Origin: Eubacterium sp.
GTDB lineage: Bacteria; Bacillota; Clostridia; Lachnospirales; Lachnospiraceae
Assembly (NCBI GenBank): GCA_024697845.1
Contig: JAILRZ010000022.1
Location: 1-54,577, forward strand
Reading direction: 5' to 3'
DNA: 54,577 nt
Shown here: piece after piece, positions 1-54,577 of the stretch
How positions within the stretch are numbered: position 1 is the stretch's first letter
How the letters are laid out: every line of letters starts with the position of its first letter
Notes under the pieces: model-generated
What the model was told of the DNA's origin: nothing
Database searches by the model: none
Seen by the model: only the letters and a program-made list of their open reading frames with translations
Translations under genes and position numbers: made by a program

Positions 1-378
1 GATGGAAAGTTGCACCCTGTAGGCGAGAAAGCACTTCTAGGGTGCAGGAAAGCGAGAGGATGAGATGGAAAGTCGCACCCTGTAGATGGGAAAGCACTTC
101 TAGGGTGCAGGAAAATGAGAAGATGAGATGGAAAGTTGCACCCTGTAGGCGAGAAAGTGCTTCTAGGGTGCAGGAAAGTGAGAAGTTGAGATGGAAAGTT
201 GCACCCTGTAGATGAGAAAGCACTTCTAGGGTGCAGGAAAGTGAGAAGTTGAGATGGAAAGTTGCACCCTGTAGGCGAGAAAGCACTTCTAGGGTGCAGG
301 AAAGTGAGAAGTTGAGATGGAAAGTTGCACCCTGTAGACGAGAAAGCACTTCTGCGGTGCAGGTAGATGGTTACAGCC
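1..378. repeat. 63-bp tandem repeat array, six copies
   Basis: Copies begin at 1, 64, 127, 190, 253 and 316. The period is exactly 63 bp (21 codons), with few substitutions between copies, and the last copy degenerates near 355-378. Each unit carries an inverted repeat, GCACCCT near its start and AGGGTGC near its end, with a nested AGAA/TTCT stem, so each copy can form a hairpin. The array runs off the left window edge, so its true length is unknown. The period keeps one frame open (repeating ESEKLRWKVAPCRREST), but there is no sign that it is translated as a real protein. Confidence 0.95.
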
Positions 379-506
379 TGGATGTACAGGACATGCTCAA
401 AGATTTATTAGCAGATATCCTTTAGGGAATGCTTGAAGCAGAAATGGATGATCATCTGGGGAAATCCAAGTATGCAAAAAAAGAATTGACAAAACAATTC
501 AGTTAG
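354..506 (+). pseudogene. IS256/mutator-type transposase remnant
   Basis: Reading from 354, the frame gives VQDMLKDLLADIL, a TAG stop at 423-425, then GMLEAEMDDHLGKSKYAKK and a stop at 504-506. LEAEMDxHLGxxKY is the N-terminal signature of IS256-family (mutator) transposases. The stop interrupts the signature, and the catalytic DDE part (several hundred residues) is missing. The 5' side runs into the tandem repeat. This is a dead fragment left at the left flank of the iron genes. Confidence 0.7.
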
Positions 507-521
507 CTTAAACTAACTGAA
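486..521 (+). promoter_or_regulatory. Promoter with overlapping iron-box operator
   Basis: TTGACA (486-491) is followed after 17 nt by TAAACT (509-514), a plausible -35/-10 pair. A perfect inverted repeat with 9-bp arms (498-506 and 513-521) and a 6-nt spacer covers the -10 region. Its core is GTTAG-N6-CTAAC, also found before four other transcription units here. Binding there would block RNA polymerase. The site overlaps the end of the transposase relic. Confidence 0.75.
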
Positions 522-602
522 TGTAGAGTATTAGATTATTTTGCAGAAATAATGGAGTGGTTATTGCTTTTATTTATGGTAAAAGCAAATTTTTTTGACA
601 AG

Positions 603-622
603 AGGTTAGCTACAACTAACCT
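603..622. promoter_or_regulatory. Second iron-box operator before the ABC pair
   Basis: A perfect 7-bp inverted repeat, AGGTTAG (603-609) and CTAACCT (616-622), has the same 6-nt spacer as the other sites. It ends 5 nt before the GGAGGG ribosome site (628-633) of the first ABC gene. It lies about 100 nt downstream of the promoter at 486-514, so it may act as a roadblock or as a second regulator site. Confidence 0.75.
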
Positions 623-637
623 GCAACGGAGGGCAAA

Positions 638-2422
638 ATGAAAAAAAGAAGTATTGTTTCTTGGATTCTTGAGTTTGCGGGAATTAAGAAAAAGTATTTT
701 GAGGGGAGTATTGTTTTGGCAATCATTGGAGTTGCCGCATCTTTTATTCCATATTTGTTAATTGCGGATGTGGTGACACAGTTGATTTCCGGGAATACGG
801 ATTCAGGTCATTATATGCGACTTGTGTTAATGATGGGAGTGGCGTGGTTTATTAGGCTGACACTGCATTCTTTTTCCACCAGTTTATCTCATTATGCAAC
901 ATTTAATGTATTGGGAGAAATTAGAATACGCCTGTGCGAAAAATTATCAAAGATTCCATTAGGAGTTGTGCTGGATGACCATAGCGGAAGCTATAAAAAT
1001 ATTATTGTGGAACGTGTGGATTCTATGGAAACGACATTGGCACATATCATCCCTGAATTCACAGCGAATCTTCTGTTACCGATAGTAATGTTTGCTTACA
1101 TTATGTATCTGGATTGGCGGCTTGGCATTGCAAATCTGATTGGAGCAGTAATTGGAGTGCTATGCGCTTCGGTGATGATGGTTAAAAGTCAGGGTGAATT
1201 TGAAAAAACAGTAGAAAAAACAAAGCATTTGAATGACACCGCTGTTGAATACATTAATGGAATTGAAGTAATCAAAGCGTTTGGAAAGACTGGAAGTTCT
1301 TATGAAAAATTTGCAATTGCGGCGAAAGAAGGGGCAGATTGTTTTATTAACTGGATGCGTAAATGTATCTGGTGGCAGGCCGGAACCTTTTCATTTATGC
1401 CGGCAACATTTTTGGGAGTCCTTCCGGTTGGACTGATTCTGGTTAGAAACGGAAGCCTGTCTACAGAAAACTATATCACGGGAATTATTTTATCGGCCGG
1501 GCTAATTACACCGCTAACAGTTGCATTTTCATACATGGATGACATTTTGAAAGTTAAAACAATTTTCGGAGAGGTTGTGGAAATATTAGAGCGAAAAGAT
1601 ATGGTGAGACCTGAATCTATAACAGAGAAACCAAAAAACTCTGAAATTAAACTAAACGATGTGCGTTTTACGTATAAGGACAAGGAAGTACTTCATGGAA
1701 TTCATATGGAAATCAAACAAGGAGAAGTAAATGCAATCGTAGGTCCATCCGGATCAGGAAAAAGTACAATTGCAAGATTGATAGATTCTCTTTGGGATGT
1801 CGATTCTGGAGAAATAACTTATGGCGGTGTAAATATAAAGCAACTTCCGTTGGATTATTATATGAGTCAGATTTCTTATGTGGCTCAGGACAATTATTTG
1901 TTTGATATGTCTGTGAAGGAGAACATCCGATTAGGAAATTCAAAAGCAACGGATGAAGAGGTTGTGGAAGCAGCAAAGAAATGTGGTTGCCATGAATTTA
2001 TTATGGGACTGGAAAATGGATATGACACGATTGCAGGGGGAGCAGGTGGACATTTGTCCGGGGGGGAACGCCAAAGAATATGTATTGCGAGGGCGTTACT
2101 GAAGGATTCTCCGATTGTCATCCTGGATGAAGCAACAGCCTACACAGATCCGGAAAGCGAAGCGTTGGTTCAATCTAGTGTTGCAAAATTAATTCAGGGA
2201 AAAACATTAATTGTAATTGCCCATCGCCTTTCAACAATTACAGATGCAGATAAAATATTTGTAATCAATCAAGGCAAAGTGGAAGCTGAAGGAACGCACA
2301 ATGAGCTTTTGAAAAATTGTGAATTATACAAAAAAATGTGGGAAGCACATATCTTTTCAAAAGATGAGGATGCAGATGAAAGCGATTTCGAAACATGCAG
2401 CAAGGAGGTGCAACATGCTTGA
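638..2422 (+). CDS. ABC half-transporter A (iron/haem/siderophore type)
   Basis: A 594-residue exporter-fold half-transporter: an N-terminal six-helix permease domain (about 1-310) fused to an ATPase domain. Walker A GPSGSGKST starts near residue 369, the signature LSGGERQR near 473 and Walker B IVILDEAT near 493. It pairs with the next gene, which it overlaps by 8 nt, to form a heterodimer. Two iron-type operators precede it. Iron-regulated fused pairs such as YbtPQ and IrtAB import ferric siderophores despite having an exporter fold; others export siderophore or haem. No substrate-binding lipoprotein lies beside it, which fits the exporter fold. The substrate is not visible from the sequence. 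Confidence 0.85.
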   Translation: MKKRSIVSWILEFAGIKKKYFEGSIVLAIIGVAASFIPYLLIADVVTQLISGNTDSGHYMRLVLMMGVAWFIRLTLHSFSTSLSHYATFNVLGEIRIRLCEKLSKIPLGVVLDDHSGSYKNIIVERVDSMETTLAHIIPEFTANLLLPIVMFAYIMYLDWRLGIANLIGAVIGVLCASVMMVKSQGEFEKTVEKTKHLNDTAVEYINGIEVIKAFGKTGSSYEKFAIAAKEGADCFINWMRKCIWWQAGTFSFMPATFLGVLPVGLILVRNGSLSTENYITGIILSAGLITPLTVAFSYMDDILKVKTIFGEVVEILERKDMVRPESITEKPKNSEIKLNDVRFTYKDKEVLHGIHMEIKQGEVNAIVGPSGSGKSTIARLIDSLWDVDSGEITYGGVNIKQLPLDYYMSQISYVAQDNYLFDMSVKENIRLGNSKATDEEVVEAAKKCGCHEFIMGLENGYDTIAGGAGGHLSGGERQRICIARALLKDSPIVILDEATAYTDPESEALVQSSVAKLIQGKTLIVIAHRLSTITDADKIFVINQGKVEAEGTHNELLKNCELYKKMWEAHIFSKDEDADESDFETCSKEVQHA

Positions 2423-4151
2423 GATGGTAAAAAAGTTCTTTGATTTTTGTAATGAGGAGAACAGGAAAAAATTTTATGTTTCTGTATTCTTGGGGGTGTT
2501 GGATGCGATTTTTGCGGGAATGAAAATCCCTGCAGCTTATTTTGCAATCAAAGCGGTTTTGGAAAAACAAATCAATGCGAAAACGATGATGATTGTGTTA
2601 GGACTTATGATGTTGAATACGTTTGGAAAAACTTTAATCAATCGTTTTTCACAAATGATCCAGACAGAAGCGGGATACAACACCTGTGCAGGAAAGCGAA
2701 TCGAGATTGGAGAACATTTGAGATTTTTGCCAATGGGGTATTTTAATGACACAAGTTTGGGACATATTACTTCGGTGACGACAAATACAATGGAGCAGGT
2801 TGGGGATATTGCCACAAGAGCAATTATGTTGGTTCTACAGGGGGGGATTACGACAATTATCATTAGCTTATTCATATTTGCATTTGACGTGAGAATTGGA
2901 ATTATTGCGCTTCTTGGAATTGCATTATTTTTAATTGTAAATCAATGGACCAATAAAAGCGTTGCCAGAGTAGCAGACGAAAAAATAGAATCGGATCGGG
3001 AAATGGTTGGAGTGATTCTGGAATATATTCAGGGAATTGCTGAAATAAGAAACTATAACATAATTCATCAGAACAGCTCGAAAGTGAAGAAATCAATTGA
3101 GAGAAAAAGAAATGCAGATATTACCGCGGAACTTGCCGCAATCCCGGCTGTTGGAGTACAGATGTTGGTCAGTAAACTTACAGGGGTTTCCATTGCCGGG
3201 GCGTCAATCCATTTTTATTTGACAGGAAGTATGGAATTGGTCGACACCATCGTGATGCTTCTATGTTCTTTTATTCTTTTTGAACCATTGGATTCTGCAG
3301 GTGTATATACTGCGCTTCTTCGAATTATTGGAAAAGGAGTAGATTTAGCGAATGAAATTCTCACGCTGGATCAGATGGACATTGACGGCGAAACTATTTC
3401 TCCGGAGAACAGAGATATCAGATTGGAAAATGTAAGTTTTGCGTATGAAAATCGAAAAATAATTGACAATGTAACGCTGGATATTAAAGAAAAAACAACA
3501 ACTGCCATTGTAGGACCATCCGGTGGAGGAAAGACAACCATCACAGCTCTGATTGCAAGATTCTGGGATGTTCAGGAAGGAAAGGTTTTATTGGGAGGGA
3601 GAAATGTTAAAGAATACAGTTTTGATTCCCTAATGGAAAATTTTAGTTTTGTATTTCAGAAGGTCTATCTTTTTGAAGATACTATTGCAAATAATATTCG
3701 GTTCGGCAAGAATGATGCTACGATTGAAGAAGTAATCAATGCAGCGAAAAAAGCGGCTTGTCATGATTTTATTATGACACTGCCGGATGGATATGAAACC
3801 GTTGTAGGAGAAGGGGGAGCAACACTTTCCGGAGGTGAAAAACAAAGGATAGCAATTGCAAGAGCGATAATGAAAGATGCGCCGATTATCATTTTAGATG
3901 AAGCGACAGCGAATGTAGATCCGGAAAATGAGAAAGAGTTAACGGAGGCAGTTGAAAATCTGACTCGGGAAAAGACAATTATTATGATTGCCCATAGGCT
4001 AAAGACCGTTCGAAATGCAGACCAGATTATTGTTGTGGATAAAGGGAAAATCGTGCAAAAAGGAAAGCACGAAGAATTGTTAAAGACAGAAGGAATTTAT
4101 AAAAGATTCATACAGGGAAGAAAACGTGCAGTAGGATGGAAACTTTCATAG
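2415..4151 (+). CDS. ABC half-transporter B (partner of the upstream gene)
   Basis: A 578-residue fused permease-ATPase. Walker A GPSGGGKTT starts near residue 367, LSGGEKQR near 471, and the Walker B region IIILDEAT near 490. I start it at ATG 2415 because AAGGAGG lies just upstream; the frame is open further upstream, but that would add 32 residues inside gene A. The 8-nt overlap implies translational coupling. It is about 30 percent alike by eye to gene A, as expected for a heterodimer. Expression should follow the two operators upstream of gene A. The direction of transport remains open. Confidence 0.85.
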   Translation: MLEMVKKFFDFCNEENRKKFYVSVFLGVLDAIFAGMKIPAAYFAIKAVLEKQINAKTMMIVLGLMMLNTFGKTLINRFSQMIQTEAGYNTCAGKRIEIGEHLRFLPMGYFNDTSLGHITSVTTNTMEQVGDIATRAIMLVLQGGITTIIISLFIFAFDVRIGIIALLGIALFLIVNQWTNKSVARVADEKIESDREMVGVILEYIQGIAEIRNYNIIHQNSSKVKKSIERKRNADITAELAAIPAVGVQMLVSKLTGVSIAGASIHFYLTGSMELVDTIVMLLCSFILFEPLDSAGVYTALLRIIGKGVDLANEILTLDQMDIDGETISPENRDIRLENVSFAYENRKIIDNVTLDIKEKTTTAIVGPSGGGKTTITALIARFWDVQEGKVLLGGRNVKEYSFDSLMENFSFVFQKVYLFEDTIANNIRFGKNDATIEEVINAAKKAACHDFIMTLPDGYETVVGEGGATLSGGEKQRIAIARAIMKDAPIIILDEATANVDPENEKELTEAVENLTREKTIIMIAHRLKTVRNADQIIVVDKGKIVQKGKHEELLKTEGIYKRFIQGRKRAVGWKLS

Positions 4152-4171
4152 ATACTTCAGAAAAAGATGAT

Positions 4172-4198
4172 AAAGGACACCACTGATGGGTGTCCTTT
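4172..4198. terminator. Hairpin between convergent genes
   Basis: A perfect 10-bp stem (4172-4181 with 4189-4198, loop 7 nt) lies between the ABC pair and the convergent regulator gene. The arms end in AAA and TTT, so it can terminate from both sides, though the T-tracts are short. Confidence 0.65.
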
Positions 4199-4228
4199 GA
4201 TAACGATGTTATAAGACCGGAAATAAAA

Positions 4229-4618
4229 TTACTTTGAACCTTTTTCTTTAAGGTGACGTTTAATTGCATTGAAACTTTCTTTACTTAAAAAATGTTCGAT
4301 TTTACAAGCGTCTTCCAATGCAACTTCCGGGGTTACCCCGAGGTTTATCAACATTTGAGAAAGAATGGTATGACGTTCATAAACACTTTTGGCAATTTTC
4401 TCTCCGGCAGCAGTTAATTCGATAAAACCGCCGTCCTGAACATGAATATAGTCTTTTTCGCGCAAGTTTTTCATTGCCACACTAACGCTGGCTTTAGTGA
4501 AGCCTAATTCGTTTGCAATGTCGATGGAACGAACATTAGCGCTCTTTTCATGCAAAATAAGAATCGTTTCTAAATAGTCCTCCATGGATTCGTTAGAACG
4601 TTGTTTGTTATAGTCCAT
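4229..4618 (-). CDS. DtxR/MntR-family metal-dependent repressor (copy 1)
   Basis: A 129-residue two-domain repressor with an N-terminal winged helix and a dimerisation/metal domain, lacking the C-terminal SH3 domain of DtxR. I start it at 4618 because GGAG lies 8-9 nt upstream. Metal ligands are well kept: D14 and E17 (like MntR D8 and E11), H83 (MntR H77), and C105, E108 and H109 in the DtxR-like CxxEH motif. Cys instead of Glu at that place is the DtxR/IdeR (iron) rather than the MntR pattern. It is divergent from the Gx/apbE genes and convergent with the ABC pair. It is the best candidate for the protein that reads the GTTAG-N6-CTAAC sites. Confidence 0.88.
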   Translation of the reverse strand: MDYNKQRSNESMEDYLETILILHEKSANVRSIDIANELGFTKASVSVAMKNLREKDYIHVQDGGFIELTAAGEKIAKSVYERHTILSQMLINLGVTPEVALEDACKIEHFLSKESFNAIKRHLKEKGSK

Positions 4619-4700
4619 TTTACCGTCTCCTAACTTTTTTTTGATTGTATCATTTTTGGAGGAAAAAGACAAATTTTAAAGACAAAAAATGGAGGAATAA

Positions 4701-5216
4701 ATGAAAAAAGAAAAAAATAATTTTGGTATGAGAAAGATTGCAATTCGTTCCTTACTAGTGGCATTAGCAATGGTGTTGTCTTATGTTGAAAGTCAAATGC
4801 CTGTTGAAGCTTTTGTTCCCGGAATGAAATTGGGATTAACAAATCTTGTGGTAATGGTAGCGCTTTACAGACTGAACGAGAAAGAGGCTATTATAATAAA
4901 TATCATACGGATTTTTTTGGTTGGATTTACCTTTGGAAATATGTTTTCCATTGCGTATAGTTTGGCAGGTGGCATGTTAAGCGGTATTGTAATGATTGCT
5001 TTAAAAAAGACTCAAAAAGTGAGCATGACCACAGTGAGTGTAGCAGGAGGTGTTGCACATAATGTGGGACAAATACTTGTGGCAATGGTTGTTTTAGAAA
5101 CGACAGCTATATTATATTACTTGCTGATTCTATGGATTGCAGGTGTTTTTGCAGGAATTGTAATCGGTGTTCTATCGGCAGAAGTAACCAAACGTTTGCC
5201 CAAAACAATAATTTAA
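4701..5216 (+). CDS. Gx transporter family membrane protein (HepI-like)
   Basis: 171 residues, almost all hydrophobic, with about five membrane segments and the motif FVPGMKLGLTNL. This matches the family annotated as Gx transporter or heptaprenyl diphosphate synthase component I (Pfam Hpre_diP_synt_I), which resembles the membrane S-components of ECF importers. In many Firmicutes it sits beside apbE and FMN-binding-domain genes, as here (apbE follows after 14 nt). A role in supplying flavin or quinone precursor to the extracytosolic redox proteins is inferred; it is not shown by any residue. No iron box lies in the 82-nt gap to the divergent regulator. Confidence 0.8.
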   Translation: MKKEKNNFGMRKIAIRSLLVALAMVLSYVESQMPVEAFVPGMKLGLTNLVVMVALYRLNEKEAIIINIIRIFLVGFTFGNMFSIAYSLAGGMLSGIVMIALKKTQKVSMTTVSVAGGVAHNVGQILVAMVVLETTAILYYLLILWIAGVFAGIVIGVLSAEVTKRLPKTII

Positions 5217-5230
5217 AAAAGGAAGAAAAA

Positions 5231-6277
5231 ATGAAGGACAGGAATTGTTTAATTTTGATCACAATTATCGTGATAGTAGGATTACTGAGCGGTTGCGGGA
5301 AAGAGAAGTACAACGAAAGGGTCAAGGAAGAAAAAATAAAAGCGACAAGGGATATTTTTGCTATGGATACCTATATGACGCTCGTAGCATATGGAGAAAA
5401 GGCAAATGAAGGATTAGATGAAGCGGTGTCGGAAATTCAACGCTTGGATGAGATGTTTAGTGTTGGAAAAGAGGAAAGCGAAGTAAGTATTTTAAATCAA
5501 AATGGCTCTGAAATTGTGTCTGATGAAACAAAGTACCTATTAGAAAAAGCATTAACTATTTATAGAAAAACAGAAGGAAGCTTTGACATTAGTGTTTATC
5601 CTTTGATGGTTGAATGGGGATTTACAAATCAAAAATATAAATTACCCACAAAGGATAAAATAAAGGAGTTATTACAGGGTGTTGATGCATCAAAGATAGA
5701 ACACACAAAGGGAAAAAACTTTGTTTCACTTCCAAAGCAGATGAAAATTGATTTTGGAGGAATTGCGAAAGGGTATACATCTCAGCGCATTATGGAAATA
5801 TTTAAAAAATATAACTTAACCGGAGGTGTTGTTTCTTTAGGGGGAAATGTACAGACTTATGGAAGGAAGCCTGATGGTACAAACTATAAAATAGGCATCG
5901 AAAATCCTTTTGGAGATGAAGGGTACATAGGAGTATTGACCGTGTCAGAACGGGCAGTAATTACGTCAGGAGGCTATGAAAGATTTTTTGAGAAAAACGG
6001 TGTGAAATATCATCATATCTTGGATCCTAAAACCGGTTATCCTGCGGAATCCGGTTTAACCAGTGTGACAATAGTAAACAGTGATGGGACAGAGGCAGAT
6101 GGACTGTCGACCGCTTTATTTGTTATGGGAAAAGAAAAAGCGGTTAACTACTGGAAAAAGAATGGGGAAAAAGATGGATTTGATTTGATTTTAGTAGAAA
6201 AAACGGGGGAAATTACAATTACTTCAGGATTAGAAAAAAGTTTTATATCAGACTATCCTGTAAAAGTAATTCGATAA
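5231..6277 (+). CDS. apbE: FAD:protein FMN transferase, lipoprotein
   Basis: 348 residues. The start at ATG 5231 has AAGGAAG upstream and gives a lipoprotein signal ending in LSGCG. ApbE family landmarks are in order: AMDTYMTL, a DFGGIAKGY segment, SLGGNVQ, HHILDPKTGYP and the C-terminal DGLSTALFVMG region with the metal-binding Asp. ApbE splits FAD and attaches FMN to a Thr in DxxSGATxS motifs of exported proteins. Five such motifs are encoded just downstream (8502-10632), so these are its evident substrates. It is anchored on the outer face of the membrane. Confidence 0.95.
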   Translation: MKDRNCLILITIIVIVGLLSGCGKEKYNERVKEEKIKATRDIFAMDTYMTLVAYGEKANEGLDEAVSEIQRLDEMFSVGKEESEVSILNQNGSEIVSDETKYLLEKALTIYRKTEGSFDISVYPLMVEWGFTNQKYKLPTKDKIKELLQGVDASKIEHTKGKNFVSLPKQMKIDFGGIAKGYTSQRIMEIFKKYNLTGGVVSLGGNVQTYGRKPDGTNYKIGIENPFGDEGYIGVLTVSERAVITSGGYERFFEKNGVKYHHILDPKTGYPAESGLTSVTIVNSDGTEADGLSTALFVMGKEKAVNYWKKNGEKDGFDLILVEKTGEITITSGLEKSFISDYPVKVIR

Positions 6278-6283
6278 TTACCC

Positions 6284-6335
6284 TTGACATATGGGGGAGA
6301 GAATGGTACTCTGTTCTAGGTTAGAGGCTACTAAC
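6284..6335 (+). promoter_or_regulatory. Promoter and iron-box operator of the Tp47/flavin operon
   Basis: TTGACA lies at 6284-6289 with a weak -10 (TACTCT, 6307-6312) after 17 nt. GTTAG (6320-6324) and CTAAC (6331-6335) form the 6-nt-spaced palindrome over the expected start of transcription. TGGGGGAG (6292-6299) and its complement CTCCCCCA (6355-6362) flank the operator and could pair. Confidence 0.65.
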
Positions 6336-6414
6336 TGAATGGAAAAATCATAGACTCCCCCAAAAACAAAAGAAAAAGAGGAATCAGTGAAGATTTTATT
6401 TTTTTTGCCAAAAG

Positions 6415-6430
6415 GTTAGTCGCAACTAAC
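6415..6430. promoter_or_regulatory. Second iron-box operator before the Tp47-like gene
   Basis: GTTAG (6415-6419), 6 nt, CTAAC (6426-6430). It lies between the promoter and the AAGGAGG ribosome site (6448-6454), the same double-site layout as before the ABC pair and feoA. Confidence 0.7.
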
Positions 6431-6459
6431 AATAAGAAATTAAAATAAAGGAGGAAACG

Positions 6460-8418
6460 ATGACAAAACATAATTTCTTAAAAAAAGCTACATCCATTGC
6501 ATTAGCGACTGCGATGGTCTTAACAACATTAACACCATCTGCAATAAGAGCAGGTGAAAGCACGGATGACGGATATGTATATATATCTATGAATGTTCCA
6601 TATAATGATTTTTATAAAAATTATAATCTTACAGACTCTGCGTGCTGGGAAGTTGAAGAAGGGGTAGACGCAGTATCAACAGCGACAACAAGCAAGTTCA
6701 AAGCAACAACAGGCCTTGCAAATGGAACATATAATAATGATAAGTATATTATGGGAGTAACAATCCCAGTTGCAGTGAAGAATGAAGACTTGCAAAAACT
6801 TCAGACTTCTACCAATAACGCATACAAATATGTTGTGCTTGAGCAAAAACCTGAATATTACAGTACTTTGACTATTAAAGAAAATGGTCAGTACGATTTC
6901 TCAAAAATGCAGGAAACAACAATTTCTAAAAACTTTCTTTCTATTAGTGGACTTACATTAACCGGAAGATATGGTGATTACCAGATTGACCTGGATGGTT
7001 TTCGTATGAAGGAACCTAAGGGAATCAAGGTAGGGGAAGATGAATATATTCCTTTTACAATTTATGGAGCGATTTTAAAAACTGAAGATCAAAAGAGTTT
7101 TGGAATGACATGTCTTGAAAACCTTTGGTTTGGTACCAAGGCACCAAATGTTGAAATTGCATGGTCCGTGAAAAACGGTCAGGGAATGAAAAGAGGACAT
7201 GGATCAGGTGGAGAATTCTATCAATTTGATATGAATGGAGCAAAACTGTCCGGAGTGGACGTGATTACAAATTATGGCGTTGTTTCTGTGCCTTGTGATA
7301 TAGCATTACCAAAATATTATGAGGGCAATACCGAGTCCTTAAATGTTTCCATGAAGAACAACTCTAAAGAGTTGCTGATTTCCGGGGTGCCAGCTGATTT
7401 AGAAAACGTCAAAGTTTCCGTATCAGGTGGACTTGCATCGGATGCCCTGATTGCAAACGGAAAAGTTGAACTGAATAGTGAACCGACAGATGGGGTTTCA
7501 TATACAGTAACAATTTCAAGTTCAAATTATGCGGGAATTAGAAGAACAATATCAACTCCAATTACAGAAAGTCAGATTGAAGAATTAAATCAATGGATTT
7601 TAAAGGGAGAAAATGCACTTGAAGCGGAAGAAAACACCAGCTTAAAGAATTCAGTTCAAAAGGCCAAAGATGCAGTATCTTCTAGTGGAACTACTTCTGT
7701 CGATGCAGTGGCAGTTATGAAAGAATTGAAGGCGGCGGTTAAAAAGACTTTTGAAGCTCTGGATGTTCAGGCAACGTTAGTGGGAAATAAAATGTCCATT
7801 GCAATGAACAAAGAGTTGAAGGAACTGAAAAATCCGAAGTATGCATTGACAGTACAAGAGGGAAGAAAAGTAACAACGTTGTCCAGTGGAGTTTTAAACG
7901 CAACAACATATGTGTTGGAAACGACGCCAGTGGTAGGAACAACATATAAGTTGACAATTGAAAGCGACAATTTCCAGGATGCATTGGTAAATGTAATTGC
8001 CACAGAAGGAGTTGCAGAGCCGGAAACAACAGAGCAGAAAGAAACAACGACGGAAAATATTGAAACAACAAAAAAACAGGAAGCAGTAACAAAGAAAACT
8101 GAGAAAAAACCGGTTGTGGGAAAAGCTTCTATCAAAAAGGCGGCAAAGAAGAGAAAGGCGAATAAACTTAGTCTAACCCTGAATAAAGTATCCGGTATTA
8201 ATGGATATGAAATCAGAGTTTATACAACAAATAAAAAAGCAAAGAAAAATAAAGGTGCATTGGTTGTAAAAAAGGTTAAGAAAGCAAATTGCAAAGTAGT
8301 ATCCGCAAAACTAAAGGGAAAGAAAAAAATATTTGTTAGGGTAAGAGCCTACAAAAACTATAAGGGAAGTAAAATTTACGGTGATTGGTCAAAGATTAAA
8401 AAGGTCACTAGTCTGTAA
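6460..8418 (+). CDS. Secreted Tp47-like protein with basic C-terminal module
   Basis: 652 residues. A signal peptide ends near residue 32 (SAIRA). The body resembles the treponemal lipoprotein Tp47: VDAVSTAT matches Tp47 FDAVSRAT, and LPKYYEGN followed by the LLISGVPADL strand matches LPKYEGN with VLTIGGADAETL. Other Firmicute relatives are annotated as Tp47 domain A/C proteins. A helical linker (about 370-430), a second beta domain, a Glu/Thr-rich spacer (about 515-550) and a Lys-rich fibronectin-like module (about 565-652) follow. The last probably holds it to the wall; there is no LPXTG. It is led by two iron boxes and followed by FMN proteins. Iron or haem capture or redox is inferred; penicillin binding, described for Tp47, is unlikely to be the point here. 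Confidence 0.75.
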   Translation: MTKHNFLKKATSIALATAMVLTTLTPSAIRAGESTDDGYVYISMNVPYNDFYKNYNLTDSACWEVEEGVDAVSTATTSKFKATTGLANGTYNNDKYIMGVTIPVAVKNEDLQKLQTSTNNAYKYVVLEQKPEYYSTLTIKENGQYDFSKMQETTISKNFLSISGLTLTGRYGDYQIDLDGFRMKEPKGIKVGEDEYIPFTIYGAILKTEDQKSFGMTCLENLWFGTKAPNVEIAWSVKNGQGMKRGHGSGGEFYQFDMNGAKLSGVDVITNYGVVSVPCDIALPKYYEGNTESLNVSMKNNSKELLISGVPADLENVKVSVSGGLASDALIANGKVELNSEPTDGVSYTVTISSSNYAGIRRTISTPITESQIEELNQWILKGENALEAEENTSLKNSVQKAKDAVSSSGTTSVDAVAVMKELKAAVKKTFEALDVQATLVGNKMSIAMNKELKELKNPKYALTVQEGRKVTTLSSGVLNATTYVLETTPVVGTTYKLTIESDNFQDALVNVIATEGVAEPETTEQKETTTENIETTKKQEAVTKKTEKKPVVGKASIKKAAKKRKANKLSLTLNKVSGINGYEIRVYTTNKKAKKNKGALVVKKVKKANCKVVSAKLKGKKKIFVRVRAYKNYKGSKIYGDWSKIKKVTSL

Positions 8419-8438
8419 TTACTGGAAAACTCAAAAGG

Positions 8439-8467
8439 CTGCGATTCACATTAAGGGTGAATCGCAG
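8439..8467 (+). terminator. Stem-loop between the Tp47-like and FMN genes
   Basis: An 11-bp perfect stem CTGCGATTCAC/GTGAATCGCAG with a 7-nt loop, followed by a short T-rich stretch. It may be a partial terminator or an mRNA-stability element lowering expression of the following flavoprotein genes. It also makes a translation start at 8457 unlikely, supporting the ATG at 8502. Confidence 0.6.
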
Positions 8468-8501
8468 TCCATTGTTTAATAGAAAAAATAATGGAGAAAA
8501 A

Positions 8502-10199
8502 ATGAAAAAAGCAAGAAATTTAAGATTTCTGGTACCCGCGATTATTTGTGCATTTGCAACAATTATTGGGTTTCAAAATAATGTTCCGAATTTGAAAGAA
8601 CATATATTACCGGAGTTGTATGCAAAAGAAGTTAACCAAAAGAATGAAAGAATTGACGTAAAAAAAGAAAAAACCACTTTTAAACCGGAAACTGTTGAAC
8701 GCGAAACATTAGTGGAAGGAACTTATCAGGATGGAGTGTATCGTGGCTCTGCAAAAGGATATGGCGGTATCATAAAAGTTCTAGTGGAAATAAAGGAAGG
8801 GAAAATATTTCGCATTGATGTTGAAGATCATAGCAGTGAAACAGATTCCTATTTTAAAATGGCGGAAAAAATAATTCCCCAAATTATAAAAAAGCAATCG
8901 CCCAATGTTGATACAATTAGTGGCGCGACTTATTCTTCCAACGGAATTAAAAATGCAATCATTGTAGCACTTAATAAGGCTGCAGGAAAGAACAATGTTT
9001 CCGACGATGAAGAGACAATAAAAGAAAAAGAATCGGAGAAAGAAAAAATAAGGAAGGGAACACCGGCAGACGGTGTATTTATGGGAGAAGCACTTTGTGA
9101 GCAGTTTCAATATCAGATTCAAATAAAAGTGAAATTTTCAAAGGGACAGGCTGTTGCAATTACTTCGATGAAACTGATTAACAATGATAATCGGGAAAAT
9201 GTGTCTTATTGTAAAAAGGCATGGAGACCGATGGTTAAAAGAATTTTAAAAAAGCAAAGCAACAATGTGGATACGGTGAGTGGAGCAACGTATTCCTCAA
9301 ATGCAATTAAAGATGCATATATGAATGCACTGGTAAAGGCGATTGAGGCAAACGGTGGAAAAGCTGAGAAAAAGAAGAATTCCCCGACAAAAAACAGTGC
9401 AAAAAAAATATCTGAAAATGAAGAGGCTGGAGTGAAAGGAAAAATCAGGGATGGAGTTTATCTTGTTACGACAACTTGCAATCCGGACGAAAAGAGAGAA
9501 TTCAAATCATATCATCTTACAGCGAAGGTTATATTTAAAGACGGCAAACTGAAAGATATTACCGAGATTTCTTCTGATGCTGAAAGCAATAAAAAATATT
9601 ATCAGTGGGCTGCATCGGGACGAAATAATCAAAAAGGTGTTATAGAACAACTGATTTCAAACCAATCAACGAAAAATTTAAGTGCTGTGAGTGGAGCAAC
9701 CTGTTCATCCATTTCCTGCAAGAACATCTACTTAACCGCTTTAAAAATGGCTCAGGGAGAGACAATTAAAGAGGAAGAAAGCTGTATCATTCCAACGGAA
9801 AATGAACAGCAGACTTGGGGAGACAGAGAATATGAAGCGTCAGAAAATGAAAAAGTGATTCAAACTTCAGCATGGGTGTATGCAATAGAAGATGAATATG
9901 GGGATTATGATTTTGAGGATTACGAATTATTTGCAAATGTCATATTCGAGAATGGAAAAATTAAAGATATCAGAGTTATAGATTGTGATAATTTGGCAAA
10001 TCTATTCTATTGCGAAAAGGCAATACGAGGAACGGAATCGGAGAAAGGAATGCTCAGCAAATTTTTGCAGTTAGAAAAGGAAGAAACGGACGTTGTCAGT
10101 GGAGCAACCTGTACGTCGGAAGCACTTAAAACGATATATAAAAACGCTGTAATAATTTACGAGGAAATGTTTGGGAAAAATGAAAATATTCAGAATTAA
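8502..10199 (+). CDS. Membrane-anchored protein with four covalent-FMN domains
   Basis: 565 residues with an N-terminal membrane anchor (about 6-25), then four FMN_bind domains spaced about 120-137 residues apart. The ApbE acceptor motifs centre on Thr143 (DTISGATYSS), Thr263 (DTVSGATYSS), Thr400 (SAVSGATCSS) and Thr536 (DVVSGATCTS). The Asp of the motif is replaced by Ser in domain three. Acidic and Lys-rich linkers separate the domains. It resembles PplA (two FMN domains) of Gram-positive extracellular electron transfer, but has twice as many flavins and a membrane helix instead of a lipobox. The start is chosen at GGAG/ATG 8502. It overlaps the next gene by 20 nt. It probably relays electrons across the wall. 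Confidence 0.9.
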   Translation: MKKARNLRFLVPAIICAFATIIGFQNNVPNLKEHILPELYAKEVNQKNERIDVKKEKTTFKPETVERETLVEGTYQDGVYRGSAKGYGGIIKVLVEIKEGKIFRIDVEDHSSETDSYFKMAEKIIPQIIKKQSPNVDTISGATYSSNGIKNAIIVALNKAAGKNNVSDDEETIKEKESEKEKIRKGTPADGVFMGEALCEQFQYQIQIKVKFSKGQAVAITSMKLINNDNRENVSYCKKAWRPMVKRILKKQSNNVDTVSGATYSSNAIKDAYMNALVKAIEANGGKAEKKKNSPTKNSAKKISENEEAGVKGKIRDGVYLVTTTCNPDEKREFKSYHLTAKVIFKDGKLKDITEISSDAESNKKYYQWAASGRNNQKGVIEQLISNQSTKNLSAVSGATCSSISCKNIYLTALKMAQGETIKEEESCIIPTENEQQTWGDREYEASENEKVIQTSAWVYAIEDEYGDYDFEDYELFANVIFENGKIKDIRVIDCDNLANLFYCEKAIRGTESEKGMLSKFLQLEKEETDVVSGATCTSEALKTIYKNAVIIYEEMFGKNENIQN

Positions 10200-10632
10200 A
10201 TTTTTGAACTGCTTATTAGTTATTGTGACGTTGCTAGTGTATCAAGGTTATGCGTTGCAACGGGAAAAAGAAGTTCAGGCTTTTAACAAAAAAAACAGGG
10301 AAGAAAAAAGAGCGTGGGAAAAGGAATCAATTCGTCTTAGTGGTGGATTACGTAAAGCAATGTATAGCGATGGCGAATATGAGGGGGAAGGAAAAGGTTT
10401 TGGCGGACCGATTTCAGTAAAAGTTGTTATAAGCAATGATGAAATTCAGTCTGTGAAAATCATTGCAGCCAAGGATGAAACACCGGAGTATGTTGAAATG
10501 ATGGATTCTTTAACTGAAGAAATTATTGCGGGACAAAGTACAGATGTTGACGTGATTAGTGGTGCGACTTTTTCTTCAAAAGGAGTTCTTGAAGCGGTAA
10601 ACAATGCTTTATCGAAGGCAGGTAAAAAATGA
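10180..10632 (+). CDS. Small membrane-anchored FMN-binding protein
   Basis: 150 residues. A signal anchor (about 6-24) is followed by a charged helix and one FMN_bind domain with the acceptor Thr130 in DVISGATFSS. The phrase GEYEGEGKGFGGPI is a typical domain start. ATG 10180 overlaps the upstream gene by 20 nt, and its TGA overlaps the ATG of the polyferredoxin gene (ATGA), so the three are translationally coupled. Likely the first flavin carrier on the outer face, between the polyferredoxin and the four-flavin protein (inferred from order). Confidence 0.88.
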   Translation: MKIFRIKFLNCLLVIVTLLVYQGYALQREKEVQAFNKKNREEKRAWEKESIRLSGGLRKAMYSDGEYEGEGKGFGGPISVKVVISNDEIQSVKIIAAKDETPEYVEMMDSLTEEIIAGQSTDVDVISGATFSSKGVLEAVNNALSKAGKK

Positions 10633-11423
10633 AAGAAAAAACAAGTAGAGTGAATATCATACAAAAAAGAAAACGAAAAGCTGCATTTGTAAAATGGATT
10701 AGAATCGCAGTTCAAATGATGTTTTTGGTACTGATTCCCGCAGTGTTTTCCCAAGCGTTTGGAGCCGTGAAAGATATTGCAGAAACAATTGGCAGAGGTG
10801 AAAGTATTTCCTGGACAATATTCACTACAAAATTTGCAGTGTTATGTTTGGCAACGATGGTTTTAGGAAGGGTGTTTTGTGGATGGGCCTGTGCCTTTGG
10901 TGCTCTGGGAGACTGGCTGTATCAGATAGGGCAGGCAATTCAAAAGAAGAGCGGAAAGAAATTGCCGGTGATGCCTGAAAAAATACAGGTTATATTACAA
11001 AAAATGAAATATATTGTTTTGTTACTGATTCTGGTGATTTGTTTTTTTGGTGAAACACAGCTAATTGCCCAATTCAGCCCGTGGACCGTTTTTTCATTAA
11101 TTACATCCGGAGGTGAATTTGGTGGATATAAATATTCAATCATTGCAATTGTATTTGTAATGATTGGTATGATTTATAAAGAAAGATTTTTCTGCCAATT
11201 TCTATGTCCGCTCGGAGCAATTTTTTCTCTGTTGCCACAATGGTCTTTTTTTAAATTGAAACGAAATCAGGAAAAATGTATACCAAATTGTACATTGTGT
11301 AAAAGGAACTGTCCGGTTCATATAAAACTGCAGGAGGAAGAATACAGGGAAGGGGAATGTATCATGTGTGGAAGATGCAAATATGGATGCCCTAAAAATA
11401 ATATTAAAATAAAAATGAAATAA
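10629..11423 (+). CDS. NapH/MauN-like polyferredoxin membrane protein
   Basis: 264 residues with about four membrane helices, two membrane-edge motifs (GRVFCGWACAFGALGDW and RFFCQFLCPLGAIFSLL), then two C-terminal four-cysteine sets (CTLCKRNCP and CIMCGRCKYGCP) for 4Fe-4S clusters. This is the layout of NapH, MauN and related quinol- or ferredoxin-linked electron-entry proteins. With the FMN proteins upstream it should pass electrons from cytosol or membrane to the outer flavins. It is the last gene of the operon before the feoA promoter. Confidence 0.9.
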   Translation: MKEKTSRVNIIQKRKRKAAFVKWIRIAVQMMFLVLIPAVFSQAFGAVKDIAETIGRGESISWTIFTTKFAVLCLATMVLGRVFCGWACAFGALGDWLYQIGQAIQKKSGKKLPVMPEKIQVILQKMKYIVLLLILVICFFGETQLIAQFSPWTVFSLITSGGEFGGYKYSIIAIVFVMIGMIYKERFFCQFLCPLGAIFSLLPQWSFFKLKRNQEKCIPNCTLCKRNCPVHIKLQEEEYREGECIMCGRCKYGCPKNNIKIKMK

Positions 11424-11427
11424 TGTA

Positions 11428-11481
11428 TTGACAGCATTGGTTAGTTGTGCTAAACTCTAGCTGGTTAGAGGTGTCTAACCA
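11428..11481 (+). promoter_or_regulatory. feoA promoter with double iron box
   Basis: TTGACA (11428-11433) and TAAACT (11451-11456) are spaced 17 nt, the same pair as before the ABC genes. An imperfect site (GTTAG 11440-11444, then TAAAC where CTAAC is expected) lies between them. A perfect site with 7-bp arms (11462-11468 and 11475-11481, 6-nt spacer) covers the start of transcription. Confidence 0.78.
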
Positions 11482-11515
11482 CTGAAAACTTTTTATTAGA
11501 AAGGTGGGATTAAGT

Positions 11516-11728
11516 ATGAGCTTAGAGGAAGCTGTTGTAGGAGAAGAATATATTGTAAAAGAAATCCTGTCAGATGATGAAGAGTTGAAGAATTTTTTAT
11601 TTTCATTAGGGTGTTACAGTGGAGAACCAATTACGGTCATATCTCACATCAAAGGAGGGTGTGTGGTGTCCATTAAAGATGCCAGATATAATATTGACAC
11701 CGATTTGGCGAAAGCTATTTCGATATAA
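11516..11728 (+). CDS. feoA: Ferrous iron transport protein A
   Basis: 70 residues, a small SH3-like FeoA domain (MSLEEAVVGEEYIV...GCYSGEPITVISHIKGGCVVSI), which binds and tunes FeoB in the cytosol. The start at ATG 11516 follows AAGGTGGG by 7 nt. It is followed by a strong terminator and a separate operator before feoB, so here feoA is not simply the first gene of a feoAB transcript. Confidence 0.9.
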   Translation: MSLEEAVVGEEYIVKEILSDDEELKNFLFSLGCYSGEPITVISHIKGGCVVSIKDARYNIDTDLAKAISI

Positions 11729-11757
11729 AATGAATTAGAATATCTAATTCATTTTTT
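11727..11757 (+). terminator. Terminator between feoA and feoB
   Basis: A perfect 13-bp A/T-rich stem (11727-11739 with 11743-11755, loop 3 nt) runs into TTTT. It overlaps the feoA stop codon. It should stop most feoA transcripts before feoB. Confidence 0.75.
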
Positions 11758-11764
11758 AACAACC

Positions 11765-11788
11765 AAAAGTTAGTTATAACTAACTTTT
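11765..11788. promoter_or_regulatory. Iron-box operator before feoB
   Basis: A perfect inverted repeat, AAAAGTTAG (11765-11773) and CTAACTTTT (11780-11788), with a 6-nt spacer: the longest arms of the set together with site 498-521. It lies about 40 nt before feoB, pointing to independent control. A clear -35/-10 pair is not evident. Confidence 0.75.
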
Positions 11789-11827
11789 AAGGGCAAACGA
11801 ATTAATAATGAAAGAGAGGAAACAGTC

Positions 11828-13819
11828 ATGAGAATTGCGTTGACGGGAAATCCAAATAGTGGAAAAACCACAATGTACAATGCGTTGACGGGGCGAAATG
11901 AAAAAATCGGAAACTGGGCAGGAGTAACAGTTGATCGAAAGGAAAGTGAAATCAAGAAGGGATATTATCGCGGAAATCAGGAGGTGATTGCGGTAGACCT
12001 TCCGGGAGCTTATTCCATGTCCCCTTTCACATCGGAGGAAAGTATTACAAGCTCTTATGTGAAAAATGAAAATCCGGACGTCATCATTAACATTGTTGAC
12101 GCAACAAACTTAAGTCGTAGTTTGTTTTTTACAACTCAGCTTTTAGAATTAGGGATACCGGTAGTTGTTGCCTTAAACAAAAGTGACATTAATGAGAAAA
12201 AAGGTACGGCAATCAATACAGATATTCTATCAGAAAAATTAGGATGTCCGGTTGTTGTAACAGTATCAACATCTAATAAAGGGCTAAAAGAAATCGTGGA
12301 GAAAGCTATAGAAGTAGCGGGAACAAAGCAAAAAGCACCTTATGAACAAGGGCAAATTAACCTTCACGATAAGGACGAGGTTGAGAAAGCAGACCGCAAA
12401 CGTTTTGAGTTTGTAAAAACCATTGTTAAGGATGTTGAGAGTAGAAAAGTTCTGACAAAAGATAAAACTTTTGGAGATAAAGTTGATAAAGTTCTAACGC
12501 ATCCGATTTCTGGAATTTTAATCTTTGCAGCCGTTATGTTTATGGTATTTTATATTTCTCAGTCGACTCTGGGAACCTGGCTTTCAGAAATCCTGGCAGG
12601 ATGGATTGAAGATTTTCAGGGCTATGTGGGCGATAAGATGTCAAATGCCAATCCGTTGCTTTATGCATTGTTAGTTGACGGTATCATTGGTGGTGTTGGT
12701 GCCGTTGTAGGATTCTTACCATTAGTAATGGTAATGTATTTCCTGATTGCATTGTTGGAAGACTGTGGATACATGTCAAGAGCAACGGTTGTGCTGGATC
12801 CGATTTTTAAAAGAGTAGGACTTTCCGGAAAATCCGTAATTCCAATGATTATTGGAACCGGTTGTGGAATTCCGGCAATTATGGCGTGTAGAACAATTCG
12901 TAATGAAAGAGAACGAAGAACCACCGCAATGCTTGCAACCTTTATGCCTTGTGGGGCAAAACTTCCGGTAATTGCTTTGTTCGCCGGAGCATTCTTTAAA
13001 GATGCAGCTTGGGTTGGACCTTTGATGTATTTTGTAGGTATTTTGTTGATTTTACTTGGCGCTTTGTTAATTAAAGCCATTACAGGAATGAAGTACAGAA
13101 AATCCTTCTTTATCATAGAACTTCCTGAATACAAAGTGCCAAGTCTCAAATTAGCGATTGCATCTATGTTAGAGCGAGGAAAGGCATATATTATCAAGGC
13201 AGGAACGATTATCCTTGTATGTAATACAGCAGTTCAGATTATGCAATCCTTTGATACACATTTCCACGTAGTAAAAGAAGGAATGGAAAACACTTCAATT
13301 CTTGCAACAATTTCAACTCCGTTTGCATACTTACTGGTACCAATTGTTGGATTTGCAGCATGGCAATTAGCAGCAGCAGCGATTACAGGATTTATTGCAA
13401 AAGAAAACGTTGTAGGAACATTGGCAACCGTTTATGCATTGACTAATTTCATTGATACAGAAGAATTAGAATTGGTAGGTAGTGGTAGTTCTGTTGCAAC
13501 AGTGATGGGGCTTACAAAAGTAGCAGCATTGGCATATCTGATGTTTAACCTTTATACTCCTCCATGTTTTGCGGCATTGGGAGCGTTAAATTCAGAATTG
13601 CAGAGTGGAAAGTGGTTATTAGGGGCTATTTGCTTGCAGTTAGCTACAGGATTTACCATTGGATTTTTAGTATTTCAGGTTGGAACACTTGCAACAACAG
13701 GTTCTTTAGGAGCTGGATTTGTTCCGGGGTTGATTGCAGTGGCAGTATTTGCAGCAGTGATTGTATACCTGATCATCAAAGCAAATAAAAAATTAGATCA
13801 GGAGTATGCATTGAAATAA
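11828..13819 (+). CDS. feoB: Ferrous iron permease with G domain
   Basis: 663 residues. An N-terminal GTPase carries G1 GNPNSGKTT (7-15), G3 DLPGAYSM and G4 NKSD (117-120). A helical GDI-like segment, two Gate repeats (region with EDCGYMSRATVVLD, GTGCGIPAIMACRT and FMPCGAKLPV) and a C-terminal membrane part with FIAKENVVGTL follow. It imports Fe2+ across the cytoplasmic membrane. It has its own iron box and is followed by the Cys-rich partner and a DtxR-like gene, so it probably forms a feoB-partner-regulator operon. It is full length with no broken motif. Confidence 0.96.
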   Translation: MRIALTGNPNSGKTTMYNALTGRNEKIGNWAGVTVDRKESEIKKGYYRGNQEVIAVDLPGAYSMSPFTSEESITSSYVKNENPDVIINIVDATNLSRSLFFTTQLLELGIPVVVALNKSDINEKKGTAINTDILSEKLGCPVVVTVSTSNKGLKEIVEKAIEVAGTKQKAPYEQGQINLHDKDEVEKADRKRFEFVKTIVKDVESRKVLTKDKTFGDKVDKVLTHPISGILIFAAVMFMVFYISQSTLGTWLSEILAGWIEDFQGYVGDKMSNANPLLYALLVDGIIGGVGAVVGFLPLVMVMYFLIALLEDCGYMSRATVVLDPIFKRVGLSGKSVIPMIIGTGCGIPAIMACRTIRNERERRTTAMLATFMPCGAKLPVIALFAGAFFKDAAWVGPLMYFVGILLILLGALLIKAITGMKYRKSFFIIELPEYKVPSLKLAIASMLERGKAYIIKAGTIILVCNTAVQIMQSFDTHFHVVKEGMENTSILATISTPFAYLLVPIVGFAAWQLAAAAITGFIAKENVVGTLATVYALTNFIDTEELELVGSGSSVATVMGLTKVAALAYLMFNLYTPPCFAALGALNSELQSGKWLLGAICLQLATGFTIGFLVFQVGTLATTGSLGAGFVPGLIAVAVFAAVIVYLIIKANKKLDQEYALK

Positions 13820-13838
13820 TCTGCAGAAAGGAATGATT

Positions 13839-13994
13839 ATGGAAAATATCATTATTTCTATAATACTAGTTTTAATTGTTGGCTTTGCGATTTTTTATAT
13901 AGTAAAAGAAAAAAAGAAGGGGCGTCGATGCATTGGCTGCCCGTCATCAGGAAAATGTTCGCGAAAACAATGCGGATGTGGAAAAGAAAAATAA
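13839..13994 (+). CDS. FeoB-associated Cys-rich membrane protein
   Basis: A 51-residue protein: one membrane helix (about 4-22), a KEKKKGRR stop-transfer, then CIGCPSSGKCSRKQCGCGKEK with five cysteines. This is the pattern of the FeoB-associated Cys-rich family (Pfam PF12669), small proteins in the place FeoC takes in enterobacteria. AAAGG 7 nt upstream picks ATG 13839; an in-frame ATG at 13833 is too close to it. It starts 19 nt after feoB and ends 1 nt before the next ATG. It may guide iron or hold a metal or Fe-S centre at the FeoB cytoplasmic mouth. Confidence 0.9.
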   Translation: MENIIISIILVLIVGFAIFYIVKEKKKGRRCIGCPSSGKCSRKQCGCGKEK

Positions 13995-13995
13995 T

Positions 13996-14376
13996 ATGGC
14001 TGAAAAAAGATTTGCAGATAGTTCAAAAGAAGATTATTTAAAAACAATTCTTAAAATTATAAGAGAAAAGGATAAATGTCGTGTAATAGACATATCCCGG
14101 CAACTAAATGTGACAAAGGCCAGTGCTAGTATCGCTGTGAAAAAACTGGAAGGAGCAGGGTTGATTTGGAAAGAAAAAAACAACCTGTTACTGACAGAAG
14201 AAGGTGAGAAAATTGCGGAGAAAATTTATGAACGGGGGAATTTTTTTGAAGCCTGGTTTGAAAAAATAGGGATTGATGAGGAAACCGCAAAAGAAGATGC
14301 TTGTGCAATTGAGCATGTGTTGTCAGAAATGACATATTCCAAAGTTAAGGAATATGTAAAAAATACTGAAAAATAA
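13996..14376 (+). CDS. DtxR/MntR-family regulator with altered metal site (copy 2)
   Basis: 126 residues, a short two-domain relative of the regulator at 4229-4618. I take ATG 13996 because its N-terminus then matches copy 1 in length; a TTG at 13933 would run through the Cys-rich gene. The CxxEH part is kept (C103, E106, H107) and D13 is kept, but the MntR E11 position is Lys16 and the H77 position is Gly81. The first metal site therefore looks damaged or changed. It is cotranscribed with feoB, 1 nt after the partner gene. It may be a regulator with another cue, or one that tunes copy 1 by heterodimerising. Confidence 0.85.
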   Translation: MAEKRFADSSKEDYLKTILKIIREKDKCRVIDISRQLNVTKASASIAVKKLEGAGLIWKEKNNLLLTEEGEKIAEKIYERGNFFEAWFEKIGIDEETAKEDACAIEHVLSEMTYSKVKEYVKNTEK

Positions 14377-14405
14377 AAACGACCGCCCAAAGGGCGGTAT
14401 CGTTT
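14377..14405 (+). terminator. Terminator of the feoB operon
   Basis: The core stem ACCGCCC (14382-14388) with GGGCGGT (14392-14398) has a 3-nt loop and is extended by AAACG/CGTTT. It lies directly after the regulator stop codon and before the next iron box. It is GC-rich and strong, with a short T-tail. Confidence 0.8.
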
Positions 14406-14410
14406 GAACA

Positions 14411-14431
14411 ATTAGTTAGCAGCGACTAATT
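14411..14431. promoter_or_regulatory. Iron-box operator before the MacB-like transporter
   Basis: GTTAG (14415-14419), 6 nt, CTAAT (14426-14430): one mismatch from the other sites, with an extra A/T pair outside each arm. It follows the feoB terminator and lies about 165 nt before the ABC gene at 14595, adding that gene pair to the regulon. Confidence 0.65.
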
Positions 14432-14538
14432 GCATTAAGAGAAAAGGATGGAATTACGCTGATTTATCTTTTCAGACCTGAGCGATTAAAAAATGATATG
14501 CACTTTTCAGAAGCAAAAGTAATCATAACTTTAAAATG

Positions 14539-14561
14539 TACCGGCACAAATCGTGCCGGTA
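14539..14561 (+). other. Stem-loop in the leader of the MacB-like genes
   Basis: A perfect 9-bp GC-rich stem TACCGGCAC/GTGCCGGTA with a 5-nt loop, 34 nt before the ABC start codon. No T-run follows, so it is not a standard terminator. It could protect the mRNA end, mark a processing site or be a binding site. Confidence 0.6.
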
Positions 14562-14594
14562 TAAATCATTGAAAGAGAAGAAAAGAGGGAATAT

Positions 14595-15293
14595 ATGTAT
14601 TTGGATATTAAAGGATTGAAGAAATTTTACGGTGAGGGAGACAGTAGGGTTGAAGTATTAAAGGGAATTGATTGTGAAATAGATCAGGGGCAAATAGTGG
14701 TACTCCTAGGTCCTTCAGGTTCAGGAAAATCCACACTTCTAAATATTATTGGAGGAATTGAGAACGCAGATGAGGGACAGGTTCTGTTTGGTAATCAATC
14801 ATTGGAACAAATGAGTTTTAAGGAATTGTCTTCTTACAGAAGAAAACATTTGGGTTTTGTCTTCCAATTCTATAATCTTGTTCCGAATCTTACCGTGAAG
14901 GAAAACATTGAAGTAAATGAGTACCTTTCAGATAATCCACTAGATATTGATGAATTGATTGAAAGTCTTGGCTTAACAGAGCATAAAGATAAATTCCCAA
15001 ATCAGTTGTCAGGGGGACAGCAGCAACGTTGTGCAATTGGAAGAGCTCTTGTTAAAAATCCTGATATTATCCTCTGCGATGAACCAACGGGAGCGTTAGA
15101 TTACAAAACCTCCAAGGAAATCCTGAAATTAATTGAATATGTGAATCAAAAATATAACAGTACAATCATTATAGTGACACACAATGACGCCATTAAGGAC
15201 ATGGCCGACAGAGTGATGAAATTAAAAGATGGACAGATTCGCAAAAACTATCTGAATGAAGAAAAGATTTCCGCGGCAGATCTTGATTGGTAA
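14595..15293 (+). CDS. ABC transporter ATPase (MacB/LolD type)
   Basis: 232 residues: Walker A GPSGSGKST, LSGGQQQR signature and Walker B ILCDEPTGALD, the last typical of the MacB/LolD/FtsE class that drives FtsX-type permeases. The phrase FQFYNLVPNLTVKEN is also family-typical. It works with the permease gene that starts 14 nt later. A nearby iron box links it to iron supply. Such pairs move lipoproteins, peptides or siderophores by mechanotransmission rather than by a channel; the cargo here is unknown. Confidence 0.85.
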   Translation: MYLDIKGLKKFYGEGDSRVEVLKGIDCEIDQGQIVVLLGPSGSGKSTLLNIIGGIENADEGQVLFGNQSLEQMSFKELSSYRRKHLGFVFQFYNLVPNLTVKENIEVNEYLSDNPLDIDELIESLGLTEHKDKFPNQLSGGQQQRCAIGRALVKNPDIILCDEPTGALDYKTSKEILKLIEYVNQKYNSTIIIVTHNDAIKDMADRVMKLKDGQIRKNYLNEEKISAADLDW

Positions 15294-15307
15294 GGGGGTT
15301 GATGAGA

Positions 15308-17557
15308 ATGAATAATCCATTAATGAAACGTTTGCCAAGAGAAATAAAAAGCGGTCTTGCACATTATATGGTAATTTTTTTATTTTTTGCACTATTGATT
15401 TCTCTTTGTTCCGGCTTTTTGGTTGCAGATAATAGTATGCAGATTATGATTGACGGAATGAAAAATAAATATCTGGTGGAAGACGGAAATTTTGAAGTAT
15501 ATAACGAACTCTCAAAGGAAAGTATTGACAAGATTAATCAAGCTAAAGTTCAGGTTTATCGAAATTATTTTGTAGAAGAAGAAATCAAAAAAGGTGTTTC
15601 GATTAGAATGTATGGGCAAAGAACAGATATAGACCTTGTTGCAGTTCATGAGGGTACATTGCCCAATACGGCGGATGAAATAGCGATAGATCGACTGTGT
15701 GCAAAAAACAATGACTTGCACCTGGGGGACTCGGTAAAAATTGCAGGAGTAACATATAAGGTTGTTGCACTGGTTTCCTTGTCAGATTATACTTCTATGT
15801 TCAAAAAGAATAGTGACATTATGTTTGATGCCCACAATTTTGGAGTGGCAATGGTAACAAATCAGGGAATGGAACGAATTGCATCAAGCAAAATTCATTA
15901 TAATTATTCCTATTTCTTTAATGATAAGAATATGAATGAAGAAGAAAGACGGGAAGCATCCGGAAAGGTGGTTCAGGCAATTGCAAAGGAAGGACAGTTG
16001 GCAAATTACATTCTGGCAGATGATAATGCATCAATACAATTTGCACCGGAGGACGTAGGGTCCGACCGGGGGATGATTATTGTGTTGCTTTACATTTTAA
16101 TAGCAATTATGGCATTTGTTTTTGCAGTAATTATAGCTCATAATATCGACAAAGACAGTCAGGTAATTGGAACGCTTCTGGCATCGGGATACACAAAAAA
16201 TGAAATTGCCCGTCATTACATCGTCTTGCCGATTGGCGTGGCTCTTTTCGGAGCAGTTGTCGGTAATATTGCAGGATATAGTTTTTTCAAAAATCAGTTT
16301 GCGGAACTTTATTACAATAGTTATTGTTTTCCGAGATTTGAAACAAAATGGAATACCTATGCTTTTATTGTAACGACGGTGATTCCGCTGATTATGATTA
16401 TGATAATCAATATAGGAATGATTTTTTCAAAACTGTCAATTTCTCCATTGAGATTTTTGAGAAATGATATTCGAAGAAGTAAAAATAAAAAAGCAAAAAA
16501 ACTTCCATTCAAGAAGTTTAAGACGAGATTCAGAACTCGCGTAATTCTTCAAAATTTATCTAATTATGTAATTCTTTTTGTGGGGATTTGCCTGGCTAGC
16601 CTTTTGCTACTGTTCGGTTGCGGAATGAAACCTATGCTGGAGCGCTATACAGATGATGTAAAGAGACAGGTTGTCAGTAAATACCAATATGTTCTGAAGA
16701 CTCCGGTGGAGACAGAAAAGAAAAGTGCCGAAAAGGCTGCAGTGACAGTCACGGAACTGGAAAATAAGCAGGGGATGCATGATGATGTAAGTGTATATGG
16801 AATCCAAAAGGATTCTGTGTATATGGATAGAATTGATGTGTCCGGTGATGAGGTATGGGTTACCAATGGAATTTCTGAAAAATATCATATCGAAAAGGGA
16901 GATAAGATTTCGTTAAAGGACAAATATGAAGATAAAGCTTACGTATTTACGGTAAAAGGGGTTCTGTCCTATACCGGTGTAATGGCAGTATATACCAATA
17001 AGGACAACTTTAATAAGAAGTTTGGACAGAAAGATAATTATTTTAATATGTATTTTTCTAATGAAAAACTGGATGATATTGGTGAAAACTTTGTTGCTAC
17101 CGTTGTTACTGTAGATGATTTGTTGAATCTGTCAAAGCAACTCACATCCTCCCTTGGAGGAATGTTTGATATGATTAAAGTAATTGCAATAATCATTTTT
17201 TTGATTTTGATTTATATTCTGATTAAAATAGTAATCGAAAAAAACGCAAATAATATTTCGTTGCTGAAAGTCTTCGGCTATCGAAACGGAGAAGTATATG
17301 GAATATACATTACTGCAACAACTATTGTAGTATTGATTTCGGTGGCTTTGAGTATTCCGATTTCTTGCAAAGTTCTGTATCTGGTATGGGCATCCATGAT
17401 GGCAGATATGTCAGGTTGGATTGCTTTTAATCCGGAATGGATTACGCTAATAGAAGTATTTGTTGCAGGGATTTTCAGTTATCTTATCGTATCCGTTATA
17501 CATATCCGACACATTAATAAGGTGGAGATGAATCTGGCTTTGAAATCCAGAGAATAA
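15308..17557 (+). CDS. FtsX/MacB-type ABC permease
   Basis: 749 residues from ATG 15308, 9 nt after an AAGGGGG ribosome site; ATG 15302 is only 3 nt from it. A first membrane helix (about 20-42), a large outer domain (to about 255), three helices, a basic linker, a fourth helix, a second outer domain, then three C-terminal helices. Two FtsX domains in one chain is the layout of large Gram-positive permeases of the BceB/YknZ class. No sensor kinase is adjacent, so a bacitracin-resistance role is not supported. It is iron-linked by position. Confidence 0.8.
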   Translation: MNNPLMKRLPREIKSGLAHYMVIFLFFALLISLCSGFLVADNSMQIMIDGMKNKYLVEDGNFEVYNELSKESIDKINQAKVQVYRNYFVEEEIKKGVSIRMYGQRTDIDLVAVHEGTLPNTADEIAIDRLCAKNNDLHLGDSVKIAGVTYKVVALVSLSDYTSMFKKNSDIMFDAHNFGVAMVTNQGMERIASSKIHYNYSYFFNDKNMNEEERREASGKVVQAIAKEGQLANYILADDNASIQFAPEDVGSDRGMIIVLLYILIAIMAFVFAVIIAHNIDKDSQVIGTLLASGYTKNEIARHYIVLPIGVALFGAVVGNIAGYSFFKNQFAELYYNSYCFPRFETKWNTYAFIVTTVIPLIMIMIINIGMIFSKLSISPLRFLRNDIRRSKNKKAKKLPFKKFKTRFRTRVILQNLSNYVILFVGICLASLLLLFGCGMKPMLERYTDDVKRQVVSKYQYVLKTPVETEKKSAEKAAVTVTELENKQGMHDDVSVYGIQKDSVYMDRIDVSGDEVWVTNGISEKYHIEKGDKISLKDKYEDKAYVFTVKGVLSYTGVMAVYTNKDNFNKKFGQKDNYFNMYFSNEKLDDIGENFVATVVTVDDLLNLSKQLTSSLGGMFDMIKVIAIIIFLILIYILIKIVIEKNANNISLLKVFGYRNGEVYGIYITATTIVVLISVALSIPISCKVLYLVWASMMADMSGWIAFNPEWITLIEVFVAGIFSYLIVSVIHIRHINKVEMNLALKSRE

Positions 17558-17566
17558 AAGGAATGG

Positions 17567-17589
17567 GGCAGAGAGCTGGACTCTCTGCC
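17567..17589 (+). terminator. Terminator after the MacB-like genes
   Basis: A perfect 9-bp stem GGCAGAGAG/CTCTCTGCC with a 5-nt loop lies 10 nt after the permease stop and is followed by TTTACC. The T-tail is weak but the position is right. Confidence 0.65.
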
Positions 17590-17778
17590 TTTACCTATGT
17601 GGAAGCAACCTGGAAAGTGAACAAGGATGGGCCAGTAGGACAATTCAGGAGCCGGTTCGATTCATAAAGATGGGGTGCAGTATCATTGACAACAGGTGAG
17701 GTTCGTGATACTGTGACAATAGGTCAAGCCATTGTTGTTGAGGATGGACCTTTGAAAGAAGAGAAAAGGATACTTTAG
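17590..17778 (+). pseudogene. Possible gene relic in a 317-bp gap
   Basis: The stretch between the permease and the potassium genes has no intact gene. Short protein-like runs can be read in different frames (YVEATWKVNKDGPVGQF, then GAVSLTTGEVRDTVTIGQA followed by VVEDGPLKEEKRIL and a TAG). The frame changes and stops suggest a decayed coding sequence. I do not recognise the family, and chance is possible. Confidence 0.3.
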
Positions 17779-17792
17779 TTAATAAAAAGATT

Positions 17793-17845
17793 GGGTAACT
17801 GTCATAGAAAGATAAAGGATTTCAGGAGTTACCCGTTTCTTTTTT
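17793..17845 (+). terminator. Terminator or attenuator before ktrB
   Basis: GGGTAACT (17793-17800) pairs with AGTTACCC (17827-17834) around a 26-nt loop and is followed by GTTTCTTTTTT. It lies just 30 nt before the KtrB start, so it is either the end of an upstream transcript or a leader attenuator for ktrB. Confidence 0.6.
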
Positions 17846-17874
17846 GTGTATCTTTGTAAGTAAAGGACGAAACA

Positions 17875-19251
17875 ATGATAAATTTTTTGAAGAAAAGACT
17901 AAACAACACTCCAAGAATAATTTTTCTAGGGTTTTTATCAGTGATTTTGATTGGGGCTATTGTTCTTTCTCTTCCGATTTGCTCAGCAGATGGACGAGGA
18001 ACACCTTTTGTAGACTCATTATTTACTTCAACGACATCGGTATGTGTTACAGGACTTGTTACAGTACCGACCTATTCCCATTGGAGTGCTGTTGGAAAAG
18101 TAATCATCCTGATATTGATACAGTTGGGAGGACTTGGTGTAATCTGCATTGCTACAGGATTTTTGGCATTGTTGAGAAGAAGAATTTCGCTGGCAAGTCG
18201 AAAAGTTATACAGGAATCCTATAATCTGGATACTTCCAGCGGAATGGTCGCCTTGGTTCTCAGAGTAATAAAAACAACGATACTAATTGAAAGCTTAGGA
18301 GCTGCAGCATTGAGTGTCCGGTTTATTCCGCAGTTTGGATGGAGACGGGGAATTATTTTCTCTATATTTCATTCGATTTCAGCGTTTTGCAATGCGGGGA
18401 TTGATTTGCTGGGAGATTCCAGCTTAATGTCTTATGTAGGAGATACCTATTTTAACGTGGTGATTATGCTGATTATCATTAGCGGCGGATTGGGATTTAT
18501 CGTTTGGTGGGAAATTGTTGACTTAATAAAAAGAATTGTCAAAGGAAATCTTGCACCAATCAAAATCTGGGAGAGGATGACGCTGCATAGCAAAATTGTA
18601 ATTAGTATGACTGTATTTCTTCTAATCACAGGAGTTATAATTGTAATGGGACTGGAGTATGACAATCCGAAAAGCATTGGAAATCTGTCCCTGGGAAACA
18701 AAGTGTTGGCATCTTCTTTTCAGTCAGTAACTTTAAGAACTGCCGGATTTTGTACCGTTTCTCAGACTGGATTTAAAGCCAGTACATCAATGCTAATGTG
18801 CATTTTTATGCTGATTGGAGGGTCGCCGGTTGGAACCGCCGGAGGAATTAAAACAACGACTGTCGCAATTATTTTGATTGAGGTAGTTAGTGTCATCCGG
18901 GGAAAAGAAGAAGCAGAAGTATTTCGGAGAAGAATCAGCAAGGAAAATGTTAGAACGGCTATAACAGTTGCGACAATTAGTGTACTATCAGCAATTGTTG
19001 CAATGATTGTTTTGTCCGAGACGGAAGGGGCATCAATCAAGGTGATTGCATATGAAGTATTTTCAGCAATCGGTACAGTAGGTTTAAGTATGGATTTTAC
19101 ATCATCTCTATCTGTCATTGGAAAATATATTATTATTTTGTTAATGTTTATGGGGAGAATCGGACCGATTACTTTAGCCAGTGCCTTTGCAGCAAAGCAG
19201 AGTAGAGCGAAAGAAACAGAACTGCCGATAAGAAAGATTATTATTGGATAA
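17875..19251 (+). CDS. ktrB: Potassium uptake channel subunit (KtrB/TrkH)
   Basis: 458 residues with the four M1-P-M2 repeats of the Trk/Ktr family. The four selectivity-loop regions are visible as TTSVCVTGL, SAFCNAGIDL, LRTAGF and IGTVGLSM, each with the key Gly. It imports K+ driven by Na+ or membrane potential and is gated by KtrA. It starts at ATG 17875 and its stop overlaps the leader of ktrA. The length fits KtrB better than proteobacterial TrkH. Confidence 0.93.
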   Translation: MINFLKKRLNNTPRIIFLGFLSVILIGAIVLSLPICSADGRGTPFVDSLFTSTTSVCVTGLVTVPTYSHWSAVGKVIILILIQLGGLGVICIATGFLALLRRRISLASRKVIQESYNLDTSSGMVALVLRVIKTTILIESLGAAALSVRFIPQFGWRRGIIFSIFHSISAFCNAGIDLLGDSSLMSYVGDTYFNVVIMLIIISGGLGFIVWWEIVDLIKRIVKGNLAPIKIWERMTLHSKIVISMTVFLLITGVIIVMGLEYDNPKSIGNLSLGNKVLASSFQSVTLRTAGFCTVSQTGFKASTSMLMCIFMLIGGSPVGTAGGIKTTTVAIILIEVVSVIRGKEEAEVFRRRISKENVRTAITVATISVLSAIVAMIVLSETEGASIKVIAYEVFSAIGTVGLSMDFTSSLSVIGKYIIILLMFMGRIGPITLASAFAAKQSRAKETELPIRKIIIG

Positions 19252-19303
19252 TTTCTATACAAAGAATATTGGAATTCGTGTAAAACAAAGGAGAATCAGG
19301 AAA

Positions 19304-19954
19304 ATGGATGTAAAAGAAATTGCTGTTTTTGGAATGGGAAGAATGGGAAAGTCAGTGGCAACCCGTTTTTCCGAAAGTGGAGGACAGGTTATTGTCATTG
19401 ATAATGATCAGAAAGTCATTGATGAAATGGCAGATAAGGTTGCATATGCCGTCAAGGTGGATGTAAATGATATCGAAGCGATAAAATCTCTTGGCATTGG
19501 AAATGTAGATGTGGCGGTGATTACTCTTGGAGAAAATCTTGAGGCAAGTATTATGGCAATTATAGCCTGTAGGGAGATGGGGGTTGAAACCATCTATGCA
19601 AGAGCAAAAGACAGACTTCAGGGAAGAATATTGAAAAAAGTGGGAGCAGACGTAATTATGCATCCGGAAGAGGAGATGGGAGAAAAGATTGCCAAAACAT
19701 TAAGATACGGAAACCTTCGTGATTTTATTAATTTGGAAGAAGGTGTAAGTATTATCGAAGCTGCGATCCCAAAACAGTGGGTTGGAAAAAACTTAATGGA
19801 ATTGAATTTACGTAAAAAATATGGATTCAATGTCATCGCCATTAGAGAGAATGGTAAGATTATCACAAATGTAGATGCAGAACAGCCGTTAAAGGCAGAT
19901 ACGTATGTAGTTGTAATCGGCGAGGATAAAAAGCTGGATAAGTTGTTAAAGTAA
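19304..19954 (+). CDS. ktrA: Potassium channel regulator (KtrA, RCK domains)
   Basis: 216 residues. An RCK_N Rossmann fold with GMGRMG near residue 9 and the acidic end of beta-2 (VIVIDND) for NAD/ATP/ADP binding, then an RCK_C domain (about 135-216), where KtrA proteins can bind c-di-AMP. ATG 19304 is chosen for AAAGGAG upstream; the open frame extends 20 codons into ktrB. It forms an octameric ring beneath KtrB. Confidence 0.93.
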   Translation: MDVKEIAVFGMGRMGKSVATRFSESGGQVIVIDNDQKVIDEMADKVAYAVKVDVNDIEAIKSLGIGNVDVAVITLGENLEASIMAIIACREMGVETIYARAKDRLQGRILKKVGADVIMHPEEEMGEKIAKTLRYGNLRDFINLEEGVSIIEAAIPKQWVGKNLMELNLRKKYGFNVIAIRENGKIITNVDAEQPLKADTYVVVIGEDKKLDKLLK

Positions 19955-20020
19955 AAATTTGTAGAAGGAATCCCGCGCTTGCGATGTGTTTAGCGAGAAA
20001 TTATCTGCAGATTTCTAAAG

Positions 20021-20674
20021 TTAAATTCCATGTTTTACTGCATATACCGCAAGCTGCGTTCTATCCTTCAAACTGAGCTTTTCTAAAATTTTAGAAATGC
20101 TATTTCTTACGGTTCCATCACTTAAAAATAATTTCCCCGCGATTTCCTTATTGTCATACCCTTCAGCGACAAGTTTTACTACTTCTATTTCCCTCTCTGT
20201 TAAAATTTCTAACAATGCTTCTTTTCCGTTCATAGCATCTGTGTCAGAAACCCGGTGATAATTACTCAGCATCACCTGATATACCCCTTGGCCAAACACG
20301 TTAATTCCGTTATAAACGCTTTTAACGCTGGCAATTATTTTTTCGTCTTCCATTTCTTTTAGAATATAGCCATCCGCTCCGTTTCGAATAGCTTTGTCAA
20401 TGGTTTCCTTATCATCAAAAGTGGTAAGGACCAATGCTTTTACGTCCGGACATTCTGCCTTAATTGCTGCGATTCCATATGCCCCATCATATTCCGGCAT
20501 TCGCATATCCATAAGAACCACATCCGGCTTCAGGCTTCGTGAAAGTTCAAAAGCTTCTTTTCCGTTCTCTGCTAAAGCTAATACTTCAATATCCGAATCC
20601 TGTTCTAATATTATTTTTAACCCTTGGCGAAGTATTTTAATATCATCTGCGATGATTACTTTTATCTTACTCAT
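20021..20674 (-). CDS. Response regulator, NarL/FixJ family
   Basis: 217 residues. A receiver domain with acidic pocket (D10, D11), phospho-acceptor D56 (LMDMRMPEYDG) and K106 region, then a LuxR-type HTH (LTEREIEVVKLVAEG, NKEIAGKLFLSDGTVRNS). GAGAGG before ATG 20674 sets the start, 16 nt after the kinase gene. It is the partner of that kinase. Target genes are unknown; the divergent muramidase gene is the nearest candidate. Confidence 0.92.
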   Translation of the reverse strand: MSKIKVIIADDIKILRQGLKIILEQDSDIEVLALAENGKEAFELSRSLKPDVVLMDMRMPEYDGAYGIAAIKAECPDVKALVLTTFDDKETIDKAIRNGADGYILKEMEDEKIIASVKSVYNGINVFGQGVYQVMLSNYHRVSDTDAMNGKEALLEILTEREIEVVKLVAEGYDNKEIAGKLFLSDGTVRNSISKILEKLSLKDRTQLAVYAVKHGI

Positions 20675-20690
20675 ATTAGACCTCTCATCA

Positions 20691-21983
20691 TTAAATTGGT
20701 AGTTCGACACGTGTTAAGAACCCTTGGTTCGGTGCGGTTACAAAACGAACCGTGCCTTTTGATTTTTCTACCCGTTCCCGAATTCCATAAATCCCTTGAC
20801 TTTCAGTAACAGACTCGCAACCCACTCCGTCATCTACGATCATAAGAAGTATTGAAGAATCTTTGAAAGTAAGAATAATGTCCAACTTTTTTGCTTCGGA
20901 ATGCTTTAAGGAATTTGTAATAGACTCTCTAACTATATCATATACAATTTTTGTAAGATGAGAATATTTTTCTGAATCTTCCCCCTTCACAGTTACCTCA
21001 ACATGAAGGTCTTTTACCTGGTTTGCTAAATGCATTACTCCCTGAGTAATCAGAGCGTATTGACTTTCAGTTCTTAACATGTTGATGGATTCTCTGAGCT
21101 CACGAATTCCCTTCGTGGTTAATTTTCTGGCACCTTGAATGTAATCCAGTGCCTCTTCCTTGTTATTGTTTTCCACTGAATTTTCAGCTAACTTCATATA
21201 AGACTGAATCATTGTTAATGTATGTCCCGCAGTGTCATGAACCTGCTGTGCAATTCTGTTTCGTTCTGTCTCTAATAACAGCTTTTCGTTCGTAATCTGA
21301 AGTTGTCGTTCCAAATCCAAAAACTGGTACTTGAAAGTCGCACGATAAACAAAAAACACACCAATGGCAAAACCAATGGAATTGGTGTCATATGGCACAG
21401 GCATCAAAGAAAGCAGATTAATTAAGCTGATAATTGTTGGAATCAACACTGCAAGCACGATTAAAAAACGTGCTTTACGTTGTTGGACGATACCTTCCGA
21501 TTGATGATTTGAAACTCCATGATAAAGAGTAATTGCACCTAGTACTACATAGATGTAAATGGTAACGAAGTTCGTTTTAAATAAAAAGTCGTGTTTCACA
21601 TGATTCAATGAAAGGTATTTGTAGTATTTGTGATGTAATGGATTCGTCAAAATACTGAAAAAGTGAAACATCGGAGGTATAGCAGTTAGTCCTATTATTT
21701 TGCGATTTATTTTTCGATTCGCAGTAAGAAGAGCAAACCATAGCCAATGCAACCCGACGAAAGTGACAATCATATCACCAATAGAAAAACAGACTGCCAT
21801 AACCGTATCGTTAGGAGATAACTCAATGAGTATCTGAGAAGCACACCATACTGCAATCATTCCCTCGCAGGCAATGAATATTTTGGTAGACAGTGAACTT
21901 CTGCCGCGAAAATATAGGACGGCCATGCTAAAAACAATGGCCACCGTAACAAGTAAGTTTATAGTTTGAATAATAAAGTTCAT
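20691..21983 (-). CDS. Sensor histidine kinase, 7TM input, HisKA_3
   Basis: 430 residues: about seven N-terminal membrane helices (1-215) of the kind called histidine-kinase N-terminal 7TM, a coiled linker, the HisKA_3 dimerisation box ERNRIAQQVHDTAGH with phospho-His249, and a HATPase domain (N box RESITNSLKHS, G box VDDGVGC, GIYGIRERV). No extracellular sensor domain of size is present, so the signal is probably sensed in or at the membrane. It is cotranscribed with the regulator downstream. Confidence 0.9.
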   Translation of the reverse strand: MNFIIQTINLLVTVAIVFSMAVLYFRGRSSLSTKIFIACEGMIAVWCASQILIELSPNDTVMAVCFSIGDMIVTFVGLHWLWFALLTANRKINRKIIGLTAIPPMFHFFSILTNPLHHKYYKYLSLNHVKHDFLFKTNFVTIYIYVVLGAITLYHGVSNHQSEGIVQQRKARFLIVLAVLIPTIISLINLLSLMPVPYDTNSIGFAIGVFFVYRATFKYQFLDLERQLQITNEKLLLETERNRIAQQVHDTAGHTLTMIQSYMKLAENSVENNNKEEALDYIQGARKLTTKGIRELRESINMLRTESQYALITQGVMHLANQVKDLHVEVTVKGEDSEKYSHLTKIVYDIVRESITNSLKHSEAKKLDIILTFKDSSILLMIVDDGVGCESVTESQGIYGIRERVEKSKGTVRFVTAPNQGFLTRVELPI

Positions 21984-22379
21984 TTTTTAAAGTTCCTTTT
22001 TTAATTTGAGTATTTAGATTATTTTCACTATACCAAATAATAGTGAGAATAACAATTTGCGGGTACCAAATTTAATCAAAGTACGATTAAATACTACGAA
22101 TTATGATGTAGAAACCATAAACGACAAACTTTAACCATCGTAACCTATTAAATCAAAAATCAGGGGGGAGAGATAGGTGCCATATGTCATAAAAACAGAA
22201 AAAAGACATGACAAATGTCACTATTGGAAGAAAAATGCTGATTGTACAGGGAGGAGAGAGAGTTGAGAAAGGGAGTGGAATATGTTACTATGAATAAAAG
22301 TGCTTTACATAACTTGGAAGGTGATTTTAAGCATTGAATTGTTGCAAAAAGGGTATTTAGGGAGAGTGAGAAATAACAA
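21984..22379. promoter_or_regulatory. Divergent intergenic region with promoter and palindromes
   Basis: 396 bp without a gene. A hairpin, ATTTTCACTAT with AATAGTGAGAAT, lies near 22021-22050 behind the kinase start. A longer imperfect inverted repeat has 14-nt arms at 22177-22190 and 22208-22221 (12 of 14 pairs). A promoter for the muramidase gene is likely: TTGAGA (22263-22268), 17 nt, TACTAT (22286-22291). The palindrome lies about 45 nt upstream of that -35, where an activator such as the adjacent response regulator could bind. Confidence 0.5.
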
Positions 22380-23723
22380 ATGAAAAGATTTTGGATAGTT
22401 ATATGTATCCTTGTCATTGGCGTCCAACCGGTGTCGGCAGCTGTTCCGGCCTGGACGGAGGTTGATGGTATTTATTATAACGATAAAGGCGAAGTGATTG
22501 AAGGTGCGGTTTCCAAAGGAATCGACGTCAGCAAGCACCAAGGGAAAATAGATTGGGCAAAGGTAAAGCAGACAGACATCAATTTTGCCATTATCCGTTG
22601 CGGATATGGGGATGACTATACATTCCAGGATGATGAATATTTTGCAACCAATGTAAAAGGGTGTGAAACCAATCATATTCCTTATGGAATCTACATCTAT
22701 TCTTATGCCACTAATACGACTATGGCAAAAAGTGAAGCGAATCATGTGCTGCGACTAATCAATCAGACCGGAGCAAAACCGACCATGCCGGTTTATTATG
22801 ATTTGGAGGATTCCTCGCAGGAAAATCTGACTGCAAAGAAATTTGGAGATATTGCAGAAACTTTTTGTAATATAATTATGTCCAAGGGATATACGGTGGG
22901 AGTTTATGCCAGCTTATACTGGTGGAATACAAAACTGACAGATTCCCGCTTTAACAATTGGTTTAAGTGGGTGGCACAGTACAATTCCAAGTGCGCCTAT
23001 GAAGGTGCCTATGATATGTGGCAGTATTCTTCCACGGGAAAAGTGAATGGAATTTCGGGAAATTCGGATATGAATATTCTTCTAACAAAGAACTGCAGTA
23101 TGGGAGGACATGTGGACGTTATCGTTTCTTCCACAGGAAAAGCATCACCGGAAAAAAGTGCGACCATTACCTATAAATGCAATCTTTGTGGGCGCCAAAG
23201 AACCCAGATTGTATATCGTGCAAAGAAGGTTTCCTTAAGCAAGAAAACCTATCGATATACCGGAAAAGAAAATAAACCAAAGGTTACGATTCGGGATTCT
23301 AAGGGAAATGTGATTTCTTCAAAGAATTATACTGTGACTTACAAAAATCATATCAAGCCGGGGCAGGCTAAAGTGATTATTAATTTCAAGAACCTGTATG
23401 AAGGTACTGTTACAAGAACCTTTACAATCAAACCGGCAAAGGCGGTTTTATCTTCCATCAAAAATGTGAAACGCAAGAAAATGATTGTGAAATGGAAAAA
23501 AGCAAAAGGTGCGGATGGTTACGAAGTCGGGTGTGCCAATAACAAGGCAATGACCAAAGGGTTGAGAGTAGCTAACGTGAAGGCACCGAAAAAGACAAAG
23601 ACGATTAAGAAACTGAACCTGTGGCAGAAATATTATATCAGAGTTCGTGCATATAAGAAAATCAATGGTGTAAAGGTGTATGGTTATTGGAGCAGTAAAA
23701 AGCATCTTGTCATCACAAAATAA
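22380..23723 (+). CDS. Secreted GH25 muramidase with basic FN3-like tail
   Basis: 447 residues. Signal peptide to about residue 20, then a GH25 lysozyme-type catalytic domain (about 45-245) with D49 in KGIDVSKHQG and the D141/E143 pair in YYDLEDSS, the expected active-site acids. YDMWQYSSTGKV closes the barrel. A Cys pair (CNLCGRQR), an Ig/FN3-like domain and a Lys-rich FN3 module (about 358-447, ending in YIRVRAYK...YGYWSS) follow. It should cut peptidoglycan glycan strands, in wall remodelling or against other bacteria. It faces the two-component genes. Confidence 0.9.
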   Translation: MKRFWIVICILVIGVQPVSAAVPAWTEVDGIYYNDKGEVIEGAVSKGIDVSKHQGKIDWAKVKQTDINFAIIRCGYGDDYTFQDDEYFATNVKGCETNHIPYGIYIYSYATNTTMAKSEANHVLRLINQTGAKPTMPVYYDLEDSSQENLTAKKFGDIAETFCNIIMSKGYTVGVYASLYWWNTKLTDSRFNNWFKWVAQYNSKCAYEGAYDMWQYSSTGKVNGISGNSDMNILLTKNCSMGGHVDVIVSSTGKASPEKSATITYKCNLCGRQRTQIVYRAKKVSLSKKTYRYTGKENKPKVTIRDSKGNVISSKNYTVTYKNHIKPGQAKVIINFKNLYEGTVTRTFTIKPAKAVLSSIKNVKRKKMIVKWKKAKGADGYEVGCANNKAMTKGLRVANVKAPKKTKTIKKLNLWQKYYIRVRAYKKINGVKVYGYWSSKKHLVITK

Positions 23724-23746
23724 TAATTGAAAGGAAAATAGGGAAT

Positions 23747-24427
23747 ATGAATTTTGAGGTAATTGATGTTTTAAAAAATGATTTTTCAGACAAGGAGAAA
23801 AGAAAAGGGATTTTGTCGGTGATTATTTTTATAATTGCCGGAATCATTGCAGTGGGTTATGGAATTTATTCTATGAATCAATTAGCAAATACAAAGACAA
23901 CCTTGGATAATTTGTTTGATAAGGAGAATGTTCGAAGTGAGTATGTAGGTGGCAAAGTACACTATTCGTCTTCCGCTTTTTATGAAGTAGATCACAAAAT
24001 GTGGGGGCTTATTACTACTTCTAAGGATTATTATTACATTTTGTATTCGGAAGATATGAAAAACGGAATTGTTTTGAAAAGCGATAAAGATTGGTACGAG
24101 AATTTCAACCCAGCTACACATGAAGCATTAAAGGAAATAACATTGTCCGGGAAAGTGACATTGACAGACTATGATGTTCAGCATTATTTAGAAGACAAAG
24201 GTGTTGCAGAGTTTGGAGGCATAAATCTGATTTATAAATATTGCATCGATGATGGCGAAAAATCATTTGCAAGAGCTTGCATTATCGCAGGAAGTTCCGA
24301 GGTCCTTGCCTTTCTTTGCTTTTTTGTTCTTGTTTTGGCACGGAATGAAAAAATCCGGAAAATCTTTGCGGTGCTGACAACTACAGGCTTTGGGGTGATG
24401 CTGTTGTGCATGATGGGAATTATATAA
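23747..24427 (+). CDS. Membrane protein of unknown function
   Basis: 226 residues, not recognised. One membrane helix near 23-45, an outer domain of about 130 residues rich in Tyr and Asp (SKDYYYILYSEDMKNG), and two helices at the end (about 180-225). The topology, an outside globular domain held by helices at both ends, suggests a sensor or a wall-associated helper. It lies 23 nt after the muramidase gene and may be cotranscribed with it. Confidence 0.7.
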   Translation: MNFEVIDVLKNDFSDKEKRKGILSVIIFIIAGIIAVGYGIYSMNQLANTKTTLDNLFDKENVRSEYVGGKVHYSSSAFYEVDHKMWGLITTSKDYYYILYSEDMKNGIVLKSDKDWYENFNPATHEALKEITLSGKVTLTDYDVQHYLEDKGVAEFGGINLIYKYCIDDGEKSFARACIIAGSSEVLAFLCFFVLVLARNEKIRKIFAVLTTTGFGVMLLCMMGII

Positions 24428-24496
24428 AAGAAACACTACCGAACTTCATTAAAAAGATTTATAATTAGTATAAGTTTTTTAAGGAGGTACGGAAGA

Positions 24497-25879
24497 ATGA
24501 AAAAAATCAGAAAATTTTTAATAATTACTTTGACTATGATTGTCGGAGTGACAATGACAAATCTGAAAACGGAAAATGTCAAAGCAGAAGATGTCATTAA
24601 GATGAATCTGGATGGATTTGAAATCACGTTTTATGATGATGGTGGCGGTTTGGGTTCTCTTTGGATTACAGGATATAATGGAAAAGCATCCGAGATTACA
24701 TTACCGACGGAAATTCATTATAACGGAAAGACTTACACCGGTGACGGAATTGTTGGAGAAAATGCCTTTGCCGGAAATACCACCATTCAGAAGGTCATTA
24801 TTCCAAAAGGTTATGAAGTAATTAGTGAAAAAGCGTTTTATGGATGTACTAATTTAAATGAAGTGATTATCGGAGAAAACGTTAATAATCAGGATTATTA
24901 TTTAGGTGGTAATGTTTTTACTAATTGTCCAAAACTAAAGACATTACGTATTGGAATCGGAAACACTGCCGGTGACCCGGTAGGCTCAGAGTTTGGATTT
25001 GGTGTGGACACATCAGGGAAAGTATACGCAGGTGTGACGGCATATGTTGTGAAAGGTAGTTCCATTGATGCGAATTTAAAGGATATTAATAGCAGATCAA
25101 CCGGAAACAAGATTACCATTGTTTATGAGGAAACTCCGGCAAAAGCAGCGAACGTGACCTATGTGGTTCCGGCAGGAACATCTTCCGGAGGTAAAGGCAG
25201 TGGTGAAAACAAAAACGGTAAATCCTCAAAAACATTTTATAAGGGAGCATCCTTTCAGGCAACAGAAAAGGCAGTAACGGCATGGAACAGTGAGAATGAT
25301 CCGGAAGGTTCTGTTTACAGTGGACTTCAGGCGAAGGCTACAAAGGTTACAAAGAATTCAGTGAAAGTATCCTGGAAAAAAGTTAGTGGAGCGAAAAAAT
25401 ATGTGATTTACGGTAATAAGTGCGGTAAGAAAAATAAGTACGTGAAGTTGAAAGAATTGACGAAAACCTCTGTCAAATTTAAGAAAATCGGAAAGAAGAA
25501 GATTACCAAGGGGACTTACTACAAGTTTATCGTATTGGCAATTGATAAAAATAATTGTATTGTTTCCACATCAAAAACCATCCACATTGCCACAAAGGGT
25601 GGAAAGGTTGGAAATGACAAGAAAGTATCATTAAAACCAAATAAGAAAAGTGTGTCGATTGCTGTAAAGAAGACGTACAAGTTAAAGGCAAAAGAAGTGC
25701 CGACATCAAAAAAACTAAAGGTGAAACGCCATCGAAAACTGAAATATGAAACGAGCAATGAAAGTGTAGCGACAGTTAGTGCGAAAGGTGTGATTACCGG
25801 AAAAGCAAAAGGAAACTGTGAGGTTTATATTTACGCACAAAACGGTGTTAGCGCAAAAGTTAAAGTTACAGTGAAATAA
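24497..25879 (+). CDS. Secreted BspA-like LRR protein with FN3 and Ig-like domains
   Basis: 460 residues with a strong AAGGAGG ribosome site. Signal peptide to about 30. The region GENAFAGNTTIQKVIIPKGYEVISEKAFYGC and the following CPKLKTLRIG is the BspA/LRR_5 repeat pattern. Then a Ser/Gly linker, an FN3-like domain (about 278-370), and a bacterial Ig-like group 2 domain (about 375-460, SNESVATVSAKGVITGKAKG). Typical of surface adhesins or carbohydrate-binding proteins of gut Firmicutes. No sortase signal. Confidence 0.85.
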   Translation: MKKIRKFLIITLTMIVGVTMTNLKTENVKAEDVIKMNLDGFEITFYDDGGGLGSLWITGYNGKASEITLPTEIHYNGKTYTGDGIVGENAFAGNTTIQKVIIPKGYEVISEKAFYGCTNLNEVIIGENVNNQDYYLGGNVFTNCPKLKTLRIGIGNTAGDPVGSEFGFGVDTSGKVYAGVTAYVVKGSSIDANLKDINSRSTGNKITIVYEETPAKAANVTYVVPAGTSSGGKGSGENKNGKSSKTFYKGASFQATEKAVTAWNSENDPEGSVYSGLQAKATKVTKNSVKVSWKKVSGAKKYVIYGNKCGKKNKYVKLKELTKTSVKFKKIGKKKITKGTYYKFIVLAIDKNNCIVSTSKTIHIATKGGKVGNDKKVSLKPNKKSVSIAVKKTYKLKAKEVPTSKKLKVKRHRKLKYETSNESVATVSAKGVITGKAKGNCEVYIYAQNGVSAKVKVTVK

Positions 25880-25897
25880 TTGAAAATATGAAAATAA

Positions 25898-25932
25898 GAG
25901 CCTATAGATGAATTCTGTAGGTTCTTTTTTTT
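25898..25932 (+). terminator. Rho-independent terminator
   Basis: An 11-bp stem (25898-25908 with 25914-25924, two G-T pairs), loop 5 nt, then a run of eight T. It ends the LRR-protein transcript. Confidence 0.88.
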
Positions 25933-26041
25933 ATACAACTGTGGTAAAATGGAAATGTTATTGAAAGGGCGGAAGAAAAAGTTATCAAAACGTAATTTAG
26001 AAAATAATTGCGAAGATGCGATGAAATAAAGGAGGATTATT

Positions 26042-26965
26042 TTGAAACAAGTTACAATTGAAACAGTGGAGAGGGAATTGCCGGCTATCGTTGCTGGATG
26101 CATGCGATTTGCAGACAAGTCCGCGGAGGAAGTGAACAGATTTGTTCATGAAGCGTTGGGGTTGGGCGTGGATTTCTTTGATCATGCCGATATTTACGGA
26201 AATGGAAAATGCGAAGAATTGTTTGGAGAGGCAATTAAAAATGATTCTTCCATTGAGCGTGAAAAATTATTTATCCAGTCAAAATGCGGAGTGCGACTGG
26301 GTATTGACTATGATTTATCGAAAGAGCATATTTTGAATTCCGTGGACGGAATCTTAAAGCGTTTGCAGACAGATTATTTGGATAGTTTATTATTACATCG
26401 TCCGGATGCGTTATATGAACCTGAAGAAATTGCAGAAGCGTTGGAGCAGCTGGAACAAAGCGGGAAGGTTCGTTCCTTTGGAGTTTCAAACTTCAAACCA
26501 ATGCAGATTGAATTATTAAAAAAATATGTGAAGCAACCGTTGGTAATTAATCAGCTTCAGTTCTCATTGCCGGTATCCAATATGATTGCCGGAAGCATGG
26601 AAATGAATATGGAATCTCCGGGTTCTGTGGATCATGACGGAAATGTCTTGGATTATTGCCGATTGCATGACATGAGAATTCAGGCCTGGTCCCCGTTCCA
26701 AATGCCGGCATGGCAGGGAATTTTCCTGGGGAATGAACGATATGCAGATTTGAATCAGGTCATTGATACATTGGCAGAAAAGTATAATACAACACCGACG
26801 ACCATTGCGGCGGCATGGATTTTAAGACATCCTGCAAAGATGCAGATTGTATCCGGAACAACCAGTGTTGAACGAATGAAACAGATTGTTGCAGCTTGTG
26901 ATGTTTCTCTGACAAGAGAAGAATGGTATCAGCTATACCTTTCAGCAGGACATTTGTTGCCATAA
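26042..26965 (+). CDS. Aldo/keto reductase (YdhF-like)
   Basis: 307 residues starting at TTG 26042, 6 nt after AAAGGAGG, so the unusual start is well supported. The catalytic tetrad of the family is present: D47, Y52 (DHADIYG), K81 (QSKCG) and H119 (LLLHRPD). SFGVSNF and the C-terminal VSGTTSVERMKQI are NADPH-fold landmarks. It belongs to the YdhF/oxidoreductase group. It ends 13 nt before the GH3 gene, so the two are probably one operon; a role in metabolising the released sugar or aglycone is inferred. Confidence 0.9.
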   Translation: MKQVTIETVERELPAIVAGCMRFADKSAEEVNRFVHEALGLGVDFFDHADIYGNGKCEELFGEAIKNDSSIEREKLFIQSKCGVRLGIDYDLSKEHILNSVDGILKRLQTDYLDSLLLHRPDALYEPEEIAEALEQLEQSGKVRSFGVSNFKPMQIELLKKYVKQPLVINQLQFSLPVSNMIAGSMEMNMESPGSVDHDGNVLDYCRLHDMRIQAWSPFQMPAWQGIFLGNERYADLNQVIDTLAEKYNTTPTTIAAAWILRHPAKMQIVSGTTSVERMKQIVAACDVSLTREEWYQLYLSAGHLLP

Positions 26966-26978
26966 GGGGGAAGAAAGA

Positions 26979-29582
26979 ATGAAAAAAATTTATGCGACAA
27001 CAAACCCTGAAATGAGTCACCGGGAACGCAATAATATGCAACGGGCAAGAAAGATTGCCACTAGTGGAATGGTTTTATTGGAAAATGACGGAACCCTTCC
27101 GTTACAGAATATCGGGAAAATTGCATTGTTTGGAAATGGTGCACGAAGAACCGTCAAAGGCGGCAGTGGTTCCGGAGACGTTTACAGCCGTTTTGTTGTA
27201 AACATTGAACAGGGATTACAAAGCGCAGGATTTGAAATTACAACAACAGACTGGATGGATGCCTATGACCGAGCAATTGAGGAAGCAAGAGAAGCTTACG
27301 TAGAGGATATGAAAGAAAAAACCAAATGTGGCGGCATGGAAGCTTATTGGTATATTTTCAACAATCCTTTTGTGGAACCGGCAATGATACCTGTTTCTAA
27401 GGAAGCAATGGAAGCTTCCGACACCAATACTGCCATATTCGTGATTTCAAGAAAATCCGGAGAAGGAAAAGACAGAAGACCGGTTGAAGGAGAATATGAG
27501 CTTTGTCAGGAAGAACGGGATGCCTTGGAAGCTTTGGTAAAGCATTATGAAAAAGTTATTGTGGTCCTCAATGTAGGTGGTGTGATTGATACAAAGTTTT
27601 TAAGAAATCTTCAAGGAATTAACAGTATTTTATTGATGGGTCAGGCGGGAAATATTGGTGGAGAAGCCCTGGCAGATATTCTGACAGGAAAGGAAACACC
27701 AAGCGGTCATCTGACTTCTACCTGGGGAGAAAATTATCTGGATTATCCAGGGGCGGAAGCCTACAGTTTTATGAATGGAAATCTGGATGATGAGTATTAC
27801 AATGAAAGCATTTTTGTTGGATATCGATATTTCGATACTTTTGGAATTAAACCGGCGTACCCTTTTGGATACGGACTTTCTTATACTACTTTTGATTTGG
27901 AAGAAAAAGAAATTCAGGTAGATGGTGAAAATATTACGGTTTTGGTTCAAGTGAAAAATACAGGAAACTATTCCGGAAAAGAAGTGGTACAGTTGTATAT
28001 TTCCGCACCGGATGGAAAATTAGAAAAACCGTATCAGGAATTGGTAGCATTCCGGAAAACAAAGGAATTAAAGCCGGGAGAAAAGGAAGTTGTTTCATTA
28101 ACATTTCGCATGAGTAGTCTGGCGTCTTTCGATGAAGAAACAGCACAATGGATTTTAGAACAGGGTTCTTATTTCCTTCGTATGGGAAAGCATTCCAGAA
28201 ATACTACCATTGTGGCAAACTTCAGATTAGATGAAACGGTAGTGACTGAAAAAGTCCGCAATGTATTTCAGACTTCAGAAACCTGGGAGAAGTTATCGAA
28301 GCAGAGCGCGACGCCTTTTACGTATGAATTAGAGGAACAGGAGAAGCAGAATGCGCTTTTAATCGAAATTCATGGAGAAAGCATTAAAACCATTGAACAT
28401 CAGTATGAAGAAACATTGAAGGAACTACCGGAAAAATGTACAGAGGTTCCGATTACTTTAGATGATGTGAGAGATGGAAAGGCAACACTGGAGGAACTGG
28501 TTGGTCAACTGACCGTGGAAGAAATGGCAATTTTCTGCGTGGGAACTGACAGAGAAACAGAAGAAATTCAGTCTGTTATCGGTGCAGCGTCAATGACACC
28601 GGGGGCGGCAGGAGATACCAGTGGAAATCTGTTAGAAACAAGAAAAATTCCTTCAATGATTCTGGCAGATGGTCCGGCGGGCCTTCGTTTGTCCAGAACT
28701 TTTATTACAGATGGAGAAGGAAATATTATTCCGGGAACAGGAGATGTGCCGGTACCGGGAATGGATTTAATTGCCGGTGGTGTACCGAAACCGGTGATTC
28801 CGGAAGACGCAGTAACCTACTATCAGTATTGCACTGCTATTCCGATTGCCACAATGATTGCTCAGTCCTGGGATGAAGAAATGGCAAAGGAAGCAGGAGA
28901 CATTGTGGGAGGAGAAATGAAGGAGTTAGGAATTCATATCTGGCTTGCTCCGGGAATGAATATTCACAGGAATCCTTTATGTGGAAGAAATTTCGAATAT
29001 TTTTCAGAAGATCCACTGATTACCGGTTGTTGCGCAGCCGATGAAACCTTAGGGGTTCAGCAGCATGCGGGAACCGGAACGACGATTAAGCATTTCGCAT
29101 TTAACAATCAGGAAGACAATCGAATGCTGGTGAATGCATATATTGATGAGAGAGCAGCTCGTGAAATTTATCTGAAGGGCTTTGAATTGGCAGTGAAGCT
29201 TGCGCAGCCAAAAGGAATCATGACTTCCTATAATCTGATTAATGGAGTACATACTGCAAACAGTAAGGATTTACTGACATATGTGACAAGAAATGAATGG
29301 GGGTTTGAAGGGTTGGTTATGACGGACTGGGGAACTACAGGAAGTCTGGACGATGACCCGGATCATCCAAAAGGAAAATACGGATATTCTAATGCGGCCG
29401 GTTGTATTCAGGCTGGAAATGACCTGACCATGCCGGGAAGTATGAGAGATATTAGACATATCATTGCAGCAGTGGAAAAGGGTGAGGGGGATTACCCAAT
29501 TACAAAGGCACAACTGCAGGCGTGTACTAAGAGAATGATACAGGTAATTATGAATAGTTTTGCTTACGATTCGTTAAAATGA
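26979..29582 (+). CDS. GH3 beta-glucosidase-type enzyme, permuted domain order
   Basis: 867 residues, no signal peptide, hence cytoplasmic. The normal GH3 order is reversed. The chain begins with the GH3 C-terminal alpha/beta domain (TSGMVLLENDGTLPL; acid/base region KSGEGKDR), then the FnIII-like domain (about 300-405), and ends with the (beta/alpha)8 domain (GPAGLRLS, GRNFEYFSEDP, KHFAFNNQE, nucleophile D783 in VMTDWG). This permutation is known from Butyrivibrio and Ruminococcus beta-glucosidases. Substrate specificity cannot be read; plant beta-glucosides are likely. Confidence 0.92.
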   Translation: MKKIYATTNPEMSHRERNNMQRARKIATSGMVLLENDGTLPLQNIGKIALFGNGARRTVKGGSGSGDVYSRFVVNIEQGLQSAGFEITTTDWMDAYDRAIEEAREAYVEDMKEKTKCGGMEAYWYIFNNPFVEPAMIPVSKEAMEASDTNTAIFVISRKSGEGKDRRPVEGEYELCQEERDALEALVKHYEKVIVVLNVGGVIDTKFLRNLQGINSILLMGQAGNIGGEALADILTGKETPSGHLTSTWGENYLDYPGAEAYSFMNGNLDDEYYNESIFVGYRYFDTFGIKPAYPFGYGLSYTTFDLEEKEIQVDGENITVLVQVKNTGNYSGKEVVQLYISAPDGKLEKPYQELVAFRKTKELKPGEKEVVSLTFRMSSLASFDEETAQWILEQGSYFLRMGKHSRNTTIVANFRLDETVVTEKVRNVFQTSETWEKLSKQSATPFTYELEEQEKQNALLIEIHGESIKTIEHQYEETLKELPEKCTEVPITLDDVRDGKATLEELVGQLTVEEMAIFCVGTDRETEEIQSVIGAASMTPGAAGDTSGNLLETRKIPSMILADGPAGLRLSRTFITDGEGNIIPGTGDVPVPGMDLIAGGVPKPVIPEDAVTYYQYCTAIPIATMIAQSWDEEMAKEAGDIVGGEMKELGIHIWLAPGMNIHRNPLCGRNFEYFSEDPLITGCCAADETLGVQQHAGTGTTIKHFAFNNQEDNRMLVNAYIDERAAREIYLKGFELAVKLAQPKGIMTSYNLINGVHTANSKDLLTYVTRNEWGFEGLVMTDWGTTGSLDDDPDHPKGKYGYSNAAGCIQAGNDLTMPGSMRDIRHIIAAVEKGEGDYPITKAQLQACTKRMIQVIMNSFAYDSLK

Positions 29583-29600
29583 TTTTCATAGTTTTCTCTT

Positions 29601-29638
29601 CTTACACCTCATGGGGAACAATTCCCTATGGGGTGTAG
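29601..29638. terminator. Long imperfect hairpin after the GH3 gene
   Basis: CTTACACCTCATGGGGAA can fold back on TTCCCTATGGGGTGTAGG with a three-nt loop. It is long and stable but no T-run follows on either strand. Probably a transcript end or stability element. Confidence 0.5.
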
Positions 29639-29655
29639 GAAGCTGAAAAAGAATG

Positions 29656-29684
29656 TGGACTTGTCTCAAACCATTTGTTATAAT
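29656..29684 (+). promoter_or_regulatory. Promoter of the discoidin-protein gene
   Basis: A perfect TATAAT (29679-29684) with TGGACT (29656-29661) 17 nt upstream. Transcription should start near 29691, leaving a leader of about 115 nt. Confidence 0.7.
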
Positions 29685-29729
29685 GAAGAACAGGAATGAG
29701 GGTACGGATTATTATATTGTTTAAAAATC

Positions 29730-29768
29730 AGACGCAGAAGCCGAAAGGGTTTATGGGTCTTTTTTTCG
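29730..29768 (+). terminator. Terminator-like hairpin inside the leader (possible attenuator)
   Basis: AGAC (29730-29733) pairs with GTCT (29757-29760), with a CC-GAAA-GG tip and mismatched middle, followed by seven T and then CG and six more T. It lies between the promoter at 29656-29684 and the gene at 29806, so it could stop leader transcripts early after about 75 nt. Confidence 0.55.
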
Positions 29769-29805
29769 TTTTTTAAATGAAGCAGTGAAGAAGGAGGATT
29801 ATTTC

Positions 29806-32691
29806 ATGAGAACGAATCATAAGAAAATGCTTGCACTTGGAATGAGTATGGCAATGGTTGTGTCATCATTGAGCATTTCAAATATCGCAGTTCGAGGCGA
29901 TATGACAATAGCACAGATGGTTTCTAATGCACAGTATAATCTGGCATTGGGAAAAAATATTACAGCGAATCCAACGAGACAGGAAGGATCGGAAAAAGCC
30001 CTGTCTGACGGACAGTTTAAGGAACATGCGGCAACTACTTTTGGAGCGGCAAACACTTATTACGAAATTGATTTGGGAGCAGTTTACGATGCTTCCACAT
30101 TAGATAAATTAGTTGTTTCTTATAAAGAAAAGAACGATGGAGATACCCCGATTAATGGATATCAGATTCGTTATTCAGCCAATGGGCTGGATTATACAAC
30201 GGTAAAAAGTATAACCGGTACATCCGTGAAAGCACAGATTACTACAGAGAATCTCCTGGAGGAAGAAGATATTTCAGGAGTTGAAGGAGCGGTTCGATTT
30301 ATTCGTCTTGTATATCCGAATGCATATACCTGGGGAATTCAGGCAAATGAAATTGCAATTTTGGACACAGACCAGAACAAAGCTTTTGCTGAAGTTGATG
30401 AATGTGCAGACGCAAAAGGGGTGACAGTATCTTCTGAAGATTACAATCAGGTTTCCTACGAAATAGAAGCAGGAGAAAATCAGGACGGATTTAAATATTT
30501 GGTATACCTTGTGAACAATAATGGAAGCAAGTTGATTGGAAACGGTGTGGAAGCTGGCAAAAAATATACAGTAGACAGTGTTGTGGCCGGAACTTATACA
30601 TTGCAAGTTGTTGCATGCTATGACGGAGCAGCATCCAAGGGCATTGAAAGTGAGAGGGTTTCCGTGGCAGATGTGGCATCTTTGGTTCAGTCCAAAAGAA
30701 ATGTGGCAAATACTGCTTATTCTAAATATGGACCTCAGATTTCTGATGTAAAAACTTTCTATAACGGACATACAATTACGACAGCTCAGAAAGCTGTAGA
30801 TGGAAAATTGTCTACCGGAGAGGGTTCAGAGGTTGCTTTAAGAACTGCGGAAGGTTCTCCACAGTATTTTGTAATTAATTTAGGAGAGTATTATACTCCT
30901 TCCGAAATGCAGGAAGTCATTCTTGCATATACCAATGCAAACACCTATGCATCTGATGCAAAAATAGAATTTTCATTCGATGGAGAAAACTATGTTGAGG
31001 TGGGAACTGCCACAGGATATAAGTTCTCTCAGGTTGAAAATAATTGTGCATTGTCCAGAGTAAAATTAAATAAATTGGCGAACTATACAGAAAAGGCTGT
31101 TCGTTTTGTAAAGGTTACATTATCCGGTGGTGTTAGTGCCTGGGGATATGTTGTCAATGAAGTGGGCGTAATTGCGAACACAGATGCTCCTACCGTTGTG
31201 GGCTCCAATATTCCTGAAGCAGCAGATGTTATAGTAGAACAGAGGAAATTGGAAGAAATCAGCTATCAGATTATTGCTTCTGAAGGACAGGAAGATGCAA
31301 CTTATCAGGTATTGCTTGGAACGACAGTAATCAATAAGGAAGCAAAAGCAGGAACGATATATACGTATTCCGGTGTTGCATCCGGAGATTATGACCTGAA
31401 GATATGTACCGTTGAAGACGGTTGGCTTTCTAAGGGAATTACAAAAAAGGTTACAGTGGAAGGATATGTTGACCGCATTGAGACTTCTTTGAATTTGGCA
31501 TTAGTGAGAGAACATTCGGAAGTAACGGTAACAACAGATGCAGATAATAAGACATATGAAGATTTGGATCCGAAAGGTCCGATTGGACAGGATATTTCCG
31601 GTGGTGTAGGATGTGTTAACGATGGAATTTGGTGGAATCACAGTCATCATACAGGATATCTTCAAACCCGACCGGATCGAAAACTTGTGAATGTTGAATA
31701 TGATCTTGGAAAAGATTATCAGCCGACAGACATTCATTCCATTATCAGTGCTTATTCTGATGCAGGAACTGCTGCAACAAAGTTTGAAATCTTTTTCTCA
31801 GCAGATGGACAGAACTATGAATCTGTTTATAAAGCAACAAATGCACAGTTTGAAAAGTTTATGGTAAGCATTCCGGATGTATCAAAATACACACAGGAAT
31901 CCGTTCGTTATATTAAATATCAGATGCAGGACGGACCATTCGGATTATATACCGATACAGATGCAAACGGAAATCCAAACTATTCCGCAATCGGCTACTT
32001 ACTTTGCGAATTAGCAGTAATGGGAGACGAAAGTTTATTGCCTGAAAAGGTAATGGATGTAACAGCAACTTCAGATAATTACAATGAAATTACTGTAAAC
32101 TGGACAGATGTTGCCCAGGAAGATTGTGCTTACACAGTTTATTTAGATGGAGTTCGCAGAGGATTGAACATTGAAAAAGGTGTGGGAACAGTAACATTCC
32201 CTGGAATCAGTGCAGGAACACATAAGGTTAAGGTAGCGTCTGTAGCAAACGGAATGGTTAATTACTCCAAAGAAGTATCTGTAGTAGTCACAGCAGAACC
32301 TACAACAGCGCCTCCAAAAACAGAAAAGCCTACGACAGTGAAACCGGAAACAACAAAACCAGTCGTAACAAAGAAACAGGAAGTGACAACAAAGAAAGCT
32401 CCGGTTGTAAAGGTTGCCCCTTCCAAAGTGAAAAAGATTAAAGTTTCAAAGAGAAAAGCGACAATTCTATTGTCAACAGTGAAGGGTGCCAGTGGTTATG
32501 AAATCAGATATTCCCTGAAAAAGAATATGAAGAATAAGAAGACCAAAACAGTAACGACCCCGAAAGCTGAAATTAAGAAACTGAAATCAAAGAAGGTATA
32601 CTTCTTTAGTGTAAGAACCTTTAAAAAGGTTCGGGGAAAAGTTGTTTACAGTGCCTGGAGTAAACCTAAGAAAAGTAAAAAAATAAAATAA
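29806..32691 (+). CDS. Secreted protein with three discoidin-like domains
   Basis: 961 residues from ATG 29806 (AAGGAGG 8 nt upstream). Signal peptide to about 31. Three F5/8 type C (discoidin) like domains at about 40-195, 285-460 and 565-750 (NLALGKNITANPT; YEIDLGAVYDA; YFVINLGEYYTPSE; VEYDLGKDYQPTD) alternate with Ig/FN3-like domains. A Thr/Pro/Lys spacer and the basic FN3 module (about 870-961) end it. Discoidin domains bind galactose- or glucan-type carbohydrate, so it is a likely surface glycan-binding protein. No catalytic domain is seen. Confidence 0.85.
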   Translation: MRTNHKKMLALGMSMAMVVSSLSISNIAVRGDMTIAQMVSNAQYNLALGKNITANPTRQEGSEKALSDGQFKEHAATTFGAANTYYEIDLGAVYDASTLDKLVVSYKEKNDGDTPINGYQIRYSANGLDYTTVKSITGTSVKAQITTENLLEEEDISGVEGAVRFIRLVYPNAYTWGIQANEIAILDTDQNKAFAEVDECADAKGVTVSSEDYNQVSYEIEAGENQDGFKYLVYLVNNNGSKLIGNGVEAGKKYTVDSVVAGTYTLQVVACYDGAASKGIESERVSVADVASLVQSKRNVANTAYSKYGPQISDVKTFYNGHTITTAQKAVDGKLSTGEGSEVALRTAEGSPQYFVINLGEYYTPSEMQEVILAYTNANTYASDAKIEFSFDGENYVEVGTATGYKFSQVENNCALSRVKLNKLANYTEKAVRFVKVTLSGGVSAWGYVVNEVGVIANTDAPTVVGSNIPEAADVIVEQRKLEEISYQIIASEGQEDATYQVLLGTTVINKEAKAGTIYTYSGVASGDYDLKICTVEDGWLSKGITKKVTVEGYVDRIETSLNLALVREHSEVTVTTDADNKTYEDLDPKGPIGQDISGGVGCVNDGIWWNHSHHTGYLQTRPDRKLVNVEYDLGKDYQPTDIHSIISAYSDAGTAATKFEIFFSADGQNYESVYKATNAQFEKFMVSIPDVSKYTQESVRYIKYQMQDGPFGLYTDTDANGNPNYSAIGYLLCELAVMGDESLLPEKVMDVTATSDNYNEITVNWTDVAQEDCAYTVYLDGVRRGLNIEKGVGTVTFPGISAGTHKVKVASVANGMVNYSKEVSVVVTAEPTTAPPKTEKPTTVKPETTKPVVTKKQEVTTKKAPVVKVAPSKVKKIKVSKRKATILLSTVKGASGYEIRYSLKKNMKNKKTKTVTTPKAEIKKLKSKKVYFFSVRTFKKVRGKVVYSAWSKPKKSKKIK

Positions 32692-32701
32692 GAATGGAAT
32701 G

Positions 32702-32740
32702 CATCTCCTTTTCGTGAAACTGCGGAAGGGAGATGTTTTT
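32702..32740 (+). terminator. Rho-independent terminator
   Basis: CATCTCC (32702-32708) pairs with GGAGATG (32729-32735), extended inward by TTTTC/GGAAG-type pairs, followed by TTTTT. It ends the discoidin transcript. Confidence 0.8.
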
Positions 32741-32830
32741 GTAATGAAAAAAGTGTATACCAGTCAGGTTTTTTATGTTAGAATAATAGAATCACAGTTG
32801 ATTTGGAAAATCAAAACACAGGAGGTCTTG

Positions 32831-33697
32831 ATGAAAACAGCAATAATGACTGACACAAATAGTGGTATTTTAATGACAGAAGCTGAGGAGAATCATGTTT
32901 TTGTACTGCCTATGCCTGTAATTATGGATGAACAGGTCTTTTTTGAGGGGAAAGACATTGATAAGAACCAGTTTTATGGATATTTGGAATCAGGAAAGAA
33001 TATCACAACATCTATGCCATCTCCTGGTGATGTGTTGGAGATGTGGGATGAAATATTGGCTAGTGGATATGACGAATTGGTTTATATTCCGATGTCTAGT
33101 GGATTGAGCAATTCCTGTGCAGCAGCCAATCAATTCGCAGATGAATATGATGGAAAGGTTCAGGTGGTTGATAACCATAGAATATCTGTTACGATGTACC
33201 GCTCCATTATAGATGCTAAAAAAATGGCAGATGAAGGATGCTCTGCATTGGAAATAAAGAAAAGATTAGAAGAAAACGCGTTTAATTCCAGTATCTATAT
33301 TGCGGTGGATACCTTGGAGTATTTGAAACGAGGTGGTCGAGTGACTGCTGCAGGAGCAGCGATTGGATCAGTGCTCAATATTAAGCCGGTATTGACCATA
33401 CAGGGAGAAAAGCTGGACGCTTTTGCCAAAGTTCGGGGGATGAAACGAGCTCAGACAAAAATGTTGGATGCGGTTGAAGAAGAATGGAATACACGGTTTA
33501 AAGATTTTCCGAAAGATAAGATCTGTATTGATACGGCAACAACATTTCTGAATGAAGAAGATGATGCAGAATGGGAACGAATGGTTTTAGAACGTTTTCC
33601 TCAAGCAAAGTATCATGCAAATAGAAATCTTTCTTTTAGTATCGGGTGTCATGTAGGACCGGATGCCGTAGGAATTGGAATTACTGTAATTGAATAA
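32831..33697 (+). CDS. DegV family fatty-acid-binding protein
   Basis: 288 residues from ATG 32831 with AGGAGG just upstream; the open frame further upstream crosses a terminator. TDTNSGI near the start, the SxMPSPG loop (ITTSMPSPGDV), IPMSSGLSNS, and YLKRGGRV are landmarks of the DegV fold. Family members bind one fatty acid and, in FakB form, present it to the FakA kinase. No fakA lies nearby. Cytosolic. Confidence 0.9.
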   Translation: MKTAIMTDTNSGILMTEAEENHVFVLPMPVIMDEQVFFEGKDIDKNQFYGYLESGKNITTSMPSPGDVLEMWDEILASGYDELVYIPMSSGLSNSCAAANQFADEYDGKVQVVDNHRISVTMYRSIIDAKKMADEGCSALEIKKRLEENAFNSSIYIAVDTLEYLKRGGRVTAAGAAIGSVLNIKPVLTIQGEKLDAFAKVRGMKRAQTKMLDAVEEEWNTRFKDFPKDKICIDTATTFLNEEDDAEWERMVLERFPQAKYHANRNLSFSIGCHVGPDAVGIGITVIE

Positions 33698-33705
33698 TGA
33701 TATTA

Positions 33706-33743
33706 AAAAATAGCTATGGTTCATTGAAACCATAGCTATTTTT
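33706..33743. terminator. Bidirectional terminator
   Basis: A perfect 16-bp stem (33706-33721 with 33728-33743), loop 6 nt, with A-run and T-run on either side. It lies between the convergent DegV and metallo-beta-lactamase genes and serves both strands. Confidence 0.93.
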
Positions 33744-33745
33744 GA

Positions 33746-35407
33746 TTAACGGGTTCGAATTCGTTTGGTTTTGGACCATTCTCCTTTTTTATATTGATTA
33801 AATCCACGAATACGGACGTAGTATTTCTTTTTCTTTTGAATATCTTTGATTCGGACCTTATAAACAGAAGTATCAGGTAAAGTCAGTTTCTTAACATTCT
33901 TTTTGAAATTCTTTTTGGTACAATACTGAATCTGAAAACCGGTGGCCTGATCCTTTTTGAAATGTTTCCAGGTTAAGTAGATGTGTTGCTTTTTCTTGTT
34001 GTATTTTGCAACCTTGAAAACTTCCTGCATTGGTTTTGGATTCTTCTTTGTTTTGACAGAACGGATGCTGCTCCATTTTCCATAACCTAAATTGCTTATG
34101 TAGGCGCGCATACGGAAATAGTATGTTTCTCCGTAAGCAAGTTTCTTGAAGGTCTTTTTTAAGGTTTCCGGCTTGGAAATCTGTTTAAAAATTAGTCCGG
34201 TCTTAAAGGACTTATCCGTAGTGTAAACAATGGTATAGCCGGATATTTTTCTTTGACTGTCCCAAGTCAGAACAATGGAATTAAAATCCTTCAAAACAGC
34301 TTTCAGTTTTTCTTTTTTAGGAAGAATTAGAAATTGTTTTTTGACAGAACTGACATATTGAATGTTCTTGCCCTTTACCTTGACTGTAGCTTTGCCGGGA
34401 TACTTATTGGACGAATAACTAACCGTGTATTGATTTTTTGGAACAATCTTTCCGTTTACTGTTAATGTAACGGTTGGTTTTAAGCTTTTTCCGGTGGTGT
34501 AAAGAACGTTTTGATTCAAGGTAATGGTTCCTTTGGATATGGAAATGTAGCCGTTGTTTTCCGGATGATTCGTATGGATTTTCCCATCTTTAATTGTCAG
34601 CAGGACATTGCCGTCCGTGGTTCGGTAAGTTTTGATGAAACGTTTTGCAAGGCGAATCAACATCGAAGCACGGGGGAGTTGTGCCGTTTTTGCTGCAGAG
34701 GAAGAAATTACTGCATATTGAGGTTTAACAGCATCCAAAAAAGCAGAACAGGTTGAAGAACCAGCTCCGTGATGTCCAACCTTTAGAACATCGGCCTTAA
34801 AATTATATCCCTGCTTCATTAACGAGTTTTCCATTACCGATGGAAGATCACCGGTGAGCAGAATTGATTTTCCGTCACAGGTTACTCTTAAAACGATACT
34901 GCATTCGTTGTAGGTAGTTCCCTGAAATCCATCATAAACAACCTCGACGGTTGCATCTCCTAATTTCCAGGTCTCATTTTCTATAGGAGTTCGAAGTGGA
35001 TAATGGTGGTCTTTAGCGTTTTGAATAAAATCAGTAAAACTACTGGATTCTTTGGTACAAGGAGAATAAATTATTTGCTTGACCTTGTAATGATCAAAAA
35101 TAGAAGCAAAACCGCCAACATGGTCACCGTCCGGATGGGTAGCAACTGCGTAATCAATCTGATTATCCGGAATATTCAAAGCATCGAGGTAAGCAAGGAC
35201 CTCCGGTGTCGTATCCTGAAAACCGCTATCCACAAGCATATAGTGGTGATTGCTTTCTAAAATCAGACAATCTCCACTTCCGACATAAATTGCATGAAAG
35301 TTCAATTCTCCTGCTAAAACATTATATGGATTGAAATAAAAAATCATTGCCATGACAAATAGAAATCCAATGCGGGAAAACTGCTTCTTGATAGATCTAT
35401 AATTCAT
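33746..35407 (-). CDS. Secreted ComEC-type metallo-beta-lactamase protein with FN3 tail
   Basis: 553 residues from ATG 35407. An N-terminal membrane/signal segment (about 12-33), then a metallo-beta-lactamase fold of the ComEC C-terminal type (about 35-300): VDSGFQDT, THPDGDHVGG, ILLTGD and VGHHGAGSST give the metal ligands. An Ig-like domain and two Lys-rich FN3-like domains follow. Stand-alone secreted relatives are predicted nucleases or phosphodiesterases. The gene overlaps the upstream membrane-protein gene by 11 nt. The internal competence channel of ComEC is absent. Confidence 0.85.
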   Translation of the reverse strand: MNYRSIKKQFSRIGFLFVMAMIFYFNPYNVLAGELNFHAIYVGSGDCLILESNHHYMLVDSGFQDTTPEVLAYLDALNIPDNQIDYAVATHPDGDHVGGFASIFDHYKVKQIIYSPCTKESSSFTDFIQNAKDHHYPLRTPIENETWKLGDATVEVVYDGFQGTTYNECSIVLRVTCDGKSILLTGDLPSVMENSLMKQGYNFKADVLKVGHHGAGSSTCSAFLDAVKPQYAVISSSAAKTAQLPRASMLIRLAKRFIKTYRTTDGNVLLTIKDGKIHTNHPENNGYISISKGTITLNQNVLYTTGKSLKPTVTLTVNGKIVPKNQYTVSYSSNKYPGKATVKVKGKNIQYVSSVKKQFLILPKKEKLKAVLKDFNSIVLTWDSQRKISGYTIVYTTDKSFKTGLIFKQISKPETLKKTFKKLAYGETYYFRMRAYISNLGYGKWSSIRSVKTKKNPKPMQEVFKVAKYNKKKQHIYLTWKHFKKDQATGFQIQYCTKKNFKKNVKKLTLPDTSVYKVRIKDIQKKKKYYVRIRGFNQYKKGEWSKTKRIRTR

Positions 35408-36191
35408 ATGCTGCAATTCCCTCCTCGTAACTTTTTTCCAAATATTCACCGGTTCGAAACATAATCTTCCAAAAAACAAAAACAAGAAATCCGTTAAAGA
35501 CTTCCATTAAAATGCCTAAATTATGCAAAGCATTAAAATCAGATCCTAACCAAAAAATAAAGGTCGTAAGAATCAATAAAACTAGAATCACAAACAATAC
35601 CATACGTCCCCATTTCCGCTCATCTCTGCAAGCTACTCCCGGACACATCTTAAAAAGACCGTTTCCTATAAAATAAAGAGTAGTCAGAAGAAGGGCTAAA
35701 TAGCCAATTCCCACAAAGAATGCAAAATAGCACAAAACAATTCCATTCATAAAGAATGGGAATGCAACAATCATCAGGTGAACAAGAAAGGCACAAATGG
35801 CACAAAATCCTCCGAAAGAAAACTTACGACTGCATTTTTTGAGTCGGAAGCAGGCCAGTGCAATCAGAGCTAACCCCAAAAAGTCATTGAATAAATCAAT
35901 CTGCAAATCTTCATAATAAACATGATCGATGACCTTGGCAGTTGCAGGAACAAAGGTCTGCCCCGCTTTATTTATTTCTTCTGACTGAGAAGTGGAAGTA
36001 ATGGTTTTGTAATCGCAGCTGGCATGATAATTCGATGCAATATTATAATATTGAAATTCTCCAATCGTATCCTTGTTATTCTGGTATTTATGCGGATAAT
36101 GCAAACCGGTTCCGACACAAAAATCCAGAGCAATACAAGCAAAACCAATAATGAGCATTAAGACTGTTTTTTTGAATGATTTATTTTTCAT
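35397..36191 (-). CDS. Membrane protein of unknown function
   Basis: 264 residues, GGAGGC ribosome site. One helix at about 10-28, an outer segment of about 70 residues with two Cys, then about five helices. No family recognised. It is translationally coupled to the secreted metallo-beta-lactamase protein downstream (11-nt overlap), so it may help its export, anchoring or activity. Confidence 0.75.
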   Translation of the reverse strand: MKNKSFKKTVLMLIIGFACIALDFCVGTGLHYPHKYQNNKDTIGEFQYYNIASNYHASCDYKTITSTSQSEEINKAGQTFVPATAKVIDHVYYEDLQIDLFNDFLGLALIALACFRLKKCSRKFSFGGFCAICAFLVHLMIVAFPFFMNGIVLCYFAFFVGIGYLALLLTTLYFIGNGLFKMCPGVACRDERKWGRMVLFVILVLLILTTFIFWLGSDFNALHNLGILMEVFNGFLVFVFWKIMFRTGEYLEKSYEEGIAAYEL

Positions 36192-36355
36192 TGGTGCCTC
36201 CGTTTTCTATTAAACAATTTGAGTATTATTATATCCTATTCAAAAAGAAAAATGCAAGGATTCCAAAGGCACCGAGACAGGGAAATAATCAAATTGTAAA
36301 AAGCATGGATTGATAGTATAATGAGAACTGCTAAAAAAAAACAGGAGAAAGAAAT

Positions 36356-37069
36356 ATGTATACCTATGAAACCGTAGTTGGATACAGCAAGACAAAAGGA
36401 GGACAGGTTCCCATTTATGACATTATGAATTACTTGCAGGATTGTTCTACATTTCAATCGGAACATCTTGGTCGGGGAATTGAATATGCAAAAAATAAAG
36501 GAAAGGCATGGGTTTTGATTGCCTATGAAATTCAATTGTTGAAGCCTTTGAAGATGGGAGATAGAATTACCGTTGGAACTGCGCCAACAGGATTTCAGAC
36601 GGTTTTGGGAGATCGACAGTTTTTTATTAAGGATGAAGCCGGAGAATTTGCAGTTCAGGCCAGCACACTTTGGGGAATGATGGATTTAAAGGAACGAATA
36701 CCAATTCGTTTTACAGAAGAAGATGTGGAAGGATTTGTTCCGGAGAAATTGTTTGATATGAAACCGGTGAACCGTAGGATGAAACTTTCCGAGAAAAAAG
36801 AAAAAAAGGATCCGATGTTTGTGCTGAAGACCTATATTGACAGCAATGGGCATATGAACAATGCAGACTATCTGAGAGCAGCGACGGAATTGATTCCGGA
36901 GGATTTTACCTGGAATCATTTGAAAATTGTATATAAAAAAGAAGCAAGAGAGGGAGAAAAGATGATTCCCTATATTCATCAGGAGGAAGATGGAATGGGA
37001 ATCAGCTTTCAAAATGAAGCAGGAGAAGACCTGGCACTGATTCATTTGTCGGAGAAGAATCAGGATTAA
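36356..37069 (+). CDS. Acyl-ACP thioesterase
   Basis: 237 residues, a double hot-dog fold. YSKTKGGQVPIYDIMNYLQDCSTFQSEHLG is the family N-terminal helix and the second-domain motif DSNGHMNNADYL carries the catalytic Asn/His region of bacterial FatA-type thioesterases. It frees fatty acids from acyl carrier protein. The next gene follows after 13 nt. Confidence 0.88.
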   Translation: MYTYETVVGYSKTKGGQVPIYDIMNYLQDCSTFQSEHLGRGIEYAKNKGKAWVLIAYEIQLLKPLKMGDRITVGTAPTGFQTVLGDRQFFIKDEAGEFAVQASTLWGMMDLKERIPIRFTEEDVEGFVPEKLFDMKPVNRRMKLSEKKEKKDPMFVLKTYIDSNGHMNNADYLRAATELIPEDFTWNHLKIVYKKEAREGEKMIPYIHQEEDGMGISFQNEAGEDLALIHLSEKNQD

Positions 37070-37082
37070 ATCGGAGGAATAT

Positions 37083-37907
37083 ATGGAATTAGGGAAAACT
37101 CAAAAATTAAAAATGATAAAAAAGGTAGAATTCGGTGTGTATCTGGGTTCCTTGGAAGAGCAGATTTTATTGCCCAAAAAACAGGTGCCGGAAGGATTGC
37201 AGAAAGATGATGAAGTGGAAGTATTTGTTTACAGAGATTCAGAGGATCGTCTGATTGCCACAACGAACAAGCCAAAGGCAGAACTGGGAGAAACTGCAGT
37301 GCTGGAAGTGAAGGATGTTTCGAAAAACGGAGCTTATCTGGACTGGGGACTGGAAAAAGATTTGTTCTTACCATTTAAAGAGCAGATTTATAAGGTGGCT
37401 CCGGGAGATATGGCTTTGGTTGGTATTTACATTGATAAAAGTAATCGACTTTGTGCAACGATGAAAGTTTATGATTACCTGAAATGTACTTCTACCTATG
37501 TGGAAGAAGATGTGGTACAGGGCATTGTATATAATTATAATCCGCAGTACGGAGCCTTTGTTGCTGTTGACGGAAAATATCATGGACTGGTGCAGTCTAA
37601 GGAATTAACCAAACGTCTGGAATTAGGCGAAAAGGTGGAAGCAAGAGTGAAAAGCGTTCGCCCGGATGGGAAATTAGACTTGGCACTGCGTAAGAAGGCA
37701 TACCTTCAGATTGAAGAAGATGCAGAAGAAATTGTGCGGTTCATGGAAGCCCATGGGGGAAAACTGGGGTATACAGACAAAGCAAAGCCGGAAATTATTA
37801 AAAATGATTTTAATATGAGTAAAAATGAATTTAAGCGTGCTATTGGCAGATTGCTCAAAGAAGGCAGGGTATCTATTGGTGAAAATAATATAATTTTAAC
37901 GAAATAA
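37083..37907 (+). CDS. S1-domain RNA-binding protein, CvfB family
   Basis: 274 residues: three to four S1/OB-type beta barrels (region 1-60, 65-130, 140-205; typical phrase KNGAYLDWGLEKDLFLPF) and a C-terminal winged helix (FNMSKNEFKRAIGRLLKEGRV). This is the CvfB/YitL layout, RNA-binding proteins that affect virulence and cold response in Firmicutes. Cytosolic. The final LKEGRVSI-type wing is clear. Confidence 0.88.
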   Translation: MELGKTQKLKMIKKVEFGVYLGSLEEQILLPKKQVPEGLQKDDEVEVFVYRDSEDRLIATTNKPKAELGETAVLEVKDVSKNGAYLDWGLEKDLFLPFKEQIYKVAPGDMALVGIYIDKSNRLCATMKVYDYLKCTSTYVEEDVVQGIVYNYNPQYGAFVAVDGKYHGLVQSKELTKRLELGEKVEARVKSVRPDGKLDLALRKKAYLQIEEDAEEIVRFMEAHGGKLGYTDKAKPEIIKNDFNMSKNEFKRAIGRLLKEGRVSIGENNIILTK

Positions 37908-38044
37908 TTGATAGAGTATGCAAATTAAACAAAGTTTGATTCATTATTTTGTGTATTTGCAATATAGCATTTTATGGGATTATATCTTAGAATAAATTCA
38001 TTGAAAAGCGGATGACCGTTTATATTACTAGGAGGAAGAATAAA

Positions 38045-39163
38045 ATGGCAAGTTTATCATTAAGAAATATCTGTAAGGTATACCCGAACGGATTTCAGGC
38101 AGTTAAGGATTTCAACCTTGAAATCAAGGATAAGGAATTCATCATTTTCGTAGGACCATCTGGTTGTGGTAAGTCTACAACACTTCGTATGATTGCTGGT
38201 CTTGAAGAAATTTCATCCGGTGAATTATATATCGGAGATAAATTAGTAAATGACGTAGAACCAAAGGATAGAGATATCGCCATGGTTTTCCAGAACTATG
38301 CGTTATATCCTCATATGACAGTATATGATAATATGGCATTTGGTTTGAAATTAAGAAAAGTACCAAAGGCTGAACAGGAAAGATTAGTTAAGAACGCTGC
38401 TAAGATTCTTGACTTGGAAGCATTACTTGATCGTAAGCCAAAGGCTTTATCAGGTGGTCAGAGACAGAGAGTTGCCATGGGTCGTGCAATCGTTCGTGAT
38501 CCTAAGGTATTCCTGATGGACGAACCTCTTTCAAACTTGGATGCAAAGTTAAGAGTACAGATGCGTGTCGAAATTGCAAAGATTCATAAAGATTTGGGTG
38601 CAACAATCATCTACGTAACACATGACCAGACAGAAGCTATGACACTTGGTACAAGAATCGTAGTTATGAAGGACGGTGTAGTACAGCAGGTTGATTCTCC
38701 TAAGAACTTATATGATAAGCCAGTAAACTTGTTCGTAGCTGGATTTATGGGATCACCACAGATGAACTTCATCGATGCAGAAGTTGAAAATGTTGATGGT
38801 TCAATCAAGCTTCATATTGGACAGGCTAGAACATATATCACAGTACCGGCAGAACAGGCAGAAAAACTTGTAGCTGGCGGATACGTTGGAAAGACAGTTG
38901 TTATGGGTATTAGACCTGAAGATATTCATGATGAAGAAAGCTTCATTGAATTATCTCCAGAAAGCTCATTCAAGACAACAATCAAGATTTACGAATTACT
39001 TGGTGCAGAAGTTTACTTATACTTTGATGTTGAAGGAACTGAATGTACAGCAAGAGTAAATTCTCGTACAACAGTAAGACCTGGTGATGAAGTAACAATG
39101 GCTATGGATCTTACAAAGCTTCATATCTTTGATAAGGATACAGAAGAAGTTATTACAAACTAG
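38045..39163 (+). CDS. ugpC: Multi-sugar ABC transporter ATPase (MsmK/UgpC)
   Basis: 372 residues from ATG 38045 (AGGAGG 38031-38036). Walker A GPSGCGKST near 38, LSGGQRQR, Walker B VFLMDEPLSNLD, then the C-terminal TOBE/regulatory domain (IRPEDI, TARVNSRT). It is a stand-alone ATPase with no permease or binding protein beside it. In Firmicutes one such MsmK/MsmX energises several sugar importers encoded elsewhere. Codon choice is more biased than in neighbours (many GGT, CGT, CTT), suggesting high expression. Confidence 0.92.
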   Translation: MASLSLRNICKVYPNGFQAVKDFNLEIKDKEFIIFVGPSGCGKSTTLRMIAGLEEISSGELYIGDKLVNDVEPKDRDIAMVFQNYALYPHMTVYDNMAFGLKLRKVPKAEQERLVKNAAKILDLEALLDRKPKALSGGQRQRVAMGRAIVRDPKVFLMDEPLSNLDAKLRVQMRVEIAKIHKDLGATIIYVTHDQTEAMTLGTRIVVMKDGVVQQVDSPKNLYDKPVNLFVAGFMGSPQMNFIDAEVENVDGSIKLHIGQARTYITVPAEQAEKLVAGGYVGKTVVMGIRPEDIHDEESFIELSPESSFKTTIKIYELLGAEVYLYFDVEGTECTARVNSRTTVRPGDEVTMAMDLTKLHIFDKDTEEVITN

Positions 39164-39180
39164 AAAAAATGTAAAATTCA

Positions 39181-39214
39181 GAAACGGATTCTTTTTGAAT
39201 CCGTTTCTTTTTTT
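39181..39214 (+). terminator. Rho-independent terminator
   Basis: A perfect 11-bp stem GAAACGGATTC/GAATCCGTTTC (39181-39191 and 39197-39207), loop 5 nt, then seven T. A strong terminator after the ugpC gene. Confidence 0.95.
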
Positions 39215-39339
39215 ACGTGTTATTGCTTGTTTTTTGGCACTAACTAGTTTACAATAAAAAAAGGTATTTTATTAGATTCGAATGAAGCATTTTTCCGTAA
39301 ATAACAGAGAAAATGCAGGAATAGGTGAAGGAGAAGAGT

Positions 39340-40428
39340 ATGCTTTCAAATCAAATTTTACAAAGTACAATTGAAGGGATTAAAAATATTTCCCGAGTAG
39401 ATATATATGTGGCGGATACTGATGGAAAGATTATGGCCAGCACCGCTCAGGCAGGAGATGAATTTTCTTCAGCAATTACAGCTTTTGTGGCTTCCCCTGC
39501 GGATACACAGTCGGTACAGGAATATCAGTTCTTCAAGGTATATGATGAAAATCAGTTGGAATTGATTTTGATTGCTCAGGGTTCCAGCGATGATGTGTTT
39601 GTGGTTGGAAAGATGGCAGCCTTCCAAATTCAGAATCTGCTGGTGGCTTACAAAGAGCGTTTTGATAAAGATAACTTTATTAAAAATCTTTTGCTGGATA
39701 ACTTACTTTTAGTAGATATTTATAATCGTTCCAAGAAATTGCATATAGAGGCAGATGCTAGAAGATGTGTATGCATCATTGAAACAAAAAATGAAAAAGA
39801 CAGTGTGGCGTTGGAAACAATTCGAACACTGTTTTCCGGCCAGAAGAAAGATTTCATTACTGCGGTTGATGAAAAGAGCATTATTCTTGTGAAAGAACTG
39901 GAAGAAAAGCAGGGTTATGAAGATATTGAAAAGATTGCCAACACGATTGTGGATATGTTAAACACAGAAGCAATGGTAAAAGCCAACGTTGCATATGGAA
40001 CAATTGTGCATGAAATCAAGGAAGTATCCCGTTCTTATAAAGAAGCAAGAATGGCTCTGGATGTGGGAAAGATTTTCTTTAGTGGAAAGAATGTTGTGGC
40101 ATACAATAATCTTGGAATCGGAAGATTGATTTATCAGTTACCAATGCCGCTTTGCAAGATGTTCATTGAAGAAATTTTTGAAGGAAAGTCTCCGGATGAG
40201 TTTGATGAAGAAACATTGCAGACAATCAATAAGTTCTTTGAGAATAGCTTAAATGTGTCAGAAACATCAAGACAGTTATACATTCACAGAAACACATTGG
40301 TATATCGTTTGGACAAATTGCAAAAGAGCACCGGATTGGACTTACGGGTTTTTGAAGATGCCATTACATTTAAGATTGCATTAATGGTAGTAAAATATAT
40401 GAATTACATGGAAAATAGTGGATTTTAA
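39340..40428 (+). CDS. CdaR/PucR-type transcription regulator
   Basis: 362 residues from ATG 39340 (AAGGAG 6 nt upstream). An N-terminal sugar-diacid-recognition-like domain (1-130), a GGDEF-like middle domain and the PucR C-terminal HTH (LNVSETSRQLYIHRNTLVYRLDKLQKSTGLDLR). CdaR proteins respond to glycerate and sugar acids and often control carbon use. It follows the sugar ABC ATPase, so control of sugar uptake is a fair guess, but there is a strong terminator between them. Confidence 0.85.
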   Translation: MLSNQILQSTIEGIKNISRVDIYVADTDGKIMASTAQAGDEFSSAITAFVASPADTQSVQEYQFFKVYDENQLELILIAQGSSDDVFVVGKMAAFQIQNLLVAYKERFDKDNFIKNLLLDNLLLVDIYNRSKKLHIEADARRCVCIIETKNEKDSVALETIRTLFSGQKKDFITAVDEKSIILVKELEEKQGYEDIEKIANTIVDMLNTEAMVKANVAYGTIVHEIKEVSRSYKEARMALDVGKIFFSGKNVVAYNNLGIGRLIYQLPMPLCKMFIEEIFEGKSPDEFDEETLQTINKFFENSLNVSETSRQLYIHRNTLVYRLDKLQKSTGLDLRVFEDAITFKIALMVVKYMNYMENSGF

Positions 40429-40443
40429 ACAGTGAAAAGATTT

Positions 40444-40471
40444 GCAAAGAGAAAGGGAACTTTCTCTTTGC
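40444..40471 (+). terminator. Rho-independent terminator
   Basis: A perfect 12-bp stem GCAAAGAGAAAG/CTTTCTCTTTGC with the loop GGAA, extended by flanking AAAAGAT/ATCTTTT pairs. It lies between the CdaR-like gene and ftsE. Confidence 0.88.
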
Positions 40472-40513
40472 TTTCATCTTTTCACTTTTCACGTGTTAGA
40501 TGAGGAGAAAAAG

Positions 40514-41185
40514 ATGATTAAAATTATAGATGTAACCAAGTCTTATGGGAACGGTGCTCCGGCACTTAGTAACTTAAGTTTAGAGATAGAGGATGGAGAA
40601 TTTGTATTTGTGGTAGGTGCCAGTGGTTCCGGAAAATCTACATTTATCAAATTACTTCTAAAAGAATTGGAACCAACGGAAGGAAGTATTGAAGTCAACG
40701 ATTTGAAACTGTCCAAGTTGAGAAGTCGTGGAATTTCAAAGTATCGAAGACAAATTGGGGTAGTATTTCAGGATTTCCGCTTATTGCAGGACCGTGATGT
40801 GTATGAAAACGTGGCATTTGCACAGAGAGTGATTGGTGCATCTGCAACCGAAATCAAGAAAAATGTCGCAAAAATGTTATCGCTGGTTGGATTGGCGGAA
40901 AAGTATCGCTCTAATCCAAATGAATTGTCAGGAGGGGAGCAACAGAGAGTCGCTCTGGCAAGAGCCTTGGTGAATCGCCCGAGTATTTTGTTGGCAGATG
41001 AGCCTACGGGAAATCTTGATCCGGATAATTCCTGGGAAATTATGAAACTGTTGGAGAAAATCAATGAACAGGGAACAACAGTCATTGTAGTAACTCATAA
41101 TATGGAAATTGTGGAAGCAATGAACAAGAGAGTGATTACAATGAAAAAAGGTGTAAAAGTCAGCGATAATAAGGTGGTGGAATAA
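40514..41185 (+). CDS. ftsE: Cell division ATPase FtsE
   Basis: 223 residues from ATG 40514 (GAGGAG upstream). Walker A GASGSGKST, FQDFRLLQDRDVYENVAFA, LSGGEQQR and LADEPTGNLD are FtsE-typical. It powers FtsX, which activates a peptidoglycan hydrolase outside the membrane. ftsX begins directly after the stop codon. The order ftsE-ftsX-M23 hydrolase-S41 protease is standard in Firmicutes. Confidence 0.95.
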   Translation: MIKIIDVTKSYGNGAPALSNLSLEIEDGEFVFVVGASGSGKSTFIKLLLKELEPTEGSIEVNDLKLSKLRSRGISKYRRQIGVVFQDFRLLQDRDVYENVAFAQRVIGASATEIKKNVAKMLSLVGLAEKYRSNPNELSGGEQQRVALARALVNRPSILLADEPTGNLDPDNSWEIMKLLEKINEQGTTVIVVTHNMEIVEAMNKRVITMKKGVKVSDNKVVE

Positions 41186-42094
41186 ATGAACTTTAGAACA
41201 ATCAGATTTTGTCTGAATCAGGGTTTTGTGAATATTAAGAGAAACAAATTGTTTTCTCTTGCATCCATTGGTACGATAGCTGCGTGCGTATTTTTGATTA
41301 GTGTCATTCTGGCTATTATTATCAATGTGAATTATATGGAAACATATGTAGAACAAAAAGTCGGTATCAATATTTTCTTTAAAAAAGGAATTACACAGGA
41401 AGAAATTGATGCAATTGGAAATAAAATCAAGTCTGATTCCAAGGTGAAAAATTATACTTATACTTCTGCTGATGAAGCATGGGAAAACTTCAAAAAAGAC
41501 TATTTTGAAGATCATCCGGAATTGGCAGAGGGATTTAAGGATGATAATCCATTGGCGGATTCTGCATCTTATAAGGTGTTTTTGAAAAATATTGAAGATC
41601 AGACACAGTTTGTTAATAAAATGAAAAATACAGATGGAGTTCGTGAGGTGCAGTATTCCAGTACCACACAGAATGCTCTTTCCAATATCGGAAGATTGTT
41701 GGGATATGCATCAGCAGCTTTAATTGTCATTTTGTTGGGAGTAGGTATTTTCCTGATTAACAATATGGTAATGATTGGTATTTCTGTCAGAAGACACGAA
41801 ATTCACATTATGAAGCTGATTGGAGCAACGAATGGATTTGTTCGTGCGCCGTTTGTATTGGAAGGTGTAGTAATTGGATTGATTGGCTCCGTGATACCGT
41901 TGCTTTTGATGAGAGTTGCCTATGGAAAAATTATTTCGGCAATTATGCAAAAGTTTGGGGTATTAGGAAACAATATTCCTTTTGCTTCTAATAATGATAT
42001 TTTTAGAATATTGCTCCCATTAGGTCTGGGGATTGGAGCCGGAATTGGTTTGGTCGGATCGGCGTTATCCCTGAGAAAGCACTTAAGAGTATAG
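41186..42094 (+). CDS. ftsX: Cell division permease FtsX
   Basis: 302 residues: cytoplasmic start, helix at about 22-45, an outer domain (about 46-170; VGINIFFKKGITQEEIDAI), then three helices. RRHEIHIMKLIGATNGFVRAPFVLEG is the FtsX signature. The outer domain should contact the coiled-coil M23 hydrolase encoded next. Its ATG follows the ftsE stop with no gap. Confidence 0.95.
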   Translation: MNFRTIRFCLNQGFVNIKRNKLFSLASIGTIAACVFLISVILAIIINVNYMETYVEQKVGINIFFKKGITQEEIDAIGNKIKSDSKVKNYTYTSADEAWENFKKDYFEDHPELAEGFKDDNPLADSASYKVFLKNIEDQTQFVNKMKNTDGVREVQYSSTTQNALSNIGRLLGYASAALIVILLGVGIFLINNMVMIGISVRRHEIHIMKLIGATNGFVRAPFVLEGVVIGLIGSVIPLLLMRVAYGKIISAIMQKFGVLGNNIPFASNNDIFRILLPLGLGIGAGIGLVGSALSLRKHLRV

Positions 42095-42104
42095 GAGGGT
42101 ATGA

Positions 42105-43325
42105 ATGAAAAAAATTCTTGCAGTTTTTATGTGTGCTGTGATGCTCGTTTCTCTTTCTAACGTGGCTTTCGCAGATGTGGCTGTAAAAGAGAAAAAGCGA
42201 TTGCAGGAGATTGAAAAAGAGAATAATAAGCTGGCAAAGGAAAGAAATGAAGCGCAGCAGGAAGTTAATAAACTTGAAGAACAGGTGGCAGAGGTCAGTA
42301 ATACATTGAATCAAACCAATGACCAGCTGGCAAAAACCGAGACGAAAATTGGCAAGACCAAAAAGAAATTAAAGAAGGCTCAGGAAAAGGAAGTTAGCCA
42401 GTATGAAAGTATGAAAGTTCGTATTCAGTATATGTACGAGAACGGCAATACCCAGATGATTGATTTATTGTTTAATTCTGACAGTATTACGGATTTTATG
42501 GATAAGGCAGAATATATTACGGAATTGTCTCAGTACGACAGGAATATGCTGAATGAACTGGTTGCTACGAAAGAGCAGATTGCCAATGCCAAGACAGAAC
42601 TGGAAACACAGAAGGGGAAATTGGTGACCTTGCAGAAAAAGCAGAAGTCATCCATAAAAAAGCTGATTGCATTGTCTGAAACAAAGCAGGAAGAAGTTCA
42701 GAGCTTCAATGGTCAGATTGCTGCAAATGAAAAGCACGCGGAAGACTTGGAAGCAGAAATCAGACAGCAGGAAAAGGCAGCGGCAGAGGCGGCATCCAGA
42801 GCGGCAGCCGAAGAAGAGTCCAGAGAAGCAGCGAAGAAAGAAGCGGAGAAAAAAGAGCAGCAGCCGAAAGAGCAGACAACTACAGCAGAGAAAAAGTCTG
42901 AGCCGGTAACATTGCCACCATATCATAATCCACGAACCGTTGGAACGGGAAGTTATGGTTGGCCACTTCCGGGATACACCTATTTATCATCAAATTATGG
43001 TGATACCGATGGACGAACAGCTCCACACAACGGAATTGATATTCCGGCACCGGCAGGAACACAAATTGTGGCAGCTGCAGCAGGTACGGTAGAATGGGCT
43101 TACTATAGTGTGTCAGCCGGAAACTGGGTTGGCATAAATCATGGTAACGGAATCTATACTGTATATATGCATATGTCAGCGATTGGTGTTTCGGCAGGAA
43201 TGAAAGTCAACGAGGGAGCACCGATTGGCTTGGTTGGAACAACGGGATATTCAACAGGAAATCATTTACATTTTGGTGTTCGTGTCAATGGTGTATGGCA
43301 AAATCCTTGGAATTATTTATCATAA
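42105..43325 (+). CDS. Coiled-coil M23 peptidoglycan hydrolase (PcsB/EnvC-like)
   Basis: 406 residues. Signal peptide to about 24, a long coiled coil (about 25-240), an Ala/Glu/Lys-rich linker and an M23 domain (about 280-406). The Zn ligands are present: H and D in PHNGIDI and HLH in GNHLHFGV, so it looks catalytically active, unlike EnvC. The coiled coil is the part that FtsX contacts. Its stop overlaps the first possible ATG of the protease gene. Confidence 0.92.
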   Translation: MKKILAVFMCAVMLVSLSNVAFADVAVKEKKRLQEIEKENNKLAKERNEAQQEVNKLEEQVAEVSNTLNQTNDQLAKTETKIGKTKKKLKKAQEKEVSQYESMKVRIQYMYENGNTQMIDLLFNSDSITDFMDKAEYITELSQYDRNMLNELVATKEQIANAKTELETQKGKLVTLQKKQKSSIKKLIALSETKQEEVQSFNGQIAANEKHAEDLEAEIRQQEKAAAEAASRAAAEEESREAAKKEAEKKEQQPKEQTTTAEKKSEPVTLPPYHNPRTVGTGSYGWPLPGYTYLSSNYGDTDGRTAPHNGIDIPAPAGTQIVAAAAGTVEWAYYSVSAGNWVGINHGNGIYTVYMHMSAIGVSAGMKVNEGAPIGLVGTTGYSTGNHLHFGVRVNGVWQNPWNYLS

Positions 43326-43342
43326 TGAAAACAGGAGTAATA

Positions 43343-44692
43343 ATGAAAAAAGGAAGAAATAGATTTGCAGTAGGATTTCTAGTGGGAGTCGTCTCCATGA
43401 TTTTTGTGTTGGCATGTATCTTTGCAGGAATGTTTATTGCAGAAAAAGAAAACAGAGAAAAAACCATTACCGGTAGGACAGAAAAGAAGCTGGAACGTCT
43501 CAAATCCATGATTGACTATTATTACCTGGATGATGTGAAGGAAGAGGACATGGAAGATGGTCTTTACAAAGGTTTGCTTTCCGGATTGCATGATCCTTAT
43601 TCTGTTTACTATACAGAGGAAGAATATCAGGAACTGAAAGAGGATATTGAAGGAAATTATGTTGGCATCGGAGTTCTTGTGGGACAGGATTCTGCTACCG
43701 GTGCAGTTTCCATTGTACGTTGTTTTGAAAATTCCCCAGCCAGCGAAGCGGGAATTCAGGAAGGCGACATTATTTACAAGGTCGAAGGTGAGAATGTCTC
43801 CGGAATCGATGTTGACAAAGTTGTTGCAAAGATTAAAGGAAACAGCAACAAAAAAGTTAAAATAACTGTTTATCGGAAAAAAACAAAAGAATATATTGAC
43901 GTGGAAGTTGAACGAAGGAAAATCAGTGTTCCAACGGTGGAATACAAGATGTTAGACGAAGAAAAGAAGATTGGCTATATTCAGATTCTGGAGTTTGACA
44001 CTGTGACATTTAATCAATTCAGAAATGCAGAAAACGAACTGAAAAAGAAAGGAATGAAGTCCATTGTTTTCGATGTCAGAAATAATCCTGGAGGAGATTA
44101 TGATACCGTTTGTACAATTCTTGATCATATTCTTCCGACAGGAACTCTCGTTTATACCGTAGACAAGAAAGGAAACCGAGAGGAAATGACGTCGGATTCC
44201 AATTGTATGGATATTCCGGTTGTGGTACTTCAGAATGGAAATAGTGCCAGTGCATCTGAGATTTTTGCAGGAGCAATTCAGGATTTTGGCGCTGGGAAAA
44301 TTGTGGGCGAGCAGTCTTTTGGAAAAGGAATTGTGCAGCAGATTATTCCACTTCGTGATGGGTCTGCAATTAAACTGACCATTCAGAAATATTTTACGCC
44401 GAAGGGTGAGAATATTCATAAAAAAGGAATTACTCCGGATGTGAAGGTCGAGGATAATCCGGATACAGAAACGGATGAGCAATTAGAGAAAGCAGTACAG
44501 ATATTAAATGGTGAACAAGATCAAACAGAAGATTCAACGAAACAAAATAGTAAGACTCACGAAAGCAGTAAAGAAACTACGACTAGTGAAAGTCTTCAGA
44601 ATTCTCAAGAAACTACAAGTAGTAAAAATTCTTCAGGCAGTAAAAAAGAAATAAAAGCCAAAAAGAAGAAGTCTAAGATCAAAAAGAAATGA
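43343..44692 (+). CDS. S41 C-terminal processing protease with PDZ domain
   Basis: 449 residues from ATG 43343 (CAGGAG 6 nt upstream). Signal anchor (about 10-35), PDZ domain (about 100-180; AGIQEGDIIYKVEGENVSG), S41 catalytic domain with the Ser in NSASASEIFAG and the Lys in SFGKGIVQQ. A Ser/Thr- and Lys-rich tail of about 60 residues ends it, possibly a wall-contact region. Likely processes or degrades wall proteins or the hydrolase encoded upstream. Confidence 0.92.
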   Translation: MKKGRNRFAVGFLVGVVSMIFVLACIFAGMFIAEKENREKTITGRTEKKLERLKSMIDYYYLDDVKEEDMEDGLYKGLLSGLHDPYSVYYTEEEYQELKEDIEGNYVGIGVLVGQDSATGAVSIVRCFENSPASEAGIQEGDIIYKVEGENVSGIDVDKVVAKIKGNSNKKVKITVYRKKTKEYIDVEVERRKISVPTVEYKMLDEEKKIGYIQILEFDTVTFNQFRNAENELKKKGMKSIVFDVRNNPGGDYDTVCTILDHILPTGTLVYTVDKKGNREEMTSDSNCMDIPVVVLQNGNSASASEIFAGAIQDFGAGKIVGEQSFGKGIVQQIIPLRDGSAIKLTIQKYFTPKGENIHKKGITPDVKVEDNPDTETDEQLEKAVQILNGEQDQTEDSTKQNSKTHESSKETTTSESLQNSQETTSSKNSSGSKKEIKAKKKKSKIKKK

Positions 44693-44705
44693 GATGAATC
44701 AACAT

Positions 44706-44731
44706 GGAGATGCTTCTGAGTAGGCATCTCC
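44706..44731. other. Hairpin between protease and PII-like genes
   Basis: GGAGATGC (44706-44713) pairs with GCATCTCC (44724-44731), loop 10 nt. An A-run instead of a T-run follows, so it is not a standard terminator on either strand. Confidence 0.5.
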
Positions 44732-44756
44732 AAAAAAATGAAATCAGGAGGTAGTG

Positions 44757-45101
44757 ATGAAATTACTGACATTAATATTGAAAAAGACTAATTTAGTAAG
44801 TGAATTGAATGAAGAACTGAAAAATATTGGAATCCATCATGGAACAATTATCGATGCAAAAAGTATGACCAATGGACTTTCTCCATGGTCTGATGATTCC
44901 ATTATTATTGGAGGAATGTTACGACGTTCAAAAAATTTTGAGTACAATGAGGAATGTAAAATTATGATGTTTCTTCTGAAAGACGAGCAGATAGCTCCAT
45001 GTCGTGAAGTAATTGAAAATGTCATTGGGGATATTACAAAGCCGGGAACGGCAATTTTATACACAATGCCAATTGACTTTGCGGAAGGTTTAGGTGAGTA
45101 A
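44757..45101 (+). CDS. Small PII-like protein
   Basis: 114 residues from ATG 44757 (GGAGG upstream). The beta-alpha-beta pattern (LTLILKKTNLVSELNEELKNIGIHHGTIIDAKSM ... IMMFLLKDEQIAPCREVIENVIGD ... GTAILYTMPID) resembles the ferredoxin-like fold of PII signal proteins, with helix alpha-1 followed by a GIxxGT turn; the long T-loop tyrosine is absent. It lies 3 nt before a cation/proton antiporter, as PII-like regulators of transporters do. Regulation of that antiporter by a small ligand is inferred. Confidence 0.6.
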   Translation: MKLLTLILKKTNLVSELNEELKNIGIHHGTIIDAKSMTNGLSPWSDDSIIIGGMLRRSKNFEYNEECKIMMFLLKDEQIAPCREVIENVIGDITKPGTAILYTMPIDFAEGLGE

Positions 45102-45104
45102 CAA

Positions 45105-46307
45105 ATGGACAGTAAATATTTAATTTTAATCTACCTGACAGTAGGTTTGTTTTTATGTTTAATTGCCGGAAAAATTGTAAAGCAATTCAAGCTCCCTAAT
45201 GTAACAGGATATATCCTAATGGGGTTGTTGGCGGGAATTGTTTTTGGAACACATCGGATTGAGGCACTTTTTGGAGAAGATGTGGCAGCGGAAATGGTTT
45301 CGAAATTTGATTTGGTAAAGGACCTTGCTACCGGCTTTATTGCTTTTTCCATTGGTTCGGAATTCGAATTTAAATATATTAAGAAACTGGGGAAAGCACC
45401 AATCGTGATTGCCTGTCTGGAGTCCTTTGGGGCAGTCGTATTTGTTGCGGTTGCAATGTTTTTCGCTACCGGAGATATTCAGTTGTCTCTTGTGATGGGA
45501 GCGATTGCAGCAGCTACCGATCCGGCGGCGACTATTCTTGTGGCGCGGCAGTATAAGGCAAAAGGACCGGTTACACAGACGTTGATTCCTGTGGTAGCGA
45601 TTGATGATGCAACGGCATTAATGATGTATGGAATCTGTGTGGCATTGGCAAAGGCACTTACCGGAACTTTTTCTGCAATAACACTATTGGAACCGGTCAA
45701 GGAAATTTTTGGTTCCCTGTTATTCGGATTGATTTTAGGAATTATTTTCAGTATTTTGATTAAGTTTTATACGGGACGTGGAAACCGATTGGCAATTACG
45801 ATAGCGATGGTTTCTCTTTGCGTTAGTGTATCTCACATTCATATATTGGATTTCTCACCATTGCTTGCGTGTATGGCAATGAGCGTGACCGTAGTAAACA
45901 CTTCTCATTACTGGGAGCCGGTTTTTGAACAGATGGATCGTATGACTCCGCCAATTTTTATGCTATTTTTCTTTGTGACCGGCGCAGGAATGGATATTAC
46001 GATTTTGCCGACCATTGGAATGATTGGAGCAGTTTACATAATATTTAGAGTGGTAGGAAAAATTTTGGGAGCATTTTTAGGTGGAAAGCTGTCTAATGCC
46101 CATCCGGATGTGCAAAAATACCTGGGAATCGGGTTGATTCCTCAGGCCGGTGTTGCCATAGGGCTGGCAATGATGTGTGGCAGTGTAGTGCCGAATTATG
46201 CGCGACAGATTACTGCTGTGGTAGTCTGTGGAACGATTATCTATGAATTGCTGGGACCAATTCTGACAAAGATGATCTTGACGAAAATTGGGGAAATTAA
46301 GGAATAG
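45105..46307 (+). CDS. Cation:proton antiporter (CPA family)
   Basis: 400 residues with 12-13 membrane helices. LPNVTGYILMGLLAGIVFG and AAATDPAATILV with the later AIDDATALMMYG are landmarks of CPA2/NhaP-type Na+(K+)/H+ exchangers; the Asp pair in TDPAA and DDA lies in the ion site. No C-terminal RCK domain. The PII-like protein encoded 3 nt upstream could take its regulatory place. Confidence 0.9.
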   Translation: MDSKYLILIYLTVGLFLCLIAGKIVKQFKLPNVTGYILMGLLAGIVFGTHRIEALFGEDVAAEMVSKFDLVKDLATGFIAFSIGSEFEFKYIKKLGKAPIVIACLESFGAVVFVAVAMFFATGDIQLSLVMGAIAAATDPAATILVARQYKAKGPVTQTLIPVVAIDDATALMMYGICVALAKALTGTFSAITLLEPVKEIFGSLLFGLILGIIFSILIKFYTGRGNRLAITIAMVSLCVSVSHIHILDFSPLLACMAMSVTVVNTSHYWEPVFEQMDRMTPPIFMLFFFVTGAGMDITILPTIGMIGAVYIIFRVVGKILGAFLGGKLSNAHPDVQKYLGIGLIPQAGVAIGLAMMCGSVVPNYARQITAVVVCGTIIYELLGPILTKMILTKIGEIKE

Positions 46308-46308
46308 A

Positions 46309-46338
46309 AAAAGAACCTGCATCAATGCGGGTTCTTTT
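46309..46338. terminator. Bidirectional terminator
   Basis: AAAAGAACC-T-GCAT folds on ATGC-G-GGTTCTTTT with a two-nt loop, one mismatch. It lies between the antiporter and the convergent small gene. Confidence 0.85.
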
Positions 46339-46341
46339 ATC

Positions 46342-46698
46342 TTATAGCCGGTCAACGAACTGTTTTGCATCTAGTAAGCTGACGTCGGTTGTATCTCTTA
46401 CCATTTTTACAGCTTTGACAGTATCTCCGGATTTCTTGAGGTTTTTTATTTCTTCAAGGACGTCTTCGGAAATCTGTTCTAAGGACTCAAATTGCTTTGA
46501 ACTGTTTGATTTTGAGCATGCTGACTCAATGAACGAACAAATTATTTCATACAAGAGAAAGAATAAAAACATGGTTCCGAATTCAATGTACCATTTCTCT
46601 GTGTGCCAAACTTTTTTCGTTAAATAATCTGTTAAACGGATAATAATAAAAAAAGCAATGCAACTACCAACAAGGTTTTTAATGTTAATCTTTTTCAT
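46342..46698 (-). CDS. Small membrane protein with bL12 C-terminal-like domain
   Basis: 118 residues from ATG 46698 (AGGAGGG 5 nt upstream). Two membrane segments (about 8-25 and 38-58), an acidic helix and then DTVKAVKMVRDTTDVSLLDAKQFVDRL, which matches the alpha-helical hairpin of ribosomal protein bL12 C-terminal domains (AVKxVRxxTGLxLKEAKxxVD). Membrane proteins with this tail occur in Firmicutes, with no known role. It may recruit translation factors or simply be a protein-binding hook. Confidence 0.75.
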   Translation of the reverse strand: MKKINIKNLVGSCIAFFIIIRLTDYLTKKVWHTEKWYIEFGTMFLFFLLYEIICSFIESACSKSNSSKQFESLEQISEDVLEEIKNLKKSGDTVKAVKMVRDTTDVSLLDAKQFVDRL

Positions 46699-46875
46699 CT
46701 GTGCCCTCCTATTAGGTTCGTGGGATAATGATATCATAGGATGGGGAGATTAGCAAATGTCAGATGAATCTAAAACAAGAACGAACAAATGTTCTGTTTG
46801 CTATATACTTTTATTTGGGGTTATGATAAAATGATTCCATATGGAGATAATACATAGATATTGATGGGAGTGTTT

Positions 46876-48861
46876 ATGGATAAATTTGTATTACATTCGG
46901 AATATCAGCCAACCGGTGATCAGCCTCAGGCAATTGAACAACTGGTAGAAGGGTTTCAGGAAGGAAAGCAGTTTCAGACGCTGCTGGGTGTGACCGGTTC
47001 CGGAAAAACATTTACGATGGCGAATGTCATTGAAAAATTAAATAAACCGACATTGATTATTGCGCACAATAAAACACTGGCGGCACAGCTTTATGGGGAA
47101 TTCAAGGAATTTTTTCCGGAGAATGCCGTGGAATATTTTGTGTCGTACTACGATTATTATCAGCCGGAGGCTTATGTACCAAGTACGGATACGTATATTG
47201 AGAAAGATTCGGCAATTAATGATGAAATTGATAAATTGCGTCATTCGGCCACTATGGCACTGATGGAACGAAAAGATGTAATCATTATTTCTTCCGTATC
47301 CTGTATTTACGGATTAGGAGATCCAATCGATTATAAGAACATGGTAGTGTCTCTGAGACCGGGAGTAATTCGGGAGCGGGATGATATTATTCATCAGCTC
47401 ATTGAAATTCAATATGATCGAAATGATATGGATTTCAAGCGTGGAACTTTCCGGGTACGAGGAGAGAATTTGGAAGTGTTTCCTGCTTCCTATACAGATA
47501 GTGCCATTCGGGTGGAATTTTTTGATGATGAGATAGAACGAATTGCGGAAATTGATACGCTGACGGGAGAAGTGAAGCGTTATTTGGAGCATGCAGCTAT
47601 TTTCCCGAACTCCCATTACGTGATTCCACCAGAGCGAATGGAGGGAGCCATTAAAGAGATTGAAAAGGAATTGGCAGAACAGGTGGCATTCTTTAAATCA
47701 GAGGATAAGCTGATAGAAGCACAGCGTATTGCAGAGCGCACAAACTTTGACATTGAAATGCTCAGGGAGACCGGATTCTGTTCCGGAATTGAAAATTATT
47801 CCCGCATAATGGCAGGATTAGAGCCGGGAGCAACGCCTCATACGCTAATCGAATATTTCGGGGACGATTTTTTGATTATTGTAGATGAGTCTCATATTAC
47901 CATTCCTCAGATTCGTGGAATGTATAATGGAGATCAGTCTAGAAAAACAACACTGGTGGATTTCGGATTTCGACTTCCTTCAGCCAAGGACAACCGACCG
48001 CTGAAGTTTGAAGAATTTGAATCTATGATTGACCAGATGATGTTTGTTTCAGCCACACCAAATGTTTATGAAACAGAACATGAATTGGGACGGGCTGAGC
48101 AGATTATCAGGCCAACAGGATTGTTAGATCCCGAGATTTCCGTTCGACCAATCGAAGGGCAGATAGATGATTTGATTTCAGAAATTAATCGGGAAGTTGA
48201 AAACCACCATAAAGTTCTGGTGACGACTTTGACAAAACGAATGGCAGAAGACCTGACGGATTATATGCGTGAGGTGGGAATTCGTGTCAAATATTTACAT
48301 TCGGATATTGATACCCTGGAGAGAACAGAAATTATCCGTGATATGCGATTAGATGTTTTCGATGTGCTGGTGGGAATCAATTTGTTGCGAGAGGGATTGG
48401 ATATTCCGGAGATTTCTCTGGTGGCAATTCTGGATGCAGACAAGGAAGGATTTCTGCGTTCCGAAACTTCTTTGATTCAGACCATTGGTCGTGCAGCCAG
48501 AAACAGTGAAGGCCGTGTTATTATGTATGCAGATACAATTACCGACTCTATGGATAAAGCAATTAGTGAAACGAACCGCCGTCGTGGAATTCAGCAGAAA
48601 TATAATGAAGAACATGGTATTACACCTAAGACGATACAAAAAGCTGTCAGGGATTTGATTAGTATTTCCAAGGAAGTAGATCGGAAGATTGTGGATATTG
48701 AAAAAGATCCGGAATCAATGGATCCAAAAGAATTAAAGAAACTAATGGACAAAGTTCAGAAAAAGATGGATCGTGCTGCTGCCGATTTAGACTTTGAGAC
48801 GGCTATCGAGATGCGTGAGAAATTGAAGGAACTGCGATTATTGCAGGAGAATAATAAATAG
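46876..48861 (+). CDS. uvrB: Excinuclease ABC subunit B
   Basis: 661 residues from ATG 46876 (GGGAG 5 nt upstream). Walker A GVTGSGKT, the damage-probing beta-hairpin region [27 protein letters not shown] box, helicase motif [10 protein letters not shown] and the C-terminal UVR domain ([32 protein letters not shown]) are all present. It verifies DNA damage and loads UvrC. uvrA follows after 12 nt. Confidence 0.98.
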
Positions 48862-48873
48862 AAGGATATTAGA

Positions 48874-51699
48874 ATGGATAAGAAATATATCAAAATTCGT
48901 GGAGCACACGAGCATAATTTAAAAGGCATTGATATTGATATTCCAAGGGATGAATTTACAGTTGTAACGGGACTCAGTGGTTCCGGAAAATCCTCTTTGG
49001 CATTTGATACTATTTATGCGGAAGGGCAGAGACGTTACATGGAGTCTCTATCTTCTTACGCCCGCCAATTCTTAGGGCAGATGGAAAAACCACAGGTGGA
49101 AAGCATCGAGGGTCTTCCACCGGCGATTTCCATTGATCAGAAATCCACGAATCGGAACCCTCGTTCCACGGTAGGAACCGTGACGGAAATTTATGATTAT
49201 ATGCGTCTGCTCTATGCAAGAGCAGGGGTGCCGCATTGCCCGAATTGCGGAAAAGAAATCAAAAAACAGACTATTGATGAAATTGTGGATCGTGTGTTGG
49301 AATTACCGGAAAAGACAAAGTTTATGGTGCTGGCTCCGGTTGTTCGCGGGAAAAAGGGACGCCATGAGAAAGTTCTGGAAAGTGCCAAGAAAAGTGGATA
49401 TGTTCGTGCCATAGTGGATGGTAATATGTATGAACTAACAGAAGAAATCACTTTGGAGAAGAATATTAAGCACAATATTGACATCGTCATTGACCGATTG
49501 AGTATTCGTGAAGGAATCGAAAAGCGTTTAACAGATTCCATTGAAAATGCTTTGAAATTGGGTGGCGGATTGATGGACATTGAAGTCATTGGCGGAGAAC
49601 GTATGACTTTTAGTCAGAACTTTGCCTGTGTGGATTGCGGTATCAGTATTGATGAAATTCAGCCGCGAAGCTTTTCATTTAATAACCCTTTTGGTGCCTG
49701 CCCGGATTGTTTTGGACTGGGATACAAGATGGAATTTGACGTGGACCTGATGATTCCGGATAAGAGCTTAAGCATTAACGAAGGTGCAATTGTGGTGCTT
49801 GGTTGGCAGAGCGCAAATAAAGAAGGAAGTTTTACCAATGCAACATTAAAGGCATTGTGCAAACGATTTGATTTTGACCTGGATACACCGTTTGAGGAAT
49901 ATCCAGAGCCAATTCAGTACATTTTATTGTTTGGAACAGATGGTGTTTCTGTGCCTGTACACTACAAAGGACAGCGAGGCGAAGGCGTGTACGACATTGT
50001 CTTTGAAGGGTTGATTAAGAATGTTCAACGTCGTTACCGGGAAACCAGTGGGGAATCTACGAAAGCGGAATATGAAACATTTATGCGATTTACTCCTTGT
50101 AAGGCGTGTAATGGACAGCGCTTGAAAAAAGAGTCCCTGGCAGTTACTGTTGGAGATAAAAATATTTTTGAATTAACAGATTTGTCCGTTGTAGATGAAT
50201 TGAAGTATTTAGATGAATTGAAACTGACTAGTCAGCAGGAAAAAATCGGAAAAGAAATCCTAAAGGAAATCAAGGGAAGACTCAGTTTCCTAAGGGATGT
50301 AGGGTTAGATTATTTGTGCCTGACCCGTGCTACCGGAACATTGTCCGGAGGAGAAGCACAGCGAATTCGATTGGCTACTCAGATTGGTTCCGGATTAGTG
50401 GGCGTTGCATATATTATGGATGAGCCAAGTATTGGATTGCATCAGAATGATAATGAAAAGCTATTGAAGACCTTAAAGCACTTACGGGATTTGGGAAATA
50501 CGCTGGTGGTGGTTGAACATGACGAGGACACCATGCGCGCTGCAGATTACCTAGTGGATATCGGACCGAGAGCCGGATTCCACGGAGGAGAAGTGGTGGC
50601 AGCCGGCACTGCGGAAGATGTAATGAATAATCCAAATAGTATTACAGGAAAGTATCTAAAGGGTGAAATCAAGATACCGATTCCAGAAAAACGTCGAGAA
50701 CCAAAGGGATGGATTAAGGTGGTTGGTGCACAGGAAAACAATCTGAAAAACATCGATGTAGAGATTCCTTTGGGAGTACTGACTTGTGTAACGGGAGTTT
50801 CCGGCTCTGGAAAGAGTTCTTTGGTTAACGAAATCCTGCATAAGAGTCTGGCAAGAAAATTGAACCGCGCCAGAATTATTCCGGGGAAACATAAAAAGAT
50901 TGAGGGCGTGGAACAACTGGACAAGATTATTGACATTGATCAGTCGCCAATTGGAAGAACTCCAAGATCCAATCCGGCAACTTATACCGGAATGTTTGAC
51001 ATGATTCGCGATTTGTTTGCGTCTACAATGGATGCAAAAGAGCGTGGATACAAAAAAGGACGTTTCAGTTTCAATGTTAAGGGCGGTCGATGTGAAGCCT
51101 GCTCCGGAGATGGAATTTTAAAGGTGGAAATGCATTTCCTTCCTGACGTTTATGTTCCGTGTGAAGTTTGTGACGGAAAGCGATATAACAGAGAAACATT
51201 AGAAGTAAAATATAAGGGTAAAAATATTTATGATGTTCTTGAAATGACGGTGGAAGAAGCATTGGATTTCTTTAAGAATGTCCCAAGGATTTACAATAAG
51301 GTGAAGACACTTTATGATGTTGGCCTAGGCTATCTGAAATTGGGACAGCCTTCTACAACATTGTCCGGTGGAGAGGCTCAGCGAATAAAACTGGCTACGG
51401 AACTTAGTCGACGTAGTACCGGAAAGACAATTTATGTATTGGACGAACCGACTACAGGACTTCATTTTGCAGATGTTCATAAATTAGTTGAAATTCTTCA
51501 TCGATTAACAGAAGAAGGGAATTCTGTTGTTGTAATTGAACATAATCTGGACGTGATTAAGGTGGCAGATTATATTATCGATATGGGACCGGATGGCGGC
51601 GACCGAGGTGGAACTGTTGTTGTGCAGGGAACGCCGGAGAAAGTGGCAAAACATCCAACCAGTTATACAGCAAAATATGTAAAGAAAATGTTGGAATAA
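48874..51699 (+). CDS. uvrA: Excinuclease ABC subunit A
   Basis: 941 residues with two ABC ATPase halves (GLSGSGKSS near 32 and GVSGSGKSS near 640; two LSGGEAQR signatures) and Cys-rich zinc modules (CPNCGKEI..., CVDCG...[12 protein letters not shown]...CEVC). It finds bulky DNA lesions together with UvrB. It is full length. A T-run follows 12 nt after the stop codon without a clear stem. Confidence 0.98.
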
Positions 51700-51863
51700 G
51701 TTATAACCTCGTTCTTTTTTTAGGGAATTCGTTAATTGGCTAATACTGTACTACTTTAAAGCAACATTTAGACATTTTGCTTAAAAAAATAGTTCAAAAA
51801 ATCAATTTCATTTAAGGGTTTCTAGACAAGTTATACGAAGATTTTTTTTCTCTGGAAAAGTAC

Positions 51864-51892
51864 TTTTCAAAGCCCCAAAACAGTGCTATATT
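51864..51892 (+). promoter_or_regulatory. Promoter of the structured RNA
   Basis: TTTTCA (51864-51869), 17 nt, TATATT (51887-51892). Transcription would start near 51899. The stretch 51700-51863 before it holds only AT-rich sequence with no gene seen. Confidence 0.5.
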
Positions 51893-51898
51893 CAAGGT

Positions 51899-52256
51899 AC
51901 AAAGAAGATGAAAATACCTAGAACTTCTACAAAAAAGTAAGGTAACATAATACTGAATGTCAACTCAGTATGAGATTCAAAGAAGCAGAGGATGCTTACG
52001 AAAGGATTACAGCGGAACGGAGATGGCTGTAACGAGAGTGTAGAACAGGTGATGTCGTAGAGGGAGACAAAAGATCCGAATAAATATGGTCAATCGGAAT
52101 AGGAGTTATGGCGAAGAGTTTCCGAAAGCGAAGATGAAGTGAGAAGAGGTAGGAAGAAGGAAAGAATAAGACCTGTTGTTACCCGAAATAGTAGAGGGAG
52201 GGTATTTGAGATAGAGAGCACCGGATATGTCGATGATGTATCCGGTGCTTTAATTT
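51899..52256 (+). ncRNA. Long structured non-coding RNA (possible raiA/Raia type)
   Basis: About 350 nt of purine-rich sequence without a coding frame, in an otherwise AT-rich gap, with a promoter before and a terminator after it. Helices seen: ATACTGA/TCAGTAT (51950-51956 with 51965-51971), TTACAGC/GCTGTAA (52007-52013 with 52026-52032), a long-range AACAGGT/ACCTGTT (52044-52050 with 52171-52177), and TCCGA/TCGGA in between. Many GAAA/GAGA-type loop sequences suggest tertiary contacts. The region 51985-52215 resembles, from memory, the raiA RNA class of Firmicutes, an abundant RNA tied to sporulation and aggregation; a raiA gene is not adjacent, so the family name is tentative. Confidence 0.65.
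52217..52256 (+). terminator. Terminator of the structured RNA
   Basis: A perfect 11-bp stem AGCACCGGATA/TATCCGGTGCT (52217-52227 and 52239-52249), loop 11 nt, followed by TTAATTTTAT. Confidence 0.88.
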
Positions 52257-52383
52257 TATATATTGGAATGTGGTTTTATAAAATGCATAGCTGTCAATTC
52301 GTGTAATAGTTTTTGGCTGATTGCTACGTAATCGTTTCTATGCAATTAACACTGCTATTAATTTTTATTCCAGCTCCGTATAA

Positions 52384-52401
52384 CCCTCTATTTTAAGAGG
52401 G
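52384..52401 (-). terminator. Weak hairpin after the right-edge genes
   Basis: CCCTCT (52384-52389) pairs with AGAGGG (52396-52401). It lies 24 nt beyond the stop codon of the minus-strand gene at 52425 and may end its transcript; no clear T-run. The rest of 52257-52424 shows nothing else. Confidence 0.45.
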
Positions 52402-52424
52402 CTAATTCATATATCTAATCTTTA

Positions 52425-54077
52425 TTAATCATCCAGCATTTCAACAATTCCAAAAACTGAAATAACAAAGAATAATACTGAGGTTACCACTAAACAAAAA
52501 CTTTCTGAAAAACCAATAAACTTACTAAAGAATGCATATATTAAGAATCCTATTGGCCACAACATCATGACTATAAATTCACAAGAAAAGTAAAGTCCAC
52601 AATTCCATTCATCTTTTCTTTCATCAAAAAAGGCAAATATCACTGCACATACTACACAGAAAATAATAGAGAAAATTATGTAATGGTTCATCTGCTCTAC
52701 GCTTCTACAATACTGTACATATAGAATAAATAGGGATAAACCGGATCCCCAACCACATAGTTTTTCTACCTTTGTTCTTTTAAACGTACCTAACAACATA
52801 GTTACAGAAGTACAAAGTAACAACCATATTGCAATTTTATTAGCGGTAAAGGAATCTAAGAACAAAAACTTATTTTTATCACTGGTTACACTTATTGCGA
52901 TTTCTTCCGCAAAAGCTGAAGCAAGAATAAATCCCATAATAACTGCAAATACTGTACGTGAACCGCTCATTACAGTAGTTCCACCGGTAGTATTACTCTT
53001 TGAAGTATGAGATGTATTTGTTGCTTTAGCCGCAACCGGTTTTACATCATAGTTGATAGTTTTAACTTCTTGAACAGCCTGACTAAAATCAGGTAATTTT
53101 TCAACAGTTTGGTCATAGACATTCTTGGATTCATATGAAATATTACCATCTTTTGAAAGAATAGGTGTATCAATAACTGATTTAACCGCACCAGCTAATG
53201 ATCTAGTTACAGCAATCAATTTCAAATCATCCTCTGAAAAGTCCTCTGAAGTGAGTTTTTTCTTAAATACTCTTCCTTCTTTCTTTCTTACCACACCTGC
53301 TAATAAACCTGAACACTCTGCAAACATTTTATTTAGATCTCCTAAAAGACCATCAAACATTTCTGATTTTTCAGTTATAGCCCCACATAGCGTCTCAGAG
53401 ATTTTCATTTTTTCTGAAGCAGCTTCCGCTTCCGCATACATAGTATTTGCTTTTTCAAGATTTTCATCTGCTTTCATACTAGCTGATATACCTGTGAACA
53501 GCATAACTGGAGCAGCCACTGCTGTTAACGGAGTCATTGCAGCTCCAAATGATAAGGCTGAACCCGCAAATCCTGCTGCCATACCAATTTCACCTGCCGC
53601 TAATGCGGATCCTGCCAAGGCCAGTTCCCCGGTTACAATTGGTAACGCACCACTCGCAGCTAAAGCAACCGCAGCGCCTGCTGCAACGCCCGTAGCACTA
53701 CTAGCGAAAGAAGACGAATAAATATTTGTCATCTCTCTAATCTCTATAGCACCTTGCTGGTCAATTGTGAATTTAGATATTTCATGTATATCAACAGACT
53801 CTTTTACTTGAATATGCTTTACTTTGTCGTATGTTGTAAGAAACTGATTCATTGATGTATCAAGAACGCTCTTCTTATCGTATCCCAGTTTTACGAGAGC
53901 TTTCTCTGTTTTATTCTGTGCTACCTCTAGTGCATGTTTTGCTTTGTTATATAGCTCTTGCGCATCTTGTGAAACTCTCTGAGCACGCTCATTTGTTTCT
54001 TTTGCACTTAAATGTCCTCCGGCACCAATTACACCTGCGGCAACTCCTAATCCTGCTAATAAGAATGGAATAGGCAT
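52425..54077 (-). CDS. Large Ala/Gly-rich membrane protein of unknown function
   Basis: 550 residues, not recognised. A Gly-rich start (LLAGLGVAAGVIGAGGHL), a coiled-coil helix (about 28-75), a long Ala/Gly-rich hydrophobic stretch (about 125-210, with SATGVAAGAAVALAASGALP and GEIGMAAGFAGSALSFG), a second helical region (about 215-340), a Thr/Ser linker, then about six membrane helices (365-550). The layout, a coiled coil plus glycine-zipper hairpin, resembles ApoL- or pore-forming-type proteins in general character only. GGAGG precedes ATG 54077. It lies 12 nt after the 144-residue gene. Codon use is less biased than in the housekeeping genes; the pair may be mobile or defensive. Confidence 0.7.
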   Translation of the reverse strand: MPIPFLLAGLGVAAGVIGAGGHLSAKETNERAQRVSQDAQELYNKAKHALEVAQNKTEKALVKLGYDKKSVLDTSMNQFLTTYDKVKHIQVKESVDIHEISKFTIDQQGAIEIREMTNIYSSSFASSATGVAAGAAVALAASGALPIVTGELALAGSALAAGEIGMAAGFAGSALSFGAAMTPLTAVAAPVMLFTGISASMKADENLEKANTMYAEAEAASEKMKISETLCGAITEKSEMFDGLLGDLNKMFAECSGLLAGVVRKKEGRVFKKKLTSEDFSEDDLKLIAVTRSLAGAVKSVIDTPILSKDGNISYESKNVYDQTVEKLPDFSQAVQEVKTINYDVKPVAAKATNTSHTSKSNTTGGTTVMSGSRTVFAVIMGFILASAFAEEIAISVTSDKNKFLFLDSFTANKIAIWLLLCTSVTMLLGTFKRTKVEKLCGWGSGLSLFILYVQYCRSVEQMNHYIIFSIIFCVVCAVIFAFFDERKDEWNCGLYFSCEFIVMMLWPIGFLIYAFFSKFIGFSESFCLVVTSVLFFVISVFGIVEMLDD

Positions 54078-54089
54078 AAATCCACCTCC

Positions 54090-54524
54090 TTATAAAATGT
54101 CATCCTCATCACTATCCAAGAATGACTTAAATTCACTGACTGTTTCAAACTTAACCTCGCCACCAAGTTTTCGTGTAATATCATTCGCTCCCGCAATGAC
54201 ACCATCTGCATCTCCTATTTCATATGCTAATCTCATGGAAGATAGTGCTGAATCAAAACATGTTCTATATTCTTGAAAATATGAGTCCAAATATGATTCT
54301 AATTCAGCACGAAATGCTCTCGCTTGTTCCGCAGCAGCATTACATTCTGCGATGATACGCATTCTTTCCTCATGCTCTAATTGCTTAGTTTGTAAATTAT
54401 TAATCAGGTTATTATATAGATTACTTGTAAGCATTGCGCCTACCAAAGCGCCTATAGCTCCTCCTACTATAGGAATAGGAATATATGTTTGTCCTACAGC
54501 CATTGAGTACCCCATTGTCGCCAT
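54090..54524 (-). CDS. Small glycine-zipper coiled-coil protein, partner of the next gene
   Basis: 144 residues, not recognised. A hydrophobic Gly-zipper segment (about 16-35, IPIPIVGGAIGALVGAML), a charged coiled coil (about 36-85; QLEHEERMRIIAECNAAAEQ) and an acidic C-terminus (SDEDDIL). The ATG at 54524 has GGGG upstream. It starts 53 nt from the window edge, so further genes of the unit may lie outside. It and the following gene both join a Gly-zipper hairpin to a helical domain, which suggests they act on a membrane together. Confidence 0.7.
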   Translation of the reverse strand: MATMGYSMAVGQTYIPIPIVGGAIGALVGAMLTSNLYNNLINNLQTKQLEHEERMRIIAECNAAAEQARAFRAELESYLDSYFQEYRTCFDSALSSMRLAYEIGDADGVIAGANDITRKLGGEVKFETVSEFKSFLDSDEDDIL

Positions 54525-54577
54525 GTTAAGCCCCTTATCGCCTAACTGAATAAGGCATTCCTGTGTAGTAATCTCTC

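Follow-up and report, generated by a model that had tools for sequence, protein, structure and literature searches.

NapH-like flavinylated systems, in which a PF12801 polyferredoxin is clustered with the flavin transferase ApbE and with separate FMN_bind proteins, provide a transmembrane iron-sulphur route to flavins (PMC8238504). The same survey describes large surface proteins with FIVAR domains and multi-flavinylated proteins; it calls the reactions of most NapH-like members unknown and ties iron uptake to other classes. The structural variety of flavinylated systems has been surveyed as well (PMC11334425), and Tp47, FeoB and DtxR do not appear in the main text of either survey. A crystal structure is available for CbFMN4, a single secreted clostridial protein with four FMN_bind domains, whose abstract mentions neither iron regulation nor a surface partner (PMC10339131). 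ApbE recognizes the motif D-x-x-[S/T]-G-A-[S/T], and in one test changing Gly to Ala, or Ala to Val, cut flavinylation to about half (PMC12052999). In Listeria, ApbE is supplied by a FAD exporter whose FAD-binding subunit, EetB, belongs to family PF07456, and eetB genes have been recorded next to some NapH-like systems (PMC9973259). Here we describe a NapH-like locus of Eubacterium sp. whose probable outer component is predicted to have the fold of Treponema pallidum Tp47, a protein titled a penicillin-binding protein in its reference; in the penicillin-binding literature on Tp47 that our search reached, we found no flavin link.

Organization of the locus

The window is the whole 54,577-nucleotide stretch that we analyzed, and all genes named below lie on its forward strand except the first. 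A DtxR/MntR-family repressor gene (4229..4618, reverse strand; PF02742 and PF01325 above cut-off) is divergent from gx (4701..5216), which encodes an EetB-type (Gx) FAD-exporter subunit (PF07456, E 8e-39). Next comes apbE (5231..6277; PF02424, E 1e-86), whose product has a lipoprotein-like start with a lipobox-like LSGC read by eye. A promoter-like TTGACA-17-TACTCT (6284..6312), read directly from the letters and absent from our consensus scan list, stands directly 5' of the first of two exact GTTAG-N6-CTAAC operators (6320..6335 and 6415..6430), and these precede the gene of a secreted Tp47-fold surface protein (tp47-like; 6460..8418) that consists of a core (residues 37-380) and a C-terminal repeat domain. 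The four-FMN_bind protein fmn4 (8502..10199), with a hydrophobic N-terminal helix, is followed by the membrane-anchored one-FMN_bind protein fmn1 (10180..10632, ATG at 10180; PF04205, E 2e-18) and by a NapH-like polyferredoxin (10629..11423; PF12801 above cut-off, NapH models below cut-off). A second promoter-like element, TTGACA-17-TAAACT (11428..11456), and an operator (11464..11479) lie 5' of feoA (11516..11728; PF04023, E 6e-13), and a further operator (11769..11784) lies 5' of feoB, the ferrous iron transporter gene (11828..13819; TIGR00437 above cut-off). A FeoB-associated Cys-rich membrane protein (13839..13994; PF12669, E 3e-9) and a second DtxR/MntR-family repressor identified by profile search (13999..14376) complete the region.

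These profile searches agree with a first-pass annotation, made from the sequence alone, on the places of the Gx-type protein, ApbE, the two FMN_bind proteins and the polyferredoxin, and the five ApbE-acceptor threonines it had listed are found in S-G-A-T motifs at Thr143, 263, 400 and 536 of fmn4 and Thr130 of fmn1. The most informative part of the locus, the tp47-like gene (6460-8418), was missing from the chain drawn there.

The locus shares ApbE and an EetB-type FAD-exporter subunit with the Listeria-type extracellular electron transfer (EET) locus and differs from it in that its neighbours include neither Ndh2 nor a quinone-prenyl gene. The claim that Ndh2 is missing held up: profile searches identified the neighbours as other genes, on the upstream side as far as 638 and on the downstream side as far as feoB and the second repressor, and the farther genes are other genes as read by eye only. 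The accompanying claim that EetAB is missing was wrong as to EetB, since the Gx protein belongs to PF07456. We take EetA to be a NusG_II-type protein; none was seen in the window, and gx has a NusG_II neighbour (PF07009) in three related loci (L057, L059 and L158). The EetB-type protein had zero matches among PDB sequences.

The flavin chain and its electron donor

With a PF12801 protein above cut-off beside ApbE and FMN_bind genes, the locus falls within the definition of NapH-like flavinylated systems. The polyferredoxin has two four-cysteine cluster motifs and two C-x3-C motifs, and all 12 motif cysteines are invariant in an alignment of the window protein with 17 of its 45 relatives. The fmn4 protein is likewise a putative multi-flavinylated protein, having more than one FMN_bind domain predicted to lie outside the cytosol, with three to four PF04205 stretches, four motifs and its N-terminal helix. 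Three FMN_bind stretches were counted on their own strength in a Pfam search, and all four units scored in the genome search, the third slightly below the family cut-off. In the fmn4 model (mean pLDDT 72) there are four units, each of three strands and a helix, plus the hydrophobic N-terminal helix. Its top PDB matches are the covalent-FMN domains 8p2b, 3o6u and 8p2a, and 8p2b, domain 1 of CbFMN4, is the best match in both sequence and fold.

Electron entry through a NapH-like protein is a second difference from the Listeria-type locus and goes together with a genome in which we found no UbiA-family enzyme, although all 14 control genomes were positive. Because no such enzyme was found, a quinol appears unlikely as the electron donor; the absence is not certain since the genome is 95% complete. 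Reduced ferredoxin or flavodoxin would be the obvious source of electrons, and the genome has Rnf-type genes (L066).

A Tp47-fold protein in the flavin system

The model of the tp47-like core (pLDDT 91) has T. pallidum Tp47 (1o75) as its best fold match, well above other folds, and on this model the core has the Tp47 fold. At the sequence level the window protein differs from Tp47 (16% identity) and does not reach the Pfam families PF14889 and PF14888, with no match for the whole protein up to E 0.01 or for the core up to E 1. Among PDB sequences, the whole protein matched 1o75 weakly (E 0.94) and the core profile matched none up to E 1, while a Pfam search with the core gave weak, mixed matches. 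The C-terminal part matches other secreted proteins of the same genome.

Relatives combine the core in one protein with FMN_bind and with genuine Tp47_a and Tp47_c domains, and their surface proteins are large and anchored. For instance, a Eubacterium ramulus protein (L052) has the order FMN_bind, core, Shr-like haemoglobin-interacting domain, Tp47_a, Tp47_c and choline-binding repeats. Seven further surface proteins, hand-chosen like this one rather than random, all come from loci that also encode NapH, ApbE and FMN_bind proteins; 6 of the 7 have Tp47_a (E 6e-64 or better) and Tp47_c, 5 a haemoglobin-interacting domain and 4 FMN_bind. Across 341 genomes of the class, Tp47_a had two matches, the strong one being a surface protein behind napH (L149). 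The tp47-like protein of the window itself has no haemoglobin-interacting domain, and that Pfam name alone is no proof of haem use.

These fusions bear on the alternative that the chain reduces a non-iron surface substrate, such as disulphides or an organic acceptor, and that only its expression is tied to iron. Many oxidoreductases use NapH-like modules (PMC8238504) and the Tp47 fold has no settled activity, both of which would suit such a substrate, but the haemoglobin-interacting domains of the chosen relatives and the presence of feo genes within the regulon argue against it, and we consider it improbable.

Conservation and gene co-occurrence

The core identified 77 related loci, taken from the best 80 of 192 matches, and the locus is conserved in gut Lachnospiraceae including E. 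ramulus, Coprococcus comes, Coprococcus catus and Fusicatenibacter. Among the 39 long loci (the other 38, under 15 kb, were excluded from these counts), a separate FMN_bind gene lies near the core in 36, or 37 if frames fused to the core are included, and apbE and napH are each present in 29. Across 250 genomes, the core and a close NapH occur together in 20, the core only in 9 and the close NapH only in 4, at a NapH cut-off of E 1e-80 that was chosen after viewing the list (at 0.001, 233 of the 250 genomes match). One genome with core and NapH fragments together on C19 (G053) was counted as core only, and two of the four NapH-only genomes (G027 and G014) have a Tp47_a-type surface protein behind napH. 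From these comparisons we conclude that the tp47-like gene, 6460-8418, belongs to the flavin system. That it is a chance neighbour was ruled out by the locus counts, the 250-genome co-occurrence and the domain fusions. Only 13 of the 77 related loci (11 of the 39 long ones) contain feo genes.

Several loci lack NapH. In five of them (L153, L154, L155, L158 and L159) the gene after the core encodes an FMN_bind protein, which has a long membrane half in the three that were read and no Pfam name for it in the two that were scanned. This membrane half is MsrQ-like or DUF4405-like, as read by eye only. Operators lie 5' of the core in L153, L156 and L158, the latter two also having gx and apbE. Because NapH-less loci keep the core with another membrane FMN_bind protein, the surface core seems to be the constant part of the system and the membrane entry exchangeable. 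One locus (L157, genome G072) has a core but no FMN_bind, apbE or napH within 16 kb.

A conserved motif in the core

The window core contains an ApbE-like loop without Gly, D-A-V-S-T-A-T (6667..6687, forward strand; residues 70-76). Among the related cores, 157 rows less 29 that do not cover the motif, 125 of 128 copies retain D-x-x-[ST]-x-A-T, with Thr and [ST] in 128/128 and Asp in 127/128; this motif was not part of the patterns by which the loci had been found. The core fails the strict ApbE acceptor motif, as the Gly position is Ser in 95 copies, Thr in 18 (as in the window), Arg in 9, Tyr in 5, Phe in 1 and Gly in none, while the other positions fit in 125/128. The 247 separate FMN_bind matches in the same loci have Gly in 194, another residue (Arg, Asn, Ser, His and others) in 34 and no motif in 19. 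The genome's own RnfD-family and RnfG-like proteins read D-A-[VI]-S-S-A-T, and when T. pallidum Tp47 is aligned with the Tp47 domain of E. ramulus, it has D-A-V-S-R-A-T in the corresponding position. Within the core model, confidence is lowest precisely at this loop (model residues 44-50). An insertion just before the motif in the window protein may partly explain the low confidence there.

Of 11 further cores, five that lack NapH have the sequence D-x-V-[ST]-S-[VP]-T, with Ala replaced by Val or Pro and D, S/T, T and K kept. An apbE gene is found in the fetched stretch for 5 of the 6 cores with Ala kept and for 1 of the 5 with Ala lost (L155, about 5 kb off). Loss of Ala is associated with absence of apbE (Fisher, 0.015, computed without the apbE of L155), and the five Ala-less cores look like one clade.

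Taken together, the invariant Thr and [ST], the low-confidence loop and the Gly-less FMN_bind motifs in the same loci make a flavin on the core motif possible, if tentatively so. The count of 0/128 cores with Gly, compared to 194/247 separate FMN_bind matches, speaks against it. A wider proposal strikes us as more doubtful: the Tp47 fold would form the outer end of a flavin-based pathway for iron acquisition and hold the substrate there, and its loop would either carry FMN attached by ApbE or bind a flavin or an iron ligand.

Operators and repressors

The window has six exact GTTAG-N6-CTAAC sites where 0.063 are expected from base composition: at 6320 and 6415 before the tp47-like gene, at 11464 before feoA, at 11769 before feoB and at 502 and 605 before an ABC pair. 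The whole genome (2.41 Mb) has nine, six of them inside the window; because 2.8 are expected genome-wide from base composition, chance could account for the other three. Among the 77 related loci, 1.17 Mb in total, 40 have exact operators, 75 in all, whereas each of the 13 patterns or spacings used as controls occurs 0 to 2 times. Just 5' of a core, FMN_bind, apbE or feo gene lie 59 of the 75, nine being directly before feoA or feoB, and an operator is within 300 bp of 31/76 core frames as against 7/319 other frames. If one mismatch is allowed, the genome shows no enrichment of the operator (25 matches vs 94 for the reversed pattern). Chance as the origin of the operators is ruled out by the window and related-locus counts, for exact matches only. 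The operators that the first-pass annotation assigned to an iron regulon are present, but not at gx-apbE, whose iron control is not confirmed because there is no exact operator between dtxR and gx in the window.

The only DtxR/MntR-family genes above cut-off in the genome are the two in the window; a third match is below cut-off. Based on their adjacency and on the feo genes, we propose that these DtxR-type repressors probably bind GTTAG-N6-CTAAC and that the metal is Fe2+. An alternative is a manganese-responsive regulon, with a chain devoted to manganese or to general metal stress. In its favour, the best-scoring models for both repressors are those of MntR, below cut-off, but with two window sites and 9/75 related-locus sites directly before feoA or feoB we judge it very improbable.

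Proposed function

From the sequence evidence we conclude that this is a real, conserved, iron-linked operon. We propose, with a probability of roughly 0.6, that it encodes a reductase at the cell surface, regulated by iron, which reduces Fe(III) or haem and feeds FeoAB for iron acquisition. At low iron, a DtxR-type repressor would leave GTTAG-N6-CTAAC and tp47-like, fmn4, fmn1, napH, feoA and feoB would be expressed together. The EetB-type protein would help FAD export, and ApbE would attach FMN to the five S-G-A-T threonines. Low-potential electrons from the cytosol, carried by ferredoxin or flavodoxin rather than quinol, would enter the NapH-like protein, cross the membrane via its iron-sulphur centres and pass to the one-FMN protein and then to the four-FMN protein. 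At the outer end, the Tp47-fold protein, possibly bearing an additional flavin on its D-x-x-[ST]-x-A-T loop, would keep the iron source (an Fe(III) complex or haem/haemoglobin) close to the flavins, and the resulting Fe2+ would enter via FeoAB.

The reductase reading gains support from the same operator before tp47-like, feoA and feoB, here and in relatives, and from the haemoglobin-interacting domains of fused relatives. Observations that point the other way are the limited number of related loci with feo genes, gx-apbE without an exact operator, the L157 core without chain genes, the lack of enrichment with one mismatch and the lack of a haemoglobin-interacting domain in the window protein. 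A ferric or haem reductase feeding FeoB was also the first-pass reading; its core agrees with the operators, the haemoglobin-interacting domains and the failure to find UbiA, while its account of gx-apbE control and EetB, and a chain drawn without the tp47-like protein, needed revision.

The same chain could instead serve respiratory EET to external acceptors for redox balance, iron control then reflecting an Fe(III) acceptor or a preference for flavins at low iron. Multi-flavinylated and NapH-like systems have been proposed to act in respiration and longer-distance transfer (PMC8238504), and a large, anchored surface protein, as in the relatives, would fit. However, the iron uptake gene feoB adjoins the chain, feoA and feoB carry the chain's operator here and in relatives, and a NapH-like entry itself requires iron-sulphur clusters, which would be odd for iron sparing. 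We therefore regard respiratory EET as unlikely and retain an iron-acquiring surface reductase as our preferred reading.

NapH-like and multi-flavin systems are published; what appears to be new is the Tp47-fold probable outer component and the predicted iron regulation. Our literature search, short on subscription papers, did not find a Tp47-tipped, iron-regulated flavin system or any paper joining Tp47, FMN-binding and iron. It likewise found nothing joining multi-flavinylated proteins and iron, or flavinylation and electron transfer, with Lachnospiraceae, and no paper on DtxR or feoAB in Firmicutes that mentions FMN-binding.

The surprise of the locus is a Tp47 fold as the outer component of a flavin chain. 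Most of the widespread NapH-like and multi-flavinylated systems lack an assigned role, and our proposal would give one class a testable function, the reductive release of iron at the Gram-positive surface. The puzzling Tp47 fold would gain a functional setting beyond spirochaetes, and if its loop does bear or grip a flavin or iron ligand, T. pallidum Tp47 itself would be a redox or metal protein linked to flavin, or the descendant of one.

Possible further genes of the operator regulon and related proteins

At 502-4151 of the window, an ABC exporter-type gene pair (PF00664 + PF00005) is preceded by two exact copies of the GTTAG-N6-CTAAC operator. We propose that this pair is probably a member of the same operator regulon and that its substrate is perhaps a siderophore or haem. 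Elsewhere in the source genome, contig C162 has an exact operator at position 349 (L065:349-364) with a methyltransferase-like frame immediately downstream; this frame is truncated by the contig end and matches LCM (PF04072) with an E value of 3e-5, just above the cut-off. Two further exact operators, C17:15902 (L063:7903) and C94:7061, one of them with an enolase-like frame downstream as judged by eye, are no more than chance predicts for the genome.

The same genome carries a second ApbE flavin transferase gene (C35:17191-17988; L148), and Rnf-type genes are located on contig C165. A version of the system that lacks the NapH-like polyferredoxin occurs at L153, L154, L155, L158 and L159; there, the gene downstream of the core lipoprotein encodes an FMN_bind protein whose long membrane half does not belong to a named type.

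Lastly, several secreted proteins of the window share a Lys-rich C-terminal domain with terminal W-S-K-type repeats (8000-8415, 23000-23720, 32200-32690 and 34000-35400), which is probably a wall-binding module of this bacterial group.
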